Shown here: positions 1-64,000 of the stretch, one piece after another | Layout: each line of letters opens with the position of its first letter | How positions within the stretch are numbered: position 1 is the stretch's first letter | DNA from: Paenibacillus sp. CAA11 | Lineage (GTDB): Bacteria; Bacillota; Bacilli; Paenibacillales; Paenibacillaceae | DNA length: 64,000 bases | NCBI RefSeq assembly: GCF_003060825.1 | Contig: NZ_CP028922.1 | Location: 201,001 to 265,000, forward strand | Direction of reading: 5' to 3' | Program-made: the position numbers and the translations under genes | Notes under the pieces: generated by a model | Databases searched by the model: none | What the model saw: the letters and a program-made list of their open reading frames with translations, nothing else | Told to the model about the DNA's origin: nothing

Positions 1-2
1 CA

Positions 3-872
3 CTGCCTGCGGATCGTCAGGAATATTTGGCGAGTCGTATGAAGGACATTGCGCAGCAATCGTCCGAGCGGGAACGCGTCGCCGTTGAAGCCGAACGGGA
101 TACGGAGCAGCTGAAGAAGGCGGAGTTCATGCTGGACAAAGTCGGCGAAGAATTCCCGGGGATTATCAGCAGCGTGACAAGCTTCGGTATGTTCATCGAA
201 CTGGAAAATACCGTCGAAGGCTTGATTCGTCTCAGTGCCTTAACCGACGACTATTATCACTTCCATGAGCAGCATATGGCGCTCATCGGGGAGCGCACGT
301 CGAAGATCTTCCGGATCGGAGACGAAGTGAAGATCCGCGTGGCGCGCGTAAATATGGACGACCATACCATCGACTTCGAGATGGTCGACATGAAGCCGCG
401 CAGCCGGGAGGATCGGCCGCGCGGAGGCGGCGGAGGCGGCCGGGGCAAGGCCGGCCGTAGCAAAGCCGGCGCGGGCGAGGCGGTCTTCGCCGGCGGCGGC
501 AAGCGCGGCAAGAAGAAGCGCGGCGCTGGAGCCGCCGCGGCGGGTGCTGAGCCGCGCAAGGGCAAAGGCGGGCGCAGCGCCGACAAGGCGCCTGCTGCCG
601 CGAAGCCGGCCGCGCCGAGCTTCGGCTTCGGCAGCGGCAAGGGCGGCTACGCCAGCGGCTCGCCCGAGGGCTACTCGCGCGACGGCGGGGCCGGTGCGCC
701 GGGCGGCGGATCGCGCCGCAAGAAGACGTCGGCGAGCGGCATCTTCAACGCCGCCGGTGATGGAGGCGGCGCAGCGGGTGAGGGTGCGCCGCGCAAGAAG
801 CGCAACAAGGGCGGCCGAGGCAAGGGCGCGAAGAATAACGCGACCGCCGCTTTTGTTCGCAAGAAGAAATAG
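3..872 (+). CDS. rnr: Ribonuclease R, C-terminal part (5' end outside window)
   Basis: This is the end of a 3'-5' exoribonuclease of the RNase II/R family, which degrades structured RNA and tmRNA-tagged messages. The frame is already open at base 3, so the first in-frame TTG at 27 is not the true start. An S1 RNA-binding domain begins at about base 160 with the typical G[11 protein letters not shown] sequence. After it, from about base 400, comes a roughly 150-residue low-complexity tail rich in Gly, Ala, Lys and Arg and very GC-rich. In E. coli the Lys-rich tail of RNase R is known to contact SmpB/tmRNA, and smpB and ssrA follow directly here. The catalytic RNB domain lies upstream of the window. 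Confidence 0.93.
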
Positions 873-907
873 CAATTTCTTGTGTTGAATGAAGGGTGTA
901 AGAGGGT

Positions 908-938
908 CCCGGAAATGCGGCATTCGTCGCCTTCCGGG
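908..938 (+). terminator. Hairpin after rnr
   Basis: CCCGGAA (908-914) pairs with TTCCGGG (932-938). The following sequence is only moderately T-rich, so this is a weak terminator or a processing hairpin between rnr and smpB. Confidence 0.45.
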
Positions 939-1033
939 GCTTCTTGATTTTGACGGGAGCAGTTGGTACAATTGAGGTCTAGTCTGAAGTCGGGTGTGAC
1001 TTAAGATAGGAATCTGATTGAAGGAGTGAGAAC

Positions 1034-1513
1034 ATGGGTAAGAAGAGTGACGGGAAGGTTCTGGCCCAGAACAAGAAGGCTTCCCATGACTACTTCATTG
1101 AAGATACGATTGAAGCCGGCATGGTGCTGACCGGGACGGAAATCAAGTCGCTGCGGGCGGCGCGCGCCAATATTGGCGATGCTTTTGCCACCATTCGCAA
1201 CGGGGAGATTTTTGTACACAACATGCACATCAGCCCTTTTGAACAAGGGAACCGCAACAATCCTACCGATCCGACACGTACCCGCAAGCTGCTGCTGCAC
1301 AAGTCGCAGATCAGCAAGCTGCTCGGTCAAGCGAAGCAGGAAGGCTACACCATTGTGCCGCTCAAGGTCTATGTGCGCAACGGGTATGCGAAGCTGCTCC
1401 TGGGACTCGGGAAAGGGAAGAAGCAGTATGACAAGCGGGAATCCGCGGCGAGAAAGGATGCACAGCGCGATATCCAGCGGGCGCTGAAGGAGCGCCAGAA
1501 GATTGCCAGATAA
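1034..1513 (+). CDS. smpB: SsrA-binding protein SmpB
   Basis: A 159-residue tmRNA-binding protein, the normal family length. SmpB binds the tRNA-like domain of tmRNA and brings it to stalled ribosomes for trans-translation. Family signatures are visible: the N-terminal N-K-K-A-x-H-D-Y-F-I-E-D stretch, G-T-E-I-K-S-L-R, and the basic C-terminal tail (K-R-E-S-A-A-R-K-D onward) that enters the mRNA channel. The ATG at 1034 is preceded by AAGGAGTGAG. It sits between rnr and ssrA, so the whole ribosome-rescue set is contiguous. Confidence 0.98.
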
Positions 1514-1578
1514 GACTGAAGTTGGCTGAAGTGATGGTCTTACAGAAGTGGCATGAATTATGCAGGTTTCCAGTAAGT

Positions 1579-1611
1579 TTGCAAGCATTGTGTTGTATGG
1601 TATGCTATAAT
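1579..1611 (+). promoter_or_regulatory. Candidate ssrA promoter
   Basis: TTGCAA (1579-1584) and TATGCT (1601-1606) are 16 bp apart, and a TATAAT overlaps at 1606-1611. The mature tmRNA starts about 150 bases later, which would require a long 5' precursor. The rest of 1514-1758 shows no convincing gene. Confidence 0.35.
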
Positions 1612-1758
1612 AAATGATATAAGCACGGTACAGCATGATGGATATACGCTATACCGGAAGACGTCCAATTTTTTATGGAGGAATTGGATGGTCTATTGAT
1701 TTATCGTTTGCCTATTGCCGGGCACCGATTGATCCTTAAGCAGTACCCTTTTTAATTC

Positions 1759-2120
1759 GGGGGCGTTTTTGGATTCGACGGGGGTTGTTCGAGCATGGGT
1801 AGCGGGTAGTGGGGACGCGTCCACTTCATCAACGCTAAAGCCTATTAAACGGCAAACAACAACAATCTTACGCTCTCGCAGCTTAATAACCTGCAGACGT
1901 GCTCTCGCTCTGTATCGCCCATGTACCGGGATGAGGGCTCAACTTTAGTGGGATACGCTGTCTAGTCTCCGCCTGCGGCTAGCTGAAGAAGACAAACAGG
2001 CTGACCCTTTCGAGATCCGGTTACGGGGAGCTTGACTGGGTGACATCAAAACTGTGACTACACCCGTAGAAACCTATGTGGCGTTGCCTTCGGACAGGGG
2101 TTCGACTCCCCTCGCCTCCA
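1759..2120 (+). ncRNA. ssrA: tmRNA (transfer-messenger RNA)
   Basis: The 5' end GGGGGCG, followed shortly by GGATTCGACGGGG, and the 3' end GTTCGACTCCCCTCGCCTCCA form the tRNA-like acceptor and T-arm. The resume frame encodes a tag reading GKQQQSYALAA and a stop (1851-1886), ending in the protease-recognised ALAA. The last 80 bases are repeated three more times downstream, which marks this gene as an integration target. End coordinates are good to a few bases. Whether the final CCA is fully encoded cannot be settled by eye. Confidence 0.95.
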
Positions 2121-2133
2121 TACTTTATTAGAG

Positions 2134-2162
2134 AAAAGCGGCCGACACGGCGGCTTTTTTTT
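2134..2162 (+). terminator. ssrA terminator
   Basis: AAAGC(G)GCCG, loop ACA, CGGC(G)GCTTT, then a run of T. It is a typical intrinsic terminator just after the tmRNA. Confidence 0.85.
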
Positions 2163-2244
2163 CGTTCAATTAACTCTCACCAGCTAAGGTTATGTAGGGA
2201 CATGGTTAACAAAGAAGTGGGAAGCTGGCGGAAATAAGATAGAG

Positions 2245-2273
2245 TTGTAAATTGGATTCAGTTGTGTTATAGT
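2245..2273 (+). promoter_or_regulatory. Promoter for the cold-shock gene
   Basis: TTGTAA (2245-2250), 17 bp spacer, TATAGT (2268-2273). It lies about 135 bases upstream of the csp start, giving a long leader as is usual for cold-shock genes. Confidence 0.55.
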
Positions 2274-2298
2274 TAACTTATTGGAATTTCAACCTGAG

Positions 2299-2362
2299 AT
2301 CACATATTGTAGAGGGTTATGATTTTGATTAAGTAGCCTTGTACAATATGTGATTTTTTTTT
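2299..2362 (+). promoter_or_regulatory. Terminator-like hairpin in the csp leader
   Basis: A perfect 13-bp inverted repeat (2299-2311 with 2342-2354) is followed by an unbroken T run and lies between the promoter and csp start codon. The stem is AT-rich. It looks like an intrinsic terminator placed inside the leader, so either most transcripts stop here or read-through is regulated, for example by temperature. Confidence 0.6.
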
Positions 2363-2408
2363 AGAAGTTGAAGATCATGTAAATATAAAAATATGGAGGT
2401 AATTGACC

Positions 2409-2609
2409 ATGCAAAAAGGAACAGTAAAGTGGTTTAATGCAGATAAAGGCTTTGGTTTTATTGAGGTTGAAGGCGGAGACGACGTATTCGTACACTTCAG
2501 TGCAATTGTTAGCGACGGCTTCAAATCGTTGGACGAAGGTCAACGCGTTGAATTTAATGTAGTACAAGGCAATCGAGGCCCACAGGCCGAGAATGTTGTT
2601 AAACTATAA
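2409..2609 (+). CDS. Cold-shock protein (CspA/CspB family)
   Basis: A 66-residue single cold-shock domain that binds single-stranded RNA/DNA. The RNP1 motif K-G-F-G-F-I and the RNP2 motif V-F-V-H-F are both present. The ATG at 2409 is chosen over 2403 because of the upstream GGAGGTAATTGACC and because [10 protein letters not shown] is the usual N-terminus. It sits just inside the first ssrA-bounded compartment, upstream of a YdjO-like gene. Which csp paralogue it is cannot be said. Confidence 0.96.
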
Positions 2610-2621
2610 AATGGTTGTTAG

Positions 2622-2653
2622 AAAGTCCCAAACTTAGTGTTGGGGCTTTTTTT
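2622..2653 (+). terminator. Terminator after csp
   Basis: AAAGTCCCAA (2622-2631) pairs with TTGGGGCTTT (2640-2649), followed by T residues. Confidence 0.8.
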
Positions 2654-2688
2654 CGCTCATTATTCCAGAAGAGAAAGAGGGTTACTGT

Positions 2689-2901
2689 TTGTACTATTCA
2701 AGGAAAAGACCGATGATTGATCTTCCACAGGAAATGACAACTATATGGTCGTGCACCAATGAAAAGTGCAATGGATGGATGAGGGATAACTTTGTTTTTT
2801 TGAATCAACCCATATGTGGCCAGTGCAACTCCTTCATGGAGAAGAGTGAGAAAATGCTGCCTATTTTGGCTAATACAAGTCCTAATCAGACGAAGCACTA
2901 A
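2689..2901 (+). CDS. YdjO-like cold-inducible small protein
   Basis: A 70-residue protein with a TTG start at 2689 preceded by GAGAAAGAGGG. It carries two cysteine pairs, C-T-N-E-K-C near residue 21 and C-G-Q-C near residue 43, with W-M-R-D-N-F between them, suggesting a small zinc-ribbon-like fold. The pattern matches the YdjO family of Bacillus, known as cold-inducible with no defined biochemical function. Its position after the cold-shock gene supports this. The csp terminator separates the two, so co-transcription would need read-through. Confidence 0.8.
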   Translation: MYYSRKRPMIDLPQEMTTIWSCTNEKCNGWMRDNFVFLNQPICGQCNSFMEKSEKMLPILANTSPNQTKH

Positions 2902-2915
2902 TAGTTGAGGATCAG

Positions 2916-2999
2916 TGACATCACAAATGTCACACTACACCCGTAGAAACCTATGTAGCGTTGCCTTCGGACAGAGGTTCGACTCCCCTGGCCTCCATA
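2916..2999 (+). repeat. Second copy of the ssrA 3' end (att-like)
   Basis: About 84 bases match the end of tmRNA (2041-2122), including ACACCCGTAGAAACCTATGT, GCGTTGCCTTCGGACAG and the GTTCGACTCCCCT-GCCTCCATA terminus. A few changes are present (AGGTTC for GGGTTC, TGG for TCG). No 5' tmRNA part precedes it, so it is not a second tmRNA. It is best read as an attachment-site copy left by integration at ssrA. Confidence 0.92.
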
Positions 3000-3010
3000 A
3001 AAGTAAGACG

Positions 3011-3048
3011 AAAAGCCTTCAGCCATTGATGTGGTTGTTGGCTTTTTT
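3011..3048 (+). terminator. Terminator after the second ssrA-end copy
   Basis: AAAAGCC ... GGCTTTTTT with an inner CAGCCA/TGGTTG pairing. It occupies the same relative position as the genuine ssrA terminator. Confidence 0.7.
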
Positions 3049-3103
3049 ATTGTGATATAATAATGTTCAACAATTAACGGAAAGCATTAAGGAGGTCATT
3101 GTT

Positions 3104-3301
3104 ATGGCAGTAGATCGAGAACAGCTTCAGAATATACTTAAGAAAGCCAATCAGCGTGCTCGTCAACAAGCCAAGCAATCTGGAGCATCCCTTTACTATA
3201 TAAAAGATAACAGACGTATTCGTGAAGATGCAGAAGGTAATAAATTCGAGATTGTTTTCGATTCCCAAGGAAAGCGGACGGAGCGGAAATATTTTGAATA
3301 A
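3104..3301 (+). CDS. Small protein paired with the zeta-toxin-like kinase
   Basis: A 65-residue, charged protein with a well-placed RBS (AAGGAGG about 9 bases before ATG 3104). The N-terminal half (residues 1-28) is Gln/Arg/Lys-rich and probably helical. The C-terminal half reads like a short beta segment with E-G-N-K-F-E-I-V-F-D. No family is recognised. It overlaps the next gene's likely TTG start, which implies translational coupling. By analogy with toxin-antitoxin pairs it could be the antidote to the downstream kinase, but it does not resemble epsilon or PezA, so this is only a suggestion from position. Confidence 0.75.
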   Translation: MAVDREQLQNILKKANQRARQQAKQSGASLYYIKDNRRIREDAEGNKFEIVFDSQGKRTERKYFE

Positions 3302-3875
3302 TAATAAACCTGTCATGACGATATTTGCCGGTACCAACGGTGCTGGTAAAAGTACAATAAGCTTGCAAATGAGGGAGTTTATTGGAGAGGTTGTTGATCC
3401 TGATCAAATTGCTATGCGGCTCAATTCTGAAGATCCGCGAAGTGCGGATTTGTCAGCAGGTAAGGAAGCGATCAAAAGGATCCGAGCACTGATTCACTCT
3501 AATAATCATTTTGCTGTGGAAACGACACTTTCGGGTACATTTTTTTTAAGACATATGCAGCTAGCGAAGGAAAAAGGTTATGCAATTGTAATGTATTATA
3601 TTGGCCTTCAGGATGTACAGATGCATATTGATCGTGTGGCTTCTCGTGTAGAGCAGGGAGGTCATTGGATTGCAGAAGAGGATATCCGTTGGCGTTATGG
3701 ACAATCGTTGCAGAATCTAAAGCCTGCTGTGAGCATAGCAGACCAGCTCATTATTATTGATAATACATTTGAACCTACGATCATTGCGGAAATTCGGCAA
3801 AATCAATTAATTTACCAAACAAATCAAATACCGAGTTGGTCAAAAAGTGTACTCGATCTATTTAGGAGTCGTTGA
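3294..3875 (+). CDS. Zeta-toxin-family P-loop kinase
   Basis: A P-loop kinase with Walker A G-T-N-G-A-G-K-S-T near the N-terminus, V-V-D-P-D-Q-I-A (candidate catalytic Asp) and V-E-T-T-L-S-G, in the order seen in zeta toxins. Characterised zeta toxins phosphorylate UDP-N-acetylglucosamine and so poison wall synthesis; related stand-alone proteins may have other substrates. The start is TTG 3294 (overlapping the preceding gene, with GGAGCGG upstream) or ATG 3315. The frame is also open back to 3222, but that stretch overlaps the upstream gene. The stop codon TGA (3873-3875) is the first three bases of the next ssrA-end repeat, so the C-terminus is set by the integration junction. Confidence 0.85.
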   Translation: MNNNKPVMTIFAGTNGAGKSTISLQMREFIGEVVDPDQIAMRLNSEDPRSADLSAGKEAIKRIRALIHSNNHFAVETTLSGTFFLRHMQLAKEKGYAIVMYYIGLQDVQMHIDRVASRVEQGGHWIAEEDIRWRYGQSLQNLKPAVSIADQLIIIDNTFEPTIIAEIRQNQLIYQTNQIPSWSKSVLDLFRSR

Positions 3876-3955
3876 CATCAAAACTGTGACTACACCCGTA
3901 GAAACCTATGTGGCGTTGCCTTCAGACAGGGGCCAGGCTTTCCTTGCCTCCATAC
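3873..3955 (+). repeat. Third copy of the ssrA 3' end (att-like)
   Basis: Bases 3873-3927 are nearly identical to ssrA 2041-2095, and the copy ends GCCTCCATAC like the genuine gene. The T-arm has degenerated (GGGGCCAGGCTTTCC in place of GGGGTTCGACTCCCC), so it could not form a functional tRNA-like domain. Confidence 0.9.
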
Positions 3956-3958
3956 TAG

Positions 3959-3991
3959 AAGCCCGCTCTGTTGAGCGGGTTTTTGCTTTTT
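3959..3991 (+). terminator. Terminator after the third ssrA-end copy
   Basis: AAGCCCGCTC, loop, GAGCGGGTTTTT and further T residues. Confidence 0.8.
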
Positions 3992-5602
<1,611 letters not shown>

Positions 5603-5635
5603 GCGGAAAGTCTTGCAGTTCATAAGGAGGGTGTA

Positions 5636-7075
5636 ATGATAGTGAAAAAACAAGGATTGAATCCCTATCTGCCATCATGGGAATACGTGCCTGACGGAGA
5701 ACCGTATGTTTTTAACGGCAGAGTTTATGTGTATGGTTCGCACGATCGTTTTAACGGACACGCTTTTTGTTTAAATGACTATGTGTGTTGGTCGGCACCC
5801 GTGGACGATTTGGGTGACTGGCGATATGAAGGTGTGATTTACAAGAAAACGGATGACCCGCTTAATCCGAACGGGAGCATGTGCCTATATGCGCCGGACG
5901 TTACCGTCGGTCCAGATGGGCGGTATTATCTCTATTATGTTCTGGATAAGGTTTCGATCGTTTCAGTAGCCGTCTGTGATACGCCAGCTGGCAAGTATGA
6001 ATTCTACGGTTACGTCAAGTATGCAGACGGCACACGCCTGGGTGAAAGAGAAGGCGATGAGCCCCAGTTTGATCCGGGTGTGTTGACGGAAGGGGAGAGA
6101 ACCTACCTGTATACCGGTTTCTGTGCAATTGGAGACAAATCCAGACACGGTGCAATGGCCACGGTGCTTGGCCCTGATATGCTGACGATTATAGAAGAAC
6201 CGGTATTTGTCGCGCCGAGCGAACCTTACAGCAAGGGCAGCGGGTTTGAAGGACATGAGTTTTTTGAGGCTCCTTCCATAAGGAAGAGAGGCGATACCTA
6301 TTATTTTGTCTATTCCTCGATCGTCATGCATGAATTGTGTTATGCTACCAGCCAATTTCCAACCAAAGGATTTGTCTATCAGGGGGTTGTCGTAAGCAAC
6401 AACGATCTTCATATGGATTCCTCCAAGCCAGCGGACAAACCGATGTATTACGGCGGAAATAATCATGGCAGCATCGTCCACATCAATGAGAATTGGTTTG
6501 TGTTTTACCATAGACATACCAACGGTACAGCTTTTTGCCGGCAAGGCTGTATCGAGCCGATCGTATTCCGGGAGGATGGAACGATTCTTCAGGCGGAGAT
6601 GACCTCCTGTGGTCCAAACGGGGGACCGCTTGCGGGCCGAGGGGAATATCCCGCTTACCTGGCATGCAATCTGTTTTGCAAAGATGAGCAGATGTATACA
6701 GGGGGGTTCGATCAATCCGGGGCATGGCTGGATAGCCGTTTTCCGAAAATAACCCAGGATGGAAAAGACGGGGATGAAGAAGTCGGGTACATCGCCAATA
6801 TGACGGATTCCGCTACGGCCGGTTTCAAGTATTTTGACTGCCGTGGAATCCGGAAGATTAAAATCAAGGTGCGCGGATATTGCCACGGCGCCTTTGAGGT
6901 GAGAACAGCTTGGGACGGCCCGGCCCTCGGAAGTATACCGGTTAATTCTTCGAATATCTGGACGGAGTATTCTGCTGATCTCGTCATACCGGACGGCATA
7001 CAAGCGTTATATTTTACATATGTAGGCTCGGGAGGCGCAAGCCTGTCCTCGTTTACATTACTTGGAGATGAGTAG
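5636..7075 (+). CDS. GH43 family arabinofuranosidase/xylosidase
   Basis: A 479-residue glycoside hydrolase with a five-bladed propeller catalytic domain (about 1-330) and a C-terminal beta-sandwich resembling CBM6 (about 345-479). Likely catalytic residues are Asp20 (V-P-D-G-E-P), Asp88 (L-Y-A-P-D-V-T) and Glu211 (F-F-E-A-P-S-I). ATG 5636 follows AAGGAGGGTGTA. There is no signal peptide, so it would cleave arabinose or xylose from oligosaccharides inside the cell. The pairing with the upstream esterase suggests attack on feruloylated arabinoxylan fragments. Exact specificity cannot be read from sequence. Confidence 0.9.
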   Translation: MIVKKQGLNPYLPSWEYVPDGEPYVFNGRVYVYGSHDRFNGHAFCLNDYVCWSAPVDDLGDWRYEGVIYKKTDDPLNPNGSMCLYAPDVTVGPDGRYYLYYVLDKVSIVSVAVCDTPAGKYEFYGYVKYADGTRLGEREGDEPQFDPGVLTEGERTYLYTGFCAIGDKSRHGAMATVLGPDMLTIIEEPVFVAPSEPYSKGSGFEGHEFFEAPSIRKRGDTYYFVYSSIVMHELCYATSQFPTKGFVYQGVVVSNNDLHMDSSKPADKPMYYGGNNHGSIVHINENWFVFYHRHTNGTAFCRQGCIEPIVFREDGTILQAEMTSCGPNGGPLAGRGEYPAYLACNLFCKDEQMYTGGFDQSGAWLDSRFPKITQDGKDGDEEVGYIANMTDSATAGFKYFDCRGIRKIKIKVRGYCHGAFEVRTAWDGPALGSIPVNSSNIWTEYSADLVIPDGIQALYFTYVGSGGASLSSFTLLGDE

Positions 7076-7086
7076 GGATATCATGT

Positions 7087-7133
7087 AAAAAAAATCGGCC
7101 TTGTTCGCACCGTATGCGAAGAGGCCGACTTTT
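7087..7133. terminator. Bidirectional terminator between GH43 and padC
   Basis: An inverted repeat around TCGGCC (7094-7100) and GGCCGA (7123-7128), with A residues before and T residues after. It serves the converging GH43 and padC transcripts. Confidence 0.75.
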
Positions 7134-7184
7134 GTTCTTCTTCAGTTTGACCGAATTATATCGATCATTCGTTTTTAGATTTAC

Positions 7185-7691
7185 TTATTTCAATTTCCCT
7201 GCACGGATGTCGTCAGTCATCCCTTTATAAGGCGCTTTGGAAATGAGTTCTTCATTGTCAATACCGGCATTTTCCAAAAATGTGATATCGGCAAATTCAG
7301 GAACAACATACTTCGGATAAGTTTCATATTTTTCGCGCGCTTCTTTCATTAATTCCAGATGATCATTTTGATAACAAACCGTAATTTCGGGATGTTCATG
7401 AACCCATTTTGGGAAGAAAATAACACCGTGCATTCGTTTTTCATTCGGCATAAAGTTCAAGGAAACGTCTGTCCCTGTTGGCTCGGTCCATGATACTTTA
7501 TAAACGCCTTCTGTTAATTTTACAATATCAACTTCCTGGTCGCGCACCCAGCGGCCCGCAACCATGCCGCTATGGATACGATAATCAATGGTATGGTCAT
7601 TCTTGATGTAGATTTCGTATTCCCAACCAATTTCATAAGTATAAATCATATGGCTTCCTACAAAGTCTTTTAAAGCTTCTTTCGGTTGCAT
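7185..7691 (-). CDS. padC: Phenolic acid decarboxylase
   Basis: A 168-residue cofactor-independent decarboxylase that converts ferulic, p-coumaric and caffeic acids to 4-vinyl derivatives, detoxifying them. From [11 protein letters not shown] through [14 protein letters not shown] the sequence is very close, as remembered, to Bacillus PadC, including the Y-E-I-Y-I-K-N-D and [10 protein letters not shown] segments. AAGGAG lies 8 bases before the ATG. It follows the NmrA-like gene by 42 bases on the same strand. PadC is usually controlled by PadR, but no PadR gene is adjacent; the divergent LysR gene is the nearest candidate regulator. Confidence 0.97.
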
Positions 7692-7733
7692 ATGGATTTC
7701 TCCTTATTTAAATATTTGTCTGCATGAACAATG

Positions 7734-8693
7734 TTATTTCATATCCCGCCAGTTTTGGATATTGTTCTCCCAAATATATTTATATTTTCCAATAATATCC
7801 CTTGCTGTTTTTGGCTTTTGTCCAGTCAAAGTCTCAATAGCATTGGAGTGAACGTTTAAAAGCCCTTCTTTGATGCTGGCATCGGTTGTCACGAGATCAT
7901 CGCCGCAGAATGGAACAGGCGAGCGGGAGAAATCTCCGGTAATTTCCCTAGGAATGTGCATTTTTTCTAGGTGTTTATAATATTGCTCCGCATCTACAGG
8001 AATATATTCCAGGTCTCTACCTGAAACTTCTTTAATGAGGTTGCACAGATCCCTTACGGAAACAGATTCTGATCCTACGATATTATAAGCCTCGTTGTCT
8101 TTACCTTTTCCGAGTAGGGCTGCGGCTGCTGCCCTTGCGCAATCATCTTTGTGAACTAAAGTAGCTCGTTCTTCACCGGCAGTGCTTAGCCATTTATTGT
8201 CGGACATGAGTGCCAACATCGTATACATCGTCAGATAGTTTTCTAAATATAAGTTATTTCTCATTGCATTGTAAGCAATACCTGTTGACTTTAAGTAGTT
8301 TTCAGTTGCTGTATGGTCTGGAGTTACAAAAACGTGAGCGTAATTAGGATCTGTTGCACCTATAAATGAACTATACGTAATGTGAGAGATTCCTGCTTTG
8401 ATTGCCGTATCAATCGCATTTTTGTGTTGTTCGACTCTTCTGCCTACTTCAAGGCCAGAGACAATATAGATACGGTCACCATCTTTGAAAGCCCGTTCCA
8501 TGGATGGAATGTCATCGTAATTGATTTCAAAGATTTTGACTCCCGCATTCTCCCAACGTTGAACCGTGTCTTGGGGAATTCTGTCTTTCTTCATGCATGT
8601 GAAGGTTAAATTGCGGCCATCTACTTCTGCGAGCACCGTTTCCGCCACACGGCTTGCTAGTTGACCATCTACGCCTGTTATAATATAACGCAT
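7734..8693 (-). CDS. NmrA-like NAD(P)-binding reductase/sensor
   Basis: A 319-residue atypical short-chain dehydrogenase. The N-terminus M-R-Y-I-I-T-G-V-D-G-Q-L-A-S is a Rossmann dinucleotide loop close to the G-x-x-G-x-x-G form. T-Y-S-S-F-I-G-A-T-D and the H-V-F-V-T-P-D-H segment are typical of NmrA/QorB-like proteins, and the classical Tyr-x-x-x-Lys pair is not evident. Such proteins act as quinone/enal reductases or redox sensors. The gene is divergent from a LysR regulator and immediately upstream of padC in the same direction, so both are probably one transcript. Confidence 0.85.
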   Translation of the reverse strand: MRYIITGVDGQLASRVAETVLAEVDGRNLTFTCMKKDRIPQDTVQRWENAGVKIFEINYDDIPSMERAFKDGDRIYIVSGLEVGRRVEQHKNAIDTAIKAGISHITYSSFIGATDPNYAHVFVTPDHTATENYLKSTGIAYNAMRNNLYLENYLTMYTMLALMSDNKWLSTAGEERATLVHKDDCARAAAAALLGKGKDNEAYNIVGSESVSVRDLCNLIKEVSGRDLEYIPVDAEQYYKHLEKMHIPREITGDFSRSPVPFCGDDLVTTDASIKEGLLNVHSNAIETLTGQKPKTARDIIGKYKYIWENNIQNWRDMK

Positions 8694-8745
8694 GTTTATT
8701 CCTTCTTCCCTAGTGATTTATTTCACAAGGTAAGAATAGCATAGG

Positions 8746-8774
8746 TTGACACTAGAGTGAAATTACCCTATGTT
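8746..8774 (+). promoter_or_regulatory. Promoter of the LysR gene in a divergent regulatory region
   Basis: TTGACA (8746-8751), 17 bp, TATGTT (8769-8774). An inverted repeat ATAGG (8741-8745)/CCTAT (8767-8771) spans it and could be a LysR site. On the other strand TTTCAC and TATTCT about 18 bp apart fit a promoter for the NmrA-like gene, overlapping this one. Confidence 0.6.
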
Positions 8775-8815
8775 ATGATTTATAAAAAAGATTTATTATT
8801 AAAAGGATGTTTTAA

Positions 8816-9697
8816 ATGAATATTCAGCAATTAAAGTGCTTTGTTTCTCTTGCCGAGACCCTGAATTTTTCAACAACAGCTGAGAAGTTAAATTTGACAC
8901 AACCTGCTGTAAGCCATAACATAAAAAGTTTAGAAAATGAGCTGGGAATCATTTTATTTGTTCGCAACAAAAGGACTGTTAATTTGACTTTAGCCGGCAA
9001 TAGTTTTTACGAAGATATGGAAGGACTTCTGTTTAGATTAGACCAATCGATTAAGAAAGCAAAACTGCTATCGGAGAAATACGAAAGCACTTTGGTTATC
9101 GGATACACGGAGACTGTTTTTGAGAAGAAAGTTTTGCCGGACATGATTAGGCGATTTAAGGAAAAATACCCGCAGATTCAAATTCAGTTGAAAAAGTCTA
9201 ATTTGACTAGAGAGAAAGAAGACTTATTAAACCAAAAGTTTGACGTCATATTTACTTCGGATGATAATTTAGGAAAGGACATCGATTTTTGTTTTTATCC
9301 GGTACTTCAAGGGTTCTATGTTTGTGTATTGCCCCAAAATCATCCTTTCGCGAATGAAAGTGTGCTGGACATCGAACAATTAAATCATCAATCGATCATT
9401 TTATTTGACGAGCACCAATCCCCCCCTACTCTAAAAAGGATGAACAAGAAAATTACGGAGAATTGTCCTGATTCCATTTATACCTATGGAGATACCATAA
9501 ATACAGTGCATACCATGATAAAAAGTGATCTTGGCGTTTCGGTTCTGCCGAACTTTGTGATTGGGGAGGACAGCGAGATCGCCGTTGTTCCTTTAAGCTA
9601 TACTGAAGAAGTGGTCTACGGTCTTGCTTGCCTTAGAAGCGAAGAGCGCTTAGAAGTAAAACGCTGGATTTCAACTATAAAAGAGTTGCTCACTTAA
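8816..9697 (+). CDS. LysR-family transcriptional regulator
   Basis: A 293-residue regulator. Residues 1-60 form the winged helix-turn-helix (F-S-T-T-A-E-K-L-N-L-T-Q-P-A-V-S-H-N-I-K-S-L-E), and about 90-290 the substrate-binding effector domain. It is transcribed away from the NmrA-like gene and padC with a 122-base shared promoter region, the standard layout for a LysR that controls its neighbour. A phenolic acid or redox effector is plausible from context but unproven. Confidence 0.93.
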   Translation: MNIQQLKCFVSLAETLNFSTTAEKLNLTQPAVSHNIKSLENELGIILFVRNKRTVNLTLAGNSFYEDMEGLLFRLDQSIKKAKLLSEKYESTLVIGYTETVFEKKVLPDMIRRFKEKYPQIQIQLKKSNLTREKEDLLNQKFDVIFTSDDNLGKDIDFCFYPVLQGFYVCVLPQNHPFANESVLDIEQLNHQSIILFDEHQSPPTLKRMNKKITENCPDSIYTYGDTINTVHTMIKSDLGVSVLPNFVIGEDSEIAVVPLSYTEEVVYGLACLRSEERLEVKRWISTIKELLT

Positions 9698-9831
9698 AGG
9701 GATGAAATTTTTAAAACTCCTGTGTGACTTTGTAGAAAAACTGTAGACCAAAACAATGGAAGAGAATAAATGGTGGCAGTAAGAGTCTGTCAGGATTTAG
9801 TAACAGAAGCTGCGATGGGGTAAAAAATCAA

Positions 9832-9862
9832 GGACGAGAGTTCGACTCCCCTCACCTTCATA
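9832..9862 (+). repeat. Fourth, short copy of the ssrA 3' end (distal att-like)
   Basis: GTTCGACTCCCCTCACCTTCATA (9840-9862) differs from the ssrA terminus at two positions, and the preceding GGAC-GAG resembles GGACAGG. Only the last 30 or so bases are recognisable, and upstream bases (9770-9831) do not match ssrA. It marks the right edge of the patchwork island and is again followed by a terminator. Confidence 0.8.
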
Positions 9863-9872
9863 GGTAGGATGA

Positions 9873-9901
9873 GAAAAAGCGACCGTGATTGGTCGCTTTT
9901 T
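9873..9901 (+). terminator. Terminator after the fourth ssrA-end copy
   Basis: AAAAGCGACC, loop GTGATT, GGTCGCTTTT. Confidence 0.85.
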
Positions 9902-10317
9902 GCATCTTGGAAATTAAAAGTTGCCAATGCCCTCTAATAATTTCGGTCAATTCCTCGAAAGTGAATGGGGTTCAGTATTGAGTTAAACCCTTGATCCCGA
10001 TTAATTTTAAAGGGAATTTATGAGCTATCCATGGCACCTAATGCGAGGGCGGATAATTAATTTTATAAGCAAAGAATTTCATTATTAATTAACTGAAAAG
10101 GAATACATATTTTTTCTTGGCCGAGATGTGACATAATCCCTACCACGGTAGTGCCAGAGAAACCTTTATATTTGATGAAATAGGAAGTAGAAATAATACG
10201 GTAAAGTAGTGACTCAAAAAACTAGGTCTAAGGGTAGAAAAAATGTTAAAAAAATGAAACTTAAAAATCAAAAGAAATCATAGTATGTGGTAATATGTAG
10301 AAAAGGGGGAGATAGTT
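9902..10317. other. Intergenic region, no gene seen
   Basis: AT-rich sequence before the lipoprotein gene. No open frame with a ribosome binding site and no RNA motif is recognised. The promoter of the following gene is presumably within the last 100 bases. Confidence 0.5.
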
Positions 10318-10929
10318 TTGAGAAAGACTAGTTTAGGGATTTTAACTTTGGCACTGTTATTACTGGTTACTGCATGTGGCGATGCCACATCTACATCAAC
10401 AGGAAAGCAGAATGCTAATACTTCTGTAAAGGATCAAGGCACTGTAAAGAACGTAAATAATGAGCAAACAGGTGATGCTGTTAAAGCAGAACCGGCTAAG
10501 GAACCTGAAGAGCAGAAAGAGGCTGTCTACAAAGTAGGGGACAAGTTCAATCTAGGCAATTGGAAAGTTGTTCTTAACTCCTTTGAGTTCAATCAAAAAG
10601 TCAGTGATAAATACTTTTCTTCTAGTGCTGATGAGGGCAATAAATTTTTAATTTTAAATTATACAGTTACTAATGAAGGAACGGAAGCAGACAACTTTAC
10701 GTCAATGATTGGCGGAGTCGAAATGAAGGCAATATTTAAAGACAAGTATGAGTATAAATATACGATCACGATGATAGATAAAGACTTTGGCAAAGAAAGT
10801 ATTAAGCCACTATCTTCAAAAACTGGATTTGTTGTAATAGAAGTTCCTGACGAAGTATCTAAATCAAAGGATGGTTTGATTCTAAAGCTTGCAAAAGATA
10901 AAGACAAGGCCACTATTAATTTAAGATAG
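10318..10929 (+). CDS. Lipoprotein with DUF4352-like domain
   Basis: A 203-residue surface lipoprotein. The signal peptide is followed by the lipobox L-V-T-A-C (Cys about 20), then a Ser/Thr/Asn/Glu-rich linker to about residue 65. The remaining domain (about 70-203) has G-D-K-F-N-L-G-N-W-K-V, F-L-I-L-N-Y-T-V-T-N-E-G and a late G-F-V-V-I-E-V-P, the pattern of telokin-like DUF4352 domains. Function is unknown. TTG 10318 is preceded by AAAGGGGGAGA. It is monocistronic, with a strong terminator downstream. Confidence 0.88.
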   Translation: MRKTSLGILTLALLLLVTACGDATSTSTGKQNANTSVKDQGTVKNVNNEQTGDAVKAEPAKEPEEQKEAVYKVGDKFNLGNWKVVLNSFEFNQKVSDKYFSSSADEGNKFLILNYTVTNEGTEADNFTSMIGGVEMKAIFKDKYEYKYTITMIDKDFGKESIKPLSSKTGFVVIEVPDEVSKSKDGLILKLAKDKDKATINLR

Positions 10930-10956
10930 CTGAAGTTGCTGCCACTAGTATGAAGG

Positions 10957-11001
10957 AACCGCGAGCTTTAGGGAGAAATCCCTTACGCTTGCGGTTTTTT
11001 T
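10957..11001 (+). terminator. Terminator after the lipoprotein gene
   Basis: AACCGCGAGC (10957-10966) pairs with GCTTGCGGTT (10987-10996), with an inner GGGA/TCCC helix and seven T residues. Confidence 0.85.
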
Positions 11002-11161
11002 GGAGTTCCACCACTTTGTGTCCATTATCGCTTCCTTGGACTCGACGGGGCTGGGTAAACCACTTCTGCTCTAAGTCTTCGGGTTTCTCTGAAGTCGAGT
11101 ACGACATCCTCAAGTCTGCAACAAAAGCCTTCAACTGGCCTTTCTTTTTTTAGAAAACAAC

Positions 11162-11188
11162 AACCCAGCACCTTATCGGTGCTGGGTT
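11162..11188 (-). terminator. Terminator for the small genes at 11203-11833
   Basis: AACCCAGCACC and GGTGCTGGGTT form a perfect 11-bp stem. On the minus strand it is followed by a T-rich tract just past the stop at 11203. Between 11003 and 11161 nothing convincing is seen. Confidence 0.8.
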
Positions 11189-11202
11189 TGTTATGTTTCC
11201 CT

Positions 11203-11493
11203 CTAAAAACAAGTAAATGACACAATGCTTCTGAGATCGACTCCAGTAAATACCCATATTCGACCGGTCCATCGAAAACCTGCAACGGATGTACGCCCTA
11301 CAAAGGTTGGGAAGAACCAGAATGAGTTCCCATTTCTCAGCCACACATAGGTGTTGCGGAATAAACAACCGACAATAGCTCCGGGATCAATGGCGAATGC
11401 TGTAGCAGCGGGCTGTGGTGGTGTAAATGCTGGAGGAGGCGAGGAGGGGGGCTGCTGTGTTCCTTGTGGTCCTTGAGGCGGTATGAATGACAT
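11203..11493 (-). CDS. Small Pro-rich, aromatic-rich conserved-type protein
   Basis: A 96-residue protein with AAAAGGAGTGAAG just before the ATG. Residues 1-30 are Pro/Gln-rich and disordered. Residues 38-96 are rich in Trp, Phe, Tyr, Arg and Gly (C-L-F-R-N-T-Y-V-W-L-R-N-G, F-W-F-F-P-T-F-V-G-R, G-F-R-W-T-G-R-I-W-V-F) and end in Cys-Phe. Similar small proteins are remembered from spore-forming Bacillales without a defined role; a spore-surface function is a guess. It follows the gene at 11525-11833 by 31 bases and is probably co-transcribed. Confidence 0.75.
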   Translation of the reverse strand: MSFIPPQGPQGTQQPPSSPPPAFTPPQPAATAFAIDPGAIVGCLFRNTYVWLRNGNSFWFFPTFVGRTSVAGFRWTGRIWVFTGVDLRSIVSFTCF

Positions 11494-11524
11494 AAGACTT
11501 CACTCCTTTTAGGATTGATTAGGC

Positions 11525-11833
11525 CTATAACAATGAAATGGTGAGTAAATTGAACAGCACTAGGGGTAAAACATAACCACTTTGGAAACCAGGAACAAAG
11601 CCTCGACTAGCCATCTGGCTTGGTAATCTTAAGTACAAAATTCCTCTTTCGCTGTGAATAAGTAATCCTTCAAAAACATCACCATCTACGGTTTCCACTC
11701 GAACAAGTTTATTAACATGGATTTTACATATACTTGCCATGTGGTCTTGAATGGATTTTAAGTTATGCATAGTAGCTGGGTCCATTTGATATAGTGTTGT
11801 TTGTTCTTGTTGTCCCTGCTGTTGTAAGCTCAT
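11525..11833 (-). CDS. Small protein with LSm-like segment
   Basis: A 102-residue protein. The start at 11833 (M-S-L-Q-Q-Q) is preferred over 11872 because GGAGGT lies 8 bases upstream. The N-terminus is Gln-rich. Residues 35-70 (V-N-K-L-V-R-V-E-T-V-D-G-D-V-F-E-G-L-L) resemble an Sm-like beta strand pattern, and the last 20 residues are hydrophobic. It is probably in an operon with the small aromatic-rich gene. No firm family assignment; possibly spore-associated. Confidence 0.7.
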   Translation of the reverse strand: MSLQQQGQQEQTTLYQMDPATMHNLKSIQDHMASICKIHVNKLVRVETVDGDVFEGLLIHSERGILYLRLPSQMASRGFVPGFQSGYVLPLVLFNLLTISLL

Positions 11834-12079
11834 GGTCTTGACCTCCAATTCAGATTCATTCATTTTCTTCATCGTATGCAGATGCCTATAGGTGAGTGAC
11901 TAGCTGCAGCGTGATTATGTATGAAATTGTATTGACAAGTAGAATAAGGAGGAAGATAATTGCTGCAAATTAGGCAGTTAATTCCAATACTCAGAAGGCG
12001 GCAGTTTCTATTCAGTGTATAAATTAAGCTAAAGGCCTATCAAGCAATCCTAAATCTATTAGCATGAAGGATGATGGTT

Positions 12080-12835
12080 ATGAACGCTTTGGAAATGAAG
12101 CAGGTTGCCAAGCAGTATCGGATTCACGGGAACCGTAATACCATGGCTCTGAACCATGTGGATATGGTCCTGGGAAACAACGAGTTTGTGGGGATCATGG
12201 GAACCTCGGGCAGCGGGAAAACGACTTTATTAAACGTGGCATCCGGCATCGACAAATGCGATGAAGGGGAGATTCTCATCGGCGGCTGCAATATCTGTGA
12301 GATGAAGAAGAACGAGCTCTCCTTGTTTCGGAGGAACCATATCGGCATGGTATTTCAGGATTTCAATCTGCTGAACAGCTTGACGGTTCGAGAGAACATC
12401 CTGGTTCCGCTGATTCTGGACAAGAATACGGAGAAATTGGAGGGGGGGGAGGCGGAGATAGAGCGTCTGGCGGAGATGCTGGATATCGGGTCGATTCTTG
12501 ATCAATATCCATATGAGATTTCCGGCGGGCAGCAGCAGAGGGCGGCCATCTGCCGCGCGATTATCAATGATCCCGAGATTGTGTTTGCCGATGAGCCTAC
12601 GGGAAATCTGGATTCTCAGTCCTCCGAGAAGGTCCTGTCCTATTTCGAGCTGATCCATCAGACCCGTGAGGCGAGTATTCTCATGGTGACGCATGATCCT
12701 TTCTCCGCCCGCCACTGTCAGAGGGTGATCTTCTTGCAAGACGGTTCCGTGCTGGGTGAGATCCGCAGGCAAAGCGACGATAAGGAGAAGTTTATGAATC
12801 GAATTCTGGATGTGCTGCAAAGAGGCCGCGTATGA
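12080..12835 (+). CDS. ABC transporter ATPase, BceA type
   Basis: An ATPase of about 251 residues of the MacB/BceA/LolD group. Walker [10 protein letters not shown], signature S-G-G-Q-Q-Q-R, Walker B I-V-F-A-D-E-P-T and the switch His (M-V-T-H-D) are intact. The frame opens at ATG 12071; ATG 12080 fits the AAGGA at 12066-12070 better. It overlaps the permease gene by 4 bases. BceAB-type pairs detect or remove cell-wall-active peptides such as bacitracin. Confidence 0.92.
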
Positions 12836-14745
12836 GAACGCTCGCTCTCAAAATGTTCAAGGCGAACATTCAGCAATACCGTCTGTTTATCCTGTGCAAT
12901 TTGGCGTCGGTTGCGATTCTATATAGCTTTATCGCCATTTCTGTCAATAAATCCTTTAAAAACCCTACCCTAGTCGATTCCATGATTTCGAGCAATATAT
13001 ATGCTCCGACGGCGCTGGTCGTCCTGTTCAGCTGTCTGTTTATTCCCTACACCCACAGTGTATTTATGAAGGTTAGGTCTAAAGAGTACGGCATATTGCT
13101 GACGCTTGGCATGACGGAGAACGAGGCAAGAGTTCAGGTTCTGATCGAGAACCTGGTGCTGTGCATTTTCTTTCTGGTATGCGGACTGGGCGCGGGTACC
13201 CTGCTGTTGTTGTTCTTCTGGAGATTTATCCGGTATGGAATTGGAATTTACGGCATCCCGATGACGGTCTCTCTCACAGCCTATAAACTGACAGCGCTGT
13301 ACGCGGGAGGCATATTCATGCTGTCGTTGGCCGTTAATCTGCTAGGCATGCTGAAGAGCAGCATATTAGAGAAAATCAAATATACCGATAGAACGGAGAA
13401 CGGTGGACATGCCAGGGTCTGGCTGTGCGTAGTCGGTGCAGGGTTAACGGTGGCTTCCTTTACCATTATGTTTTTCTTTTATCATATTCAGAGCAATATT
13501 TGGTTCGTCAGCTTGCTGGTGTGCGTGCTGGGCTCGCTGCTGATTTTTTTCAACGGGAGTGCATTGATTGATTACTTCAAGCGCAAGCACCCTAAGCCGT
13601 ATCTAAAGCGGCTCTTTCTGCTGTCGGACATGAAATATTATTATCGCAAGAACCGAACCATTTTTTTTGTGACGAGCTGGATATTCTTTGCCATCCTGTT
13701 CTTTATCATGTTCAGTCTGGTAACCTACCCCAACTTTACGCGTAACGCGGTTACTTACCATCCGTACCATATGGTTTATACGGAGATTGAAGGCAGCTAC
13801 CGGCCGTTGGGAGATCATGAAGTCCAGAAAATTGCAGAAGCTCATGATAATCGGGTAGTCCGGGAGGACAGCATAAAATTCGTCAGGAATAATGCCTACA
13901 CGGTCTTCGACGTTGCGGATATCAACAAGCTGTTGGCAAAAAGCTACAAGGTTCAGAAAGGCTCGGTCCTCTATGTATATCCGTATGATGTCAACGATGG
14001 GTATGAACATGTGACGGATAGGAATATTGCTGATTTCCGGATGGATTCATCCGAAGGGGCTAGGTCTTTTTCTGTTCAGGATACGGTAACGGACCCCTTG
14101 TTTGGACAGGTGGGCAGTATATCCGGCCGGATTTTGGTGGTCAACTCGCAGGACTATTCATGGATTGCCTCGCATAGTGACAGCTATAAAATCAGCGGGT
14201 TGCTGCATGCTTATCATTTCGCCGACTGGAGGCATTCGAAGGGCGTTGTAGAGGATGTAGCGAAGAAGCTGCACGAACAGAATGGGGGCGATCCGCAGGA
14301 TCGTTTTTATCAGATTAGCTCCCGAATAGCGGCTTACCGAACCGCGCAGCAAAGCTCCAATTTCTTAACATTTGCCGTGTTGTATGCCTGCTTGTTGTTA
14401 TATTTCTCCGCGATCGCTATGATTCACTTCAAATTGAAGATGGAATCTATGAGTGACAACAAGCGGTACCAGGGCTTATATCGAATTGGATTGTTGGACG
14501 GGGAACTGAGGACGATGATTGATCGAAAACTCCGCGTAATTTTTGGCGTCCCATTTGTTTATGCTGCAGTTCTAACGATCGCGTACAGCTATTATATCAA
14601 CAGCTCTTACGGCTACGGCCTAATCGGCCTGGCCAGTGCCGCTGTAACCGTATCTATCTTCCTTCTTCTGCATATTACAGTATATCGCTGCTATGCGCGC
14701 AGCTCCTTTCGACAAGCGGTGGCGGGGATAACGGGGATTAAGTGA
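12832..14745 (+). CDS. ABC permease, BceB type (FtsX family)
   Basis: A 637-residue membrane protein of the usual BceB size. Helices are visible near 20-40, 55-75, 105-130, 150-170, 195-215, 225-245 and 280-300, followed by a large extracellular domain (about 305-520) and three C-terminal helices. The K-E-Y-G-I-L-L-T-L-G-M sequence after helix 2 is typical of FtsX-like permeases. The cognate BceRS two-component system that usually accompanies such transporters is not adjacent, so sensing must be elsewhere or absent. Confidence 0.92.
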   Translation: MRTLALKMFKANIQQYRLFILCNLASVAILYSFIAISVNKSFKNPTLVDSMISSNIYAPTALVVLFSCLFIPYTHSVFMKVRSKEYGILLTLGMTENEARVQVLIENLVLCIFFLVCGLGAGTLLLLFFWRFIRYGIGIYGIPMTVSLTAYKLTALYAGGIFMLSLAVNLLGMLKSSILEKIKYTDRTENGGHARVWLCVVGAGLTVASFTIMFFFYHIQSNIWFVSLLVCVLGSLLIFFNGSALIDYFKRKHPKPYLKRLFLLSDMKYYYRKNRTIFFVTSWIFFAILFFIMFSLVTYPNFTRNAVTYHPYHMVYTEIEGSYRPLGDHEVQKIAEAHDNRVVREDSIKFVRNNAYTVFDVADINKLLAKSYKVQKGSVLYVYPYDVNDGYEHVTDRNIADFRMDSSEGARSFSVQDTVTDPLFGQVGSISGRILVVNSQDYSWIASHSDSYKISGLLHAYHFADWRHSKGVVEDVAKKLHEQNGGDPQDRFYQISSRIAAYRTAQQSSNFLTFAVLYACLLLYFSAIAMIHFKLKMESMSDNKRYQGLYRIGLLDGELRTMIDRKLRVIFGVPFVYAAVLTIAYSYYINSSYGYGLIGLASAAVTVSIFLLLHITVYRCYARSSFRQAVAGITGIK

Positions 14746-15069
14746 GGTTTTGAACGGCATAGGACATGATCCTTCTCCTACAATCTTGCTGATTCCCAAA
14801 GAAATAAACCGCCCTCTGCACTTAAGACAAAGACAAACTCGCCCTCATATGGAGCGTGAATACGCCGTGGAGTTTGTTATAGACATTGCTAAAAACTTAC
14901 ATCTGTTATAAACAATTTCTCATATTTTGAAAGAACATTCTGAAGAAAAATAAACAAGCATCCGTTCCTTCTTCATTGAATTGATAATTTCAGTTCCTTT
15001 CTTATTTTAAACCTAGTAATCGTAAAAATAATCCAGGTAACTGATTACATTATATGTGGGGGTATTAAA
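14746..15069. other. Intergenic region, no gene seen
   Basis: A CAAACTC (14833-14839)/GAGTTTG (14868-14874) inverted repeat could form a hairpin without a T tract. The rest is AT-rich with no supported gene. Confidence 0.4.
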
Positions 15070-15807
15070 TTGAGAAAAAGGTTAATTTCTTTGTTCTTAT
15101 GTCTGCTATTTTTGAACAGTACACAGTTAAGTATGACCTCAAAAGTGGCTGCAGCGAGTAGTTATAATGGGGCGTAGGGACAGGCAACTCTAAAATATAA
15201 AGATGAGTATAATAATGGGCAACTAAGCATTCAAGCATTAAATAACGGTGTTAAAATAACTTGGACTGGAAAGGAAACATCGGTAAATTCATTCCCAAAG
15301 GGTACTTTCAAGCTAGTAAAAGAAGTCACTATTGCAAATACAGAAATGAAGAAAATTGGAACCTTCTTAAGTAATTTTACTGAATTACATATAGAGCGTT
15401 TAAACTCGAACAATTTAAAAGATGCAGATTTAATTTATTTCGGAGTATGGCATAACTTTGTAAATAATTTCAACTCCACAATTTCAAACTATAGTGGTGG
15501 TCACCTGTTTATTTCTAAAGCCAAGATCGAGCAGTCGATAAAGAAGTTTTTCAATATTAAATTTAAAAGTCACAAATCTATACAAGGAATTAAGTTCAAT
15601 GGAAAAGGCTACGTGTTTGATGGAGCATCCGGGGATCCGGTTGATTACGTTAAGGTAATTAATGTATATGATATGGGATCCAGTACGTTTGAAGTTTATG
15701 GTGAATTATATGCTGATCCTTATAGCTGGGTAGAAGCCGTTATTAAAAAGATTACAGAGAATAAGAAATCGAGGTATATTTTAATATCCTTATCAGTGAA
15801 GAATTAG
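15070..15807 (+). pseudogene. Secreted-protein gene interrupted by an amber codon
   Basis: From TTG 15070 the frame encodes a signal peptide (R-K-R-L-I-S-L-F-L-C-L-L-F-L, ending near A-A-A-S). It then meets TAG at 15175-15177 (about codon 36) and stays open to a stop at 15805-15807, which would give about 245 codons in all. The part after the stop (N-N-G-V-K-I-T-W-T-G-K and later F-N-G-K-G-Y-V-F-D-G-A-S-G-D) reads like genuine protein and has no ribosome binding site of its own; the internal ATG 15346 is unsupported. No family is recognised. A sequencing error or amber read-through are alternatives. Confidence 0.65.
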
Positions 15808-16088
15808 AAGTGAAGAAAGGGCTCGCTACAGGGCTGTTTGGCCTTCATCTGTGGTTTTTTGGTTTTCATTGAAGGGACATTTATATGCTCAATTCATTCT
15901 GCCACCATCCATAGCACCGTGAGTGCTTTTTTTTTGTCTTCTTTTCCGGACTGCAGCTAGTACTGCGTTCAGATGACGGCGATTGCTTCTGACAGCAGCC
16001 TTTTAAATTTTTCTTCATGGGGATTTGTCTATACAGCGGAGAAGTCTCATGAATATGCTCTCTATATCTAAAATCCCAAGAGGGTAGG

Positions 16089-16826
16089 GTGATATCGTTG
16101 ACAATTGGGAAAATGAAAAAGTACAGGGAGATGCTAAGTATCCCTGGTTTACGTCCACATTTACCTGAAACTCACTGGGCGACGAATTCCAGGATTTTAA
16201 GGATGCTGAAGGTCCACTCCTCCCTCTTTATAAAACCTAACCATGGGAGTGGTGGGAGTGGAATCATCCGTGTCAGGAGATTAAGAAGGGGGTATGAGGT
16301 TCGGTGTGGTTCAAGCCGGAAAGTTGTTGGACCGTCCTCCGTTTTAAGAGCAATTCATTCATTTCGGAAACCAAAGCATCGCTATTTGGTGCAGAAAGGT
16401 CTGCGATTAGAGAAGTATCATGGAACGATCTTTGATATCCGTGTATACCTGCAAAAGCCAAAACAAACTTGGATGATTGCGGGTGTAGCCGCACGTATTG
16501 CCGCACCCCATAAATTTGTGACCAATTACCATAAGGGGGGGCATGCAGAATCTTTGCAGAGGGTCCTCTTAAGTCTGTTTCAGAATAATCAAGCGAAAGT
16601 GGATGCCTATCATCAAAAAATAAAAAATATATCCATCACTGTTGCCCGAACCGTGAATAGGAGTCATCCCATTCATGAATTAGGAGTTGATCTTGCTATA
16701 GACAAGAATGGCCGGATTTGGATCATTGAAGCTAATTCACATCCGGGCCATATGTTGTTTACTCAACTCTCCGATCACACCATGATCAGAACGATTATGC
16801 ATAACAAACGACTCATCGGGATATAA
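16089..16826 (+). CDS. YheC/YheD-type ATP-grasp protein (first of two)
   Basis: An approximately 245-residue ATP-grasp protein related to the YheC/YheD endospore coat-associated family. R-P-H-L-P-E-T near residue 23, the ATP-binding F-I-K-P-N-H-G-S-G-G-S-G, F-D-I-R-V and the C-terminal metal-binding I-I-E-A-N-S-H-P-G-H are present. It is shorter than typical YheC/D. The start is GTG 16089 or TTG 16098; both lie near GAGGGTAGGG. It is 41 bases upstream of the PEP mutase gene on the same strand, and a paralogue closes the cluster. ATP-grasp enzymes usually join a carboxylate to an amine, so a role in coupling 2-aminoethylphosphonate is possible but inferred. Confidence 0.88.
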   Translation: MISLTIGKMKKYREMLSIPGLRPHLPETHWATNSRILRMLKVHSSLFIKPNHGSGGSGIIRVRRLRRGYEVRCGSSRKVVGPSSVLRAIHSFRKPKHRYLVQKGLRLEKYHGTIFDIRVYLQKPKQTWMIAGVAARIAAPHKFVTNYHKGGHAESLQRVLLSLFQNNQAKVDAYHQKIKNISITVARTVNRSHPIHELGVDLAIDKNGRIWIIEANSHPGHMLFTQLSDHTMIRTIMHNKRLIGI

Positions 16827-16867
16827 GCCTCGTATTGTTCACTTTATAGGCAAGGAGCAGAGTTTTA

Positions 16868-17767
16868 ATGAAAAAAACAAAGGAGCTTAGAAACCTGATT
16901 GAATCCGAAAAGCTTGGATTTATCATGGAAGCCCATAATGGACTGTCTGCCAAAATCGTTGAGGAGGCAGGCTTTAAGGGGATTTGGGCCAGTGGATTAT
17001 CGATCTCTGCGGCGATGGGAGTAAGAGATAATAACGAGGCCTCTTGGACACAGGTCTTGGATGTATTGGAATTTATGAGCGATGCGACGTCCATTCCGAT
17101 TCTGCTGGATGGAGATACAGGATACGGTAACTTTAATAATGCTAGGCGCCTGGTCAAAAAGCTGGAGCAGCGGGATATTGCAGGGGTTTGTATAGAAGAT
17201 AAGCAATTTCCTAAAATGAATTCTTTCATAAGCGGCCAATTACAGCCTATGGCGGATATCGAGGAATTTTGCGGAAAAATCAAGGCGATGAAAGATACGC
17301 AGACCGACGATGATTTTATGGTTGTAGCTAGAGTAGAGGCATTTATTACAGGGAGAGGACTCGGCGAGGCGCTGCGGCGAGCGGAAGCATACCGGAAGGC
17401 AGGTGCCGATGCAGTGCTCATCCACAGCAAGCGGCCAGATATTATGGAGATTGAGGCGTTCATGAAGGAATGGGCGGGAAGATTGCCCGTAGTGATCGTG
17501 CCTACGAAGTATTATTTGACGCCAACCGCCAAGTTTAGAGAGCTGGGGATTAGCCTTGTGATTTGGGCCAACCACAACTTGAGGTCATCCATTAAGGTTA
17601 TGGAACAAGTGTCACGCAAAATCTATCAGGATGAGAGTCTTGTCCATATCGAGAAGGATATCGCAAGTATAGAAGAAGTGTTTAGGCTCCAAGGGGCAGA
17701 AGAACTGAAGGCTGCCGAACAGAAATATCTCCCGGCATCCAGCCCCGGCTCGAACGGGGAGATGTAA
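16868..17767 (+). CDS. aepX: Phosphoenolpyruvate mutase
   Basis: A 299-residue enzyme of the isocitrate lyase/PEP mutase superfamily that converts phosphoenolpyruvate to phosphonopyruvate, forming the C-P bond. The diagnostic E-D-K-x-F-P-K-x-N-S-F loop is present (residues about 116-126). Also visible are [10 protein letters not shown] with the Mg-binding Asp, and V-A-R-V-E-A. The C-P-favouring E-D-K-x-F-P-K-x-N-S motif separates it from isocitrate lyases. AAGGAG precedes the ATG, and it overlaps the next gene by one base (TAATG). Confidence 0.96.
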
Positions 17768-18927
17768 TGGACACAGGAATTTTTGGAGAAAATCTCAGAC
17801 AATTAGGATATACCTTCTACAGCGGAGTGCCCTGCTCTTACCTGAAAAATTTAATCAATTATGCGATTAATGAATATGATTATGTGGCCGCGGCCAACGA
17901 GGGGGATGCCGTTGCTATCGCATCTGCTGCTTATCTAGGAGGGCAGAAGTCGGTTGTGCTTATGCAAAATTCAGGTCTCACCAACGCGATTTCACCGCTA
18001 TCCTCCCTGAACTACCCTTTTCGTATTCCGCTGCTTGGATTTGTCAGCCTTCGCGGAGAGCCAGGTGTCCCTGACGAGCCTCAACATGAACTTATGGGCA
18101 AGGTCACGACGCAAATGCTGGAATTAATGGACGTGGAGTGGCAGTATCTCTCCAGGGATTTGGAAGAGGCCCAGAAGCAGCTGATTCAAGCCGATGAGCT
18201 GGTTGCGCAGAATCGGCCCTTCTTCTTTGTGGTTAAGAAAGGGACCTTCGATACAGAACCTTTGAAAAAGCAGCAAAACCTCATTCATTCAAACGAGATT
18301 ATTCGTCGTGTGTATAAAGACAATCAGAGGCCTACACGGCATGAGGCATTAGCTGTGATCAATTCGGTCAAGGACAAGGAGACGGTACAGCTTGCAACCA
18401 CCGGCAAAACAGGACGAGAGCTCTATGAAATTGAAGATTCCGCCAACAATTTGTATATGGTGGGCTCTATGGGATGCATTAGTTCCTTCGGACTTGGACT
18501 CGCCCTAAGTCAGCCTGACAAAAATATTGTGGTGATTGACGGAGATGGCTCTTTATTAATGCGCATGGGAAGTCTGGCGACAAATGGGTACTACAGCCCT
18601 GGCAATATGATTCATATTCTGCTCGATAATAATGCTCACGAATCGACAGGCGGACAAAGCACAGTGTCCCATAATATTGATTTTGTAAACATCGCCGCTT
18701 CCTGCGGTTATACGAAGTCGATCCATGCCCATAACCTCGAAGAATTGGAAGCTTGTATGCATGAATGGAAAAAGACTAAAGGGCTTACTTTCCTGTATAT
18801 CAAAATATCCAAGCAGTCCAAGGAGCAGCTCGCTCGTCCGGCTATAAAGCCTTACGAAGTAAAAGAACGATTACAGCGGTTCCTCCAGATCGATTCCATA
18901 GAGATCAAGGAAGTGGATGGCTCATGA
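17767..18927 (+). CDS. aepY: Phosphonopyruvate decarboxylase
   Basis: A 386-residue thiamine diphosphate enzyme that pulls the unfavourable PEP mutase reaction forward by decarboxylating phosphonopyruvate to phosphonoacetaldehyde. The N-terminal PYR domain contains A-A-N-E-G-D-A-V-A-I with the catalytic Glu. The C-terminal PP domain contains I-D-G-D-G-S-L-L-M-R-M-G with a downstream D-N-N-A-H-E-S-T-G-G-Q, the ThDP/Mg motif. Its length is normal for the family. It overlaps PEP mutase by 1 base and the aminotransferase gene by 4, so the three are translationally coupled. Confidence 0.96.
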   Translation: MDTGIFGENLRQLGYTFYSGVPCSYLKNLINYAINEYDYVAAANEGDAVAIASAAYLGGQKSVVLMQNSGLTNAISPLSSLNYPFRIPLLGFVSLRGEPGVPDEPQHELMGKVTTQMLELMDVEWQYLSRDLEEAQKQLIQADELVAQNRPFFFVVKKGTFDTEPLKKQQNLIHSNEIIRRVYKDNQRPTRHEALAVINSVKDKETVQLATTGKTGRELYEIEDSANNLYMVGSMGCISSFGLGLALSQPDKNIVVIDGDGSLLMRMGSLATNGYYSPGNMIHILLDNNAHESTGGQSTVSHNIDFVNIAASCGYTKSIHAHNLEELEACMHEWKKTKGLTFLYIKISKQSKEQLARPAIKPYEVKERLQRFLQIDSIEIKEVDGS

Positions 18928-20027
18928 GTCCCGCCGTAAAGAGAAATATTTTGCTCACTCCAGGTCCGGCAACGACAACAGAAAGTGTGAAATGGTCCCA
19001 GGTAGTCCCGGATATATGCCCCCGCGAAGCCGTGTTTGGCGAAATTATGGAGCATATTTCTACGGAGCTTACTCATTTGGTTGGGGACCCGGAACATGAT
19101 CAGACGGTACTGTTTGGCGGATCAGGTACTGCAGCTGTTGAATCCATGATTAGTTCCGTCCCGGGTCATAACGCCATGATCATTGTGAATAATGGCGCTT
19201 ATGGAAAGCGGATGTGCGAGATCGCCGAAGTCTACGGCATCAATTATTTAGAATTCAAGAGTCCCTATGATGACGCTCTTGATTTGGATGCGTTAGAGAA
19301 GTATATCCAATCCTCTGACCGCATTATTTCTCATCTGGCCGTAGTACATCATGAGACAACAACGGGTCTGCTGAACAATGTGGAGGAAATCGGCTTATTG
19401 TGTAAAAAGCATCAGATCGACATGATGGTGGATGCGATGAGTTCATTTGCCGCCATCCCGCTTCAAATGAAGAAGATGAACATTTCGTTTCTCGCATCGA
19501 GTTCCAATAAGAATTTGCAGGGGATGCCCGGGGTTTCATTTGTGATAGCAGAAAAAAGTAAACTAGAAAATTTGAAGGAGAAGAAACCGAGAAGCTATTA
19601 TTTGAATCTGTACGCCCAATATCAATATTTTGCTGAAAAGGGACAGATGCGTTTTACACCACCCGTACAGACCTTGTACGCGCTTAGGCAAGCCATTCAG
19701 GAGTTAAAGCAGGAAGGTGTGGCCCAACGTTACGAAAGATACAAGGCATCTTGGAAAACTTTAATCAGCGGCCTAAAGAGGCTGGGATTAACCTATCTCG
19801 TCCCTGATGAGTATCACTCCAAGATAATTACGTCCATTCTTGAACCTTATTCGGGTTTTGATTTCGAGTCGATGCATGATTATTTTTATAGCAAAGGCAT
19901 TATGATTTATCCTGGCAAACTAGATGGACTGAAGACGTTTCGGATTGCCAATATCGGGGATATCACGTCCAAGGATATCGAGGTATTTTTGGAATTGCTA
20001 ACAGATTATCTGGGCAACACGAAGTGA
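18924..20027 (+). CDS. 2-Aminoethylphosphonate aminotransferase (PhnW-like)
   Basis: A 367-residue class V PLP aminotransferase. L-L-T-P-G-P-A-T-T-T at the N-terminus, F-G-G-S-G-T-A-A-V-E (cofactor phosphate binding), V-D-A-M-S-S-F and S-S-N-K-N-L-Q-G with the Schiff-base Lys are all present. In catabolic operons PhnW degrades 2-aminoethylphosphonate; next to PEP mutase and the decarboxylase it should run toward 2-aminoethylphosphonate synthesis. The start overlaps the decarboxylase gene. No phosphonatase (PhnX) is nearby, arguing for a biosynthetic role. Confidence 0.94.
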   Translation: MSPAVKRNILLTPGPATTTESVKWSQVVPDICPREAVFGEIMEHISTELTHLVGDPEHDQTVLFGGSGTAAVESMISSVPGHNAMIIVNNGAYGKRMCEIAEVYGINYLEFKSPYDDALDLDALEKYIQSSDRIISHLAVVHHETTTGLLNNVEEIGLLCKKHQIDMMVDAMSSFAAIPLQMKKMNISFLASSSNKNLQGMPGVSFVIAEKSKLENLKEKKPRSYYLNLYAQYQYFAEKGQMRFTPPVQTLYALRQAIQELKQEGVAQRYERYKASWKTLISGLKRLGLTYLVPDEYHSKIITSILEPYSGFDFESMHDYFYSKGIMIYPGKLDGLKTFRIANIGDITSKDIEVFLELLTDYLGNTK

Positions 20028-20048
20028 ACATGAGAAAGGTGGACTCCC

Positions 20049-20792
20049 ATGAGATCGTTAACAAAAAATAAATGGAAAAAGTATTTGTTTTTAAAAAACT
20101 ATGGTCCCCTCGTTCCATATTTGCCCGAAACTCAGAGGTTGAGCGGCCACTCCTTTAACGCTCTTTTGCAAAAATACCATAATGTCATTGTGAAACCAGT
20201 ATGGGGGAGCCGCGGCCGAGGTGTCATTCAAGTCTCCTATTTGGGGCACAACAGGTATGCCATACACTATGAAAACGTGAGAAAAGTTGGGCGAGGAAGA
20301 AGGAATGCCTATCGTTATATCCGGGGAAAAATCGGTCCTGCCGAATATATGATCCAACGAAGAATTCATCGCCCGACCATAAACAATAGACCCTTTGATA
20401 TGAGAGTGATCGTTCAACGGAAACAATACTCCTCTCAATGGGTAGTTACGGCAAAGGTAGTCAAGGTCGCAGGCAAGGGCTACATTGTCTCCAACAATTC
20501 GCGAAGTAAGGGGCAATTGCTTAAGTTTAGTACGGGTATTCGGAATTCATCCATTAGGCACCTGCCTATCAATGCTTTGGAATCGCAGATTAATGGAGTT
20601 TCAATTCTTACCGCTAAGAGATTGGCAAGGTTTTTCCCTGGGCACCGTATTTATGGCCTGGACATTGCAACCAATCAGCATGGGCGTGTTTCCATTATTG
20701 AAGCCAATCTTTATCCGTCAATGTCCCATTTTTATAAACTGAAGGATAGAACGGTGTATCAGCGAATACTAGCCTATAAGCAAGGATGGTAG
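20049..20792 (+). CDS. YheC/YheD-type ATP-grasp protein (second of two)
   Basis: A 247-residue paralogue of the gene at 16089. It shares the V-P-Y-L-P-E-T motif, V-K-P-V-W-G-S-R-G-R-G, P-F-D-M-R-V-I-V and G-L-D-I-A ... I-I-E-A-N-L-Y-P with the first copy in the same order, but differs elsewhere. ATG 20049 has GAAAGGTGG upstream and sits 21 bases after the aminotransferase stop, so it ends the same operon. Two divergent ATP-grasps could act in sequence or on different acceptors. A spore-surface role is suggested only by the family name. Confidence 0.88.
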   Translation: MRSLTKNKWKKYLFLKNYGPLVPYLPETQRLSGHSFNALLQKYHNVIVKPVWGSRGRGVIQVSYLGHNRYAIHYENVRKVGRGRRNAYRYIRGKIGPAEYMIQRRIHRPTINNRPFDMRVIVQRKQYSSQWVVTAKVVKVAGKGYIVSNNSRSKGQLLKFSTGIRNSSIRHLPINALESQINGVSILTAKRLARFFPGHRIYGLDIATNQHGRVSIIEANLYPSMSHFYKLKDRTVYQRILAYKQGW

Positions 20793-20853
20793 AAGCAACT
20801 TTATGACAACCAGTTGGACAGGGAAACAACTCTAACGTTCCCCTATGAATGAT

Positions 20854-20886
20854 AAAAAGGTGACCTGAATAGGTTGCTTTTTTGTT
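20854..20886 (+). terminator. Weak terminator after the phosphonate operon
   Basis: AAAAGGTGACC and GGTTGCTTTTTT pair with one or two mismatches and end in T residues. Confidence 0.5.
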
Positions 20887-21016
20887 ATTTCAAAAGGAGA
20901 TGGAAGATCTGCGTAGTATGTTTTAATTAACAGTAGTTTACTTCTAAGGGAGGTATAATTTGGATAACACTTGAATTTGCTGAAAATCTATTTTGGAGAA
21001 AATCCGGAGGGGATGT

Positions 21017-21469
21017 ATGAGTAACTATAGTTTGAAATTTTCTCTGTTAGGCCTGTTGGTATACGCATTACAGCTGCTTCCTAATATCATTTGGAAGCTT
21101 GCGCCCCCAGCGAATAATGTACTTACGAAAAACAGCTCTCCCTATAATATACTAAATATTATAGAGGGATTGTTTGGGATGATCACCGTTATTCTTATGA
21201 TTGTTCTGATCAGTAAAGGTGAAGGAAAAAGCAGCAGCCTTTATATTTGGCTAGCTATTATTTTTTTGGCAGCCTATTATATTTCTTGGATTTTCTATTA
21301 CAGTGGGGTGGTTTCTCCATGGTTATTGATCCTAGGGATTGCCGCCATGCCGCCTTTGTATTTCTTTTTTGCCGGGCTTTGGATGAGAAACTATGTTCTT
21401 CTCGTGCCCTGTGCTATTTTTGGGGTTGTTCATATTTTAATTACGTGCAGTACTTATTTGAAAGCTTGA
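21017..21469 (+). CDS. Small integral membrane protein
   Basis: A 150-residue hydrophobic protein with about five helices (near 8-25, 48-68, 80-98, 105-125 and 128-146). ATG 21017 is chosen because CCGGAGGGG lies just before it; the frame is open a little further upstream. No family recognised and no linked gene explains it. Confidence 0.7.
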   Translation: MSNYSLKFSLLGLLVYALQLLPNIIWKLAPPANNVLTKNSSPYNILNIIEGLFGMITVILMIVLISKGEGKSSSLYIWLAIIFLAAYYISWIFYYSGVVSPWLLILGIAAMPPLYFFFAGLWMRNYVLLVPCAIFGVVHILITCSTYLKA

Positions 21470-21687
21470 CGCATTATCTTAACACCTACGCAGTATATTC
21501 ACTCCCTTCATCAGTTCCCGAAGACCTTGTGGTTAGATCATCAGGTTTCCCCTGAGGACGGAACTTTCTCTGTCAGGCTTGCCTATAGATCCGGCGGGTT
21601 ATGGAGTGTGCTAACCTATTGGATTTCTTCTGGCTGCAGGCAGTCTTCAGGCGAACTTGCGAGTATCATTCATGGGTCAAATTAAAA

Positions 21688-21717
21688 AAATCCACAATCT
21701 GTGAGGATTGTGGATTT
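21688..21717 (-). terminator. Terminator for the VOC gene
   Basis: AAATCCACAATC and GATTGTGGATTT form a perfect 12-bp stem, with a T run on the minus strand (21682-21690). Confidence 0.8.
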
Positions 21718-21765
21718 GCTCTTCTATAGTAATGCAGTTTATGAATCTTAATTGAAAAAAACTAG

Positions 21766-22164
21766 CTATTTCGCGTTCTCATCCGGCTGATGAATGCCGA
21801 AGATATTGCCTTCTGTGTCGATGTAATACCCTTGCCAAGCCATTCCGGGCAAAGCATGTTTGGCCACAGCCACCTTGCCTCCAAGATCAAGGATTTTTGC
21901 CTCAGTAGAATCATAATCTTCAATTCCCATGGTGCATGCGTAACCATTTACGGCCTGACCAGGTTCTGGAGCAGGGCCTTGGCGCTGCATTAAAGCTCCG
22001 TTAACTCCAGGCTCACTTGCTTCGCCAGTTACAGCTCCGAAATAAGGAACTCCCGCATAGTCAGTCCAATCCTGAAACGTCCATCCAAATACCTCACCGT
22101 AGAACTTCTTGGCACGCTCCATGTCATCCACATGGATTTCGAAATGAATTAATCTGCCCATCAT
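21766..22164 (-). CDS. VOC-fold (glyoxalase-like) protein
   Basis: A 132-residue vicinal-oxygen-chelate fold protein. It opens with I-H-F-E-I-H-V-D-D-M-E-R-A-K-K-F-Y and ends with the Y-Y-I-D-T-E-G-N-I-F-G-I strand typical of the second beta-alpha-beta unit. Metal ligands could be His near 7 and Glu/Asp late in the chain. Substrates vary too widely to name one. Monocistronic and divergent from the PadR gene. Confidence 0.85.
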   Translation of the reverse strand: MMGRLIHFEIHVDDMERAKKFYGEVFGWTFQDWTDYAGVPYFGAVTGEASEPGVNGALMQRQGPAPEPGQAVNGYACTMGIEDYDSTEAKILDLGGKVAVAKHALPGMAWQGYYIDTEGNIFGIHQPDENAK

Positions 22165-22253
22165 TGCCCTCCTCTAGAGTTTGCATGAACTTCTACATCT
22201 ACTTCTACCTGCAGGATGAACTCTCCTTCTCTAATATTAAGAATAATCCTTGA

Positions 22254-22283
22254 TTGATTCTAATATTACAGTGGTGTTATAAT
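22254..22283 (+). promoter_or_regulatory. Promoter of the PadR-BtrH-like operon
   Basis: TTGATT (22254-22259), 18 bp, TATAAT (22278-22283). Several TAATATTA-like palindromes nearby (22228-22270) could be the PadR operator. Confidence 0.5.
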
Positions 22284-22318
22284 ACACGCATGAAATATTA
22301 ACGATGAGGAGTCTCTCC

Positions 22319-22870
22319 ATGAACCAGCTTTCGAATGTTGAATTTATGCTATTGCAAATTATTGCGGAATGCAATCAAGCGTCAGGTTACGACATTAATA
22401 AGTTAATCGATCAACGCGGCTATCGGGAATGGGCGAATATCGGTACGACTTCGATTTATGCAGGGCTGAAGAAATTGAGCAATAAAGGATTGATCGAGTC
22501 TGAGGATTCACGCGAGAAGTCCGGTAAAGGACCTATGCCGATCCGATTTGTCATAACGGAAGTCGGTATGACTACGCTGAGGAATGAAATCATCGCCTGC
22601 CTATCTTCTTCGCGAGAGCGCGATAACCGATTCGATCTAGGGCTTGCCGCTTTATCCTTTATCGATAAGGACGAAGCGATTGACGCTTTGCGGAAACGGC
22701 TAGATTTTCTTGGGGAAACTTTAAAAAATATAAGGCAGAAGTACGAATCGCAAGGCCACACTCGCTTGCCGCTGTACGTAAGGGTACTTTTCCTTCATCC
22801 GATGAGTCTTATTGAGAGTGAGCAAGCTTTTGTTACGAAAATAATCAATGAATTGTTGGAGGAGACGTAA
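22319..22870 (+). CDS. PadR-family transcriptional regulator
   Basis: A 183-residue regulator. The N-terminal winged helix (V-E-F-M-L-L-Q-I-I, G-Y-D-I-N-K-L-I, T-S-I-Y-A-G-L-K-K-L-S-N-K-G-L-I-E) is typical, and about 95-183 is a helical dimerisation tail. ATG 22319 has GAGGAG upstream and fits better than the earlier in-frame codon at 22304. It is 4 bases from the following BtrH-like gene. PadR proteins respond to phenolics or antibiotics, but this one sits 15 kb from padC. Confidence 0.9.
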   Translation: MNQLSNVEFMLLQIIAECNQASGYDINKLIDQRGYREWANIGTTSIYAGLKKLSNKGLIESEDSREKSGKGPMPIRFVITEVGMTTLRNEIIACLSSSRERDNRFDLGLAALSFIDKDEAIDALRKRLDFLGETLKNIRQKYESQGHTRLPLYVRVLFLHPMSLIESEQAFVTKIINELLEET

Positions 22871-22874
22871 GGTC

Positions 22875-23858
22875 ATGCCTAATATCATTGAAGGTTTCAG
22901 TCCTTTTCAAGGGGAACATTGCGAGACGACAACAATAGGCAATTTACTTCAATTTGCGGGAGTCCGACTATCGGAGCCGATGTTATTCGGCCTTGGGCAA
23001 GGGTTGGGATTTATTTATTGGGATTCGAAGGGGATGGACTTTCCTTTTATAGGGGGAAGGGTAAAGCCGGATGAATTAGCTGCTTGCCTAGCATCCCGGC
23101 TCAACTTCATCATCAAGGCGAAAGAAACTTCGTCCGTTGAAAAAGCGTGGCAGAACGTACGGAGCTTCATCGAATGCGGAATTCCGGTGGGGCTTAAGTT
23201 GGACTCCTACTATTTGGATTATTTCACGAACAAAGTGCACTTTGCAGCCCACTATGCGGTAATATACGGCATGGATGACGAATACGCCTACATGGCGGAT
23301 ACTAGACAACAGGGAGGACTTGTGAAGACGAGCTTGGCCCATCTGGCTATGGCTAGAAACGCAAAGGGACCCATGAGCTCCAGAAATCGTTCCTTTACGA
23401 TCGAGCCGATCGGCACCCAACCGCCGCTTCTGCCCGCTATACGTTCATCCTTAACCAAGAATGCATATGACTATTTGAATCCGCCTATTCGCAATATGGG
23501 CAATAAAGGCATTATAAAAATGAGCAATGAAATCCTGAAATGGCCTTCTCGCAGCAAGAACTTTGAGCATGATCTATGCTTGACTGCGTTATTAATGGAA
23601 AGAGCGGGAACCGGCGGCGCTTTGTTTCGGAATCTATATCGAGATTTTCTAAAAGAATGCGTGGATCTGTTTGGAGACTCAAAAGTAGAACAGGCATACT
23701 TGCTGTTTACTGAAATCGCTCCAATATGGGTTAACGTTTCTTCTTTGATTGACCTTGCAGGAAGAACGGGAAACCCGCTGGAGCTATCCCAAGCTTCCAA
23801 GCTTTTGCTCGAGATTGCGGATAAAGAACGCATAGCTATGGGGTTCTTATGTAATTAA
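22875..23858 (+). CDS. BtrH-like protein (BtrH_N / DUF4872 type)
   Basis: A 327-residue protein resembling BtrH, which in butirosin synthesis transfers an acyl chain from a carrier protein to an aminoglycoside. The N-terminal part (1-140) has H-C-E-T-T-T-I-G-N-L-L, a candidate papain-like Cys near residue 12, H-F-A-A-H-Y-A-V-I-Y-G and Y-M-A-D-T-R. The C-terminal 130 residues look like the helical DUF4872 partner. ATG 22875 is used; the frame extends to 22848 inside padR. No acyl-carrier gene or aminoglycoside cluster is near, so the substrate is unknown. Confidence 0.8.
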   Translation: MPNIIEGFSPFQGEHCETTTIGNLLQFAGVRLSEPMLFGLGQGLGFIYWDSKGMDFPFIGGRVKPDELAACLASRLNFIIKAKETSSVEKAWQNVRSFIECGIPVGLKLDSYYLDYFTNKVHFAAHYAVIYGMDDEYAYMADTRQQGGLVKTSLAHLAMARNAKGPMSSRNRSFTIEPIGTQPPLLPAIRSSLTKNAYDYLNPPIRNMGNKGIIKMSNEILKWPSRSKNFEHDLCLTALLMERAGTGGALFRNLYRDFLKECVDLFGDSKVEQAYLLFTEIAPIWVNVSSLIDLAGRTGNPLELSQASKLLLEIADKERIAMGFLCN

Positions 23859-24016
23859 GAGGCTGAGTTCCTAGATAGTTGTTGCTTAGGAAGCCATTTT
23901 CTGAATTTCGCGCTGGCTCTGATCCTCCATGCCGAAGAATTGTAAATCAGCAGATACAATGCTAACATAGCAGCAACCGAGCATATAAGTTTATTGTTGA
24001 AAAGGATGTGCAGAAT

Positions 24017-24517
24017 ATGCAGCTTACTCTGGAGAAGGTAGAGACAAAAGATCAGGTAGCTTCACTAGCGCAAATGGCGGGTGAGATCTGGCACGAATAT
24101 TACATTCGTATCATATCTAAGGAGCAAATTGATTACATGGTGGAGAAGTTTCAGTCCGTACCTGCCATTACTCAGCAGATGGAGTCGGACGGTTACGAGT
24201 ATTATTTCCTGAATGCAGGCGGTACCAACGTTGGATATGTGGGCGTTAAGCCAGAACAAGACAAGCTGTTCCTGAGTAAATTCTATGTTTTGCAGGCACA
24301 GCGGGGAAATGGATATGCCAGTCAGGCGATGACTCTTCTGGTCGATATGTGCAAGCAGCGGGGTCTGCGGGCCATCTGGTTGACGGTCAACCGGCATAAT
24401 GATTCTACGATTGCTGTTTACGAGAAAAAGGGATTTAAGACCGTCCGCACCCAGGTTGCGGATATAGGTGGCGGCTTTGTGATGGATGACAATATTATGG
24501 AGAAGACCCTCGTATAA
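24017..24517 (+). CDS. GNAT-family N-acetyltransferase
   Basis: A 166-residue acetyltransferase. The acetyl-CoA loop Q-R-G-N-G-Y-A-S-Q-A is visible near residue 97, followed by the N-x-x-A/T-I-A-V-Y-E-K-K-G-F-K motif. AAAGGA (24001-24006) fits ATG 24017; GTG 24008 is the alternative. Substrate unknown. Upstream 23859-24000 contains nothing recognisable. Confidence 0.88.
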   Translation: MQLTLEKVETKDQVASLAQMAGEIWHEYYIRIISKEQIDYMVEKFQSVPAITQQMESDGYEYYFLNAGGTNVGYVGVKPEQDKLFLSKFYVLQAQRGNGYASQAMTLLVDMCKQRGLRAIWLTVNRHNDSTIAVYEKKGFKTVRTQVADIGGGFVMDDNIMEKTLV

Positions 24518-24538
24518 TCAATATTTGGTGAATCAGCT

Positions 24539-24585
24539 TAGGAGCCCCAGATAGTCATGAGAGATGACTTAGGGGCTCCTTTTTG
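24539..24585 (+). terminator. Terminator after the GNAT gene
   Basis: A long stem built from AGGAGCCCC and GGGGCTCCT with an inner AGTCAT/ATGACT helix, then TTTTT. Confidence 0.85.
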
Positions 24586-24647
24586 TGAGTTTAATTTCTT
24601 TAGTTCATTTTATATAGCTACGTGGTGCGCATAGGGGAGCCTAGGAT

Positions 24648-25751
24648 TTACATGCTTACCTTTTCCCCTGTAATTGCTGACCGCTCGATGGCTGTGATTA
24701 GTTGATGCAATTTCCATGCCTCATAAAAATCCGGCGTTTCACGGGTATGGCAGAGGATATCCTTCGCAAAAGACTGGTGGGCCCGATATACATTGGTAAA
24801 AGGAGCTTTGGACTCATCCTCCTTAACTACGATGAAATCATCAGGTTTACTGCTTGCAATACTCTGAGATGAATCATACTTCGCCAATGCGACACGAAGC
24901 CCGCCATATTGCGGATGGCCGATAGACTTGGGCTGGGTGAGTCTGATGACCCCGCATTCTCCTTGGATCTCCAGGCAAAACTCCGGATAAGCTCCTCCTT
25001 GCAGATGAACGCTGATGGGGAGATACCCCTTTATTTTCCCTTGGATGAGGTATTGATCTTCGGTGTTCTTGTCGACGGTGCCGTCATGATCTGTCAGCCG
25101 GGCTTCTGTATAGTGCCTGTGATGGCTTGCTTGAACCTCGGTAAATGGGCCGAGAACGTAGGTTGCGATATCTAGCGCATGTCCTCCATTAATGCTCAGC
25201 AGGGTCGCTCCATTTCTTCGATCAAGGATATAGCTGCTGGCCTGGTCCACCCAATTGCCCTTGGCCTGTGTGGAGACCTTCATATGGACCGACAAAATTC
25301 TGCCGATCTCGTCATGGTCTATCATCTGCTTGACTAGCTTCACCTCATCAGACTGGCGGGATTGGAGGCCAATTGCATGCTTGACGGGAGACTGCTTGAG
25401 CTCCTTCATGATCATCTCAGCTTCGCGGTGATCTGCGGCGAGAGGCCACTCGCAATAAAGGTGCTTGTTCGCCCGGATCGCCTCTTGTACGATTTCCTTG
25501 TGAAACGGAGCTTTGACGCTGATAACGACCATATCTACGTGATCTGAGGCAAGCATTTTCTGATAATGATCGTAAGCTTCGATGTCTCCAAGCTGTCGTG
25601 CGGCTTCTTGGGCAGAAGCCATATTTGTGGTAGCAACAGCCGTAATCTGATGGTTCTTGCTCTCGATTAGGGCGGGAATATGTGTGGCGCTGGCCCATCG
25701 GTTCCGCAGGGAGCCTCCGATAATGCCAACTTTGATTCGTTCATCGTTCAT
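24648..25751 (-). CDS. Gfo/Idh/MocA-family oxidoreductase
   Basis: A 367-residue NAD(P)-dependent sugar or cyclitol dehydrogenase. The Rossmann motif G-I-I-G-G-S-L-R-N-R-W (about 9-19), the E-W-P-L-A segment (the usual E-K-P with Trp in place of Lys near residue 96) and G-G-H-A-L-D (catalytic region near 186) are visible. The W in E-W-P is a departure from the common catalytic Lys. The gene is divergent from a LysR regulator, its probable controller. Confidence 0.88.
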   Translation of the reverse strand: MNDERIKVGIIGGSLRNRWASATHIPALIESKNHQITAVATTNMASAQEAARQLGDIEAYDHYQKMLASDHVDMVVISVKAPFHKEIVQEAIRANKHLYCEWPLAADHREAEMIMKELKQSPVKHAIGLQSRQSDEVKLVKQMIDHDEIGRILSVHMKVSTQAKGNWVDQASSYILDRRNGATLLSINGGHALDIATYVLGPFTEVQASHHRHYTEARLTDHDGTVDKNTEDQYLIQGKIKGYLPISVHLQGGAYPEFCLEIQGECGVIRLTQPKSIGHPQYGGLRVALAKYDSSQSIASSKPDDFIVVKEDESKAPFTNVYRAHQSFAKDILCHTRETPDFYEAWKLHQLITAIERSAITGEKVSM

Positions 25752-25866
25752 GAAGCTTTCCTCCTCTTATGCAGGTAACAGCAGTATAAAACGTTGTAGA
25801 TATCATGAATAATGTTTATATTTGATGGAGATATCATTTATTTTGATAGGAGAGGGGCGGGACAAG

Positions 25867-26709
25867 TTGGATATAGAGAATATGAGGGCCTTCATTACTG
25901 TGGCAGAACATCAGAGCATCTCTACGGCTGCCAGAGAGCTTCACCAGCTCCAATCGAATATGACTGCGAAGATCAAGCGAATCGAAGGCGAATTTGGCAG
26001 AGAGCTCTTCTACCGAAGGCCAAGAGGGGTGGAACTGAACGAAGAGGGGAAGAAGCTCTACCTACAGTTCAAGAAGATCGTGGCCTTGTGGGAAGAAACC
26101 CGCAGTATGATGCACGAAGAGGCTCCGCTGCTGAGGCTTGGGCTCATGGTCAGCAAGAACCCTGCGAGCTTTGATGAGGCCATGCAGGAGTTATATGAGA
26201 AGTATCCGAACCTGGGCGTGACGATTAGAACGGGAAGTGCCTCCAAGATTGAAGAGGAAATTGCAAGTGCTGTGATTGATCTGGGGTTTCTCGTCGGGAC
26301 AACGCATCATGGATCGCTTCATTTCAGAAAGTACGGTTCCGAGAAATTGGTCCTGGTCGGCAAGAATATCCATAAGCCTCTTGGGGAGATTTTAGCCCAC
26401 GATCAGCTCATCGTATCCTCTCAGAACTGCTACTATAAGAAGGTATTTGACGTTCTACGGGAAGAGCACGGCGTGTCAAGATCAGACTTTGTTGAAATTG
26501 CCGCACTGGAATCTATGATCAAGATGTGCCAGTTGGGGATGGGGGTAACCTTAATCCCGAAATCCGATCTGGCCAGATTGGGAATAGCCAAATTTAGAGA
26601 GCTGGATCATAGCTGCTGCATCATTGAGAAGTATATCTGTACCCGAAAAAACCACATCGTCACAGGGATTGAGCAGCAGCTGATCCAGAGGATCGTCACC
26701 ACCAGTTAA
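25867..26709 (+). CDS. LysR-family transcriptional regulator
   Basis: A 280-residue LysR protein. TTG 25867 is chosen (L-D-I-E-N-M-R-A-F-I-T-V-A-E) because GGAGAGGGGCGGGA precedes it and the family normally starts here; the frame is open back to 25822. The helix-turn-helix reads I-S-T-A-A-R-E-L-H-Q-L-Q-S-N-M-T-A-K-I. It is divergent from the Gfo/Idh/MocA gene with 115 bases between, so it likely regulates that gene. Confidence 0.9.
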   Translation: MDIENMRAFITVAEHQSISTAARELHQLQSNMTAKIKRIEGEFGRELFYRRPRGVELNEEGKKLYLQFKKIVALWEETRSMMHEEAPLLRLGLMVSKNPASFDEAMQELYEKYPNLGVTIRTGSASKIEEEIASAVIDLGFLVGTTHHGSLHFRKYGSEKLVLVGKNIHKPLGEILAHDQLIVSSQNCYYKKVFDVLREEHGVSRSDFVEIAALESMIKMCQLGMGVTLIPKSDLARLGIAKFRELDHSCCIIEKYICTRKNHIVTGIEQQLIQRIVTTS

Positions 26710-26718
26710 GGCTAGTGA

Positions 26719-26734
26719 TGTGATAAATGTCACG
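26719..26734. promoter_or_regulatory. Crp/Fnr-like palindrome
   Basis: TGTGATAAATGTCACG matches the TGTGA-N6-TCACA pattern with one mismatch and lies about 70 bases before the small gene at 26803. Confidence 0.35.
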
Positions 26735-26802
26735 GAAAGCAGATGTCTAAATTTTGAATAATAGCGCTAGTAATAATAATACTCAAAAGGAGGCATGGGA
26801 AC

Positions 26803-27021
26803 GTGACAGCTAGTCGTGATTCCGTGGAGCAAGATTACATTATTGAGCATCTGAAAGATCGATTTGGATGCAGGGTGCTGTGGAGCGAAGGGCGTCCATG
26901 CCTGGAGTATGAGAGCGAAGAACAGCTGAGTCAAATCACTGAGTACATACAAGTTAAATTTGAGGTAGAGCTGCTGGATGTGTTTTTTACCGCTGTTGAG
27001 AGCCTGCCGATCGAACCCTAG
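26803..27021 (+). CDS. Small acidic hypothetical protein
   Basis: A 72-residue protein with a GTG start and an ideal AAAGGAGG about 9 bases upstream. The composition is Glu-rich with alternating hydrophobics (Y-I-I-E-H-L, I-T-E-Y-I-Q-V-K-F), suggesting a small alpha/beta fold. No family recognised. It ends before a strong hairpin and lies downstream of a Crp/Fnr-like site. Confidence 0.65.
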   Translation: MTASRDSVEQDYIIEHLKDRFGCRVLWSEGRPCLEYESEEQLSQITEYIQVKFEVELLDVFFTAVESLPIEP

Positions 27022-27067
27022 AGTTTCATACAGCCGGAGTTCCTGATAGTAGCCGGCCCAATGCATG

Positions 27068-27107
27068 AAGGCTCATTCCTTCTTATACATCAGTTGGAAT
27101 GAGCCTT
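27068..27107. terminator. Hairpin between convergent genes
   Basis: AAGGCTCATTCC and GGAATGAGCCTT make a perfect 12-bp stem between the small gene and the convergent BlaR1-like gene. Confidence 0.75.
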
Positions 27108-27124
27108 ATTACAAAGTGAGATAT

Positions 27125-29545
27125 TTAGTTCTTCCACGGCAACGTGGTATACGACGGTAAATCGACGGACCAGTTCACATTTTTGAACTTCTTCTCTACA
27201 ACGGTTCGTTTCAGCGTTAGTGTTGAGATGTTATCCGGTACACCTTTTACTATGAAATTGAATTCATCCCAGAAGTTCTCCCCATTTTCCATGGCATGTG
27301 AATATCCCTCTCGCTGAACGGAGTACTCGGTTCCTTTCGAATCAAGGGCAACCCATTCCTCTGAATGATCCACGTTTGTATACAAAGCGGTACCGCTTAA
27401 GCGGAGGTTCCTTGTCCCCGTATCAGGATCTGTTTCAACACGCTGCTTCTTCAGGGTAATCTTGTCCCCTGCATCTTCAAATACGACAGGCTGCTTTAGT
27501 AGCTTGGCCAGGTCAATTTTAACCGAAGCCTCTTGGTTTATCGGCAGACTGTACCCATCAAGTACAAACCGGACGTGTTTGAGCTCTGGTGATACTATTT
27601 TTGTTAACCATGTTCTGGACCAATGGACCACACTTGAGTTAGGGTTGTATACTTGTCTAACTTCGAAGGGGCGGGAACTATCGCCAAAATACTTCACCTT
27701 CTCCTGGGGATCGTCGGTTTCGAGATGATACCAAAGCGTAACATAGCGTCTCCAGTCCGGGCCGACCCGTCTAGCCAGTGCTTCATTTAGGCTTAGATCG
27801 ATATCCAGTCGCAATCCGTTCGGGGTCCGAAAAAACTGCTTCATCCCCATCTGCAGCCCTTCCGGCGTAGTATAGCTCACGCTCAGCTCCTCTTTATTTC
27901 CCAACTTTTTGGCTTGGGCCATATCAAGAGTGAACTCAAAATCCCATTTTACCCCGACTTTTTCGCGCTTCATACTGTCCTTCTTAGTCGCCCAAATATG
28001 ATCCGCTTTACCCTGGACGATAATCTGATCTGGCGGCGTGTCTGTGAACAGGAATACATATTCCTCAAAGTTTGGACTTACGCCTCCTAATGAGGTTGCT
28101 GGACTAGCAACCACGTTACCGGCCGGATCCTTGATATAGATGCCGCCATCCTCAAGCGGAGAATGGAGGAACTGGCCGTCCGGACCAAAATGCTTAGCGA
28201 TGATCACGATCCGCGAATTGTCGACCATCACATTTTCAATTTCAAATCGATATCCCTTATTCTCTAATTTAATGTTCGGATGGGTGACGAGGCCCAGTTG
28301 CTTGGAAGTCATGTAATCGTCGTATCCCATCCAATCCTTCATATCAGCCTCGGTAGAGACGGAAGCTGATGCGGCTTTATCATCGCCCTCCACCTTGGCG
28401 TTGGTTAGAGTAATGCCCACAATTATCGCGATGATGATAAGGCTTAGGGCCGTTCGTTTTACTGAAGATTTTTTAAATAACGCAATCATCGTAATTCTCC
28501 TTTTGATTTCCCGGCGGTTCTTGGAAAAATAGGCGGCAGCAAGCAGCCCCGGCGGCCTTCCCGCCAAGGTTTCGAGCAGCTTGATGAGGGTGTATCCATA
28601 TTGCCTTGCTTCATCCGGATCGATATACGAAACCGTCTTGGCGTCGCACGACAGCTCCTGATCCTCTCGCATTTTGCGATAGGCGTACCATAAGATCGGA
28701 TTGAACCAGTGAATGATTAGAAAAATCGTCATGGCCCAGTTGAAGGCAATATCCTTTCTTTTGTGATGAACCAGTTCATGGAGGAAGATATACTTGATTT
28801 CATTCGCTGAGAATTTGTCCACGAGGGTCGTGGGCAGCAAGATGCTCGGTGACCACAGTCCGTGCAGTGCCGGGCCAACACCTTGCCTTGTCATCCGCAG
28901 CGAGATTGAACGTCGAATGCCCAGCTTGTCTTTACAAGACTGAAGCAGCTTCAGAAGCTCTGGGTTGGTCGTGTCAGAAGAGCCATTAACCATACTTCTG
29001 GTAAATTTCCGGTTAACCCGGATAAGGTGAATGGACAGCGCGAGGGCTCCTATAAGCCATATTCCAAACAGGACAACATAGGTGATATCTGCTGTAGTTA
29101 ACTCGACGTGATGATGGGATGAAGGGTTCGCCGACTCTACCTGTGCGTCTGCTGACGCTGTACGGTATGCTGGGTTGCCGCTAACATCGATGTTGCTGCT
29201 TGGCACTGTACCTTCTGTTGCTGGTTTTGCCTCACCGGCGCTCTTCAGTTCTCTGTCCGCTGCTTCCCCCATCCACGCGTCTATCCTAGAGCTTGGCTCG
29301 GAAACGGAGAACAGATTGTAGATGCTGATTGAGCTTTCAGGGACCCACGGAAGCAAAGCCCGAAGGAGGACGACCAGCCATAGTGCATACTGCCACTTCA
29401 CCGGAAGCCTAGTCTTTAGTGTCCATTTAAGAAGCAGCACCAAGCCAACCAGGATACTGACCATGACCGAGGTTTCGAACAGCCAGTTCACCAAGTGGGG
29501 AATCCGCAACTGAGCAGTCATCACAGCAGTCACTGCCATATTCAT
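27125..29545 (-). CDS. BlaR1/MecR1-type M56 membrane protease with unusual extracellular domain
   Basis: An 806-residue protein. The N-terminal 380 residues are BlaR1-like: four or more helices and the zinc-protease motif H-E-L-V-H-H with a downstream E-D-Q-E-L-S-C-D-A. In BlaR1 this part cleaves the BlaI repressor after antibiotic binding. The remaining 420 extracellular residues lack the S-x-x-K, S-x-N and K-T-G motifs of a beta-lactam sensor. They look instead like DUF4179/DUF5643-type beta domains (Y-R-F-E-I-E-N-V-M-V-D-N-S-R-I-V-I). The signal sensed is therefore probably not a beta-lactam. It overlaps blaI by 4 bases. Confidence 0.88.
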   Translation of the reverse strand: MNMAVTAVMTAQLRIPHLVNWLFETSVMVSILVGLVLLLKWTLKTRLPVKWQYALWLVVLLRALLPWVPESSISIYNLFSVSEPSSRIDAWMGEAADRELKSAGEAKPATEGTVPSSNIDVSGNPAYRTASADAQVESANPSSHHHVELTTADITYVVLFGIWLIGALALSIHLIRVNRKFTRSMVNGSSDTTNPELLKLLQSCKDKLGIRRSISLRMTRQGVGPALHGLWSPSILLPTTLVDKFSANEIKYIFLHELVHHKRKDIAFNWAMTIFLIIHWFNPILWYAYRKMREDQELSCDAKTVSYIDPDEARQYGYTLIKLLETLAGRPPGLLAAAYFSKNRREIKRRITMIALFKKSSVKRTALSLIIIAIIVGITLTNAKVEGDDKAASASVSTEADMKDWMGYDDYMTSKQLGLVTHPNIKLENKGYRFEIENVMVDNSRIVIIAKHFGPDGQFLHSPLEDGGIYIKDPAGNVVASPATSLGGVSPNFEEYVFLFTDTPPDQIIVQGKADHIWATKKDSMKREKVGVKWDFEFTLDMAQAKKLGNKEELSVSYTTPEGLQMGMKQFFRTPNGLRLDIDLSLNEALARRVGPDWRRYVTLWYHLETDDPQEKVKYFGDSSRPFEVRQVYNPNSSVVHWSRTWLTKIVSPELKHVRFVLDGYSLPINQEASVKIDLAKLLKQPVVFEDAGDKITLKKQRVETDPDTGTRNLRLSGTALYTNVDHSEEWVALDSKGTEYSVQREGYSHAMENGENFWDEFNFIVKGVPDNISTLTLKRTVVEKKFKNVNWSVDLPSYTTLPWKN

Positions 29546-29922
29546 TGCCTATCCTTCTTATTGTCGAGAATTTGCTTGAGTTCCTTAATTTCTTCCTCGG
29601 TGAGCCGCTCCTCTTTCAAAAATTGCGCAAACATCGGCTTAAGCGCGCCTCCGAATAGCCGCTGTAGAAACGATGCACTTTCTGCTCTGACACATTCCTC
29701 TTCTGATACAAGAGGGGTGTAGTAGTAGGTCTTTCCTTCCTTGTAAAAGTCCAGTGCCTTCTTCTTCAGCAGACGATTGATCAAGGTCTTAATGGTTGCT
29801 GGCTTCCAGTCTTTATCATCACTTAGAGCGGCAATGACGTCATTTGCTGTGGCTGGTGATATTTGCCAAAAAATCTTCATCACATCCCATTCGCTTTCGG
29901 ATATCCGTGGAATTTGCGGCAT
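29542..29922 (-). CDS. BlaI/MecI-family repressor
   Basis: A 126-residue winged-helix repressor starting M-P-Q-I-P-R-I-S-E-S-E-W-D-V-M-K-I-F-W, standard for BlaI/MecI. The recognition segment K-P-A-T-I-K-T-L-I-N-R-L-L-K-K-K-A-L is intact. It is the first gene of the blaI-blaR1-like operon and has a BlaI-type palindrome 51 bases upstream, so the pair is probably self-regulated. Confidence 0.94.
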   Translation of the reverse strand: MPQIPRISESEWDVMKIFWQISPATANDVIAALSDDKDWKPATIKTLINRLLKKKALDFYKEGKTYYYTPLVSEEECVRAESASFLQRLFGGALKPMFAQFLKEERLTEEEIKELKQILDNKKDRQ

Positions 29923-29972
29923 ACTAAATCCTCCAATTAAAATTTACAAGCGTAATCGATCGATGCCCTAAA

Positions 29973-29988
29973 GTTTACAACTGTAAAC
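29973..29988. promoter_or_regulatory. BlaI-type operator
   Basis: GTTTACA-AC-TGTAAAC is a perfect palindrome holding the TACA/TGTA core of bla/mec operators. A second imperfect copy, TTTACAAGCGTAA, lies at 29943-29955, nearer the gene. Confidence 0.75.
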
Positions 29989-30311
29989 GGACCTTTGTCA
30001 ATAACCCGTGGGAAGTGACTTATTTGCTCTAAAACTTGATGCACACGGGGAAAGGAGCGAGCCCCTCACTCACGCAGAATGTATCGTGCAAGGCTAGACG
30101 AGGGGGGAAAGGACAGCTGGGGCTGCAGCAGCAGCTGCCAGCGACAGATCATTAGCGGAATACGATCCTCACCGGGTGTATATGATATTGAACAGCTGCT
30201 GAAATTAGAGGATATTTTGCCATCAATCGAGAAGTTTATTTCAATACAGTTTAGGATTCATGAGGAGGGGGAAGCATCGAAAAATAAATTATGAAGACTT
30301 GATGAAGTCGT

Positions 30312-30347
30312 TTGACAATGAGACTCATTCGCATATAATAATTATTA
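30312..30347 (+). promoter_or_regulatory. ahpC promoter with PerR-like box
   Basis: TTGACA (30312-30317), 16 bp, TATAAT (30334-30339). ATATAAT-A-ATTATTA (30333-30347) matches the PerR box TTATAAT-N-ATTATAA at 12 of 14 positions and overlaps the -10. A further palindrome AATGAG-A-CTCATT sits in the spacer. Peroxide control by PerR is known for Bacillus ahpCF. The 71-codon frame at 30079-30294 has no RBS and is not called. Confidence 0.7.
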
Positions 30348-30439
30348 TAAATAAAGTTTAGGACGGAGGACGGTTTAATACTTGTCTTTCAAGTTCTATA
30401 CTAATAACGAATCAAAAATTTCTAGGAGGTATAGTTACC

Positions 30440-31003
30440 ATGGCATTGATTGGAACAGAGGTACTCCCTTTTACAGCACAAGCATATCACAACGGTGAAT
30501 TTATTGAAGTTACTGAAGCAAATCTGAAAGGAAAATGGAGTGTAGTTTGCTTCTACCCAGCAGACTTCACATTCGTTTGCCCTACAGAGCTTGAAGACTT
30601 GCAGGATCAATATGCAACATTGAAGGAACTGGGTGTTGAAGTATACTCCGTATCCACGGACTCCCATTTCGTTCACAAAGCTTGGCACGACAGCTCCGAA
30701 GCTATCGGCAAAGTAACTTACATCATGATTGGTGACCCTTCCCACACGATCTCCCGTAACTTTGACGTGTTGATCGAGGCAGAAGGTGTTGCTAACCGTG
30801 CAACCTTCATTATCGACCCAGATGGCGTGATCCAAACTGTTGAAATTACAGCTGATGGCATCGGACGTGATGCAAGCACATTGATCGACAAGATCAAAGC
30901 TGCTCAATACGTTCGCAACCATCCAGGTGAAGTATGCCCTGCAAAATGGAAGGAAGGCGCAGAAACTCTGAAGCCAAGTCTTGATCTTGTAGGCAAGATC
31001 TAA
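30440..31003 (+). CDS. ahpC: Alkyl hydroperoxide reductase subunit C (peroxiredoxin)
   Basis: A 187-residue typical 2-Cys peroxiredoxin that reduces organic peroxides and H2O2. The peroxidatic Cys47 lies in F-T-F-V-C-P-T-E and the resolving Cys near 166 in E-V-C-P-A-K-W. The length is standard. AGGAGG about 11 bases upstream supports ATG 30440. It forms an operon with ahpF, 14 bases downstream. Confidence 0.98.
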
Positions 31004-31017
31004 GGAGAGAATAGATT

Positions 31018-32553
31018 ATGAAACTGGATGCAGACATAAAACAGCAACTGGAGCAATACCTTCAGCTTTTAGAAGGCGATGTTCTGCTGAAAGTTAGTGC
31101 TGGAACGGATTCGGTATCCAATGACATGCTGGACTTGGTTCATGAACTGTCCAGCATGTCCAGCAGAATTACAGTAGAGCAGGCATCATTGCCTAGAACT
31201 CCAAGCTTTAGCGTGAACCGTGGCGCAAGTGAAGACATGGGGATCACGTTCGCTGGGGTTCCGCTCGGCCACGAATTTACATCACTAGTTCTCGCTTTGC
31301 TTCAAGTTAGCGGAAGAGCTCCTAAGGCTGAACAAAGCGTAATTGACCGGATCAAAGGCATTCAAGGTGAATATCACTTTGAAACTTATGTAAGCTTGTC
31401 CTGTCACAATTGTCCGGATGTCGTGCAGGCGCTGAACATGATGAGTGTTCTGAATCCGAACATTACCCATACCATGATCGACGGTGCAGCTTTCAAAGAA
31501 GAGGTAGAAAGCAAGGAAATTATGGCGGTACCTACCGTGTATCTGAACGGGGAATTCTTTGAGAGCGGCCGAATGACTATAGATGATATCCTCTCTAAGC
31601 TGGGGACTTCGGATGATGCATCTGAGTTCGCAAGTAAAGAGCCTTACGATGTATTGGTTGTCGGGGGCGGACCAGCTGGGGCAAGTGCAGCGATTTATGC
31701 AGCACGCAAAGGGATTCGCACAGGGATCGTTGCCGAACGCTTTGGCGGACAGGTCAATGATACCTTGGGCATCGAGAACTTCATCAGTGTGAAATACACC
31801 GAAGGGCCTAAGCTCGCTGCAAGCCTTGAAGAGCATGCGAAGGGTTATGGCATTGACATCATGAAGGCACAGCGTGCGAAGCGTCTTGAGAAGAAGGACC
31901 TCGTCGAGATTGAGCTGGAGAATGGCGCGGTTCTGAAGAGTAAGACGGTCATTCTCTCCACGGGTGCCCGCTGGCGCAACCTGGGGGTTCCTGGTGAAGC
32001 GGAATTCAAGAACAAGGGCGTGGCTTATTGCCCGCACTGTGACGGTCCTCTATTTGCAGGAAAGCATGTAGCAGTCGTTGGCGGGGGCAACTCCGGCATC
32101 GAGGCAGCGATTGACCTCGCAGGCCTTGCAGAGCATGTGACCGTGCTGGAATTCATGCCAGAGCTCAAGGCAGACTCTGTCTTGCAGGAACGTCTGAACA
32201 GCTTGCCGAACACGACCGTCATCAAGAATGCTCAAGTGAAGGAAATTACCGGAACGAGCAAGGTTGATGGTATCAGCTACATCGAACGCGAGAGCGGCGA
32301 AGTGAAGCACATTGAGCTGCAGGGTGTATTTGTGCAAATCGGCCTCGTGCCTAATACAGACTGGTTAGGGGATACCGTTGAACGTACACGCACGGGTGAA
32401 ATTGTGGTGGACGCTCATGGGGCAACTAACATTCCTGGAGTATTTGCAGCAGGGGACTGCACCAACACACCTTACAAACAAATTATTATCTCGATGGGAT
32501 CAGGCGCTACAGCGGCGCTAGGCTCCTTCGACTATCTTATCCGCCATCAGTAA
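31018..32553 (+). CDS. ahpF: Alkyl hydroperoxide reductase subunit F
   Basis: A 511-residue NADH-dependent flavoprotein that passes electrons to AhpC. The N-terminal domain carries the redox pair C-H-N-C near residue 129. The FAD motif V-V-G-G-G-P-A-G-A-S-A-A starts near 214. The catalytic C-P-H-C is near 340, and the NADH motif G-G-G-N-S-G-I-E-A-A follows. The C-terminal F-A-A-G-D-C-T binds FAD. Family length and operon position agree. Confidence 0.98.
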   Translation: MKLDADIKQQLEQYLQLLEGDVLLKVSAGTDSVSNDMLDLVHELSSMSSRITVEQASLPRTPSFSVNRGASEDMGITFAGVPLGHEFTSLVLALLQVSGRAPKAEQSVIDRIKGIQGEYHFETYVSLSCHNCPDVVQALNMMSVLNPNITHTMIDGAAFKEEVESKEIMAVPTVYLNGEFFESGRMTIDDILSKLGTSDDASEFASKEPYDVLVVGGGPAGASAAIYAARKGIRTGIVAERFGGQVNDTLGIENFISVKYTEGPKLAASLEEHAKGYGIDIMKAQRAKRLEKKDLVEIELENGAVLKSKTVILSTGARWRNLGVPGEAEFKNKGVAYCPHCDGPLFAGKHVAVVGGGNSGIEAAIDLAGLAEHVTVLEFMPELKADSVLQERLNSLPNTTVIKNAQVKEITGTSKVDGISYIERESGEVKHIELQGVFVQIGLVPNTDWLGDTVERTRTGEIVVDAHGATNIPGVFAAGDCTNTPYKQIIISMGSGATAALGSFDYLIRHQ

Positions 32554-32576
32554 TTTTTTATATTTGGGGTATATTA

Positions 32577-32606
32577 GAAAGGCCACCTATAGAAGGTGGT
32601 CTTTCT
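32577..32606 (+). terminator. Terminator after ahpF
   Basis: GAAAGGCCACCT (32577-32588) pairs with AGGTGGTCTTTC (32594-32605). Confidence 0.8.
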
Positions 32607-32638
32607 GTGTATCCGTAAGTTGGACGGATTGCTGCTCT

Positions 32639-33769
32639 TTAATACTTAATTTTGATGGTGTCCCCTTGGACATATACTCCTTCAGATCGTGCAATAGGCA
32701 GTTTCTGGTCTGCGGTGAAGCCGATCGTCTCCCCATCCCGCAGTGTCACATCTTCTTCTACCACATAAGCGGAAATGGTAATGAGGAAATCCCTCAGCTC
32801 ATTAGGTGAAGCCTGGCTGTTTAGAATTTCAATTTCGTCTTTGCCAAAGGTGCTTAAGCCATAGGTATATCCGCTGACCCCTTCCTCTGTGGCTACAAGG
32901 CCAAAGTGAACCAGGTTAAGCAGAGGTACGACCTCGTCAGACTTCATCATATTAGCAAATTCTATGTAAAGCTCGGGTTGAAAGACGGTGCCAGAGGTAT
33001 AGATACCTATGGCATTCGGCAGCTTCAGGCAGCTGGCCGCCACTTTGGTGTAGAGCTTGCCGCTCTCAAGCGGAGAGCCGGAACGGGTGAATACGGCCAG
33101 AATGATCTGCGCGACATGCGTCCGGGTGACCTCTGCGGCTTCTTTCCATAGGTAATTCCCCTGGGCAAAATACTCAGCTTCTCCGTCCGGTACAGGAGCC
33201 TTCACAAAGCTTAAGGCCACCATGAAGTCATCTGCATTGAAGACGAGAATTCCTTCCTTCCCTTCCTCTGCACTAGATTCTTCCCCTTCGGGAGGGGAAC
33301 AGGAGATATTCCAGTCTTGAAGCAGATTATTCTTGATCTGGTCCATGTCGCATTCAGGGGAATTCAGCAGAATAAATCCGTTGAAGATGCCGGAAGAGTC
33401 ATCATCATCCCCGCCGGATTCCTGCTGTGCTTGCTCTTTTTCAATAGCAGCCGCCTGCTGCATCCAGTATTCACGGATCATCTCTACCATGGCGATAGCT
33501 TCTTGCTTGGCTGTGGCCGGATCATAGGGCTGCATCTCGCTGAAAATATGGCCGCAGTGCTCTGTATCGGCTGCATGCTCGTAGCCTCCGCATACGCCGA
33601 GAAGCCACTTGCCGAGCATATTTTTCTTGTACCGGAAAATATAGTAGTGCATGCCGTGCAGATCAAATTCCTCGGCGATTTCAATTCGGCTGGGTTTCCG
33701 GCCGAGCTCGTGTTCGTCTGCCAGCCAGTCAATCATAGACTGCATGGCTGCTTGCTGTTGGTCTGTCAT
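32639..33769 (-). CDS. DUF4261-like protein
   Basis: A 376-residue cytoplasmic protein. The start at 33769 (M-T-D-Q-Q-Q) is supported by AAAGGGGGAAA; the frame extends to 33787. Residues 1-120 contain a possible short DNA-binding-like segment (S-R-I-E-I-A-E-E-F). A Glu/Asp/Gln-rich linker follows, then a C-terminal part (about 135-376) with features of DUF4261 domains (F-I-L-L-N-S-P, Y-T-Y-G-L-S-T-F-G-K-D-E-I-E-I-L). Function unknown. Confidence 0.75.
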   Translation of the reverse strand: MTDQQQAAMQSMIDWLADEHELGRKPSRIEIAEEFDLHGMHYYIFRYKKNMLGKWLLGVCGGYEHAADTEHCGHIFSEMQPYDPATAKQEAIAMVEMIREYWMQQAAAIEKEQAQQESGGDDDDSSGIFNGFILLNSPECDMDQIKNNLLQDWNISCSPPEGEESSAEEGKEGILVFNADDFMVALSFVKAPVPDGEAEYFAQGNYLWKEAAEVTRTHVAQIILAVFTRSGSPLESGKLYTKVAASCLKLPNAIGIYTSGTVFQPELYIEFANMMKSDEVVPLLNLVHFGLVATEEGVSGYTYGLSTFGKDEIEILNSQASPNELRDFLITISAYVVEEDVTLRDGETIGFTADQKLPIARSEGVYVQGDTIKIKY

Positions 33770-33880
33770 AAGTTTCCCCCTTTGCAATGGCGAGTATTGC
33801 TGATTCTTATTGTGGCCAAAGCTTATTTTGTGTAGGCATATCTGGAGTTGAAGGTGTTATGGCTCCACCAAAGGTACATT

Positions 33881-35191
33881 CTACCAATTGCAAAGGCGCG
33901 ATTCAATAGATTGGCTGTTCAATGAAATTTGGAATAGAACAATTTCAATTTGAAATATTTGATTTTCATAAGATATGTCCCATAATCCTTGAAGATCCTC
34001 CACAACTTTTTTTATATTATTTAAGCCCAAACCATGTCTTGACTTATCTTGCTTGTTTGATATGAACAAACCTTTATGATTTTTTATGATTTTATGGGTA
34101 TAAGGGTTTACGACCTTTATAAAGAGAGAATCATTCATGTAATGAATGTAAATATTTATATAGGGCTTAGAACCACTTATTTTTCTGCAAGCATCAATTG
34201 CGTTATCCAGAATATTTCCCAAAATGATACTCATTGCTATACTATCTAGTTGTAGGCTAGGCGGAATCTGTATGTCCAAATGAACCGGAATATTTAATTC
34301 GCGAGCTACTCTTTGCTTATAGTTGATGATGGAATCAATAATAATTGAGCCCGTATTACAACACTCTGACGTTTCATTAATGGTACCTAAAAGAGCATCC
34401 AGCTGCTTCATACTGGTTGTCTCATTTCCGGACTTTAATTGCGAGCGCAGGCCTAATAGTATATTTTTAAAATCGTGCTGAAACCTACGCATTTCCTCTT
34501 CCCTACTCTTGGTCACTAGGTATTGATGAATGTAATAAGCATTTTGCTGTTCCAGAAGGCTGTTTTTGATGTGGGCAGATTGGATACGCAGGATACGGTC
34601 ACACAAGACCAGGACCAATAAATTGATAAATAGTAAGCTGCCTGAAAGAACAGGGAACATAGCGGGGTATAATCGATACCATGGATTTGCAGAGATTTGG
34701 TGAATTCCTATGATACTGAATAGCGGGCATAAAAAGAGGATCATCCAATACCACTTGCTTAAGTGTCCTTCTCCAATAAATTGGGCTAGTCTTAATATCA
34801 TTTGCAGAAAAATAAATATAAGAAATTTTGAAAAAAATAATGTAAAGATATATCCTGTCATATCTTGAGCCTGAGCAAGGACAGCTGTATCAGTTAGTAT
34901 AATCACCACGGTTATTACAAAACCTATCCCCATTTTCCATGCTATTTGACCTTTATAAAGGAAGTTGCATAATAGGATAAGCCCGATATTAAGGCATAAG
35001 GTAAGGGCTCCCGACAAAGGGCTGAAGTGTAACGTTAAACTAAGCATATAATATAAGCTATACCCTAGAAATATGAGGGATTTACCAAATACACTTGTTC
35101 CAAAGACTTGCTTATAAAAATAATGAATAATAAAAGGAATCGAAATAAATGTGATTGAATAAAACAATTCCTCAATGAGAAAATTGTCCAA
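33881..35191 (-). CDS. GHKL sensor histidine kinase (AgrC/NatK-like)
   Basis: A 436-residue peptide-sensing-type kinase. The N-terminal 210 residues hold six or seven hydrophobic helices. The phospho-acceptor region R-F-Q-H-D-F-K-N with His near 237 matches the HPK10 class. N-box I-L-G-N-I-L-D-N-A-I-D-A and G-box H-G-L-G-L-N-N-I follow. It overlaps the response-regulator gene by 20 bases. AT-rich like the RiPP genes upstream of it on the other strand, which suggests that the system senses the peptide product or a related signal. Confidence 0.93.
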   Translation of the reverse strand: MDNFLIEELFYSITFISIPFIIHYFYKQVFGTSVFGKSLIFLGYSLYYMLSLTLHFSPLSGALTLCLNIGLILLCNFLYKGQIAWKMGIGFVITVVIILTDTAVLAQAQDMTGYIFTLFFSKFLIFIFLQMILRLAQFIGEGHLSKWYWMILFLCPLFSIIGIHQISANPWYRLYPAMFPVLSGSLLFINLLVLVLCDRILRIQSAHIKNSLLEQQNAYYIHQYLVTKSREEEMRRFQHDFKNILLGLRSQLKSGNETTSMKQLDALLGTINETSECCNTGSIIIDSIINYKQRVARELNIPVHLDIQIPPSLQLDSIAMSIILGNILDNAIDACRKISGSKPYINIYIHYMNDSLFIKVVNPYTHKIIKNHKGLFISNKQDKSRHGLGLNNIKKVVEDLQGLWDISYENQIFQIEIVLFQISLNSQSIESRLCNW

Positions 35192-35915
35192 TTAGATTCC
35201 CCCTGAAGTTTAAATAGCTTTTTTTAACGGAAGCTGTATATCGCTCACTAATAGGAATTTCCCGGCCACTTAGCAGTATTATCTTTTTTGCAGTGATTTG
35301 TTTCACATGATAAAAATTTATAATGTAAGATTGGTGAATCCGGATAAATTCATCACTAAATAATTTATCGTTTTCCTTATTTAAAGTACTGTAGTACTCA
35401 ATCGATTGTGTTGATGTGTGAAGAATGACTTTTCGGCAGTTGCTTTCCAGATATATGATTTCCTTGAACGGAATGAGGAGCTCACTGCCTCTTAGTTGTA
35501 CTGGCAGCAGCCGTCTTCTGTTCGATCTGCGTTTAATTTTTTGGATGGCTATCTCTAACTTTTGCTCAAATTTGGTAGACTGTATAGGTTTACTAATAAA
35601 ACCTGACGGTTGTACATCAAAAAGCTGCAAGTGATATTCCTCATGACTTGATATGTAAATAAGCTGCACCAGGTCATTATCTTCATCTTCTCTGAGTATA
35701 TGCCCTACGTCTATTCCATTTAGTCCACTCATTTCAATATCCATCAATATAATTTCATATTGACAGCTATGCCGAATTTCTTCAGTTAGTTTCTCTCCGG
35801 AGTAGAATATATCGATCTCTAGGGCCACCTCGTTTTTTTGTTGAAAGGATAATGCTAATTCTGCAATCTGCTCTGCCATTTGAACATCATCTTCGCAAAT
35901 AGCAATACGAATCAC
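35172..35915 (-). CDS. LytTR-type response regulator (AgrA-like)
   Basis: A 247-residue regulator. The receiver domain has the acidic E-D-D near the N-terminus and the phospho-acceptor Asp in I-I-L-M-D-I-E-M-S-G. The C-terminal LytTR domain includes F-I-R-I-H-Q-S-Y-I-I-N. GTG 35915 is favoured because GAGGAG lies 9 bases upstream; the frame runs to 35939. It is divergent from the ABC/RiPP operon, with direct repeats in between that fit LytTR binding. Confidence 0.93.
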   Translation of the reverse strand: MIRIAICEDDVQMAEQIAELALSFQQKNEVALEIDIFYSGEKLTEEIRHSCQYEIILMDIEMSGLNGIDVGHILREDEDNDLVQLIYISSHEEYHLQLFDVQPSGFISKPIQSTKFEQKLEIAIQKIKRRSNRRRLLPVQLRGSELLIPFKEIIYLESNCRKVILHTSTQSIEYYSTLNKENDKLFSDEFIRIHQSYIINFYHVKQITAKKIILLSGREIPISERYTASVKKSYLNFRGNLIGQFSH

Positions 35916-36029
35916 TAGAACCCGCTCCTCTATAATCAATCTATTTTTCCTTTTTATAGATCTAATTAAATTATAATCATATATCTACTTATTTTCAAAA
36001 ATAATCCAAAACAAATAAAACCGCAAAAA

Positions 36030-36056
36030 TTACATTTTTAATCTCACTTTTTACAT
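36030..36056 (+). promoter_or_regulatory. Candidate LytTR-binding direct repeat before the ABC/RiPP operon
   Basis: TTACAT occurs at 36030-36035 and 36051-36056, exactly 21 bp apart, just upstream of a -10-like TATTAT (36085-36090) that lacks a good -35. This is the layout expected for AgrA-type activation. Confidence 0.5.
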
Positions 36057-36136
36057 CAGGTGCTAACCTTGTTTCGGATTGATGTATTATTCAGTCAGGC
36101 AGAATTATTGTTACAGGAAGAGGGTGCGAGGACTTC

Positions 36137-37051
36137 TTGAATATTCCGGTTTTTGAAGCTAGGGGATTAGGCAAACGATACGGAATGGCATACGCCCTGC
36201 AAGATGTTGATATGGTTATAGAACAAGGCGATATCTATGGGCTTATTGGAGAAAATGGTGCAGGCAAGACAACCCTAATGAGGATTATAAGTGGCTTGGT
36301 GTATCCATCTGAGGGAAATATAGTCTTATTCGGTCAAAGCAAACCAAGAGATATTATTCAGGCTAGAAAACGACTGGGGATTTTTATTGAGAGACCAGCT
36401 TTATATCCACATTTAAGTGCATTTGGTAATCTAAAGTTTTATAGCGGATTATATGGATTTGGTAATAATTCAAGAATTCGTGAAGTTTTGGAGTGGGTAT
36501 CCTTATCGGATGTAGGAAATAAAAGAGTGTCACAGTTTTCCTTAGGGATGCGTCAAAGATTAGGGCTTGCTATTGCGTTGCTGAATCATCCGAAGTTCCT
36601 TATTTTGGATGAACCTATTAATGGGCTTGACCCCGCAGGGATCGTAGAAATAAGAAATATACTGACTAGATTAGTTCATGAAAATGGAGTTAGCATTCTT
36701 ATTTCTAGTCATATTTTGAGTGAGTTGCAGCTTCTGGCAACGAAGTTTGCTTTTATTCATAAGGGACGATTAATAAAAGAACTAACGCATGAAGATCTGA
36801 TCCAATCATCGCAAGTACAATATCGAATTAAGACTGCGAACACTTCAGCTGCAGTACAAATACTTCAACAGGAACTCAATATACCCAATATTATGGTTTC
36901 CAATGGTTCAGAGGTTTTTATACCAAAAAACAAGATTGAATTAGAGGCTTTGTTATCTATATTTCTTAAAAATGAGATACAGATTGAGGAAATTAGTCTT
37001 TCCTCAGTCAACCTTGAGCAATATTACATGGATCTAATAGGGGACAAGTAA
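36137..37051 (+). CDS. ABC transporter ATPase (ABC-2 type, immunity/export group)
   Basis: A 304-residue ATPase. Walker A G-E-N-G-A-G-K-T-T, signature F-S-L-G-M-R-Q-R, Walker B F-L-I-L-D-E-P-I-N-G-L-D-P are present, with a C-terminal regulatory tail from about 215. This subgroup includes bacitracin- and lantibiotic-resistance ATPases. The start is TTG 36137. The permease begins two bases after its stop codon. It opens the AT-rich operon that leads to the maturase genes, so self-immunity or export is likely. Confidence 0.92.
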   Translation: MNIPVFEARGLGKRYGMAYALQDVDMVIEQGDIYGLIGENGAGKTTLMRIISGLVYPSEGNIVLFGQSKPRDIIQARKRLGIFIERPALYPHLSAFGNLKFYSGLYGFGNNSRIREVLEWVSLSDVGNKRVSQFSLGMRQRLGLAIALLNHPKFLILDEPINGLDPAGIVEIRNILTRLVHENGVSILISSHILSELQLLATKFAFIHKGRLIKELTHEDLIQSSQVQYRIKTANTSAAVQILQQELNIPNIMVSNGSEVFIPKNKIELEALLSIFLKNEIQIEEISLSSVNLEQYYMDLIGDK

Positions 37052-37052
37052 T

Positions 37053-37850
37053 ATGAAGAATCTTCAAAGGACATTGACTTATTATATCTGGCGCGACCAG
37101 ACATTCATGGGAATAAGTTTATTTATCCTAATTGTCGGATTTATGCTTCCTATCTGGGTGGGGAATAAGACAGGATTTCAGTTTGATAACTGGATGGCAC
37201 CATTAACCTTAGTTACCCCATTGTCACTGTTTTTTTATTTTGTAATTCCTCTGTATTTAAGCTTTTTCCTTACAGAGGGCTTCGAGTATGGTTCAATCAA
37301 ACATGTTATTGCTTCTGGTTATAGCAGAACAAACTATATAATGGGGAAATACCTATCATCAATAAAAGTGATTGTATGGTGGATAGTTCAGTTTTTCGGA
37401 GTCTTCTATATTGTATATTTATTAGCCGCTTTGGTGTCCGGTTCGAGTATAAAGCACGTGAATTTAGGGCATGACTCGATGGTCTCCGTAAGTGTAATAT
37501 TGCTCAATGTTCTATATTTAGCTGCTTATGCGGCGATTATTATGCTAATAGGTGTCATGGTAAAACGAACAGCAACTGCTGTAGTTGCAACTTTCATCGT
37601 GGTATTTGGGGATTTTATGATAAGCGGGTATTTTAGGGAGAGCTCGTCAGATTTCTTATTGTGGTTATCTAATCATACATTTACAACACAGATTATGAAA
37701 TTTTCAGGAATCTACGTCTTAAATTCCGAACAAATTTTACTATCCGGAATTTCAGAATATTCTATGACACTGGTTATTCCCCTTATCTGGATAAGCTTGT
37801 GCTTAAGTCTAACCTACCTACTATTTAGAAGACAGGATATCCAATTCTAG
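37053..37850 (+). CDS. ABC-2 type permease
   Basis: A 265-residue membrane protein with six helices (near 20-40, 60-80, 105-130, 145-165, 175-195 and 235-258). The G-F-E-Y-G-S-I-K-H-V-I-A-S-G-Y-S-R segment after the second helix is typical of ABC-2 permeases. Partner of the preceding ATPase. Confidence 0.9.
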   Translation: MKNLQRTLTYYIWRDQTFMGISLFILIVGFMLPIWVGNKTGFQFDNWMAPLTLVTPLSLFFYFVIPLYLSFFLTEGFEYGSIKHVIASGYSRTNYIMGKYLSSIKVIVWWIVQFFGVFYIVYLLAALVSGSSIKHVNLGHDSMVSVSVILLNVLYLAAYAAIIMLIGVMVKRTATAVVATFIVVFGDFMISGYFRESSSDFLLWLSNHTFTTQIMKFSGIYVLNSEQILLSGISEYSMTLVIPLIWISLCLSLTYLLFRRQDIQF

Positions 37851-37929
37851 GGTTAAATCACATTTTTTACTCCTAGGATCCTGGTGTCCATTTCTATGGT
37901 ATTGATTTAACAGACTGGGGGAATTTAAT

Positions 37930-39696
37930 GTGAGTCAAAAGGTGTATTTGAGTGTCTTAGAACTTTTTAAACCTTATAAAAAAAATATTGTTGTGATCAG
38001 CATTGTAACATTACTAACCTCAGTGGGGAGCTTTCTAACTCCATGGCTAACCCAACAGCTTATTGATAAAGGGATTATGCAATCGGATTTTAATCAAGTT
38101 TTACAATTGGTTACTTTACTTTTTCTGGTTTTCCTTGTTCAGCAGATTTTTGGCCTTATTCAATTTTACTTTTATCGAGACCTAAGTGTAAGAATTCCTT
38201 ACGACCTAAATTATAAAGCTTGCAAACATGTATTGAAACTGAAATCGAAATATTTTAAAGAAAGAAACTTTTCAGAGGTAATGTCAGAGATATTTCAGGA
38301 TATTAATAATATATCTTCGCTAACAGGGAACCAATTTTTAACTTCATTCGTCAGTTTGTTCAAAATAGTAGCAGGTTTAATTGCATTATTTTTTATAAAT
38401 TGGAAGTTGACATTAATTATGCTTGCAACTATACCAATAAAGTTGCTAATTAGCGTATTCTTTTATAAGAAACAAGTCAGGATTTACGAGCTCATTATGT
38501 CTTTACAATCAAAGTTCGCTGTTTGGCTTAGTGATACCATTAGCGGAATGACTATCATTAAAATGTGGGGAATAGGTAATCAACGGATAAAGAAACTGCT
38601 TAATATATTGGAAGATAGTAAAACAGCAAAAGCGAAATTAATGTGGTGTAGCTATGTAGACAGTATAGCCAGTTCTTCTTTAGTAACAGTGTTTACATTT
38701 CTATTGTATGTATTTGGAGCTTTACTCATTAATAAGAATGACATAACAATAGGGGGACTTGTATCCTTTGTGGCTTATACTGCTTTAGTTTTTGAGCCAA
38801 TAAATATATTGTCGTACCTAATGACACAATTCTCTAGTGTAAAACCAGCATTTACAAGATTCATAAAATTTATTAGTACAGATACTGAAAATGATAAGAG
38901 TAATTCGGCTCATCTACCCTCTAGCGTTCAGATTGAGAATATAACCTTTGATCATGTTTCCTTATTCTATGATAAGGAGAGAGTCTTAAATAATATTAGC
39001 TTCTCTATTTATAAAGGAGAAAGAGTTGCTATTATTGGCCCAAATGGTAGCGGGAAATCTTCTCTTATTAGTTTATTACTAAGACTTAATGATCCAGATG
39101 GAGGAAGGATAGAGATTAACGGTACAGATATAAGTGATTACACTTTTGACTCATACAGGGCATTGTGGAGTTATATGGCTCAAGATAATTACATTTTCAA
39201 TGATACAATAGCCAATAATATTAATATCGATGAAACACTAACTAAAGGGCAAATCCTCGAAAGCTGTGCAAAATCAGGAGCTATGAACTTCATTGAGAAG
39301 TTACCTAATAGACTTAATACCCCTGTAGGTTTTAACGGATCTAAATTATCTGGAGGACAACGTCAGAAGGTTGCGTTAGCTCGGGCACTTAGTAAAAGAA
39401 ACACAAAAATTCTAGTGCTTGATGAGGCAACTTCTAATTTTGATTATCCTTCAGAGCAACTATTTTTTGACACAATTATGGCCTCGGAAGACCGTTATAT
39501 AACAATCATAATTACTCATAGACCAGAATTACTTAAGAAAGTGGATAAAATTATTTATTTAAATAAAGGAAGTATTGGTGGAATAGGAACTTTTGAATTT
39601 CTTTATTCTAATTCAGATAGTTTTAAAGATTATCTTGAATATGTTAAGAAAGAGGAGGACCAATATGCCGTTTATTCCTTTTCAAACCAGACCTAG
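37930..39696 (+). CDS. ABC exporter, fused membrane and ATPase domains
   Basis: A 588-residue half-transporter. Residues 1-320 form a six-helix exporter domain. The ATPase has Walker A G-P-N-G-S-G-K-S-S, signature L-S-G-G-Q-R-Q, Walker B I-L-V-L-D-E-A-T-S and His-loop I-T-H-R-P. There is no N-terminal C39 peptidase, so any leader removal must be done by another protein. GTG 37930 is the start. It overlaps the maturase gene by 32 bases, which ties it to the peptide pathway. Confidence 0.93.
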   Translation: MSQKVYLSVLELFKPYKKNIVVISIVTLLTSVGSFLTPWLTQQLIDKGIMQSDFNQVLQLVTLLFLVFLVQQIFGLIQFYFYRDLSVRIPYDLNYKACKHVLKLKSKYFKERNFSEVMSEIFQDINNISSLTGNQFLTSFVSLFKIVAGLIALFFINWKLTLIMLATIPIKLLISVFFYKKQVRIYELIMSLQSKFAVWLSDTISGMTIIKMWGIGNQRIKKLLNILEDSKTAKAKLMWCSYVDSIASSSLVTVFTFLLYVFGALLINKNDITIGGLVSFVAYTALVFEPINILSYLMTQFSSVKPAFTRFIKFISTDTENDKSNSAHLPSSVQIENITFDHVSLFYDKERVLNNISFSIYKGERVAIIGPNGSGKSSLISLLLRLNDPDGGRIEINGTDISDYTFDSYRALWSYMAQDNYIFNDTIANNINIDETLTKGQILESCAKSGAMNFIEKLPNRLNTPVGFNGSKLSGGQRQKVALARALSKRNTKILVLDEATSNFDYPSEQLFFDTIMASEDRYITIIITHRPELLKKVDKIIYLNKGSIGGIGTFEFLYSNSDSFKDYLEYVKKEEDQYAVYSFSNQT

Positions 39697-41077
39697 TCTC
39701 TTTTATGTTTATGATATGAATAAAAATAGTATCTTTAAAATTAAAAGCCAACAATTTGAGTCGTTAATAAATATTAGTAATGGATCTACTGATAAAAAGG
39801 ATTTGGAGATATATGAAGAGTTTCGAACAAAAGGTATGTTGTTAGATTCACCAATTGAGAAAGTTGAACATCCCGCTACAGAATTACTGGATCAACAGCT
39901 GGAAAGATGTGTGAATTCTATCACATTTCAGATGACACAGAATTGTAATTTAAGATGTGGTTATTGCCCATACTCAAATTTTGGTATCTATGATAACCGA
40001 CCCCATAGTTCAAAGCATGTATCCCTGGAAATATTGCATAAAGGTATAGATTTTTTAATAGATCACTCTAAAGATGTGGATCATTTACATGTTTCATTTT
40101 ATGGAGGAGAGCCGCTATTAGCAAAGGATTTAATAATTGAAACTATAAAATATACAAATAATAGGGTGAATGGTAAAGGGATTTCATATGGAATGACTAC
40201 AAACGGGACTTTGCTTAAAGATGATTTTATCAGGCAAATAAAAGATTTTGATATTTCAATTATGATTAGTTTAGATGGTCCTGAAAAAGTTCACAATATC
40301 CACAGAACCTATGTTAATGGTAAAGGTTCGTACGAGACAGTATACGAAAATATCAATTTCATAAAAAAGAGCTATCCAGAGTTATATAAAAAAATAAAAT
40401 TTAATACTGTAATTAGTCCTGGTAGTAACTATGAAGAAATTTATCAATTTTTTAGAAACGAAGAATTAGCTGACTTTTCAAAAGTAAGTCTTAATACCCT
40501 TTCAACAAACTATACTGAGGAGACTTTCTATTATGGGTCTAGTTTTTTCGAAGAGAGAAACTTCGAATTATTAAAAACGATTCTTTTATTATTGGGAAAG
40601 TTAAAAAATGAACCAATTACACATCATAAGAATGACATTGAATCTTTATTTAGCTTGAAAGAATTTTTTACTCCGATAAAGGAAACTTCGAAGGTTGCTC
40701 ATCCCTCTGGCACCTGTATTCCGGGGCTAAAAAAACTATTTGTTGATGTAGATGGTAACTTCTTTCCATGTGAAAGAATTGATGAGAATTCAGATTTTAT
40801 GAAATTGGGGAGCGTTGATAAAGGTTTTAATATTGATAAAGTACGAGAAATTCTAAACGTTGGAACGGTGACTGAGGATGTTTGTAAAAACTGTTGGGCT
40901 TTCCACTGTTGTTCCTTCTGTCCTGCTTCAACTGATAATGGAAAAGAGAATAAGTATGTAAGAAACTATAAATTAAAAAAATGCCATAAAGTAAAAGAAC
41001 AAGCCTTGGAAAAGTTAAAAAATTATACTCTTTTGAGAGAATATAAATTCCAATTCAATAAGGAGTTGATTTTATGA
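39665..41077 (+). CDS. Radical SAM/SPASM peptide maturase (CcpM-like)
   Basis: A 470-residue enzyme. The radical SAM cluster motif C-N-L-R-C-G-Y-C is at Cys94, Cys98 and Cys101, followed by F-Y-G-G-E-P-L for SAM binding. The C-terminal SPASM region supplies auxiliary-cluster Cys (F-F-P-C-E-R, C-K-N-C-W-A-F-H-C-C-S-F-C-P-A, C-H-K-V). Residues 1-80 look like a peptide-recognition domain. ATG 39665 follows GAGGAGG; the frame extends to 39593. Relatives (Cys-rich peptide maturase CcpM) make thioether links from Cys. It overlaps the next gene by 4 bases. Confidence 0.93.
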   Translation: MPFIPFQTRPSLFYVYDMNKNSIFKIKSQQFESLINISNGSTDKKDLEIYEEFRTKGMLLDSPIEKVEHPATELLDQQLERCVNSITFQMTQNCNLRCGYCPYSNFGIYDNRPHSSKHVSLEILHKGIDFLIDHSKDVDHLHVSFYGGEPLLAKDLIIETIKYTNNRVNGKGISYGMTTNGTLLKDDFIRQIKDFDISIMISLDGPEKVHNIHRTYVNGKGSYETVYENINFIKKSYPELYKKIKFNTVISPGSNYEEIYQFFRNEELADFSKVSLNTLSTNYTEETFYYGSSFFEERNFELLKTILLLLGKLKNEPITHHKNDIESLFSLKEFFTPIKETSKVAHPSGTCIPGLKKLFVDVDGNFFPCERIDENSDFMKLGSVDKGFNIDKVREILNVGTVTEDVCKNCWAFHCCSFCPASTDNGKENKYVRNYKLKKCHKVKEQALEKLKNYTLLREYKFQFNKELIL

Positions 41078-42129
41078 AGGAGCGTATCGCTATATATCCA
41101 TTTACGAGAGAATTAAGTTCTTTTATTTTATACAAAGATCAACTTAAAAATTACGAATTGGTTTTTGCTATTACTCCTAGAGGATGGGATAAGTTTGAAG
41201 ATCAAAAGGATCGGTTTGCGAAAATAGTACTGGATGAAGACACATTTTATTTAAATCAATGTATTAATTATGTTGATGTTTTATTACTTTGCAAACCGAT
41301 CTTGAATGTTGACCTTTCCTTATATGAGAATATCATAAAGCTAGCAAAAATAAATGGAGTCAAAGTAGTATATGTTGAAGAATTAGAAGCATTACTCATA
41401 AATAGGATTCAAAATAACTGGGAATGTTTAAAGTCACATGAAATTGTAGAAGTAAAAAGGCAAGAACAATCGAGTATTGAGGTACCCGTCATTTCAGTTA
41501 TAGGTATAGGGGAAAATTGCGAAAAATGGGATGTTCAACTCGGTTTACGTGACTTTTTTCTCAAAAAGGGCTATAAAGTCAGTTTAATATCTAACAACAA
41601 GCTATTAAAATTATTTGGAGCATCCATTTTTCCTCCAGTTATTAATAGTACCGAATATAAATTTGAGCAGCAGGTTGGAGCAATAAATTCTTATATAAAG
41701 AAAGTTGAATTAATGGATTCTCCAGACTTGATAATTATTGGTGTCCCCGGAGGAATAATGAGATATAACAGGTATGTTCATAATGGTTTTGGATATGCTC
41801 CCTTTTTAGTAAGTAATGCGTTTATACCTGATATCACGGTTGTTAGTCTCTACTGTGGTTATTATGAGAAAGAACAATTAGAAGAAATAAAAAGAACCTG
41901 CTTGTACAAATTAGGAGTTAATGCAAACTACTTTCATATTTCGTCTAAAGTTAGCCAATATAATTTGGAGTCTAAACAAATAGATTATTTTTCTATTGAT
42001 CAAAACTATGTCAATGAACTTGTTGAAAAAAATAGTATTAACGGCGCCTTTTTCAACATTAATAAAGAACCAAAAGAAGTATTTCAAAGAATCCTGGAAG
42101 AACTACATCATAATATTCCTGTTATGTAA
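41074..42129 (+). CDS. Peptide maturation system protein (TIGR04066-like)
   Basis: A 351-residue soluble protein. The opening I-A-I-Y-P-F-T-R-E-L-S-S-F and the later I-I-I-G-V-P-G-G-I-M-R-Y-N-R with G-F-G-Y-A-P-F-L-V-S are remembered as features of the TIGR04066 family, which occurs beside CcpM-type maturases in clostridial Cys-rich peptide clusters. Its biochemical role is not known. Two Rossmann-like halves are suggested (1-120 and 135-330). It is translationally coupled to the maturase. Confidence 0.82.
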   Translation: MKERIAIYPFTRELSSFILYKDQLKNYELVFAITPRGWDKFEDQKDRFAKIVLDEDTFYLNQCINYVDVLLLCKPILNVDLSLYENIIKLAKINGVKVVYVEELEALLINRIQNNWECLKSHEIVEVKRQEQSSIEVPVISVIGIGENCEKWDVQLGLRDFFLKKGYKVSLISNNKLLKLFGASIFPPVINSTEYKFEQQVGAINSYIKKVELMDSPDLIIIGVPGGIMRYNRYVHNGFGYAPFLVSNAFIPDITVVSLYCGYYEKEQLEEIKRTCLYKLGVNANYFHISSKVSQYNLESKQIDYFSIDQNYVNELVEKNSINGAFFNINKEPKEVFQRILEELHHNIPVM

Positions 42130-42143
42130 GGGGGTTAAATCTG

Positions 42144-42389
42144 ATGGATCAAAATCATCTCTATAAAATTATTCGGGAAACAGTTTCTCTATATATTGAA
42201 GAATATGATGATGATACAAATCTATTGGGAATCACACCAGTTAGAAATATTATATACATTTTATCAGATTTAGAAAAAGGCTTAAGTTTCGTAATTGATG
42301 ATTTCTTTATAAATGAAGTAAAGCAGTTTAGTATTGATAACTTATGTAAAGTGATACCAAAATACTTATTTCAAACAGCGAATAATTAA
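42144..42389 (+). CDS. Acyl-carrier-related maturation protein lacking the carrier serine
   Basis: An 81-residue helical protein of acyl-carrier size and pattern. In true carriers the second helix begins with G-x-D-S and the Ser holds phosphopantetheine. Here the corresponding stretch reads L-L-G-I-T-P-V-R-N-I, so no Ser is available. Such ACP-related proteins are known neighbours of TIGR04066/CcpM genes. It may bind a partner rather than carry an acyl group. GGGGG lies about 10 bases before the ATG. Confidence 0.78.
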   Translation: MDQNHLYKIIRETVSLYIEEYDDDTNLLGITPVRNIIYILSDLEKGLSFVIDDFFINEVKQFSIDNLCKVIPKYLFQTANN

Positions 42390-42464
42390 AATTCACTATG
42401 AGATTGTTAGATATAAGAGATGTATTCAAAACAGAAGATCAAGCTATAGAAAGAGGTGAAAGAC

Positions 42465-42611
42465 ATGCTGGAATTGAATAAAAATGCATCGCAACAAGCT
42501 GCTCCTGATGTATCGACATTTGCAACTTGCTGGTGTATGTGTCTATGCCTTATATTTACTGAGAAAAGACATAACGATCAGTTAGACGCGCTCAATGGTG
42601 TTAAAAACTAA
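42465..42611 (+). CDS. Candidate Cys-rich precursor peptide (RiPP)
   Basis: A 48-residue peptide, below the usual gene-finder limit. AGAGGTG lies about 7 bases before ATG 42465. Residues 1-20 form a plausible leader (charged and Gln/Asn/Ala-rich). Then T-C-W-C-M-C-L-C places Cys at 22, 24, 26 and 28, alternating with other residues. The 20-residue tail is rich in Asp, Asn, Glu and Thr, possible thioether acceptors. It is the last gene after the maturase, TIGR04066-like and carrier-like genes. An overlapping 27-codon frame (42398-42481) has no RBS. Expression and modification are untested. Confidence 0.8.
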   Translation: MLELNKNASQQAAPDVSTFATCWCMCLCLIFTEKRHNDQLDALNGVKN

Positions 42612-42875
42612 TACTGTTTTAGCTAACGTTATATCTATATCTTTATAAGTTAACAATTGGCAAGCCTTTTCTATAAGAAATTAGTTTTAACTTCTGTTTT
42701 GGATACATCCCTTATGTTTAGCATTTTCCTTGTATTTAGAAGAAGTACGACAACTAAGTTTTAGTGAAGTAGCCGTATATAATATAGATATTTATTTGTT
42801 TGTTGACACTTTTATTGGAGATAAACCTACAACCATATACTTTTTTTGAAAATAAAAAAACACCTTATAAGAGTA

Positions 42876-42975
42876 TGAAGTGCACCCCTTAGAATAGGCA
42901 TTGGAAAAACCCCAGGGTTAACCGATGAATTCTAAGGGGGTATTTTTATGGAAACTAAAGGTCAAAAGTTTAAGA
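42876..42975 (+). mobile_element. IS3-family left-end remnant
   Basis: TGAAGTGCACCCC begins an end-like sequence with ACCCCTTAGAAT repeated inverted as ATTCTAAGGGGGT (42929-42941). Then ATG 42948 starts M-E-T-K-G-Q-K-F-K, as in IS3-type orfA proteins. After about nine codons similarity stops and unrelated sequence follows, so only a fragment remains. The 264 bases before it (42612-42875) are AT-rich with nothing recognisable. Confidence 0.6.
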
Positions 42976-43057
42976 TTAAATTGAACTATTTTACTTTTAG
43001 AATATGTTGGAATCCCTATGAAATACTAAATATAACGGATTCTCGATTTTGTTTACC

Positions 43058-43370
43058 CAATCCAGATCCAATGAAGTTTATCTTATACGAAGGTAATGAT
43101 GATACCCTATATATAACTAAAGAAAAGGAGATAAGCCAGCAAATTTCGGAAAAGGTGCTGAATGAGGGGCTGAAGGTGCCTGTGATTGGCCTCGGAACAT
43201 ACAGTCTTAAGAGAGAAAAAGGTGTTAAGGCGATGGCGGGGGCTATAGATGCCGGTTACCGTCTGCTTGATTCGGCGTTTAATTACGAGAATGAGGGGGC
43301 ACTTGGTAAGGCGATTCGGCAGAGCTCTGTTCACAGAGAAGAGCTGTTGGTCTACTCGAAGCTGCCTGGG
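43058..43370 (+). pseudogene. Truncated first copy of the aldo/keto reductase 5' part
   Basis: This segment repeats the promoter-proximal region and first 75 or so codons of the intact gene at 43873. The start codon has become ATA (43130-43132), with SQQISEKV in place of NQQIPEKV, and homology ends at C-S/Y-S-K-L-P-G before an early stop at 43385. The reading frame is fused to the IS remnant upstream. Confidence 0.85.
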
Positions 43371-43476
43371 TCCTTATTCAACTAACAACAACGGATTATA
43401 TATTTTTACTTTTTGGAAAATCCCTTAGTTTTCCGTATAATTAAAAAGGTGATATTTGGGAAGGGAGAGATACTGT

Positions 43477-43779
43477 TTGGCTGACAGACAAAAGCGAGTT
43501 TCATTTTTTAAAAAATCTTGGGTATCAAAAATTAGTGTATTTGTATTGTCACAAATCATTTTTATTTTCTTTGAAAACACAGGGTGGATGCCAAATTATA
43601 GAGATATTGATGGAACATTTTTTGGGAGAATTACGGAGTCGTCAATTTTTAAAGAGTGGTTTACCTTTTACGAAACACCACAATTGAATTTGCTAACCGT
43701 CTTTTTCGCCATCTTTTTCCTTGTGCCTGGAATAATTAGTGCGATAATTTCGCTAAGTAAGCAAACTAAACATGAATAA
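43477..43779 (+). CDS. Small membrane protein between the duplicated segments
   Basis: A protein of about 100 residues with a TTG start at 43477 and GGGAGAG upstream. Two helices are predicted (near 20-40 and 70-92) with a soluble segment of about 30 residues between. No family is recognised. It lies between the broken and intact aldo/keto reductase copies, so it came with, or caused, the rearrangement. Confidence 0.6.
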   Translation: MADRQKRVSFFKKSWVSKISVFVLSQIIFIFFENTGWMPNYRDIDGTFFGRITESSIFKEWFTFYETPQLNLLTVFFAIFFLVPGIISAIISLSKQTKHE

Positions 43780-43790
43780 AGGTTATCCAT

Positions 43791-44112
43791 AGCAATCCAG
43801 ATCCGGTGAAGTTTATCTTATACGAAGGTAATGATATCCTATATAACAAAAGACAAAGGAGGCTTTCTTAAGATGAACCAGCAAATTCCGGAAAAGGTGC
43901 TGAATGATGGGCTAAAGGTACCTGCCATCGGCCTGGGGACATACAGTCTTAAGGGAGAAGAAGGTGTGAAGGCGATGGCGGGGGCTATAGACGCTGGTTA
44001 CCGGCTGCTAGATTCGGCGTTTAATTACGAGAATGAAGGAGCTCTTGGCAAGGCGATTCGGCAGAGCTCTGTACCTAGAGAAGAGCTGTTAATCTGCTCG
44101 AAGCTGCCTGGG
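43791..44112 (+). repeat. Second member of the aldo/keto reductase 5' duplication
   Basis: From CAATCCAGATCC to AAGCTGCCTGGG this copy corresponds to 43058-43370 with scattered substitutions and small indels. It contains the genuine RBS and start codon. Confidence 0.85.
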
Positions 44113-44715
44113 CGCCGCCATGCTTATCAGGAAGCATTGATGGCCATTGAGGAGTCGCTATATCGGGCAGGCCTGGATTATTACGACCTCTACCTGATTC
44201 ACTGGCCTAACCCCAAGCGCGATCAGTATGTGGAGGCCTGGCAGGCTATGATCGAAGCGAAGAAGCGGGGCTATATCCGCTCGATTGGGGTTTGTAACTT
44301 CCTACCGGAGCATAATGAGCGCCTTATTCAGGAGACTGGGGTAGCGCCGAGCCTGAACCAGGTGGAGCTTCATCCTTTCTTCGACCAAGCTTACCAGCGG
44401 ACGAAGGATGCGGAGCATGGCATTGTGACTGAATCATGGAGCCCGCTGGGCCGCGGCCACAGCATCCTGCAGGATGAGAAGATCGGCAAGGTAGCTGCCG
44501 CTCACGGGAAGACGGTCACTCAAGTCATTCTGCGCTGGCATATCCAGCTGGGAGCGATTCCGATTCCCAAAGCGGCCTCCTTGAAGCACCAGAAGGAGAA
44601 TCTGGAGATTTTTGGTTTCGAGCTGTCGGAAGAAGAGATGAGTGTCATCTCCTCATTCAGCCGCGAGGATGGACGTCTATGGGGACAAGATCCGAGTGTT
44701 TATGAAGAGCTGTAG
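43873..44715 (+). CDS. Aldo/keto reductase
   Basis: A 280-residue NADPH-dependent reductase. G-L-G-T-Y-S, the catalytic D-S-A-F-N-Y (Asp and Tyr), K-L-P-G-R-R-H with the active-site Lys, L-Y-L-I-H-W-P and the cofactor segment I-P-K-A-A-S-L-K-H are in place. ATG 43873 follows AAAGGAGG. Its GC content and codon use match the host rather than the AT-rich cluster, so it marks the right boundary of the foreign block. Confidence 0.93.
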   Translation: MNQQIPEKVLNDGLKVPAIGLGTYSLKGEEGVKAMAGAIDAGYRLLDSAFNYENEGALGKAIRQSSVPREELLICSKLPGRRHAYQEALMAIEESLYRAGLDYYDLYLIHWPNPKRDQYVEAWQAMIEAKKRGYIRSIGVCNFLPEHNERLIQETGVAPSLNQVELHPFFDQAYQRTKDAEHGIVTESWSPLGRGHSILQDEKIGKVAAAHGKTVTQVILRWHIQLGAIPIPKAASLKHQKENLEIFGFELSEEEMSVISSFSREDGRLWGQDPSVYEEL

Positions 44716-44739
44716 CTACATAGCTAATGTATAGCAGAG

Positions 44740-44771
44740 AAGCATCAATCCCAAGGGATCGGTGCTTTTTT
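44740..44771 (+). terminator. Terminator after the aldo/keto reductase
   Basis: AAGCATCAATCCC, loop AA, GGGATCGGTGCTTTTTT. Confidence 0.75.
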
Positions 44772-44811
44772 GCTGTATTCATATTAACCATAATGACAAG
44801 ATAGTTAATGT

Positions 44812-44876
44812 AACAAAACTACAAGATTTTGCAACAAAACGCGAAAAAGTAGTGTTTGCTTGGTTTAGCCTATAAT
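44812..44876 (+). promoter_or_regulatory. Promoter with direct repeats for the LytTR gene
   Basis: AACAAAAC at 44812-44819 and 44833-44840, 21 bp apart, lie upstream of TATAAT (44871-44876) that has no good -35. The spacing fits a LytTR operator and autoregulation. Confidence 0.5.
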
Positions 44877-44904
44877 ATGGGTTTTGAGAGAGGAGGACAT
44901 CGAA

Positions 44905-45351
44905 ATGCAGTTCATATTTGAGGCGGATCCCGGCATGGACCAGGGGACTGCCAGAGTTACCACCCATCCCCAGGAGAAAGCACAGTGGGGGAGCATTAAA
45001 GAAGCTATTAGCCAGACTGAGAAGAAAATTATTGCGATCAGAGCCCGGAACAACCGTCAAATTCCGCTCCCGGTGAGTTCTATAGCTGTTATCCAATCCG
45101 AGGATCGGATGTGCTGCGTCCGAGTGATTACGGGAGAAATGTACCTGATCCCAAAACGATTAAAATTTGTGGAAGAAGACCTAAGCAAGTCCTGCTTCTT
45201 GAAGATCAACAATCAAACGGTGATCAACACTCGTTATATTAAGGAGTTCTCCTCAACCGAGCATGCGAGAATCGAAGTTACGCTGAAAGATGGCACCAGC
45301 TATTTAGTAAGCCGGCATTATATCAAGAAATTTAGGGGGAGTTTGACATGA
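44905..45351 (+). CDS. LytTR DNA-binding protein
   Basis: A 148-residue protein with a LytTR domain in its C-terminal 100 residues (I-A-V-I-Q-S-E-D-R, C-F-L-K-I-N-N-Q-T-V-I-N-T-R-Y-I, Y-L-V-S-R-H-Y-I-K-K-F) and no receiver domain. ATG 44905 has GAGGAGG upstream. It overlaps the DUF3021 gene by 4 bases; such pairs are common in Bacillota and the membrane protein is thought to restrain the regulator. Confidence 0.9.
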   Translation: MQFIFEADPGMDQGTARVTTHPQEKAQWGSIKEAISQTEKKIIAIRARNNRQIPLPVSSIAVIQSEDRMCCVRVITGEMYLIPKRLKFVEEDLSKSCFLKINNQTVINTRYIKEFSSTEHARIEVTLKDGTSYLVSRHYIKKFRGSLT

Positions 45352-45758
45352 TTCATCAGTTAAAGCAATCGTTTTTTCAAGTATTCACCATCACCATGTT
45401 GTGGGTCATTCTGTTGTTAACGGTGTTCTTCAGAGACCATCCCATCCCCATGCTCTATCTATGGAATGTGGCGGGTATCGCTTTGATTGCTGCTGCGCTG
45501 TTTGGGGTTATGTACAACGCTTTGTGGAATTATTTCACGTTAAAGCCGGCATGGAACATCCTGATTTCTTCATCCTTCAACATCGCTGGCGGGTTAGCCG
45601 GAATATGGCTGTTCTCTACAGATATGTTCAGCATAGTTATCCCTTGGTGGCCAGGAATGCTGCTCTTATCGGTCATCCTGCATACGATAGCCTTCTATTT
45701 TTATGCTAAGAAGGACAGCAAGAGAAGCGCGGAGGCGCTGAATCGAATTCTTAAATAG
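45348..45758 (+). CDS. DUF3021-like membrane protein
   Basis: A 136-residue protein with four helices (near 12-30, 38-58, 70-88 and 96-116), size and order matching DUF3021. Coupled to the LytTR gene. Likely a membrane antagonist or sensor for it; this comes from the family pattern, not from the sequence itself. Confidence 0.82.
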   Translation: MIHQLKQSFFQVFTITMLWVILLLTVFFRDHPIPMLYLWNVAGIALIAAALFGVMYNALWNYFTLKPAWNILISSSFNIAGGLAGIWLFSTDMFSIVIPWWPGMLLLSVILHTIAFYFYAKKDSKRSAEALNRILK

Positions 45759-45771
45759 AGATGTTAAAAAT

Positions 45772-45794
45772 GGGGGAATCGCAGTGATTCCCCC
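45772..45794. terminator. Hairpin between convergent genes
   Basis: GGGGGAATC and GATTCCCCC with a five-base loop, between the DUF3021 and cellulase genes. There is no T tract on the plus strand. Confidence 0.6.
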
Positions 45795-45805
45795 TGTGTT
45801 CTATA

Positions 45806-47473
45806 TTATGACGGCTCAACGCCATAGATTAGCTTGCCTTTATAGTACACCGTTATCCGCTTATTCGCGGAATAATCGGTCATGGCAGGAACGAAGGAGT
45901 AGTCGTCTGCCTGATTGTATGCGGCCCAGTTATCTTTGTGTATGCGGAACTGAATATCCCCAGTGCTGCCCAAAGCGGCCAGATGGCCTGCATCAGGTGC
46001 GAATGAAAACTCTGCATACGTATCAGCTCCAGCAACAGGAGTCTTGAGCGGAACAACCTTTGTGAGCAAATGCGATTTGCCTATCTGTGCATAATCGATT
46101 TCAACCGTCTGAGCCGAGCTGTCTTCACTTGTATACCAATAGCGGATCGTCAGCTCATGCAGCGGTAGTGGAGTCTTGGAACCATTATGAAGCTGCAGAC
46201 TGGCCCGAATGGCATTCGATTCGGAATTCGTCTCCCCGGCACGGTAGAAAGGGGTCGCCTGAATAGACTCCGGCTCCGGCTCTCCTCCAGGGCTGCCAAT
46301 AGGCGTGAAGGTTACCGGTTTCATGAGGCGCTTTAGCATCTCCTGCTTCGGCCGGTTCCAGGTGGCCCAGTCATCGAGCAGCAGCCCTCCGGTGTCTCCG
46401 CTGTTCGGGTTCAGCGTCCAATAGGTCCAGTACAGCTTATGGTCTTTGATATAATCTACGAGCGCATTTTGCCACTGGCCTTCCGCGGAAGTGGTATCGA
46501 CACTTCGTCCGCCAAATTCGCCTACAAGTAGTGGTGCAATGCCTTCCCTACTAATATAACCCCAGGTTGCATCCCATAGGGCAGGCAGATTCGCGGGAAA
46601 GCTCGGGTCGCTGAACCAGGACTGGGAGGCTACGCCAGGACCGTAATCATGCGGGGAGTAAACCAGCCGCCCAGGCACCTTCAGCTCTACGGGATAATTC
46701 CGTACACCCGTTAAATTGCCGCCCCACCAATACTTACTGTCATTGCCCTTTACGTTCTTCTCAATTCCTTCAACGATGATCAGCCAGTTCGGGTTCGCTT
46801 CCAGAATGGCATTCCCTGCCCGCTGTGCAGCAAGGCGCCAGTCTGTGGCTGGATCGCCCGTTCCCCAGCTGGCCGGTCCATGCGGCTCGTTATGCAGATC
46901 TGCCCCAATCACTGTAGGGTTGCCTGCATACCGCTTAGCCAGCATTACCCAGTCGCTGATCCAGCGTTCTTCAGGATAGGCAGCCGTGTACCACAGCTCG
47001 GATTGGCCGCCAGAATCTGGCCGGTGCCGGTCCAGGAAGATGCGAATGCCGCGCTCCCCGGCCTTCTCGATCAGCTTATCCATGATCTCGATAGGCTTCA
47101 AGCCCGCCAGATCAGGGTTCTTGGCAACATCGATACTGTTGGCCCGGGAGTCGGCATCGAACATTTGGCTTGAGAAGGGCAGCCGGATCAAGTTATAGCC
47201 CTCGGCTTTTACCTGATCCAGCATATCATCCATGGAACGAGACCAGAGTCCGTGTGGAGAGTAGTTGCTGGTCTCAAAGCCAAACCAGTTCAGCCCATTA
47301 AATACGGCCGTGTTCCCATCAGCATCCACAATGCGGCTGCCCTCGGTGTGGAAATAGCCTGGGGCTCCTTCCGCTTTCTGTGCATGGGCATTTCCGCCCG
47401 CATACGTTAAGGCGCCAGCGAGCAGCGTAAGTGCTAAGAGCAGCTTCCCGGTGCTTTTTAATTTTAAGATCAT
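45806..47473 (-). CDS. Secreted GH5 endoglucanase with C-terminal CBM3
   Basis: A 555-residue secreted cellulase. The signal peptide (K-L-L-L-A-L-T-L-L-A-G-A) ends near A-H-A-Q. The GH5 barrel (about 40-385) has the acid/base Glu196 (D-L-H-N-E-P-H-G) and nucleophile Glu319 (L-V-G-E-F-G-G). After a short Pro/Glu linker, about 405-555 is a CBM3 module (I-R-A-S-L-Q-L-H-N-G, R-Y-W-Y-T-S-E-D). The start at 47473 is supported by GAGGAGG. Acts outside the cell on beta-1,4-glucans. Confidence 0.93.
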   Translation of the reverse strand: MILKLKSTGKLLLALTLLAGALTYAGGNAHAQKAEGAPGYFHTEGSRIVDADGNTAVFNGLNWFGFETSNYSPHGLWSRSMDDMLDQVKAEGYNLIRLPFSSQMFDADSRANSIDVAKNPDLAGLKPIEIMDKLIEKAGERGIRIFLDRHRPDSGGQSELWYTAAYPEERWISDWVMLAKRYAGNPTVIGADLHNEPHGPASWGTGDPATDWRLAAQRAGNAILEANPNWLIIVEGIEKNVKGNDSKYWWGGNLTGVRNYPVELKVPGRLVYSPHDYGPGVASQSWFSDPSFPANLPALWDATWGYISREGIAPLLVGEFGGRSVDTTSAEGQWQNALVDYIKDHKLYWTYWTLNPNSGDTGGLLLDDWATWNRPKQEMLKRLMKPVTFTPIGSPGGEPEPESIQATPFYRAGETNSESNAIRASLQLHNGSKTPLPLHELTIRYWYTSEDSSAQTVEIDYAQIGKSHLLTKVVPLKTPVAGADTYAEFSFAPDAGHLAALGSTGDIQFRIHKDNWAAYNQADDYSFVPAMTDYSANKRITVYYKGKLIYGVEPS

Positions 47474-47606
47474 GCTCTGCCTCCTCATTCTTTAGGAATT
47501 GTATCAAGACTGTATATCATACGAGGAGAAGGAAAGCGTATTCACGTCCTCTGTAAATTTTACTGTTGACGATCTTGTGACATGGTCGTAAAGAAAGCTC
47601 TACGGT

Positions 47607-48047
47607 CTATTCAATAATCAGCATATCATTCTCATCAAACTGCCAGGAATCCGCATAGGCCACTTCCCAGTAATAGCCGTCCGGATCTCTGAAATACCCG
47701 CTATAGCCGCCCCAGAATACAGTCTCAGGCATTTTGGCAATGCTTCCACCGATCTCTTCAATCTTTTGAAAAATGGCGTCGACTTCTTCCTTGGACTTGG
47801 CGTTGTAGGCTAAGGTGATCCCTGGAAATCCAGTCCCTGGCTGCGGCGGGGCGTCTGCATGGATATCCTTGGCCAGCTCTTCCAAGGGGAACAGCTCCAG
47901 CTTGGTGCCGTTGTTGTTGAAGAACACGATTCCCGGCTGCTCCTCTTTGCTGGACGTAGTGAAGCCTAATCCATCCCGGTAAAAAGAACGGGACTTGGCA
48001 ATATCACGGACTCCTAAGCAGATTAGATTGATGCGGTTCATAGGCAA
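47607..48047 (-). CDS. VOC-fold protein
   Basis: A 146-residue glyoxalase/bleomycin-resistance-fold protein (L-G-V-R-D-I-A-K-S-R-S-F-Y near 14, and Y-F-R-D-P-D-G-Y-Y-W-E-V near the C-terminus). AAAGGAG precedes the ATG. Substrate unknown. Confidence 0.87.
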   Translation of the reverse strand: MPMNRINLICLGVRDIAKSRSFYRDGLGFTTSSKEEQPGIVFFNNNGTKLELFPLEELAKDIHADAPPQPGTGFPGITLAYNAKSKEEVDAIFQKIEEIGGSIAKMPETVFWGGYSGYFRDPDGYYWEVAYADSWQFDENDMLIIE

Positions 48048-48167
48048 ACTCCTTTAATTTATTTTTTTAATAGTACCACTATATAGGGAAAGGACATATA
48101 CGTTTATGGTAATATTTGGTATATGGGTAGGCCTGTTGAACATGATGTAAGGGGGGGGGGATAGTGC

Positions 48168-48497
48168 TTGAAGAAGAAGATCCTCGTGTCGCTTGCCGCG
48201 CTTTCGCTGTTAGTCCTGATCGTCTGGACGGTGGATTATACAGTCAAAGATAAGCGGTTTGAGAGGCAGCTCGATAAAGAGTCGAAAGTGCTAACTCAGC
48301 TTTTTATCTCAAAGGTTAAGGATTTCCTTCCGCTGAGTCAGGAGGAAAGGAAGCTTGTCGAACAATATAGAGCGAAGTACACGGACGATGCCAAGTTCAG
48401 CCAGGATCAAGAAAGGTTGGCTAGGGATATTGCAGAAAGTAGATTGGATCAATTCAACAGCTATTTGCAGGAACTCAGGGAGGAATTGCGAATATAG
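48168..48497 (+). CDS. Small membrane-anchored protein
   Basis: A 109-residue protein. A TTG start with a strong G-rich RBS (GGGGGGGGAT) upstream; an N-terminal helix (5-22) anchors it, and the rest is highly charged and probably coiled (E-R-Q-L-D-K-E-S-K). No family recognised. Confidence 0.7.
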   Translation: MKKKILVSLAALSLLVLIVWTVDYTVKDKRFERQLDKESKVLTQLFISKVKDFLPLSQEERKLVEQYRAKYTDDAKFSQDQERLARDIAESRLDQFNSYLQELREELRI

Positions 48498-48535
48498 GGG
48501 GGAGCTTCTCTATTTATATAAAAGGAGATCTGGAT

Positions 48536-49096
48536 ATGGAGATCAAGGTGCTTAAACGTTATACATTGGAAGACCAAAGGGAGCTGGGGGAATATGGCTA
48601 TACAACTTTTGAGAAATATAAGGTCAAGAAGGAAGAGACGGCATGCAAGACTACCATCACTGTAGAACTCGTTCATTTAGAAGAAGCGTATGTGAAAGAA
48701 TACGAAAAAGACGCTGCAGACTTTGACAAGTATGAACAAATCCTTTCCTACGGCTTCTCCCTCGGGGCCTTCGCCAATAATGAGCTGCTGGGCGTGGCGA
48801 TCTGCGAACCTTATTATTGGAACAACACTTTGTTTATATGGAATTTCCATGTGTCAGGAAGGCACCGGAGAACCGGTGTAGGCAGAAGGCTCATGCAGGC
48901 TGTGGAGGAGCTGGCAAGACGTGAAGGATTCAGAGTGATCGGGCTGGAGACTCAGAATACAAATGTGCCTGCGGTTCAATTTTATAAGAGCTGTGGCTAT
49001 GAACTAGGGGGAATCGATTTGTCTTACTATACTAATGATGATGTTGAGAACGGGGAGGTGGCTATTACTATGAAGAAGAAACTAGACAGAACATAA
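48536..49096 (+). CDS. GNAT-family N-acetyltransferase
   Basis: A 186-residue acetyltransferase with the acetyl-CoA motif R-R-T-G-V-G-R-R-L-M near 116 and N-V-P-A-V-Q-F-Y-K-S-C-G-Y after it. The overall form resembles streptothricin-type acetyltransferases, but this is not enough to assign resistance. AAAGGAG supports ATG 48536. Confidence 0.87.
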   Translation: MEIKVLKRYTLEDQRELGEYGYTTFEKYKVKKEETACKTTITVELVHLEEAYVKEYEKDAADFDKYEQILSYGFSLGAFANNELLGVAICEPYYWNNTLFIWNFHVSGRHRRTGVGRRLMQAVEELARREGFRVIGLETQNTNVPAVQFYKSCGYELGGIDLSYYTNDDVENGEVAITMKKKLDRT

Positions 49097-49191
49097 AAAT
49101 AGTACTAGATTCGTACGATTCTATTATAGAAATAGCTGTCGTTTTCTTATATGATCTACATAAATACAGGAAAGATTTGGAGGATGAGTAG

Positions 49192-51975
49192 ATGAGTATA
49201 GAGAAAATTGGAATTCCATTGGAAGGGTTTCCAGAGTTCAGCAGAAAGGTAGCAGCAGAGGGTGCCGTATTGTTGAAGAATGAAGGCCAGGTGCTTCCCA
49301 TTCGAAATGATGAAAGCGTTTCGATTTTTGGCAGAACCCAGGTGAATTATTATCGAAGCGGTACGGGATCAGGGGGCAGCGTGCATGTGGCGTATACAAC
49401 CCATCTGCTCGGCGGCTTGCGGGATAAGAAGAGCATTAAGGTCAATGAGGAACTGGCCGCAGTATACGAGAAATGGATTGAGCAGAATCCATTTGATAAT
49501 GGCGGAGGCGGATGGGCCGCAGAGCCGTGGCATCAGAAGGAAATGCCCTTGACGGATGAGCTGGTTGCAGAGGCCAGAAGCAAGTCCGATAAAGCTGTTG
49601 TAGTCATTGGACGGACAGCAGGTGAAGATCAAGATAATGCCATTGAGCCGGGAAGCTATCTGCTGACCGAAGACGAGAAGGCGATGCTGAAGGCAGTCAC
49701 CCGGCATTTCGAACAGACCGTGGTTGTGCTGAATGTATCCAATATTGTGGATATGAGCTGGTTGAGTGCTGCCGATTACGTACACCCGATTGCGGGCGTT
49801 ATCTACGCCTGGCATGGCGGCATGGAGGGGGGAAATGCCATTGCCGATGTGCTTGCCGGAGAGGTGACGCCAAGCGGTAAATTAACCGATACCATTGCCT
49901 ATTCCATTGAGGATTATCCATCGACCCGCAATTACGGGAACGAATTCAAAAATTTCTACCAAGAAGATATTTATGTGGGCTACCGGTATTTCGAGACGTT
50001 CTGCCCGGATAAGGTGCAGTTCGCATTCGGGTTTGGCCTGTCTTATACGGAGTTCAGTGTGGAGCCTGAAGAGGCCAAGCTGACTACCAGAGACGGAGAA
50101 CTATATATTGAAGTGACTGTTGCGGTAAAAAACACGGGCAGCACCTTTGCAGGCAAGGAAGTTGTTCAGGTCTATGTGGAAGCGCCGCAAGGCAAGCTGG
50201 GCCAGCCGGCCAGAGCACTGGCTGCGTTCGGGAAGACCGGCCTGCTGCAGCCGGGACAGTCGGAGCGTCTGACGATCAGTTTCCCTGTAAGAGCTATGGC
50301 TTCTTATGATGATGGCGGTGTAACGGGCCACCGGTCCGCCTATGTGCTAGAAGCGGGGACATACAAGGTCTATGCGGGCAGCAGTGTGAAGAATGCCGCG
50401 CTTGTCAGTGTAGACGGACAACCCGGCTACGTGGTGGAAGAGCTTCAAGTGGTGGAGCAGCTGGAAGAGGCGCTGGCGCCGACGGAGAGCTTCACCCGGA
50501 TGAAGCCGGGTGCGCGCAAGGAGGATGGCACCTATGAGCTAACCTTCACAGAGGTGCCGCTGCAGAAGGTTTCGATGGAGGAGCGGATCAACAGCCGGCT
50601 GCCGCAGAGCTTAGAGCAAACCGGCGACCGCGGTTATAAGCTCAAGGATGTGGCTGCGGGCAAAGTGAGCCTGGAGGCCTTCATCGCTCAGCTTAGTGAT
50701 GAAGATCTGGCCGCGATTGTTCGCGGCGAAGGGATGAGCAGCCCTCTTGTTACGTCGGGAACGGCCTCGGCTTTTGGCGGCGTAAGCGACCAGCTGCTTG
50801 GCTACGGCATCCCGGTGGGCTGTACGGCGGACGGACCATCCGGAATTCGGATGGACAGCGGGGAGAAGGCTACCCAGGTATCTATTGGTACCCTGCTTGC
50901 TGCCACCTGGAACGTGGATTTGGTTGAAGAGCTCTATGTGATGGAGGGCCGGGAGCTGGTAAGGAATCAGATCGACACCCTGCTTGGGCCGGGTCTCAAT
51001 ATTCGCCGGAGCCCGCTGAATGGGCGGAACTTCGAATATTTCTCAGAGGACCCGTATGTATCCGGCGTATTTGCCGCAGCCTGCACCCGCGGCATTCGGA
51101 AGGGCGGCTCCCATGCGACGCTGAAGCATTTCGCCTGCAATAATCAGGAGAAATACCGGAGCAAGGTGGATGCGATTGTCTCCGAGCGCGCGCTGCGGGA
51201 GATTTATCTGAAGGGCTTTGAGATCGCCGTGAAGCAGGGCGATGCTCGTTCCGTCATGACTTCTTATAACCCTGTTAACGGGCATTGGGCGGCTTCCAAC
51301 TATGATTTGAATACGACCATTCTTCGCGGGGAATGGGGCTTTAAGGGTATTGTTATGACCGATTGGTGGGCCGTGATGAACGATGTGGTACATGGAGGGC
51401 CTGCGGACAGGAAATATATGAACTGGATGGTTCGCGCACAGAATGATCTATATATGGTCGTGGCAAACTATGGTGCAGAGACCAATGTGTGGGGAGACAA
51501 TACACTGGAATCTCTAGAGAACGGCACTTTAACCCGTGGGGAGCTTCAGCGCTCAGCGATGAATATTTGTAACTTCCTCATGGAGGCCCCTGTGTTCTCC
51601 CGGGATCAGGTGATCGAGGAACATGTGCAGGTCTTCAAAGCTAATGCAGCTCTGAAGGCGGAGCAGGCTCAAGGCTTGGCTGAACAGAATCAGATCAAGT
51701 TAACCGCTGATTCGGCTCTGATGAACGTAGTACAGCCCGGAGTATATCGGGTCTTCGTGAATCTCATGTCGCAAGGCAGTGAGCTGGCCCAGAGCGCATG
51801 TAATTTGTCACTGAACGGACAGCTGGTTACGACAGTTCAGACGAATGGGACGGATGGGCGCTGGATGACCCAGAAGCTTGTGAAGGTTGAACTTGAGACG
51901 GGGCTTTACGAGGTGAAGCTGGATCACATGAAGCCAGGTCTTCAGATCGACTGGATTGAATTCAAGAAGCTATAA
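49192..51975 (+). CDS. GH3 beta-glucosidase, permuted domain order
   Basis: A 927-residue enzyme. The domain usually found at the C-terminus of GH3 enzymes comes first (about 10-270, starting A-A-E-G-A-V-L-L-K-N-E-G), followed by a fibronectin-III-like domain (about 280-400). The catalytic TIM barrel is next (about 500-830), with nucleophile Asp724 in V-M-T-D-W-W and L-K-H-F-A-C-N-N-Q for sugar binding. A short C-terminal module follows. Reversed GH3 enzymes are known in ruminal and some Bacillota bacteria. There is no signal peptide, so it hydrolyses imported beta-glucosides. Confidence 0.92.
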   Translation: MSIEKIGIPLEGFPEFSRKVAAEGAVLLKNEGQVLPIRNDESVSIFGRTQVNYYRSGTGSGGSVHVAYTTHLLGGLRDKKSIKVNEELAAVYEKWIEQNPFDNGGGGWAAEPWHQKEMPLTDELVAEARSKSDKAVVVIGRTAGEDQDNAIEPGSYLLTEDEKAMLKAVTRHFEQTVVVLNVSNIVDMSWLSAADYVHPIAGVIYAWHGGMEGGNAIADVLAGEVTPSGKLTDTIAYSIEDYPSTRNYGNEFKNFYQEDIYVGYRYFETFCPDKVQFAFGFGLSYTEFSVEPEEAKLTTRDGELYIEVTVAVKNTGSTFAGKEVVQVYVEAPQGKLGQPARALAAFGKTGLLQPGQSERLTISFPVRAMASYDDGGVTGHRSAYVLEAGTYKVYAGSSVKNAALVSVDGQPGYVVEELQVVEQLEEALAPTESFTRMKPGARKEDGTYELTFTEVPLQKVSMEERINSRLPQSLEQTGDRGYKLKDVAAGKVSLEAFIAQLSDEDLAAIVRGEGMSSPLVTSGTASAFGGVSDQLLGYGIPVGCTADGPSGIRMDSGEKATQVSIGTLLAATWNVDLVEELYVMEGRELVRNQIDTLLGPGLNIRRSPLNGRNFEYFSEDPYVSGVFAAACTRGIRKGGSHATLKHFACNNQEKYRSKVDAIVSERALREIYLKGFEIAVKQGDARSVMTSYNPVNGHWAASNYDLNTTILRGEWGFKGIVMTDWWAVMNDVVHGGPADRKYMNWMVRAQNDLYMVVANYGAETNVWGDNTLESLENGTLTRGELQRSAMNICNFLMEAPVFSRDQVIEEHVQVFKANAALKAEQAQGLAEQNQIKLTADSALMNVVQPGVYRVFVNLMSQGSELAQSACNLSLNGQLVTTVQTNGTDGRWMTQKLVKVELETGLYEVKLDHMKPGLQIDWIEFKKL

Positions 51976-51995
51976 TCTGAGGTTAACAACATCGG

Positions 51996-52037
51996 GCGAA
52001 TCACGCGGCTGACAGGCGGCGTGATTCGCTTTTTTTG
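51996..52037 (+). terminator. Terminator after the GH3 gene
   Basis: GCGAATCACGC and GCGTGATTCGC flank a 12-base loop, followed by seven T residues. Confidence 0.88.
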
Positions 52038-52044
52038 TTATGGT

Positions 52045-53034
52045 CTAGAGCAGCGAATCTCGAAGGAGTGGCAGGGTGCAGCAGTGAATGCCCCCGCCCA
52101 GCTTCTCGATTTCGGATATATCTACAGGAATCACCTCAATCCCATGGTGTGACAGCAGGTCCATTGTGTATTTCCCGCTGCTGGAGAACAGCACTCGCCC
52201 AGGAGCTACAGCGAGTCCGTTTATGGCAAGGGCCGGGTCTCTAGGATCGACGTGAAGCATTTCGATATGCCTCTGATGAAGCCCGTCCAGGAACCAGAAA
52301 GGCAGCAGGGCAATGTTCACCAGAGCCTTATTCTGATCAACCATCAGGAAGGCTTCATCCAAATGAATGATCGATGCCGGGAGCTCCACTGCGATGAGTT
52401 CAATGTTCTGGATGGAGAGGATCTGCTTGATCTGCTGAATGCCCTCCGGGTTTACCCGCTCCGACCGGCCGATCACGGCCGTATGCTTGTCCAGCATGAT
52501 AAAGCTGCCGCCTTCTGCGAAGCCACCTCCCTGAACGGTGCCCAGAATCGGTACGCCAAAGCGGCTAAACGTCTGCTCGGCGAGCCTCGTCTCCCCATAG
52601 CGGATGTACAGAGTGAAGCGGGACAGGATGACCCCGCCTGGAATCATCATTCCGAGGTCCCGGGTGAACATCGCTTCCGGCCAGGGATCCGTTTGTCCTT
52701 CCAGGTAGACGATCTCGGCTCCTTCCTTCTCAAGCGCACGGGTCAAGGCCTTGTGCTGTGCCTTGACCAGCGCGGGGTCGGGCAGCTCTGATGGGGAATT
52801 ATTGTGGGTATTTCCTTTAATCTGGTGAAGCAGCAGCGGCCCTGATTCAATCTGTCCGCTCTGCTCATGCAGCTTGGTGATCTCATGACCTGGGCGATGC
52901 ATGAGCACCTGTCGGATCTGGCCGGTAGGATTGTCGACTCCGAAGTTCTGCCCCCAGATAGTCTCCATGAGCATACGGTTATGAGAATCCTCGCTTACAA
53001 GTTTTCTGGACAAGTAAGGGAATTTATAGTGCAT
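52045..53034 (-). CDS. Arginine deiminase/DDAH-fold hydrolase
   Basis: A 329-residue member of the amidinotransferase superfamily. E-A-M-F-T-R-D (substrate/guanidine binding), the catalytic H-L-D-E near residue 230 and the nucleophilic Cys in G-G-G-I-H-C-C near 318 are visible. Which of the two adjacent Cys acts is unclear. It is shorter than classical ArcA. Substrate could be arginine, dimethylarginine or another guanidine. AAAGGAG precedes the start. No arc operon is adjacent. Confidence 0.85.
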   Translation of the reverse strand: MHYKFPYLSRKLVSEDSHNRMLMETIWGQNFGVDNPTGQIRQVLMHRPGHEITKLHEQSGQIESGPLLLHQIKGNTHNNSPSELPDPALVKAQHKALTRALEKEGAEIVYLEGQTDPWPEAMFTRDLGMMIPGGVILSRFTLYIRYGETRLAEQTFSRFGVPILGTVQGGGFAEGGSFIMLDKHTAVIGRSERVNPEGIQQIKQILSIQNIELIAVELPASIIHLDEAFLMVDQNKALVNIALLPFWFLDGLHQRHIEMLHVDPRDPALAINGLAVAPGRVLFSSSGKYTMDLLSHHGIEVIPVDISEIEKLGGGIHCCTLPLLRDSLL

Positions 53035-53271
53035 GAGATGGTTCTCCTTTACAGCCGGTTTGGATAAATATCATCATTCCCGTTATTGGGCAATTCATAA
53101 GTGTGCCACTAATTCACTTGATTGCGCTTGGGTTCTGTCCTTTTCTGCACCTTGAATCGAAGTTTTAATATTAAATTACTAGGAGAGCATATTTTGTAAA
53201 AGTATGAAGTTTATATGAATCAATAGGTATATTTCTTTACGAATGGAATAAAAAGTAATTTACTATACTGT

Positions 53272-53376
53272 ATAAGTTGAACTATTGATTTACGGTAGCC
53301 GTCCCAGATCTCTTAATTCGCTTCTTCAGAATCATTTCACAATCTTATCCTTTGGTAATTTTTAAGTTCAACTTAT
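53272..53376 (+). promoter_or_regulatory. Long-range inverted repeat before the ABC exporter
   Basis: ATAAGTTGAACT (53272-53283) and AGTTCAACTTAT (53365-53376) are perfect complements about 80 bases apart. They would close a large hairpin in the exporter leader or form a repressor-binding pair. The rest of 53035-53407 is AT-rich with no gene. Confidence 0.5.
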
Positions 53377-53407
53377 GTAGAGGTAATAGTAGGGGAGTTG
53401 GATAAAA

Positions 53408-55051
53408 GTGGATAAAAATTATTTGGTTCGGCATGTATGGGAACACAAGACTAAATTAATTGTTTGTTTTATATTGCTGGTTATGATTACACTACTTAGC
53501 ATTGTACCTGGAATATTAACTAAGAACATATTTGATAAAGGGATAATGGTTGAGAATTTTAGATATATCTTCATCAGTGTTGTTATGCTGTGTGCAACTT
53601 ATATCTTAAACGGGGCTTTAACCTATATTTCTAATAATCTGAATATAAAGGTTACGCAGAATGTTTTATCTGAAATATACAAGGAATTGTTAGTAAAGAT
53701 TTTGAAAATGCCAATGGATTTTTTTAAAGATAAGGAAAGCGGGTATATACTAAGCCGTTTAAATGAAGTGAACCAATTGAGCTCGATATTGTCGCTTACA
53801 GTTCTACAATCCGTTATTGGTGTATTCCAGTTTCTTGGTGTATATACGATTTTAATTATTACAGATTACAAGATTACATTACTTTTCACGGTCATAATCC
53901 CGCTATTTATAATAGTGCCCAAATATTGTAACAGCAAACTGACTGGTTATTCCAAGAACGTGTTCGAAAAAAACTCCGTCTTGCAAGGGAAAGTTGTACA
54001 AGCGATTAAAGGAGTCGAAGAAATTAAGACCTTATCTTTAGAAGAGGATAAGTCGAAGGAATTGAGTGAGATTGTAACTGGGCTAAAGACATTTCAAATT
54101 AAGCAAGCGAATGTTTTTTCAATAAGTTCTGTTTTTTCGTCGGGATTAAATAATATCGTAAGCGTCTTAATTTTATTGGTTTGCGGTTATTTCGTCGTGT
54201 TTCATCATCTTTCACTAGGTACCTACATGATGTTTTCTATGTACATTCCAATTTTATGCGGCAGCATTCAATCGATTACAACAGTCTTCGTTCATTTGAA
54301 ACCTACTATGATCAGTTTTAAGAGAATTGAAACATTTTTTTACGAGGTTGAGGAGGAGGAAATGAATTGTAAACTCCCCATCGATGAAATCAGAACGATA
54401 ACGATCGAAAACTTAAATTTTAAATATGCTAACCATCCCAATCTCATTATAGAGGATCTGAATTTGACGATTGAGGCGAACGATAAGATTTTAATAACGG
54501 GTAAAAACGGCTCTGGAAAAACAACTTTGTTAAGACTCTTGCTAGGTTTATATCGCGTTGATGATGGAAGGATCTTGGTAAATGGTATGAATATCAATGA
54601 TATAACAAGAGATTCGCTAAGGAATAGAATCAGTACGGTATCTCAAAAAATCCATTTATTTAATGACAGTATTAAAAACAATATAATTTGTCATTATGAT
54701 GTTGATCCACAGCAATATTCAAAAATCTTAGATGCCGTTAATTTAGCAGACTTTATTCAAACGTTAGAATTAAAGGACGATACGCTTGTCGGTGAGAATG
54801 GGGTTAACCTATCAGGTGGTCAAATTCAGAAAATTGCCATTGCAAGAGCCTTAATTCGCAATGCGGATGTGTTCCTTTTTGACGAATTTTTAAGCAATGT
54901 CGATGATGAGAGCAAATCAATAATAGAAGTGCTACTTCAAGATATGCTGAAAGATAAAATCTGTATCTTTATAGAGCATCAACCGCTATTCGATAGCATA
55001 TGCAATAAATTGGTTAATATGGAGAAGGCTAATTACAGCTTAGTCCAGTAA
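53408..55051 (+). CDS. Solitary ABC exporter
   Basis: A 547-residue half-transporter. The N-terminal 310 residues give six helices. Walker A G-K-N-G-S-G-K-T, signature L-S-G-G-Q, Walker B V-F-L-F-D-E-F and H-loop I-E-H-Q-P are present. The Walker B is followed by Phe-Leu rather than the usual Ala-Thr. GTG start. The AT-rich codon use differs from its neighbours and resembles the cluster at 34-42 kb, suggesting transfer. No peptide or partner gene is adjacent. Confidence 0.9.
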   Translation: MDKNYLVRHVWEHKTKLIVCFILLVMITLLSIVPGILTKNIFDKGIMVENFRYIFISVVMLCATYILNGALTYISNNLNIKVTQNVLSEIYKELLVKILKMPMDFFKDKESGYILSRLNEVNQLSSILSLTVLQSVIGVFQFLGVYTILIITDYKITLLFTVIIPLFIIVPKYCNSKLTGYSKNVFEKNSVLQGKVVQAIKGVEEIKTLSLEEDKSKELSEIVTGLKTFQIKQANVFSISSVFSSGLNNIVSVLILLVCGYFVVFHHLSLGTYMMFSMYIPILCGSIQSITTVFVHLKPTMISFKRIETFFYEVEEEEMNCKLPIDEIRTITIENLNFKYANHPNLIIEDLNLTIEANDKILITGKNGSGKTTLLRLLLGLYRVDDGRILVNGMNINDITRDSLRNRISTVSQKIHLFNDSIKNNIICHYDVDPQQYSKILDAVNLADFIQTLELKDDTLVGENGVNLSGGQIQKIAIARALIRNADVFLFDEFLSNVDDESKSIIEVLLQDMLKDKICIFIEHQPLFDSICNKLVNMEKANYSLVQ

Positions 55052-55271
55052 CATGAAGGCTTGTTTGCGACTGCTTGCTACGAAAGCTGAGTTAATAAAT
55101 AGTCATTTATAACTATGAATTTATATGGTAAGGAGGATGGCTTCCTAACAGTCATTTTTTTACAATGTTAATGCTAATTATTAGAAAGAGGGATTCGAAG
55201 GGGGCTGGAGGCCAAACAATATATCGTTATGATCTGCTGAGGTACTTTTTTGGAAAATGGGAGGGAAAGGG

Positions 55272-56840
55272 ATGTTAAAAAAGGTAGTTCTCATCTCAGC
55301 TTTGCTGCTTGGCAGTCTGGGTCCAGGATTTACAGCAACAGCGGCTGAGGATAGTGTGACCAATGAGATTAAGGATTCTATTGTCTTAGCGATCGACAGC
55401 TCCAAAGCTTATATCAACGGCAAGCCAGCTCGAATTGATAACAAAGACCAGAGCATTGTCCCTATTGCAGATAAGGGAAACACACTAATTCCACTGCGGT
55501 TTGTAGCGGATCAACTCGGCGGCAGCCTGACCTACAATGCTAAGAGCAAAGAAATCACCATTAAAGCAGGCGGCAATACAGCCAGAACCAAGGTGGGTGA
55601 TTCCGTACTATACATAAATGAGAAGAAGACAGCCATGAATACAGCAAGTAAAACAGTAAACGGAACCACGTATCTGCCTTTGAGAGCTGTAGTGGAGGAT
55701 GTGTTCCATAAGAAGCTGTATGCAAAGAACGGCATTATCGTCATCAGCAACGAGCCTAAGACCCTCACGGACAGCACGCTTACCAAGCTTGCGAAGGAGC
55801 TGAAGCCGTATCTTATCTATACAGGCGGTGAACAGCTGCTGAATATATATTCCGATGGAACTTATACTTATCAGGAGTTGGCGAGGGATGATACGGAGAT
55901 CATTAATGACGGCTCTAATAGAGTGGTGGATATAGTCAACGGGTACTATTATCTTGAATATAATAATTACCAGCCAAACAATTATATGATTCATAAGGTA
56001 AGTCTGGATGGGAGCTATGTGAAAACCCTGAAGCCGAATATTCAGGAATATGATTCTCTACAGGCCGTTGGAGGCGGTTATCTGTACTTTCTGAATCCTA
56101 ACCATAACATTACTAGAGTTAATGAGAACAACCTCTCGGACCGCAAGGTAATTGGTAAGGGGTATTTCTTAAGAGATCAGGCTTATATTAGGAATGACCA
56201 AATTTGGTTTACGGACCAAGGGGATGATGCTGACCAGGCTATCTATACGATTTATAACGGGAAGAAGACCCGGATTACGGGGAAAGACTGTTATCTCTAT
56301 TATGTTCATGATAATTGGATCTATTATGGGCATTATGAGAATAAAGGATGGGTTTTGTACCGGATCACATTAGGCGGAGGGAAGAAGACAAAGCTAAGCG
56401 GAAATGAGGATATCCTTGAATCTGTGATTTCCAATAACAAGATCTATTACCTGGACCACCGTTCCAAGACGGTTAAGGAAATGAACTTGGACGGTTCGAA
56501 CAAGAGAGTGGTCTGCAAGCTAGGAAAGCTGGGTGGAAGCATATTTGCAGGCAGTAAGGGAAATATTTATTTTACAGAAGAGGATCAGTACCTGGTTGGT
56601 TCTTCTCAAGCATTATACAAAGTGAACACGGCGACCGGGGCCAAGAAGCAATTAGTTAATATTGATCTCGATTTCTCTTCTTATTGGAGACGCATTCTGA
56701 ATGTGCAGGAGCTTGGAGATAATGTCTATTATACGGTGTACAGCAAGGTCTATCGGGTGAAAAATGACGGGACCGGGCTAAAGCCGATTGATCATTATTT
56801 GGATGGGTATCGTGATCCGGTAGGTCTAAGAATCAATTGA
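55272..56840 (+). CDS. Secreted protein: copper-amine-oxidase-like stalk domain plus DUF5050-like propeller
   Basis: A 522-residue secreted protein. The signal peptide (V-V-L-I-S-A-L-L-L-G) is cut near T-A-T-A-A. Residues 30-145 are a copper amine oxidase N-terminal-like domain (L-I-P-L-R-F-V-A-D-Q-L-G-G, T-Y-L-P-L-R-A-V-V-E), common in Paenibacillus surface proteins. The rest repeats Y-Y-x-x-x-x-x-x-x-L-Y-x-I blocks like DUF5050 propellers. ATG 55272 is chosen for GGGAGGGAAAGGG upstream. Role unknown; probably carbohydrate or wall binding. Confidence 0.83.
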   Translation: MLKKVVLISALLLGSLGPGFTATAAEDSVTNEIKDSIVLAIDSSKAYINGKPARIDNKDQSIVPIADKGNTLIPLRFVADQLGGSLTYNAKSKEITIKAGGNTARTKVGDSVLYINEKKTAMNTASKTVNGTTYLPLRAVVEDVFHKKLYAKNGIIVISNEPKTLTDSTLTKLAKELKPYLIYTGGEQLLNIYSDGTYTYQELARDDTEIINDGSNRVVDIVNGYYYLEYNNYQPNNYMIHKVSLDGSYVKTLKPNIQEYDSLQAVGGGYLYFLNPNHNITRVNENNLSDRKVIGKGYFLRDQAYIRNDQIWFTDQGDDADQAIYTIYNGKKTRITGKDCYLYYVHDNWIYYGHYENKGWVLYRITLGGGKKTKLSGNEDILESVISNNKIYYLDHRSKTVKEMNLDGSNKRVVCKLGKLGGSIFAGSKGNIYFTEEDQYLVGSSQALYKVNTATGAKKQLVNIDLDFSSYWRRILNVQELGDNVYYTVYSKVYRVKNDGTGLKPIDHYLDGYRDPVGLRIN

Positions 56841-56850
56841 AGATGAATCA

Positions 56851-56892
56851 GAACCCCTTTCTGTCCTTGCAGGCAGCAAGGGGTTCTTTTTT
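56851..56892 (+). terminator. Terminator after the stalk-domain gene
   Basis: GAACCCCTT (56851-56859) and AAGGGGTTC (56878-56886) with TTTTTT following. Confidence 0.8.
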
Positions 56893-56898
56893 GCAGCA

Positions 56899-57507
56899 TT
56901 ACATATAATAGTTGTCGCTTCTTACAGGAGTTCCCGCCGGGGTTGTGCCATAGGCATGAATATAGGTATTCATAGTTGTATCTTTGAGGGTTGGAACTTG
57001 ATAGTACCCTTTTTGATTAGCGTATTGAAAAGCCTCATAAGCCATATCTGCAGCTTTGTTGGCAGCCGCCTGCATGGTTTGGCGAAGCACCGGATGGGCC
57101 ATCTCAAGCGTGGCTTTCATTTTCATGTTAGCGGATTGCTTATGGCAGCCTACAAGACAGAGGGCCACGTCCGCATCGTCAATCTGATCAGTGTTCTGCA
57201 CAGGGGCTTGAGTCTGCGGCTGGTGCAGACCGTACATAGGCTGGAACGAGTTGGTGGCAAACGGTCTAACATTGACCATGTTTTTTTGCATACGCTGCGG
57301 CATGGCTTGGGAGGCCCCTAACGAATGTGCCAGCTGCACCATGTTATTGTACTCCATGGTACATGCATTGAAATGGTTGTTGATCATGGTTTGCAGCTGT
57401 CCTTCTCTAGCAAAGGGGCGATACAGCTGCAGGGTGTTCAATCCTTGGATCGTCTCGTTCAAAACTTCATGCAATTCCAGAACCTCGTGTGCACCAAGTG
57501 TGTTCAT
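56899..57507 (-). CDS. Spore coat protein, CotF type
   Basis: A 202-residue protein of the Coat F (ferritin-like) family. The N-terminal helix L-N-E-T-I-Q-G-L-N-T-L and the later Q-A-A-A-N-K-A-A-D-M-A-Y-E-A-F-Q-Y-A-N-Q-K-G-Y-Y are typical. The start at 57507 is preceded by GGAGGG; the frame extends to 57576. It is a structural part of the spore outer layers and confirms that the organism forms endospores. Confidence 0.82.
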   Translation of the reverse strand: MNTLGAHEVLELHEVLNETIQGLNTLQLYRPFAREGQLQTMINNHFNACTMEYNNMVQLAHSLGASQAMPQRMQKNMVNVRPFATNSFQPMYGLHQPQTQAPVQNTDQIDDADVALCLVGCHKQSANMKMKATLEMAHPVLRQTMQAAANKAADMAYEAFQYANQKGYYQVPTLKDTTMNTYIHAYGTTPAGTPVRSDNYYM

Positions 57508-57653
57508 GATTGTGCGAACCCTCCATAAAGATAGTTTTTTTACTTTATAAGTCTGTACAGAAGGAGGCTGGACCATTCACCATTTAAGGAGTAATTAGGT
57601 AATTTATCGCAACATTCAAACGTTGAGGCCGTCTGTATACATGAGGTGATCCA

Positions 57654-58385
57654 ATGAAGAAGCTGGGATTTTTATTGATGATAGCTTGCATTGTCCTGAC
57701 CGGATGCAAGAGCTCCAAGGATAGCGAGAGCACCTGGCCGGAACCGGGTAGAGTGCAGGAGGGTGCGAACCAAGACCAGGCGGGCGGCAGCCAGAATGGC
57801 AGCCTTCATGTAACAGAAGAACAACCGGCTGAACCGGCAGATGCAACGAACAAGCCGGTTACAGGCAATGAGCATGATAGCACACAGCATTCCGCAGCAT
57901 CGGCTGGGGAAGGGGAAGCTGGAGCTGGAGCCGATACAGGCACAAGTACAAGCACTAGCAAAAGCACTAGCAAAAGCACTAGCAAAAGCAAAGGCGACTC
58001 TAAAGCACAGTCAAACTCCTCGCAAGTAAAGACTAAGCAGGCTTATCTTCAGAAGCTGGAAGACGTGGAGAACAGCCTTTCCGACCTGGAAGAGTTGGAC
58101 GCTGGAGATATGGTAGAAATGAACGAAGCTGCTGCAGAGAGGTACAAGCGCTGGGATAAGGCGCTTAATGAGATATATGGAGCGCTGAAGAAGCAGCTGT
58201 CCAAGGAAGAGATGGCGAAGCTGAAGCAGGAGCAGCTTAAGTGGATCAAACATCGGGATGACCAGGCTGAGGAGGCCGCATCGGATAATGAGGGGGGGAC
58301 TCTGGAATCGTTCGCGCGGGTCTCAACACAAGCAGAGCTGACTAGAGAGCGATGTTATGAATTGGTTAAGACTTATATGAAGTAA
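57654..58385 (+). CDS. Lipoprotein with LprI-like domain
   Basis: A 243-residue surface lipoprotein with signal peptide and lipobox L-T-G-C (Cys18). A long Ser/Thr/Glu/Gly-rich linker (about 20-120) contains perfect S-T-S-K repeats. The last 115 residues resemble the lysozyme-inhibitor LprI N-terminal domain (W-D-K-A-L-N-E-I-Y, L-K-Q-E-Q-L-K-W-I-K-H-R-D). Alternatively a DUF1311 protein of unrelated role. ATG 57654 has TGAGGTG upstream. Confidence 0.82.
   Translation: MKKLGFLLMIACIVLTGCKSSKDSESTWPEPGRVQEGANQDQAGGSQNGSLHVTEEQPAEPADATNKPVTGNEHDSTQHSAASAGEGEAGAGADTGTSTSTSKSTSKSTSKSKGDSKAQSNSSQVKTKQAYLQKLEDVENSLSDLEELDAGDMVEMNEAAAERYKRWDKALNEIYGALKKQLSKEEMAKLKQEQLKWIKHRDDQAEEAASDNEGGTLESFARVSTQAELTRERCYELVKTYMK
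57951..57986 (+). repeat. Three tandem 12-bp repeats in the linker
   Basis: The unit AGCACTAGCAAA occurs three times in perfect tandem and encodes S-T-S-K each time. Likely a slippage-prone linker of variable length. Confidence 0.9.
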
Positions 58386-58389
58386 AGGA

Positions 58390-58410
58390 AGGCGCCTGGA
58401 TCAGGCGCCT
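58390..58410 (+). terminator. Terminator after the LprI-like gene
   Basis: AGGCGCCT (58390-58397) and AGGCGCCT (58403-58410), a self-complementary pair around GGATC, then TTGCTT. Confidence 0.7.
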
Positions 58411-58467
58411 TTGCTTGTTGGACGACTACTCGAATACCGTTATTTGAAGTTTAGGACGCTGGCAGCG

Positions 58468-59544
58468 CTAATTCTTGAGCAGAGCAGGACCATTCAAATC
58501 TCGGTAGGCCTCGGCTGTCCGCTCCAACTCTCGGAACCATAGCCATCGCATCTCTATCCGTTCTTGTTCTTGGATGCACCACTGGGCTGCCACGAAGAAG
58601 CACTGCATGGCAGATAGCTTGTAGTCAAGGAGCAGTAACTCCCAGGAATAGTCTGTGACTCCAAGCTGAACTAGCTGTTCGTAGTAGGCTTTCAAAACGG
58701 CAGTTTCATATTGCCGTCTAAGGGCAGGCTCCCACCAGAGGACCATCATATAGGATAGATCGCTTGGGCCCAGCCAGCTCGTTAGAGACCAATCGAAAGG
58801 CTGCCGATCAATCAGATAGATCTCCTTGTCTGTTGCCTTGGAGGACAGGATGTTGCCAGGATTCAAGTCGCCATGAACCAGGGTTCCCTGGTCTGGGAAT
58901 GTCTCCTGTCTTCGCAGCATGGCCTTCGGCAGATCGTGAAATACCTGCTGAATCATGCTGCGGTATTCCTCATATTCACTTTCCGGCAGAGCCTGTAGGA
59001 TAGGGGCCAGTCCTTGCTGCATATAGGACAGATACCGGTGAATCTGATCGGAGCTCATGGAGGCATAGCCTGGATCCTGCTTGTGGCGAGTCCCCCAGTA
59101 ATAGCTGTGCAGCTTGGCGGCAGCGCGGGCACAAGCCTGCCCGTATTCTAATGTAGGCTGGACTTCCCAGCCATTCTGATGCGTGGAAGATAGATCTTCC
59201 AGAAGCAAATGATAACCGGAGTGTTCATAAACAGCGTCATAGCAATAGGGGATGGGTGCATCCGCCAAACCAGCATAGTCCCTGGTATAGTAGTGAACTT
59301 CAGAGCTCCCGAAGGGGCCTTGGCATAGCTTAAGAATCAGACTGTTCGGAAGCCCGGTGCCTGCATTCTGATATTGCAGTGAGATCTTATACACAGTGGA
59401 GTTCTTAGCCTCCAAGGGCTGAATGGTGAAGCTCGCAATTTGATTGCTATTAGGCAGCTTCCCTGCTCTGATCAGGCAGCGCTGAAGGTAATCCAGGCTA
59501 AGCTGTGCCTGGTCTGTTGGATCTGTAATAAGATGAGATCCCAT
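58468..59544 (-). CDS. Phosphotransferase (APH/choline-kinase fold)
   Basis: A kinase-like protein of 358 residues from the start at 59544 (M-G-S-H-L), supported by GAAGGGG; an earlier ATG at 59598 gives 376 but has no RBS. The catalytic H-G-D-L-N-P-G-N and the metal-binding I-D-R-Q in place of I-D-W/F are visible. The N-terminal lobe is intact. Resembles DUF1679-type ecdysteroid-kinase-like proteins; substrate unknown. Antibiotic resistance cannot be inferred. Confidence 0.82.
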   Translation of the reverse strand: MGSHLITDPTDQAQLSLDYLQRCLIRAGKLPNSNQIASFTIQPLEAKNSTVYKISLQYQNAGTGLPNSLILKLCQGPFGSSEVHYYTRDYAGLADAPIPYCYDAVYEHSGYHLLLEDLSSTHQNGWEVQPTLEYGQACARAAAKLHSYYWGTRHKQDPGYASMSSDQIHRYLSYMQQGLAPILQALPESEYEEYRSMIQQVFHDLPKAMLRRQETFPDQGTLVHGDLNPGNILSSKATDKEIYLIDRQPFDWSLTSWLGPSDLSYMMVLWWEPALRRQYETAVLKAYYEQLVQLGVTDYSWELLLLDYKLSAMQCFFVAAQWCIQEQERIEMRWLWFRELERTAEAYRDLNGPALLKN

Positions 59545-59651
59545 ATCACCAATTCCCCTTCCAATATACGGATATCTTGATGGTAGCAGATCATTCAAGA
59601 TGTATCCAATATAGGGGGACGGGATTTTTCTATGTTACAGCGATATAAAAA

Positions 59652-59679
59652 GAAGGCCCGCCGAAATAAGCAGGCCTTC
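59652..59679 (-). terminator. Terminator after the DUF5050-like gene
   Basis: GAAGGCC and GGCCTTC stem; on the minus strand a T run follows (59645-59651). Confidence 0.8.
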
Positions 59680-59696
59680 ACTTTCTTATGACGAAA

Positions 59697-61259
59697 TCAG
59701 TGGTTGGTATTCACAACCAGCTGGGATACCTTCATATTCTTCAAATAGTATTTGCCGCCAACCTGGAAGAAGGTGGCGTTAGCCGTTATCGTTCCGCCCT
59801 TGATTGTAACGGAGGTGTCATCTTCCGGCTGTATCGAGTATTGAGAGTATCCGTGATCGTACTCGTTGGCCATCTGGAAGACAGCTGTGTATTCTTTGAG
59901 CTGGTTAAGTACACGATCGGTTTGAACCAGGCCGCGCAAGGTCTCCTCATCTGGATAAGTCAGGCCGAAGACCAGGCATTTGGCCGCACCGAGCAGACGC
60001 TCACTGGAGAATACTTCGTTTCCTCCGGTAATCTGTGACTCCTGTGTCTGAAGCTCTCCAATACGAATAGCCTTCTTGTCCTTGGACAGCTGATCGTACA
60101 GCTTGTTGAGGTCCTCCAGGGAAGAATCATCGACATAATCGGTGGCACCTGGGGTCTCCTGGGCATCGGGCACCTTCTCTTCCAGCGCTAGTTCACGAAC
60201 ATGGAGGGTATATTTCCCAGCCTGGTCAGGCTGGAAGGTATAAGCTTCCGTGGAGGTAACTCCGAACCGGATATACCTGAACGGTTGAGAGGAGTCCTGC
60301 GCTTCTCCCATCAGTTGCCGCGGATAAGAGCCGTCCTTGTTCATCCAGTAAAGTTGACCATCCCGGTCATAGAAGATCTTGCCGTTATGAATCAGAAACT
60401 GGCCTACGGGTTCCTCATTCAGCTGCACGATATTGCTTCCAGAAGTGCTCCGTTTGTAGAGCCTCGAATTCTCTGTATAGTAAATGGTGTCCCCGTCCAC
60501 TTGGAAGTTACTGAGATGAATGCCGTCAAACAGCAGCTTCCGGGTGTAGGAAGGGTCATTAATATTAATAGCGTACATGTTATCCTTCTGCATGGTTTCT
60601 TCGGAAGAGTAGTACAGGGTATCGTGCGCCAGGTTGAAATGAAGTGCGGCTCTGCCGTCATCGGACAGCATTTTGACATTGCTGCCATCCACATTGGCTA
60701 CGAGCAGCAGGTCCTGCTTGGCCCGAATGCCGACCTCGTCTTTGGAGATGAAATACAGCTTGCCGTTATAGACCAGTGCCTCAATGATGATGTGTTCCTT
60801 CCCATCCGAAAGTGTGATAGGCTGAGGCTTCTCATGGGGTCTTACCTTCCATAGCTTTGAATTGTTAAGATAGTAGATCCAATCTTGATCCATCCCGATC
60901 AGGGTGATGTTGCCATACTCTCCCTCGGCGGAATCGAGCAGATAGTTGGTGTCGTCAGGATTCTTGGCGTCCCAACGCAGATTCTTGTCATCGGACAGAA
61001 TTACAGCCTGCTTGGTTTCTACGGCGAACAGATTTGGGGTGATCGTGCCGTCTTGATAGCCTATGGTCAGATTTTCAAAATCTAGCTGGTCTGAAGCCTT
61101 CTTGGTTTCTTTTTCTGAAGCTTGGCTTCCCTGCTTCTGTGAGGTGGATGCTGTTGTTCCCTGGTTATTGTTCTGGTTCTCCTGGCTTTGACAGCCGCTG
61201 GCCAGCAGGCTAATCGCCACTAAGCCAGCTAGGGGAAGTCTTCTAAGCTGTGCGTTCAT
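59697..61259 (-). CDS. Lipoprotein with DUF5050-like beta-propeller
   Basis: A 520-residue lipoprotein with a lipobox near L-L-A-S-G-C (Cys23) and a Gln/Asn/Ser-rich linker to about residue 60. Several propeller blades follow (W-I-Y-Y-L-N-N-S-K-L-W-K-V, K-L-Y-F-I-S-K-D, T-I-Y-Y-T-E-N-S-R-L-Y-K). The C-terminal 130 residues form a separate domain (Y-L-K-N-M-K-V-S-Q-L at the end). Related in its propeller to the protein at 55272. Function unknown; monocistronic. Confidence 0.83.
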   Translation of the reverse strand: MNAQLRRLPLAGLVAISLLASGCQSQENQNNNQGTTASTSQKQGSQASEKETKKASDQLDFENLTIGYQDGTITPNLFAVETKQAVILSDDKNLRWDAKNPDDTNYLLDSAEGEYGNITLIGMDQDWIYYLNNSKLWKVRPHEKPQPITLSDGKEHIIIEALVYNGKLYFISKDEVGIRAKQDLLLVANVDGSNVKMLSDDGRAALHFNLAHDTLYYSSEETMQKDNMYAININDPSYTRKLLFDGIHLSNFQVDGDTIYYTENSRLYKRSTSGSNIVQLNEEPVGQFLIHNGKIFYDRDGQLYWMNKDGSYPRQLMGEAQDSSQPFRYIRFGVTSTEAYTFQPDQAGKYTLHVRELALEEKVPDAQETPGATDYVDDSSLEDLNKLYDQLSKDKKAIRIGELQTQESQITGGNEVFSSERLLGAAKCLVFGLTYPDEETLRGLVQTDRVLNQLKEYTAVFQMANEYDHGYSQYSIQPEDDTSVTIKGGTITANATFFQVGGKYYLKNMKVSQLVVNTNH

Positions 61260-61423
61260 TCTGCTATGTGCTCCTTCTAGTTGTTGTGATCCTTGATGCC
61301 TAGTTGATACTGAATGAATAGGACAAAAGATCCATTCATATCATATACTACCAAGGATAAAAATAGTATAACTATTGTGAATCGTGAGCGCCGGTTTTAC
61401 GAAACAAATTAGAGAACTGTACG

Positions 61424-61484
61424 AAACAGCCTCTGAAGTTACAGGTTGAGCCGTTAGGCCATCCAGTAGCTTCAGAGGCTGTTT
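61424..61484. terminator. Long hairpin between the EamA and DUF5050-like genes
   Basis: AAACAGCCTCTGAAG (61424-61438) pairs with CTTCAGAGGCTGTTT (61469-61483). It can serve the minus-strand EamA-type gene. Confidence 0.65.
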
Positions 61485-61517
61485 GCTATAAGCTATAAGC
61501 CTTCTATTAGAGCTGAG

Positions 61518-62426
61518 TTACAGTTCGTCAGCGATCCCAAGCAACGCGATCCCTATAATGACACACACGATCACGGCATACTGCACCTTGTTCAGTCTCT
61601 CCTTCAGGAAGATCCGAGAGAGGATAACGGAGACTATGCTATAGGATGCGATCAGCGGAGCTGCGATAATTGCATTGCTCGACATGGCGAAGACATAGAA
61701 GAACTGCCCGGTTGTCTCAAATATAGCTGCATATCCTTTTACACGCTCGTGAAAAAGATTGAAGGATTGCTTGCGCACGATCCGAAGGTAGGCATAGGCC
61801 AGTACAGCGCAGATGAAGAAGGTATATTCATAGGCAAGCAAGGCAGCGTCCTCTTGAATGAGCTTCAGCTCATCCAGATAAATGCCATCCGCAAACGTGC
61901 CGAGTCCATCAATAATGCAGTAGAGAATTGGGAACATAATGGCCATGAAGCCAATCTGATACTTCTTATCCGCCTGGGTTAGATTCGCCTGCAGGGCGCC
62001 TTGTTCAGACCTCTTCTCCAGCACCGCAATGCCAATCACACCTGCGGTAATGATGGTGATGCCAAGGATTTGAATGACGTTCAGTGTGTGGGTGAAGAAG
62101 ATGAACAGGAGCAGCGTAGTGACCGCCCCGGAGGAATTTTGCACCGGAGAAGCGATGGACAGCTCAATATACCTAAGGCCAATATAACCGATGGCCATAG
62201 ATAGGATATAAAGTGCCGATACGGGGAGGTAGCGCATCATATCGGCCGGGTGAAAGTCGAGCCCTTTGAACAGCATGTAGCCGGTGGCATGAACCCCCAT
62301 GACCAGCCCGACCATGATTACAATGCGAATATGGCTGAATCGGTCGTCCGGATCGCTGCCCTTCTTATAGAATAAATCGGCGGCTCCCCAAGCTAGGGCC
62401 GTTAATAGAGCAAATGCAAACCACAT
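61518..62426 (-). CDS. DMT-superfamily (EamA-like) transporter
   Basis: A 302-residue membrane protein with ten helices arranged as two five-helix repeats (A-L-A-W-G-A-A-D-L-F and later Y-S-I-V-S-V-I-L-S-R-I-F-L-K-E). The second repeat ends with V-I-I-G-I-A-L-L-G. The family exports amino acids or metabolites; the substrate cannot be read from the sequence. Confidence 0.88.
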   Translation of the reverse strand: MWFAFALLTALAWGAADLFYKKGSDPDDRFSHIRIVIMVGLVMGVHATGYMLFKGLDFHPADMMRYLPVSALYILSMAIGYIGLRYIELSIASPVQNSSGAVTTLLLFIFFTHTLNVIQILGITIITAGVIGIAVLEKRSEQGALQANLTQADKKYQIGFMAIMFPILYCIIDGLGTFADGIYLDELKLIQEDAALLAYEYTFFICAVLAYAYLRIVRKQSFNLFHERVKGYAAIFETTGQFFYVFAMSSNAIIAAPLIASYSIVSVILSRIFLKERLNKVQYAVIVCVIIGIALLGIADEL

Positions 62427-62579
62427 GAACAGAACTCCTTGATAAAATTCAGATTTGCCCAGGTACCCTGAGCCTACTTATTATAAAAGACCACCGGGTT
62501 CTACTGTCAATGACATAGATAGGCAATACGGCTGACTTATTGATTAAGTTTAATTTTCAAAAATAGTCATGATCCCTGG

Positions 62580-62609
62580 TTGAAAAAGAGACGCGGAATA
62601 GGTTAGTAT
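62580..62609 (+). promoter_or_regulatory. Promoter before the GH51 gene
   Basis: TTGAAA (62580-62585), 18 bp, TAGTAT (62604-62609), about 67 bases before the start codon. Confidence 0.45.
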
Positions 62610-62675
62610 AGCTATATAAGATGCAATTATGTTAATTTATTAATAATTATATTAATGAAGTATAGGAGAATGACC

Positions 62676-64000
62676 ATGACCACTTTCCGAAATGAATTGA
62701 TTGCACATTACAGGTTCGACGATGCAAGCCATGTTGCTAAGGACAGCTCAGGCCAGGGACAGGACGGCACCCTAGCAGGGAAGACTCCGCCTGTAGTGTC
62801 AGAGCTGGGCGGCAGAACTGCGGTTACTTTTGCAGGCGGCAAGAGCGGTACTTCTTATATTCAGCTGCCGGCGGATTTACTTAAAGATGTAAGCGATAAC
62901 ACCGGTGTAACGGTGACGGCGTGGGTGAACTTCGGCAATGGCTCTGATATGTGGGAACGGATTTTTGACTTTGGAGGAGGAGACGGCTCACCTTATCTTT
63001 TCCTGAACCGAAACCTGCGGGGCACCCTCTTTGCTGGCGAGGAATTGTCCGTGGACCCGGGAAGAGGCTTCGTGCGCGATGAATGGATGCATGTAGCGAT
63101 CTCTGTGCTCGGTACGAAAGGCGGTACCCTAAGCAGCGCAGGCGCCACGCTTTATGTCAATGGTGAACTGATGGCCGACGGAATGATCAGCCAGACGTCA
63201 AGCGGCAATTACGCTAAGCTGCGCAGATGGTTCGAAACCTTTGCAGACTCTTCCAATTACAGCAGCAACTATATTGGACACTCTCAGTTCGAAGTGGACT
63301 CGGACTTTGCCGGTGCTTTGTCAGACTTCCGTATTTATAAGGCAGGCTTATCCATGGACGAAGTCATCGATGTCATGTGTGAATCACTGACCGATGAAGA
63401 GGTCGTGAAGCTGGCCAGAGATAAATATTTGACCTTCCCGACCCTGGTGGTAACCAAGGATCTGTCCTTGCCAACTTCACTGATGGGCGGCAAAGTGCGG
63501 GTGGCCTGGAAGTCCAGCCATCCGGAGGTTTTATCGAATAGCGGCCAGGTGCAGGCCATTACGTCAGCGCACGGCGTAACCGTAACAGCGGTGCTGACTC
63601 GGGGCACAAGCTCCATTGAGCGAAGCTTCCAGATTTCGGTGCTGCCGAAGGAGCTGCCGCCTTATACGCTGACCATTCATGGCGGCAAGGATGCGCTGGA
63701 TGTCAGCGAGGTCATGTATGGGCTGTTCTATGAGGATATTAACAATGCAGCCGATGGCGGAATTTATGCGGAGCTGGTACAGAACCGTTCCTTCGAATCC
63801 TTTGCATTTGATACGTATAATCATGCATCCGGTGAATGCGGCTGTTCCACAGGCCGGAACCGCGAGCCGCTGTTCGCCTGGTCGGGCGATACCGACAAGA
63901 TGACGCCGAAGAACAGCGGGGGCTTGAATGAATTTTTCGGGATTACAGACAGAGACGTGAACGCTTATTACGTGACGGTAGCGGATGGGGCGACGATCCG
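62676..64000 (+). CDS. LamG-containing GH51 alpha-L-arabinofuranosidase (3' end outside window)
   Basis: The frame from ATG 62676 (AGGAGAATGACC upstream) stays open to the last base, giving 441 codons here. Residues 1-225 are a LamG/concanavalin-like sugar-binding module (L-I-A-H-Y-R-F-D-D-A, V-A-I-S-V-L-G, F-A-G-A-L-S-D-F-R-I-Y). About 245-325 is an Ig-like domain (V-A-W-K-S-S-H-P-E-V-L). About 335 onward begins a GH51 catalytic region (V-S-E-V-M-Y-G-L-F-Y-E-D-I-N, Y-A-E-L-V-Q-N-R-S-F-E). The catalytic Glu residues lie beyond the window. No signal peptide is visible, odd for a protein with binding modules. Confidence 0.9.
   Translation, partial: MTTFRNELIAHYRFDDASHVAKDSSGQGQDGTLAGKTPPVVSELGGRTAVTFAGGKSGTSYIQLPADLLKDVSDNTGVTVTAWVNFGNGSDMWERIFDFGGGDGSPYLFLNRNLRGTLFAGEELSVDPGRGFVRDEWMHVAISVLGTKGGTLSSAGATLYVNGELMADGMISQTSSGNYAKLRRWFETFADSSNYSSNYIGHSQFEVDSDFAGALSDFRIYKAGLSMDEVIDVMCESLTDEEVVKLARDKYLTFPTLVVTKDLSLPTSLMGGKVRVAWKSSHPEVLSNSGQVQAITSAHGVTVTAVLTRGTSSIERSFQISVLPKELPPYTLTIHGGKDALDVSEVMYGLFYEDINNAADGGIYAELVQNRSFESFAFDTYNHASGECGCSTGRNREPLFAWSGDTDKMTPKNSGGLNEFFGITDRDVNAYYVTVADGATI

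Follow-up and report, generated by a model that had tools for sequence, protein, structure and literature searches.

What does an AT-rich gene cluster of Paenibacillus sp. CAA11, organized around a radical SAM maturase and a short Cys-rich open reading frame, produce, and how closely does it follow the known CcpM/CLI_3235 systems? We analyzed a 64,000-nucleotide stretch of this genome (hereafter, the window), in which the cluster spans positions 33881-42733 and is larger than the 36137-42611 interval of the original prediction (Table 1). ORF calls agree with the earlier statement that transporter, radical SAM/SPASM, TIGR04066-like, carrier-like, and 48-codon CxCxCxC genes lie on one strand: all are present on the plus strand of 36137-42611, with short gaps or overlaps between them. 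The claimed AT-richness is equally clear: GC content drops from 49% immediately ahead of the region to 30-37% at 34-43 kb and is 51% at 44-45 kb. What had been overlooked is a divergent two-component system (33881-35939) and an inverted repeat flanking the precursor gene. A nine-gene block is common to six Paenibacillaceae genomes, and the core from exporter to precursor is also found in an Oscillospiraceae MAG. Family matches bear out the proposed radical-SAM RiPP-type cluster in a Paenibacillus-like genome. Its product, probably also exported by the cluster, is likely to be a small Cys-rich peptide with cross-links.

Table 1 Features of the cluster, in window coordinates
Feature	Position	Strand	Basis
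Sensor histidine kinase, AgrC/HPK10-like, 436 aa	33881..35191	-	GHKL ATPase domain, several N-terminal membrane helices
LytTR-family response regulator	35172..35939	-	Pfam LytTR 1.3e-20, Response_reg 5.8e-12
Possible response-regulator site, direct repeat ATTACAT/TTTACAT, 21-bp period	36029..36056	+	5' of operon
ABC transporter ATPase, LanF/TIGR03740-like (self-protection or export)	36137..37051	+	TIGR03740, ABC_tran
ABC-2-type permease partner, 265 aa	37053..37850	+	ABC2_membrane_2 E 3.8e-5, under Pfam cut-off
ABC exporter, membrane and ATPase halves	37930..39696	+	ABC_membrane 1.4e-37, ABC_tran 3.2e-31
CcpM-like radical SAM/SPASM maturase	39665..41077	+	Start picked from relatives; listed ORF start 39593
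TIGR04066 maturation protein	41074..42129	+	TIGR04066 238.5 bits, cut-off 200
ACP-like protein, 81 aa	42144..42389	+	Profile match to canonical ACP-related proteins
5' arm of long-range stem	42395..42446 (conserved core 42404-42434)	+	46/52 positions pair with 3' arm
Precursor peptide gene, 48 aa	42465..42611	+	Four invariant Cys in CxCxCxC, then invariant IFTEKRHxDxLD
3' arm of long-range stem	42682..42733 (conserved core 42694-42724)	+	Pairing score, covariation

As anticipated, the cluster contains its own regulator and export genes, namely a LytTR two-component system, an ABC exporter, and an ABC-2-like pair. The kinase, present in six of the seven loci with 46-51% identity to the window protein, matches Pfam HATPase_c_5 (1.2e-22) and has seven hydrophobic segments in residues 4-204, two of them overlapping; its best NCBIfam model is AgrC (5.9e-12), with 45.5 bits far under the cut-off of 500. 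The response regulator shows 55-57% identity in five relatives, and no two-component system lies beside the Oscillospiraceae locus. A direct repeat of 21-bp period (at least 5/7 matches) recurs in four of the six loci bearing the two-component system and was not found in the other two, P. oralis and P. ihumii; the response regulator may bind this repeat, which reads ATTACAT/TTTACAT in the window. The ATPase of the ABC-2 pair matches ABC_tran and reaches 227.6 bits against TIGR03740, under the cut-off of 309.75, while its permease partner has six hydrophobic segments and 47-55% identity in five relatives. The ABC exporter, conserved at 58-60% identity in six relatives, has no C39 peptidase domain according to a Pfam scan.

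For the maturase, TIGR04068 is by far the best family (487.9 bits, E 3.2e-146, narrowly missing the cut-off of 500), the next model scoring 198.5 bits. Radical_SAM is matched at 2.2e-21 and SPASM, below cut-off, at E 0.023; C94xxxC98xxC101 is accompanied by seven more invariant Cys in the C-terminal part (nine sequences). Next-best models include the lachnocin, PapB, RumMC, quinohemoprotein (QhpD-type), and SCIFF maturases, all of which act on Cys-containing peptides, and thioether formation by the window enzyme is plausible on family grounds. In a maturase tree of 16 rows, with no outgroup and with the L008-L010 proteins absent, the seven loci (six Paenibacillaceae and the Oscillospiraceae MAG) form one group (support 100/100) on a long branch of 1.31. 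By the curated models, the cluster is a branch sister to the canonical CcpM/CLI_3235 system. Of the earlier assignment to CcpM/TIGR04066/ACP-related sets, the relatedness stands and, by the same models, the canonical CLI_3235 type does not: TIGR04066 passes, TIGR04068 stays at 487.9 bits versus 500, and TIGR04065 and TIGR04069 give no match. The latter, which even at E up to 10 matches nothing at the locus, is a weak discriminator, since only one of six canonical loci passes it (the others score 65.6, 50.5, 39.7, 19.5, and 13.7 bits). The clostridial home given to such sets has to be widened, as canonical ones also occur in Paenibacillus: the genome analyzed here holds two, L011 and L012, and SacP23 is another.

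The TIGR04066 protein is the only cluster member exceeding its curated CcpM-system cut-off. Its C-terminal half appears to be a degenerate DUF1611-like P-loop domain, a connection drawn because S8-TIGR04066 fusions match both models: three of them match PF07755 over cut-off, inside their TIGR04066 region. The window protein gives no PF07755 match at E up to 1, and one of 11 TIGR04066 proteins does so at E 0.087. The ACP-like protein has no NCBIfam or Pfam match; profile-profile comparison relates it to canonical ACP-related proteins (E 3.5e-7, Prob 93). Carrier proteins bear the phosphopantetheine serine in a DS(L) motif. The corresponding loop of the window protein, LGITPVRN, lacks serine in either register. 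Among the seven ACP-like proteins of this type, the carrier column is Val in six and Thr in one in the profile-match register, and Ser in five and Pro in two when shifted by one; in nine canonical ACP-related proteins it is Ser once, Pro six times, and Ala twice. Asp-Ser occurs at the carrier site in none of the 16 proteins. What remains of the "carrier-like" designation is the profile relationship, carrier function of the window protein being ruled out by a loop without serine. Among solved structures, no convincing sequence relative turned up for TIGR04066 (best E 1.8) or for the ACP-like protein (best E 0.21).

The precursor starts with the ATG at 42465, and its Cys run reads CWCMCLC in the window; the calculated monoisotopic mass of the neutral 48-aa peptide, Met retained, is 5383.54. 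Seven loci have in common the near-invariant core CxCxCxCxIFTEKRHxDxLD; 21 of 48 alignment columns are invariant, including all four Cys, and the six relatives' precursors are 58-89% identical to that of the window. Of 394 family genomes, an HMM of the seven homologues picks out six, the source genome among them, with the match always beside the maturase, which argues that the ORF is no chance Cys run. The new Cys-rich precursor proposed originally is conserved next to homologous maturases in all seven close loci. TIGR04065, too, leaves the locus unmatched even when E up to 10 is allowed; it is passed by four of six canonical loci, both of the same genome included (40.5 and 30.4 bits), while L015 scores 19.8 bits and L016 is without a listed match. 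Precursor pN/pS is 0.05-0.49 over 21 pairs, in many of which synonymous sites are near saturation. Mean identity across relatives is 72% for the precursor versus 69% for the maturase, and pN between P. oralis and P. ihumii is 0.13 versus 0.07. The notion of a precursor evolving more slowly than every one of its enzymes is borne out for the TIGR04066 and ACP-like proteins, not clearly for the maturase.

To look for a QhpE-like S8 protease, we compared 12 proteins of the ..IDDG.. type with ORFs from the window and its six relatives. They matched only the TIGR04066 proteins of these loci, apart from three weak, short matches (E 0.001-0.008), one of which, a 135-aa ORF in P. ihumii, lies within the S8 part. 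No S8 protease was found in the seven loci (16-64 kb examined per locus); all nine canonical loci examined hold an ..IDDG..-type ORF, Pfam S8 being confirmed for L012 and L013. As no leader protease was found nearby, the route to the mature peptide is incomplete.

A stem of ~31 bp closes around the precursor ORF in each of the seven loci. Its ungapped pairing score is 55-79, with none of 400 shuffles reaching the score of any locus. None of 236 control genes attains 55 (maximum 40), and ten canonical precursors score 16-33, two of them also with low shuffle counts (L014, 1/200; L023, 4/200). In the stem alignment, 92.2% of cells are paired and 15 of 31 pairs have changed on both sides; covariation is 0.421, compared with 0.217±0.026 in shuffles (0/500) and 0.07-0.14 when the arms are slid. 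For the window, the MFE z is -4.79. G.U cells (18 at nine sites) outnumber A.C cells (11 at five sites), which leans to RNA without being decisive. Rfam returned four matches across 35900-43900 at E up to 5, each below its gathering score and away from the stem; 3' of the 3' arm, the window showed no terminator. We read the stem as a putative RNA element that shields or excises the precursor mRNA. Searches of open-licence PMC papers showed no description of either this precursor or a precursor-enclosing stem.

Could the inverted repeat instead act as DNA, forming an invertible or mobile cassette with the precursor? Inverted repeats are self-complementary as DNA too, and A.C mismatches occur at five sites. 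However, precursor orientation is identical in 7/7 loci, the arms occur once in the genome, and no recombinase was recognized among the neighboring genes scanned (part of the ORFs). Differences between the arms also recur at fixed positions (U.G at pair 23 in 5/7 loci, A.C at pair 15 in 6/7), unlike in recombining repeats; constant orientation, single copy, and conserved mismatches together make inversion or mobility improbable. Pairing of the two flanks over long range also recalls hok-like control, in which 5'-3' pairing holds the mRNA translationally silent until trimming. With the 3' arm included, predicted start-site openness drops from 0.64 to 0.42 in the window and from 0.50 to 0.38 in the Oscillospiraceae locus, which would fit translational repression, but the change is at most 0.06 in the other five loci and the ribosome site falls within the loop rather than the stem, so that we regard this mode of control as unlikely.

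The cluster might also be an ordinary CLI_3235/CcpM bacteriocin member, like SacP23, just too divergent for the TIGR models. Its maturase is near the cut-off, its TIGR04066 protein over it, and its ACP-like protein related by profile; the models are incomplete for canonical loci as well (TIGR04069 1/6, TIGR04065 4/6), and the gene set overlaps that described for SacP23 (PMC10731318). We still find this rather doubtful given the separate maturase group on its long branch, a precursor beyond the reach of TIGR04065 whose leader and tail differ, the different regulation, the S8 protease not found in these loci, and a stem seen in this group only. A role for the peptide mainly as a pheromone or signal rather than an antibiotic deserves more weight, even if we lean against it: six of seven loci have their own AgrC-like kinase and LytTR regulator, the precursor core is almost invariant, and a review table gives quorum sensing as the activity of SCIFF peptides (PMC8326336). 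Against it, the ATPase of the ABC-2 pair resembles, under cut-off, lantibiotic protection transporters, one locus has no two-component system, and SacP23 is reported to be antibacterial (PMC10731318).

As to mobility, the two flanks were never adjacent in the window's order and orientation among 59 relatives (at most five candidates scored per genome), and therefore no empty insertion site is demonstrable; in one relative, two flank pieces lie ~0.9 kb apart on opposite strands. Phage or plasmid carriage was considered and set aside, no close relative being present among 212 plasmid records (all <60% identity, 34% at best among the matches listed), in three unannotated faecal contigs with TIGR04066 relatives (25-29% identity), or in viral contigs, which hold no TIGR04066 relative and 12 maturase relatives, all at ≤35%.

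Overall, we favor, with somewhat better than even confidence, a self-contained, peptide-regulated RiPP operon sister to CcpM/CLI_3235 that would work as follows. The kinase would sense an extracellular peptide, perhaps the cluster's own product, and the LytTR regulator would then turn on the promoter ahead of 36137. The 48-aa precursor would be translated from an mRNA with its ORF in the loop of a stem of ~31-52 bp. Free of the ribosome site, this stem most likely would protect the segment or mark it for RNase III-type excision, and we propose that the precursor is therefore produced in excess over the enzymes. The maturase would form thioethers between C22, C24, C26, and C28 and the invariant tail, in which E33, D38, D41, and T32 are candidate acceptors; the P-loop-like TIGR04066 protein and the protein of ACP fold would presumably assist, the latter as an adaptor rather than a carrier. 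The ABC exporter would release the peptide, and the ABC-2 pair might shield the producer. We give a little less than even credence to the broader joint claim of a new class of cis-acting RNA element, in which a long-range stem around an entire RiPP precursor ORF yields a discrete, protected mRNA within the operon and has been maintained by compensatory substitutions through a transfer between Bacilli and Clostridia. In that claim the element is coupled to a new Cys-ladder peptide, nearly invariant, that matures without a carrier-competent ACP or a dedicated leader protease.

RiPP producers need far more precursor than enzyme from a single operon. A covarying stem with the precursor gene in its loop would meet this need in a defined and testable way and provide a searchable signature for precursors missed by HMMs. 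The cluster also sorts the parts of the CcpM system into those seemingly dispensable (S8 protease, carrier serine, CLI_3235 precursor) and those kept (maturase, TIGR04066, ACP fold), and it ties the uncharacterized TIGR04066 family, as a suggested link, to DUF1611-like P-loop proteins and subtilisin-like proteases. The peptide, with its fixed Cys ladder and acidic tail, offers a substrate for mapping cross-link chemistry.

Long stems closing long loops are familiar from pre-rRNA processing and hok-type 5'-3' mRNA pairing, whereas the window loop holds a RiPP precursor ORF within an operon and has no Rfam match. AgrC/AgrA and class II bacteriocin peptide-sensing systems pair an HPK10-type kinase with a LytTR regulator, as does the window cluster, which however is without a recognized AgrB/AgrD, double-glycine leader, or C39 exporter. 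In ranthipeptides/SCIFF and freyrasin, radical SAM maturases form Cys-to-Asp/Thr/Asn thioethers (PMC8326336). The window maturase counts PapB and SCIFF-maturase models among its next matches, yet its family differs from those described there, as do the CxCxCxC spacing and acidic tail of its precursor. The TIGR04068/66/69, subtilase, and ABC cluster of Roseburia intestinalis L1-82 shares the accessory gene set but has a subtilase, and its describers report finding no structural gene (PMC4573289). Another close comparison is SacP23 from P. polymyxa #23, a CLI_3235-class peptide reported as expressed and antibacterial (PMC10731318). Relative to the cluster as presented in that report, the window cluster revealed neither an S8 protease nor a sigma factor and has a two-component system and an ABC-2 pair; its precursor is last in the operon, with unrelated leader and tail, and is enclosed by a stem (SacP23 DNA was not among the stem-tested sequences). 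Shared by both are a TIGR04068-type maturase, TIGR04066, an ACP-related protein, an ABC transporter, and a Cys-rich precursor (PMC10731318).

The operon is a real and intact RiPP-type gene set on a branch of its own within a system already described; we infer its chemistry, its activity and the role of the stem around its precursor gene. All genes named in the original prediction are present on the + strand (ABC ATPase, ABC-2-like permease, ABC exporter, radical SAM/SPASM enzyme, TIGR04066 protein, an 81-aa ACP-like protein and the 48-codon ORF), and the region is AT-rich as described (30-37% GC). The proposed borders, however, did not hold: the cluster runs past them, with a divergent two-component system (TCS) and an inverted repeat enclosing the precursor gene. 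The duplicated aldo/keto reductase part next to it is a possible scar of cluster insertion.

Location of features in the window, in the host genome (G000) and in comparison loci (L numbers)
Feature	Location	Observation
AgrC-like kinase and LytTR regulator	33881-35939	divergent
Stem, 5' arm and 3' arm	42395-42446 and 42682-42733	46/52 positions pair, wobbles counted
Aldo/keto reductase gene, 5' part	43129-43370 and 43871-44112	present twice, 88% identical, directly downstream of cluster
GH3 glycosidase	49192-51975	C-terminal domain model matches ahead of N-terminal one (circularly permuted order)
Further ABC transporter gene	53408-55051	membrane + ATPase; inside second AT-rich stretch (33-34% GC, 53-55 kb)
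One-helix membrane peptide, ~33 codons	L021:8104-8262	by eye
S8 fusion genes	L027:7963-9723, L028:6987-8855, L031:7607-9427	adjoin radical SAM-like genes
Canonical CcpM loci of the host	G000:C1:873105-874478 (L011), G000:C1:3432754-3434148 (L012)	CLI_3235-class precursors, S8-type protease ORFs
Cys-rich precursor-like genes	L015:1180-1386 and 6854-7066	related, about 5.5 kb apart

A genome scan returned four loci of this type, and reading the neighbourhoods of TIGR04066 matches added two more. Seven distinct window-type loci are recognized, namely the window, P. oralis, P. ihumii, P. selenitireducens, two Paenibacillaceae genomes (G263 and G285) and an Oscillospiraceae MAG, and the complete nine-gene order is kept in six. 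The MAG locus spans exporter through precursor and has no adjacent TCS; genes for a sigma factor and an ABC ATPase follow it. In a 16-row tree lacking an outgroup, all seven maturases fall into one group (support 100/100), within which the MAG maturase clusters with those of P. oralis and P. ihumii (98/96), a placement that points to transfer. The precursor HMM matched 6 of 394 family genomes, own genome counted and always at window-type loci, besides one broken, partial match with stops (G404); among 398 genomes drawn from the phylum it matched the own genome only. The type is therefore rare. By eye, a one-helix membrane peptide, possibly an immunity peptide, is encoded between the ABC-2 permease and exporter in L021 and in the same gap of L025 and L026; this ORF was not seen in the window.

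A Cys-rich peptide is conserved beside homologous maturases, with seven precursors (46-48 aa) at the seven loci. Invariant residues occupy 21 of 48 columns: in order, LNK near the start, Q, ST, A, four Cys as CxCxCxC, IFTEKRH, D and LD. Mean pairwise identity is 72% for the precursor, 69% for the maturase, 58% for the ACP-like protein and 54% for TIGR04066, and precursor pN/pS is 0.05-0.49 (21 pairs). Precursors at canonical loci, i.e. those typical of the CcpM/CLI_3235 system, differ by eye in their KKLxK-like leader and mostly Ser/Thr/Asn-rich tails. Because Cys-Asp/Glu/Thr links are described for freyrasin, QhpD and SCIFF (PMC8326336), the invariant acidic E33, D38 and D41 are candidate thioether acceptors.

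An unexpected, well-supported structural element surrounds the precursor: the sequence separating the ACP-like gene from the precursor gene has its complement 3' of the latter. The best ungapped pairing scores 55-79 in each of the seven loci, reached by 0/400 dinucleotide shuffles, while ten canonical precursor genes from nine loci score 16-33 (lowest shuffle counts 1/200 for L014 and 4/200 for L023). The controls, 236 genes (ORFs of at least 150 aa from 19 loci, each taken with 90 nt of preceding and 220 nt of following sequence), never reached 55, their maximum being 40. Over 31 aligned pairs in seven sequences, 92.2% of cells pair, a figure biased upward by the picking of arms for pairing in these same sequences. 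This choice alone does not account for the double changes: both sides vary at 15/31 pairs, e.g. A-U to G-C (pairs 8, 10) and U-A to C-G (pairs 5, 11). The covariation score is 0.421 versus 0.217±0.026 in shuffles (0/500) and 0.07-0.14 when slid. A folding energy of -96.9 kcal/mol (z -4.79) was computed for the 355-nt segment, the arms are single-copy in the genome, and no Rfam family matches the stem.

The loop of the stem contains the ribosome site, and removing the 3' arm shifts predicted start-site openness by at most 0.06 in 5/7 loci; in the other two, openness is lower with the arm than without it (0.42 versus 0.64 in the window, 0.38 versus 0.50 in the MAG). We therefore favour a stem that would protect or excise the precursor mRNA over one that silences it. 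The element could instead, less probably, act as DNA; a terminator search found none in the window, and the count of G.U versus A.C sites (9 versus 5) is not decisive for RNA. Against this stand the identical precursor orientation in 7/7 loci, the conserved U.G and A.C mismatches and, by eye, hairpin-plus-T runs past the 3' arm in P. selenitireducens, G263 and G285. The balance leans, not decisively, towards a stem acting as RNA.

In the window ACP-like protein the carrier-serine loop reads LGITPVRN, with no serine in any register. Profile alignment places Val (6) or Thr (1) in the carrier column of the seven window-type proteins, and Ser (5) or Pro (2) one residue earlier; nine canonical ACP-related proteins have Ser (1), Pro (6) or Ala (2), and Asp-Ser occurs at the site in none of the 16. 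An adaptor role would fit better than a carrier role. Fusion proteins in L027, L028 and L031 carry an N-terminal Peptidase_S8 (subtilisin-like) domain and TIGR04066 over the remainder, under its cut-off, within which a DUF1611 P-loop match exceeds its own; TIGR04066 thus probably represents a DUF1611-like P-loop protein working beside the protease. Its P-loop-like stretch carries an invariant lysine, K151 (11/11). No S8 protease turned up in the window-type loci beyond three short, weak matches, and a C39 peptidase domain is absent from the exporter in the window. L031 also holds, by eye, ORFs resembling FabH/FabF/FabG, an AMP-ligase and a phosphopantetheinyl transferase, which suggests a lipidated or fatty-acid-linked peptide pathway.

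Assignment to the CcpM/TIGR04066/ACP-related sets stood in part. Against NCBIfam, the TIGR04066 protein scores 238.5 bits (cut-off 200), but the maturase falls short of TIGR04068 (CcpM) at 487.9 bits (cut-off 500; next best model 198.5), and the ACP-like protein and precursor have no match; in a ten-genome search, TIGR04069 and TIGR04065 gave nothing at the window locus at E up to 10. The last two models are incomplete for canonical loci too, because in that search TIGR04065 exceeded its cut-off in 4/6 of them (including both host loci, 40.5 and 30.4 bits) and TIGR04069 in only 1/6. TIGR04068 matched over cut-off in 5 of 98 genomes searched, and TIGR04066 matched 44 of 394 family genomes, in 27 of them above cut-off. 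L015 contains a duplicated precursor, the two copies separated by an S8-type gene and three other ORFs of 150 aa or more. The CLI_3235 system is partly known: its member SacP23 from P. polymyxa #23 was expressed and proved antibacterial (PMC10731318). Judged by these family models, the window cluster appears to be a sister of that system, not a full-standing member.
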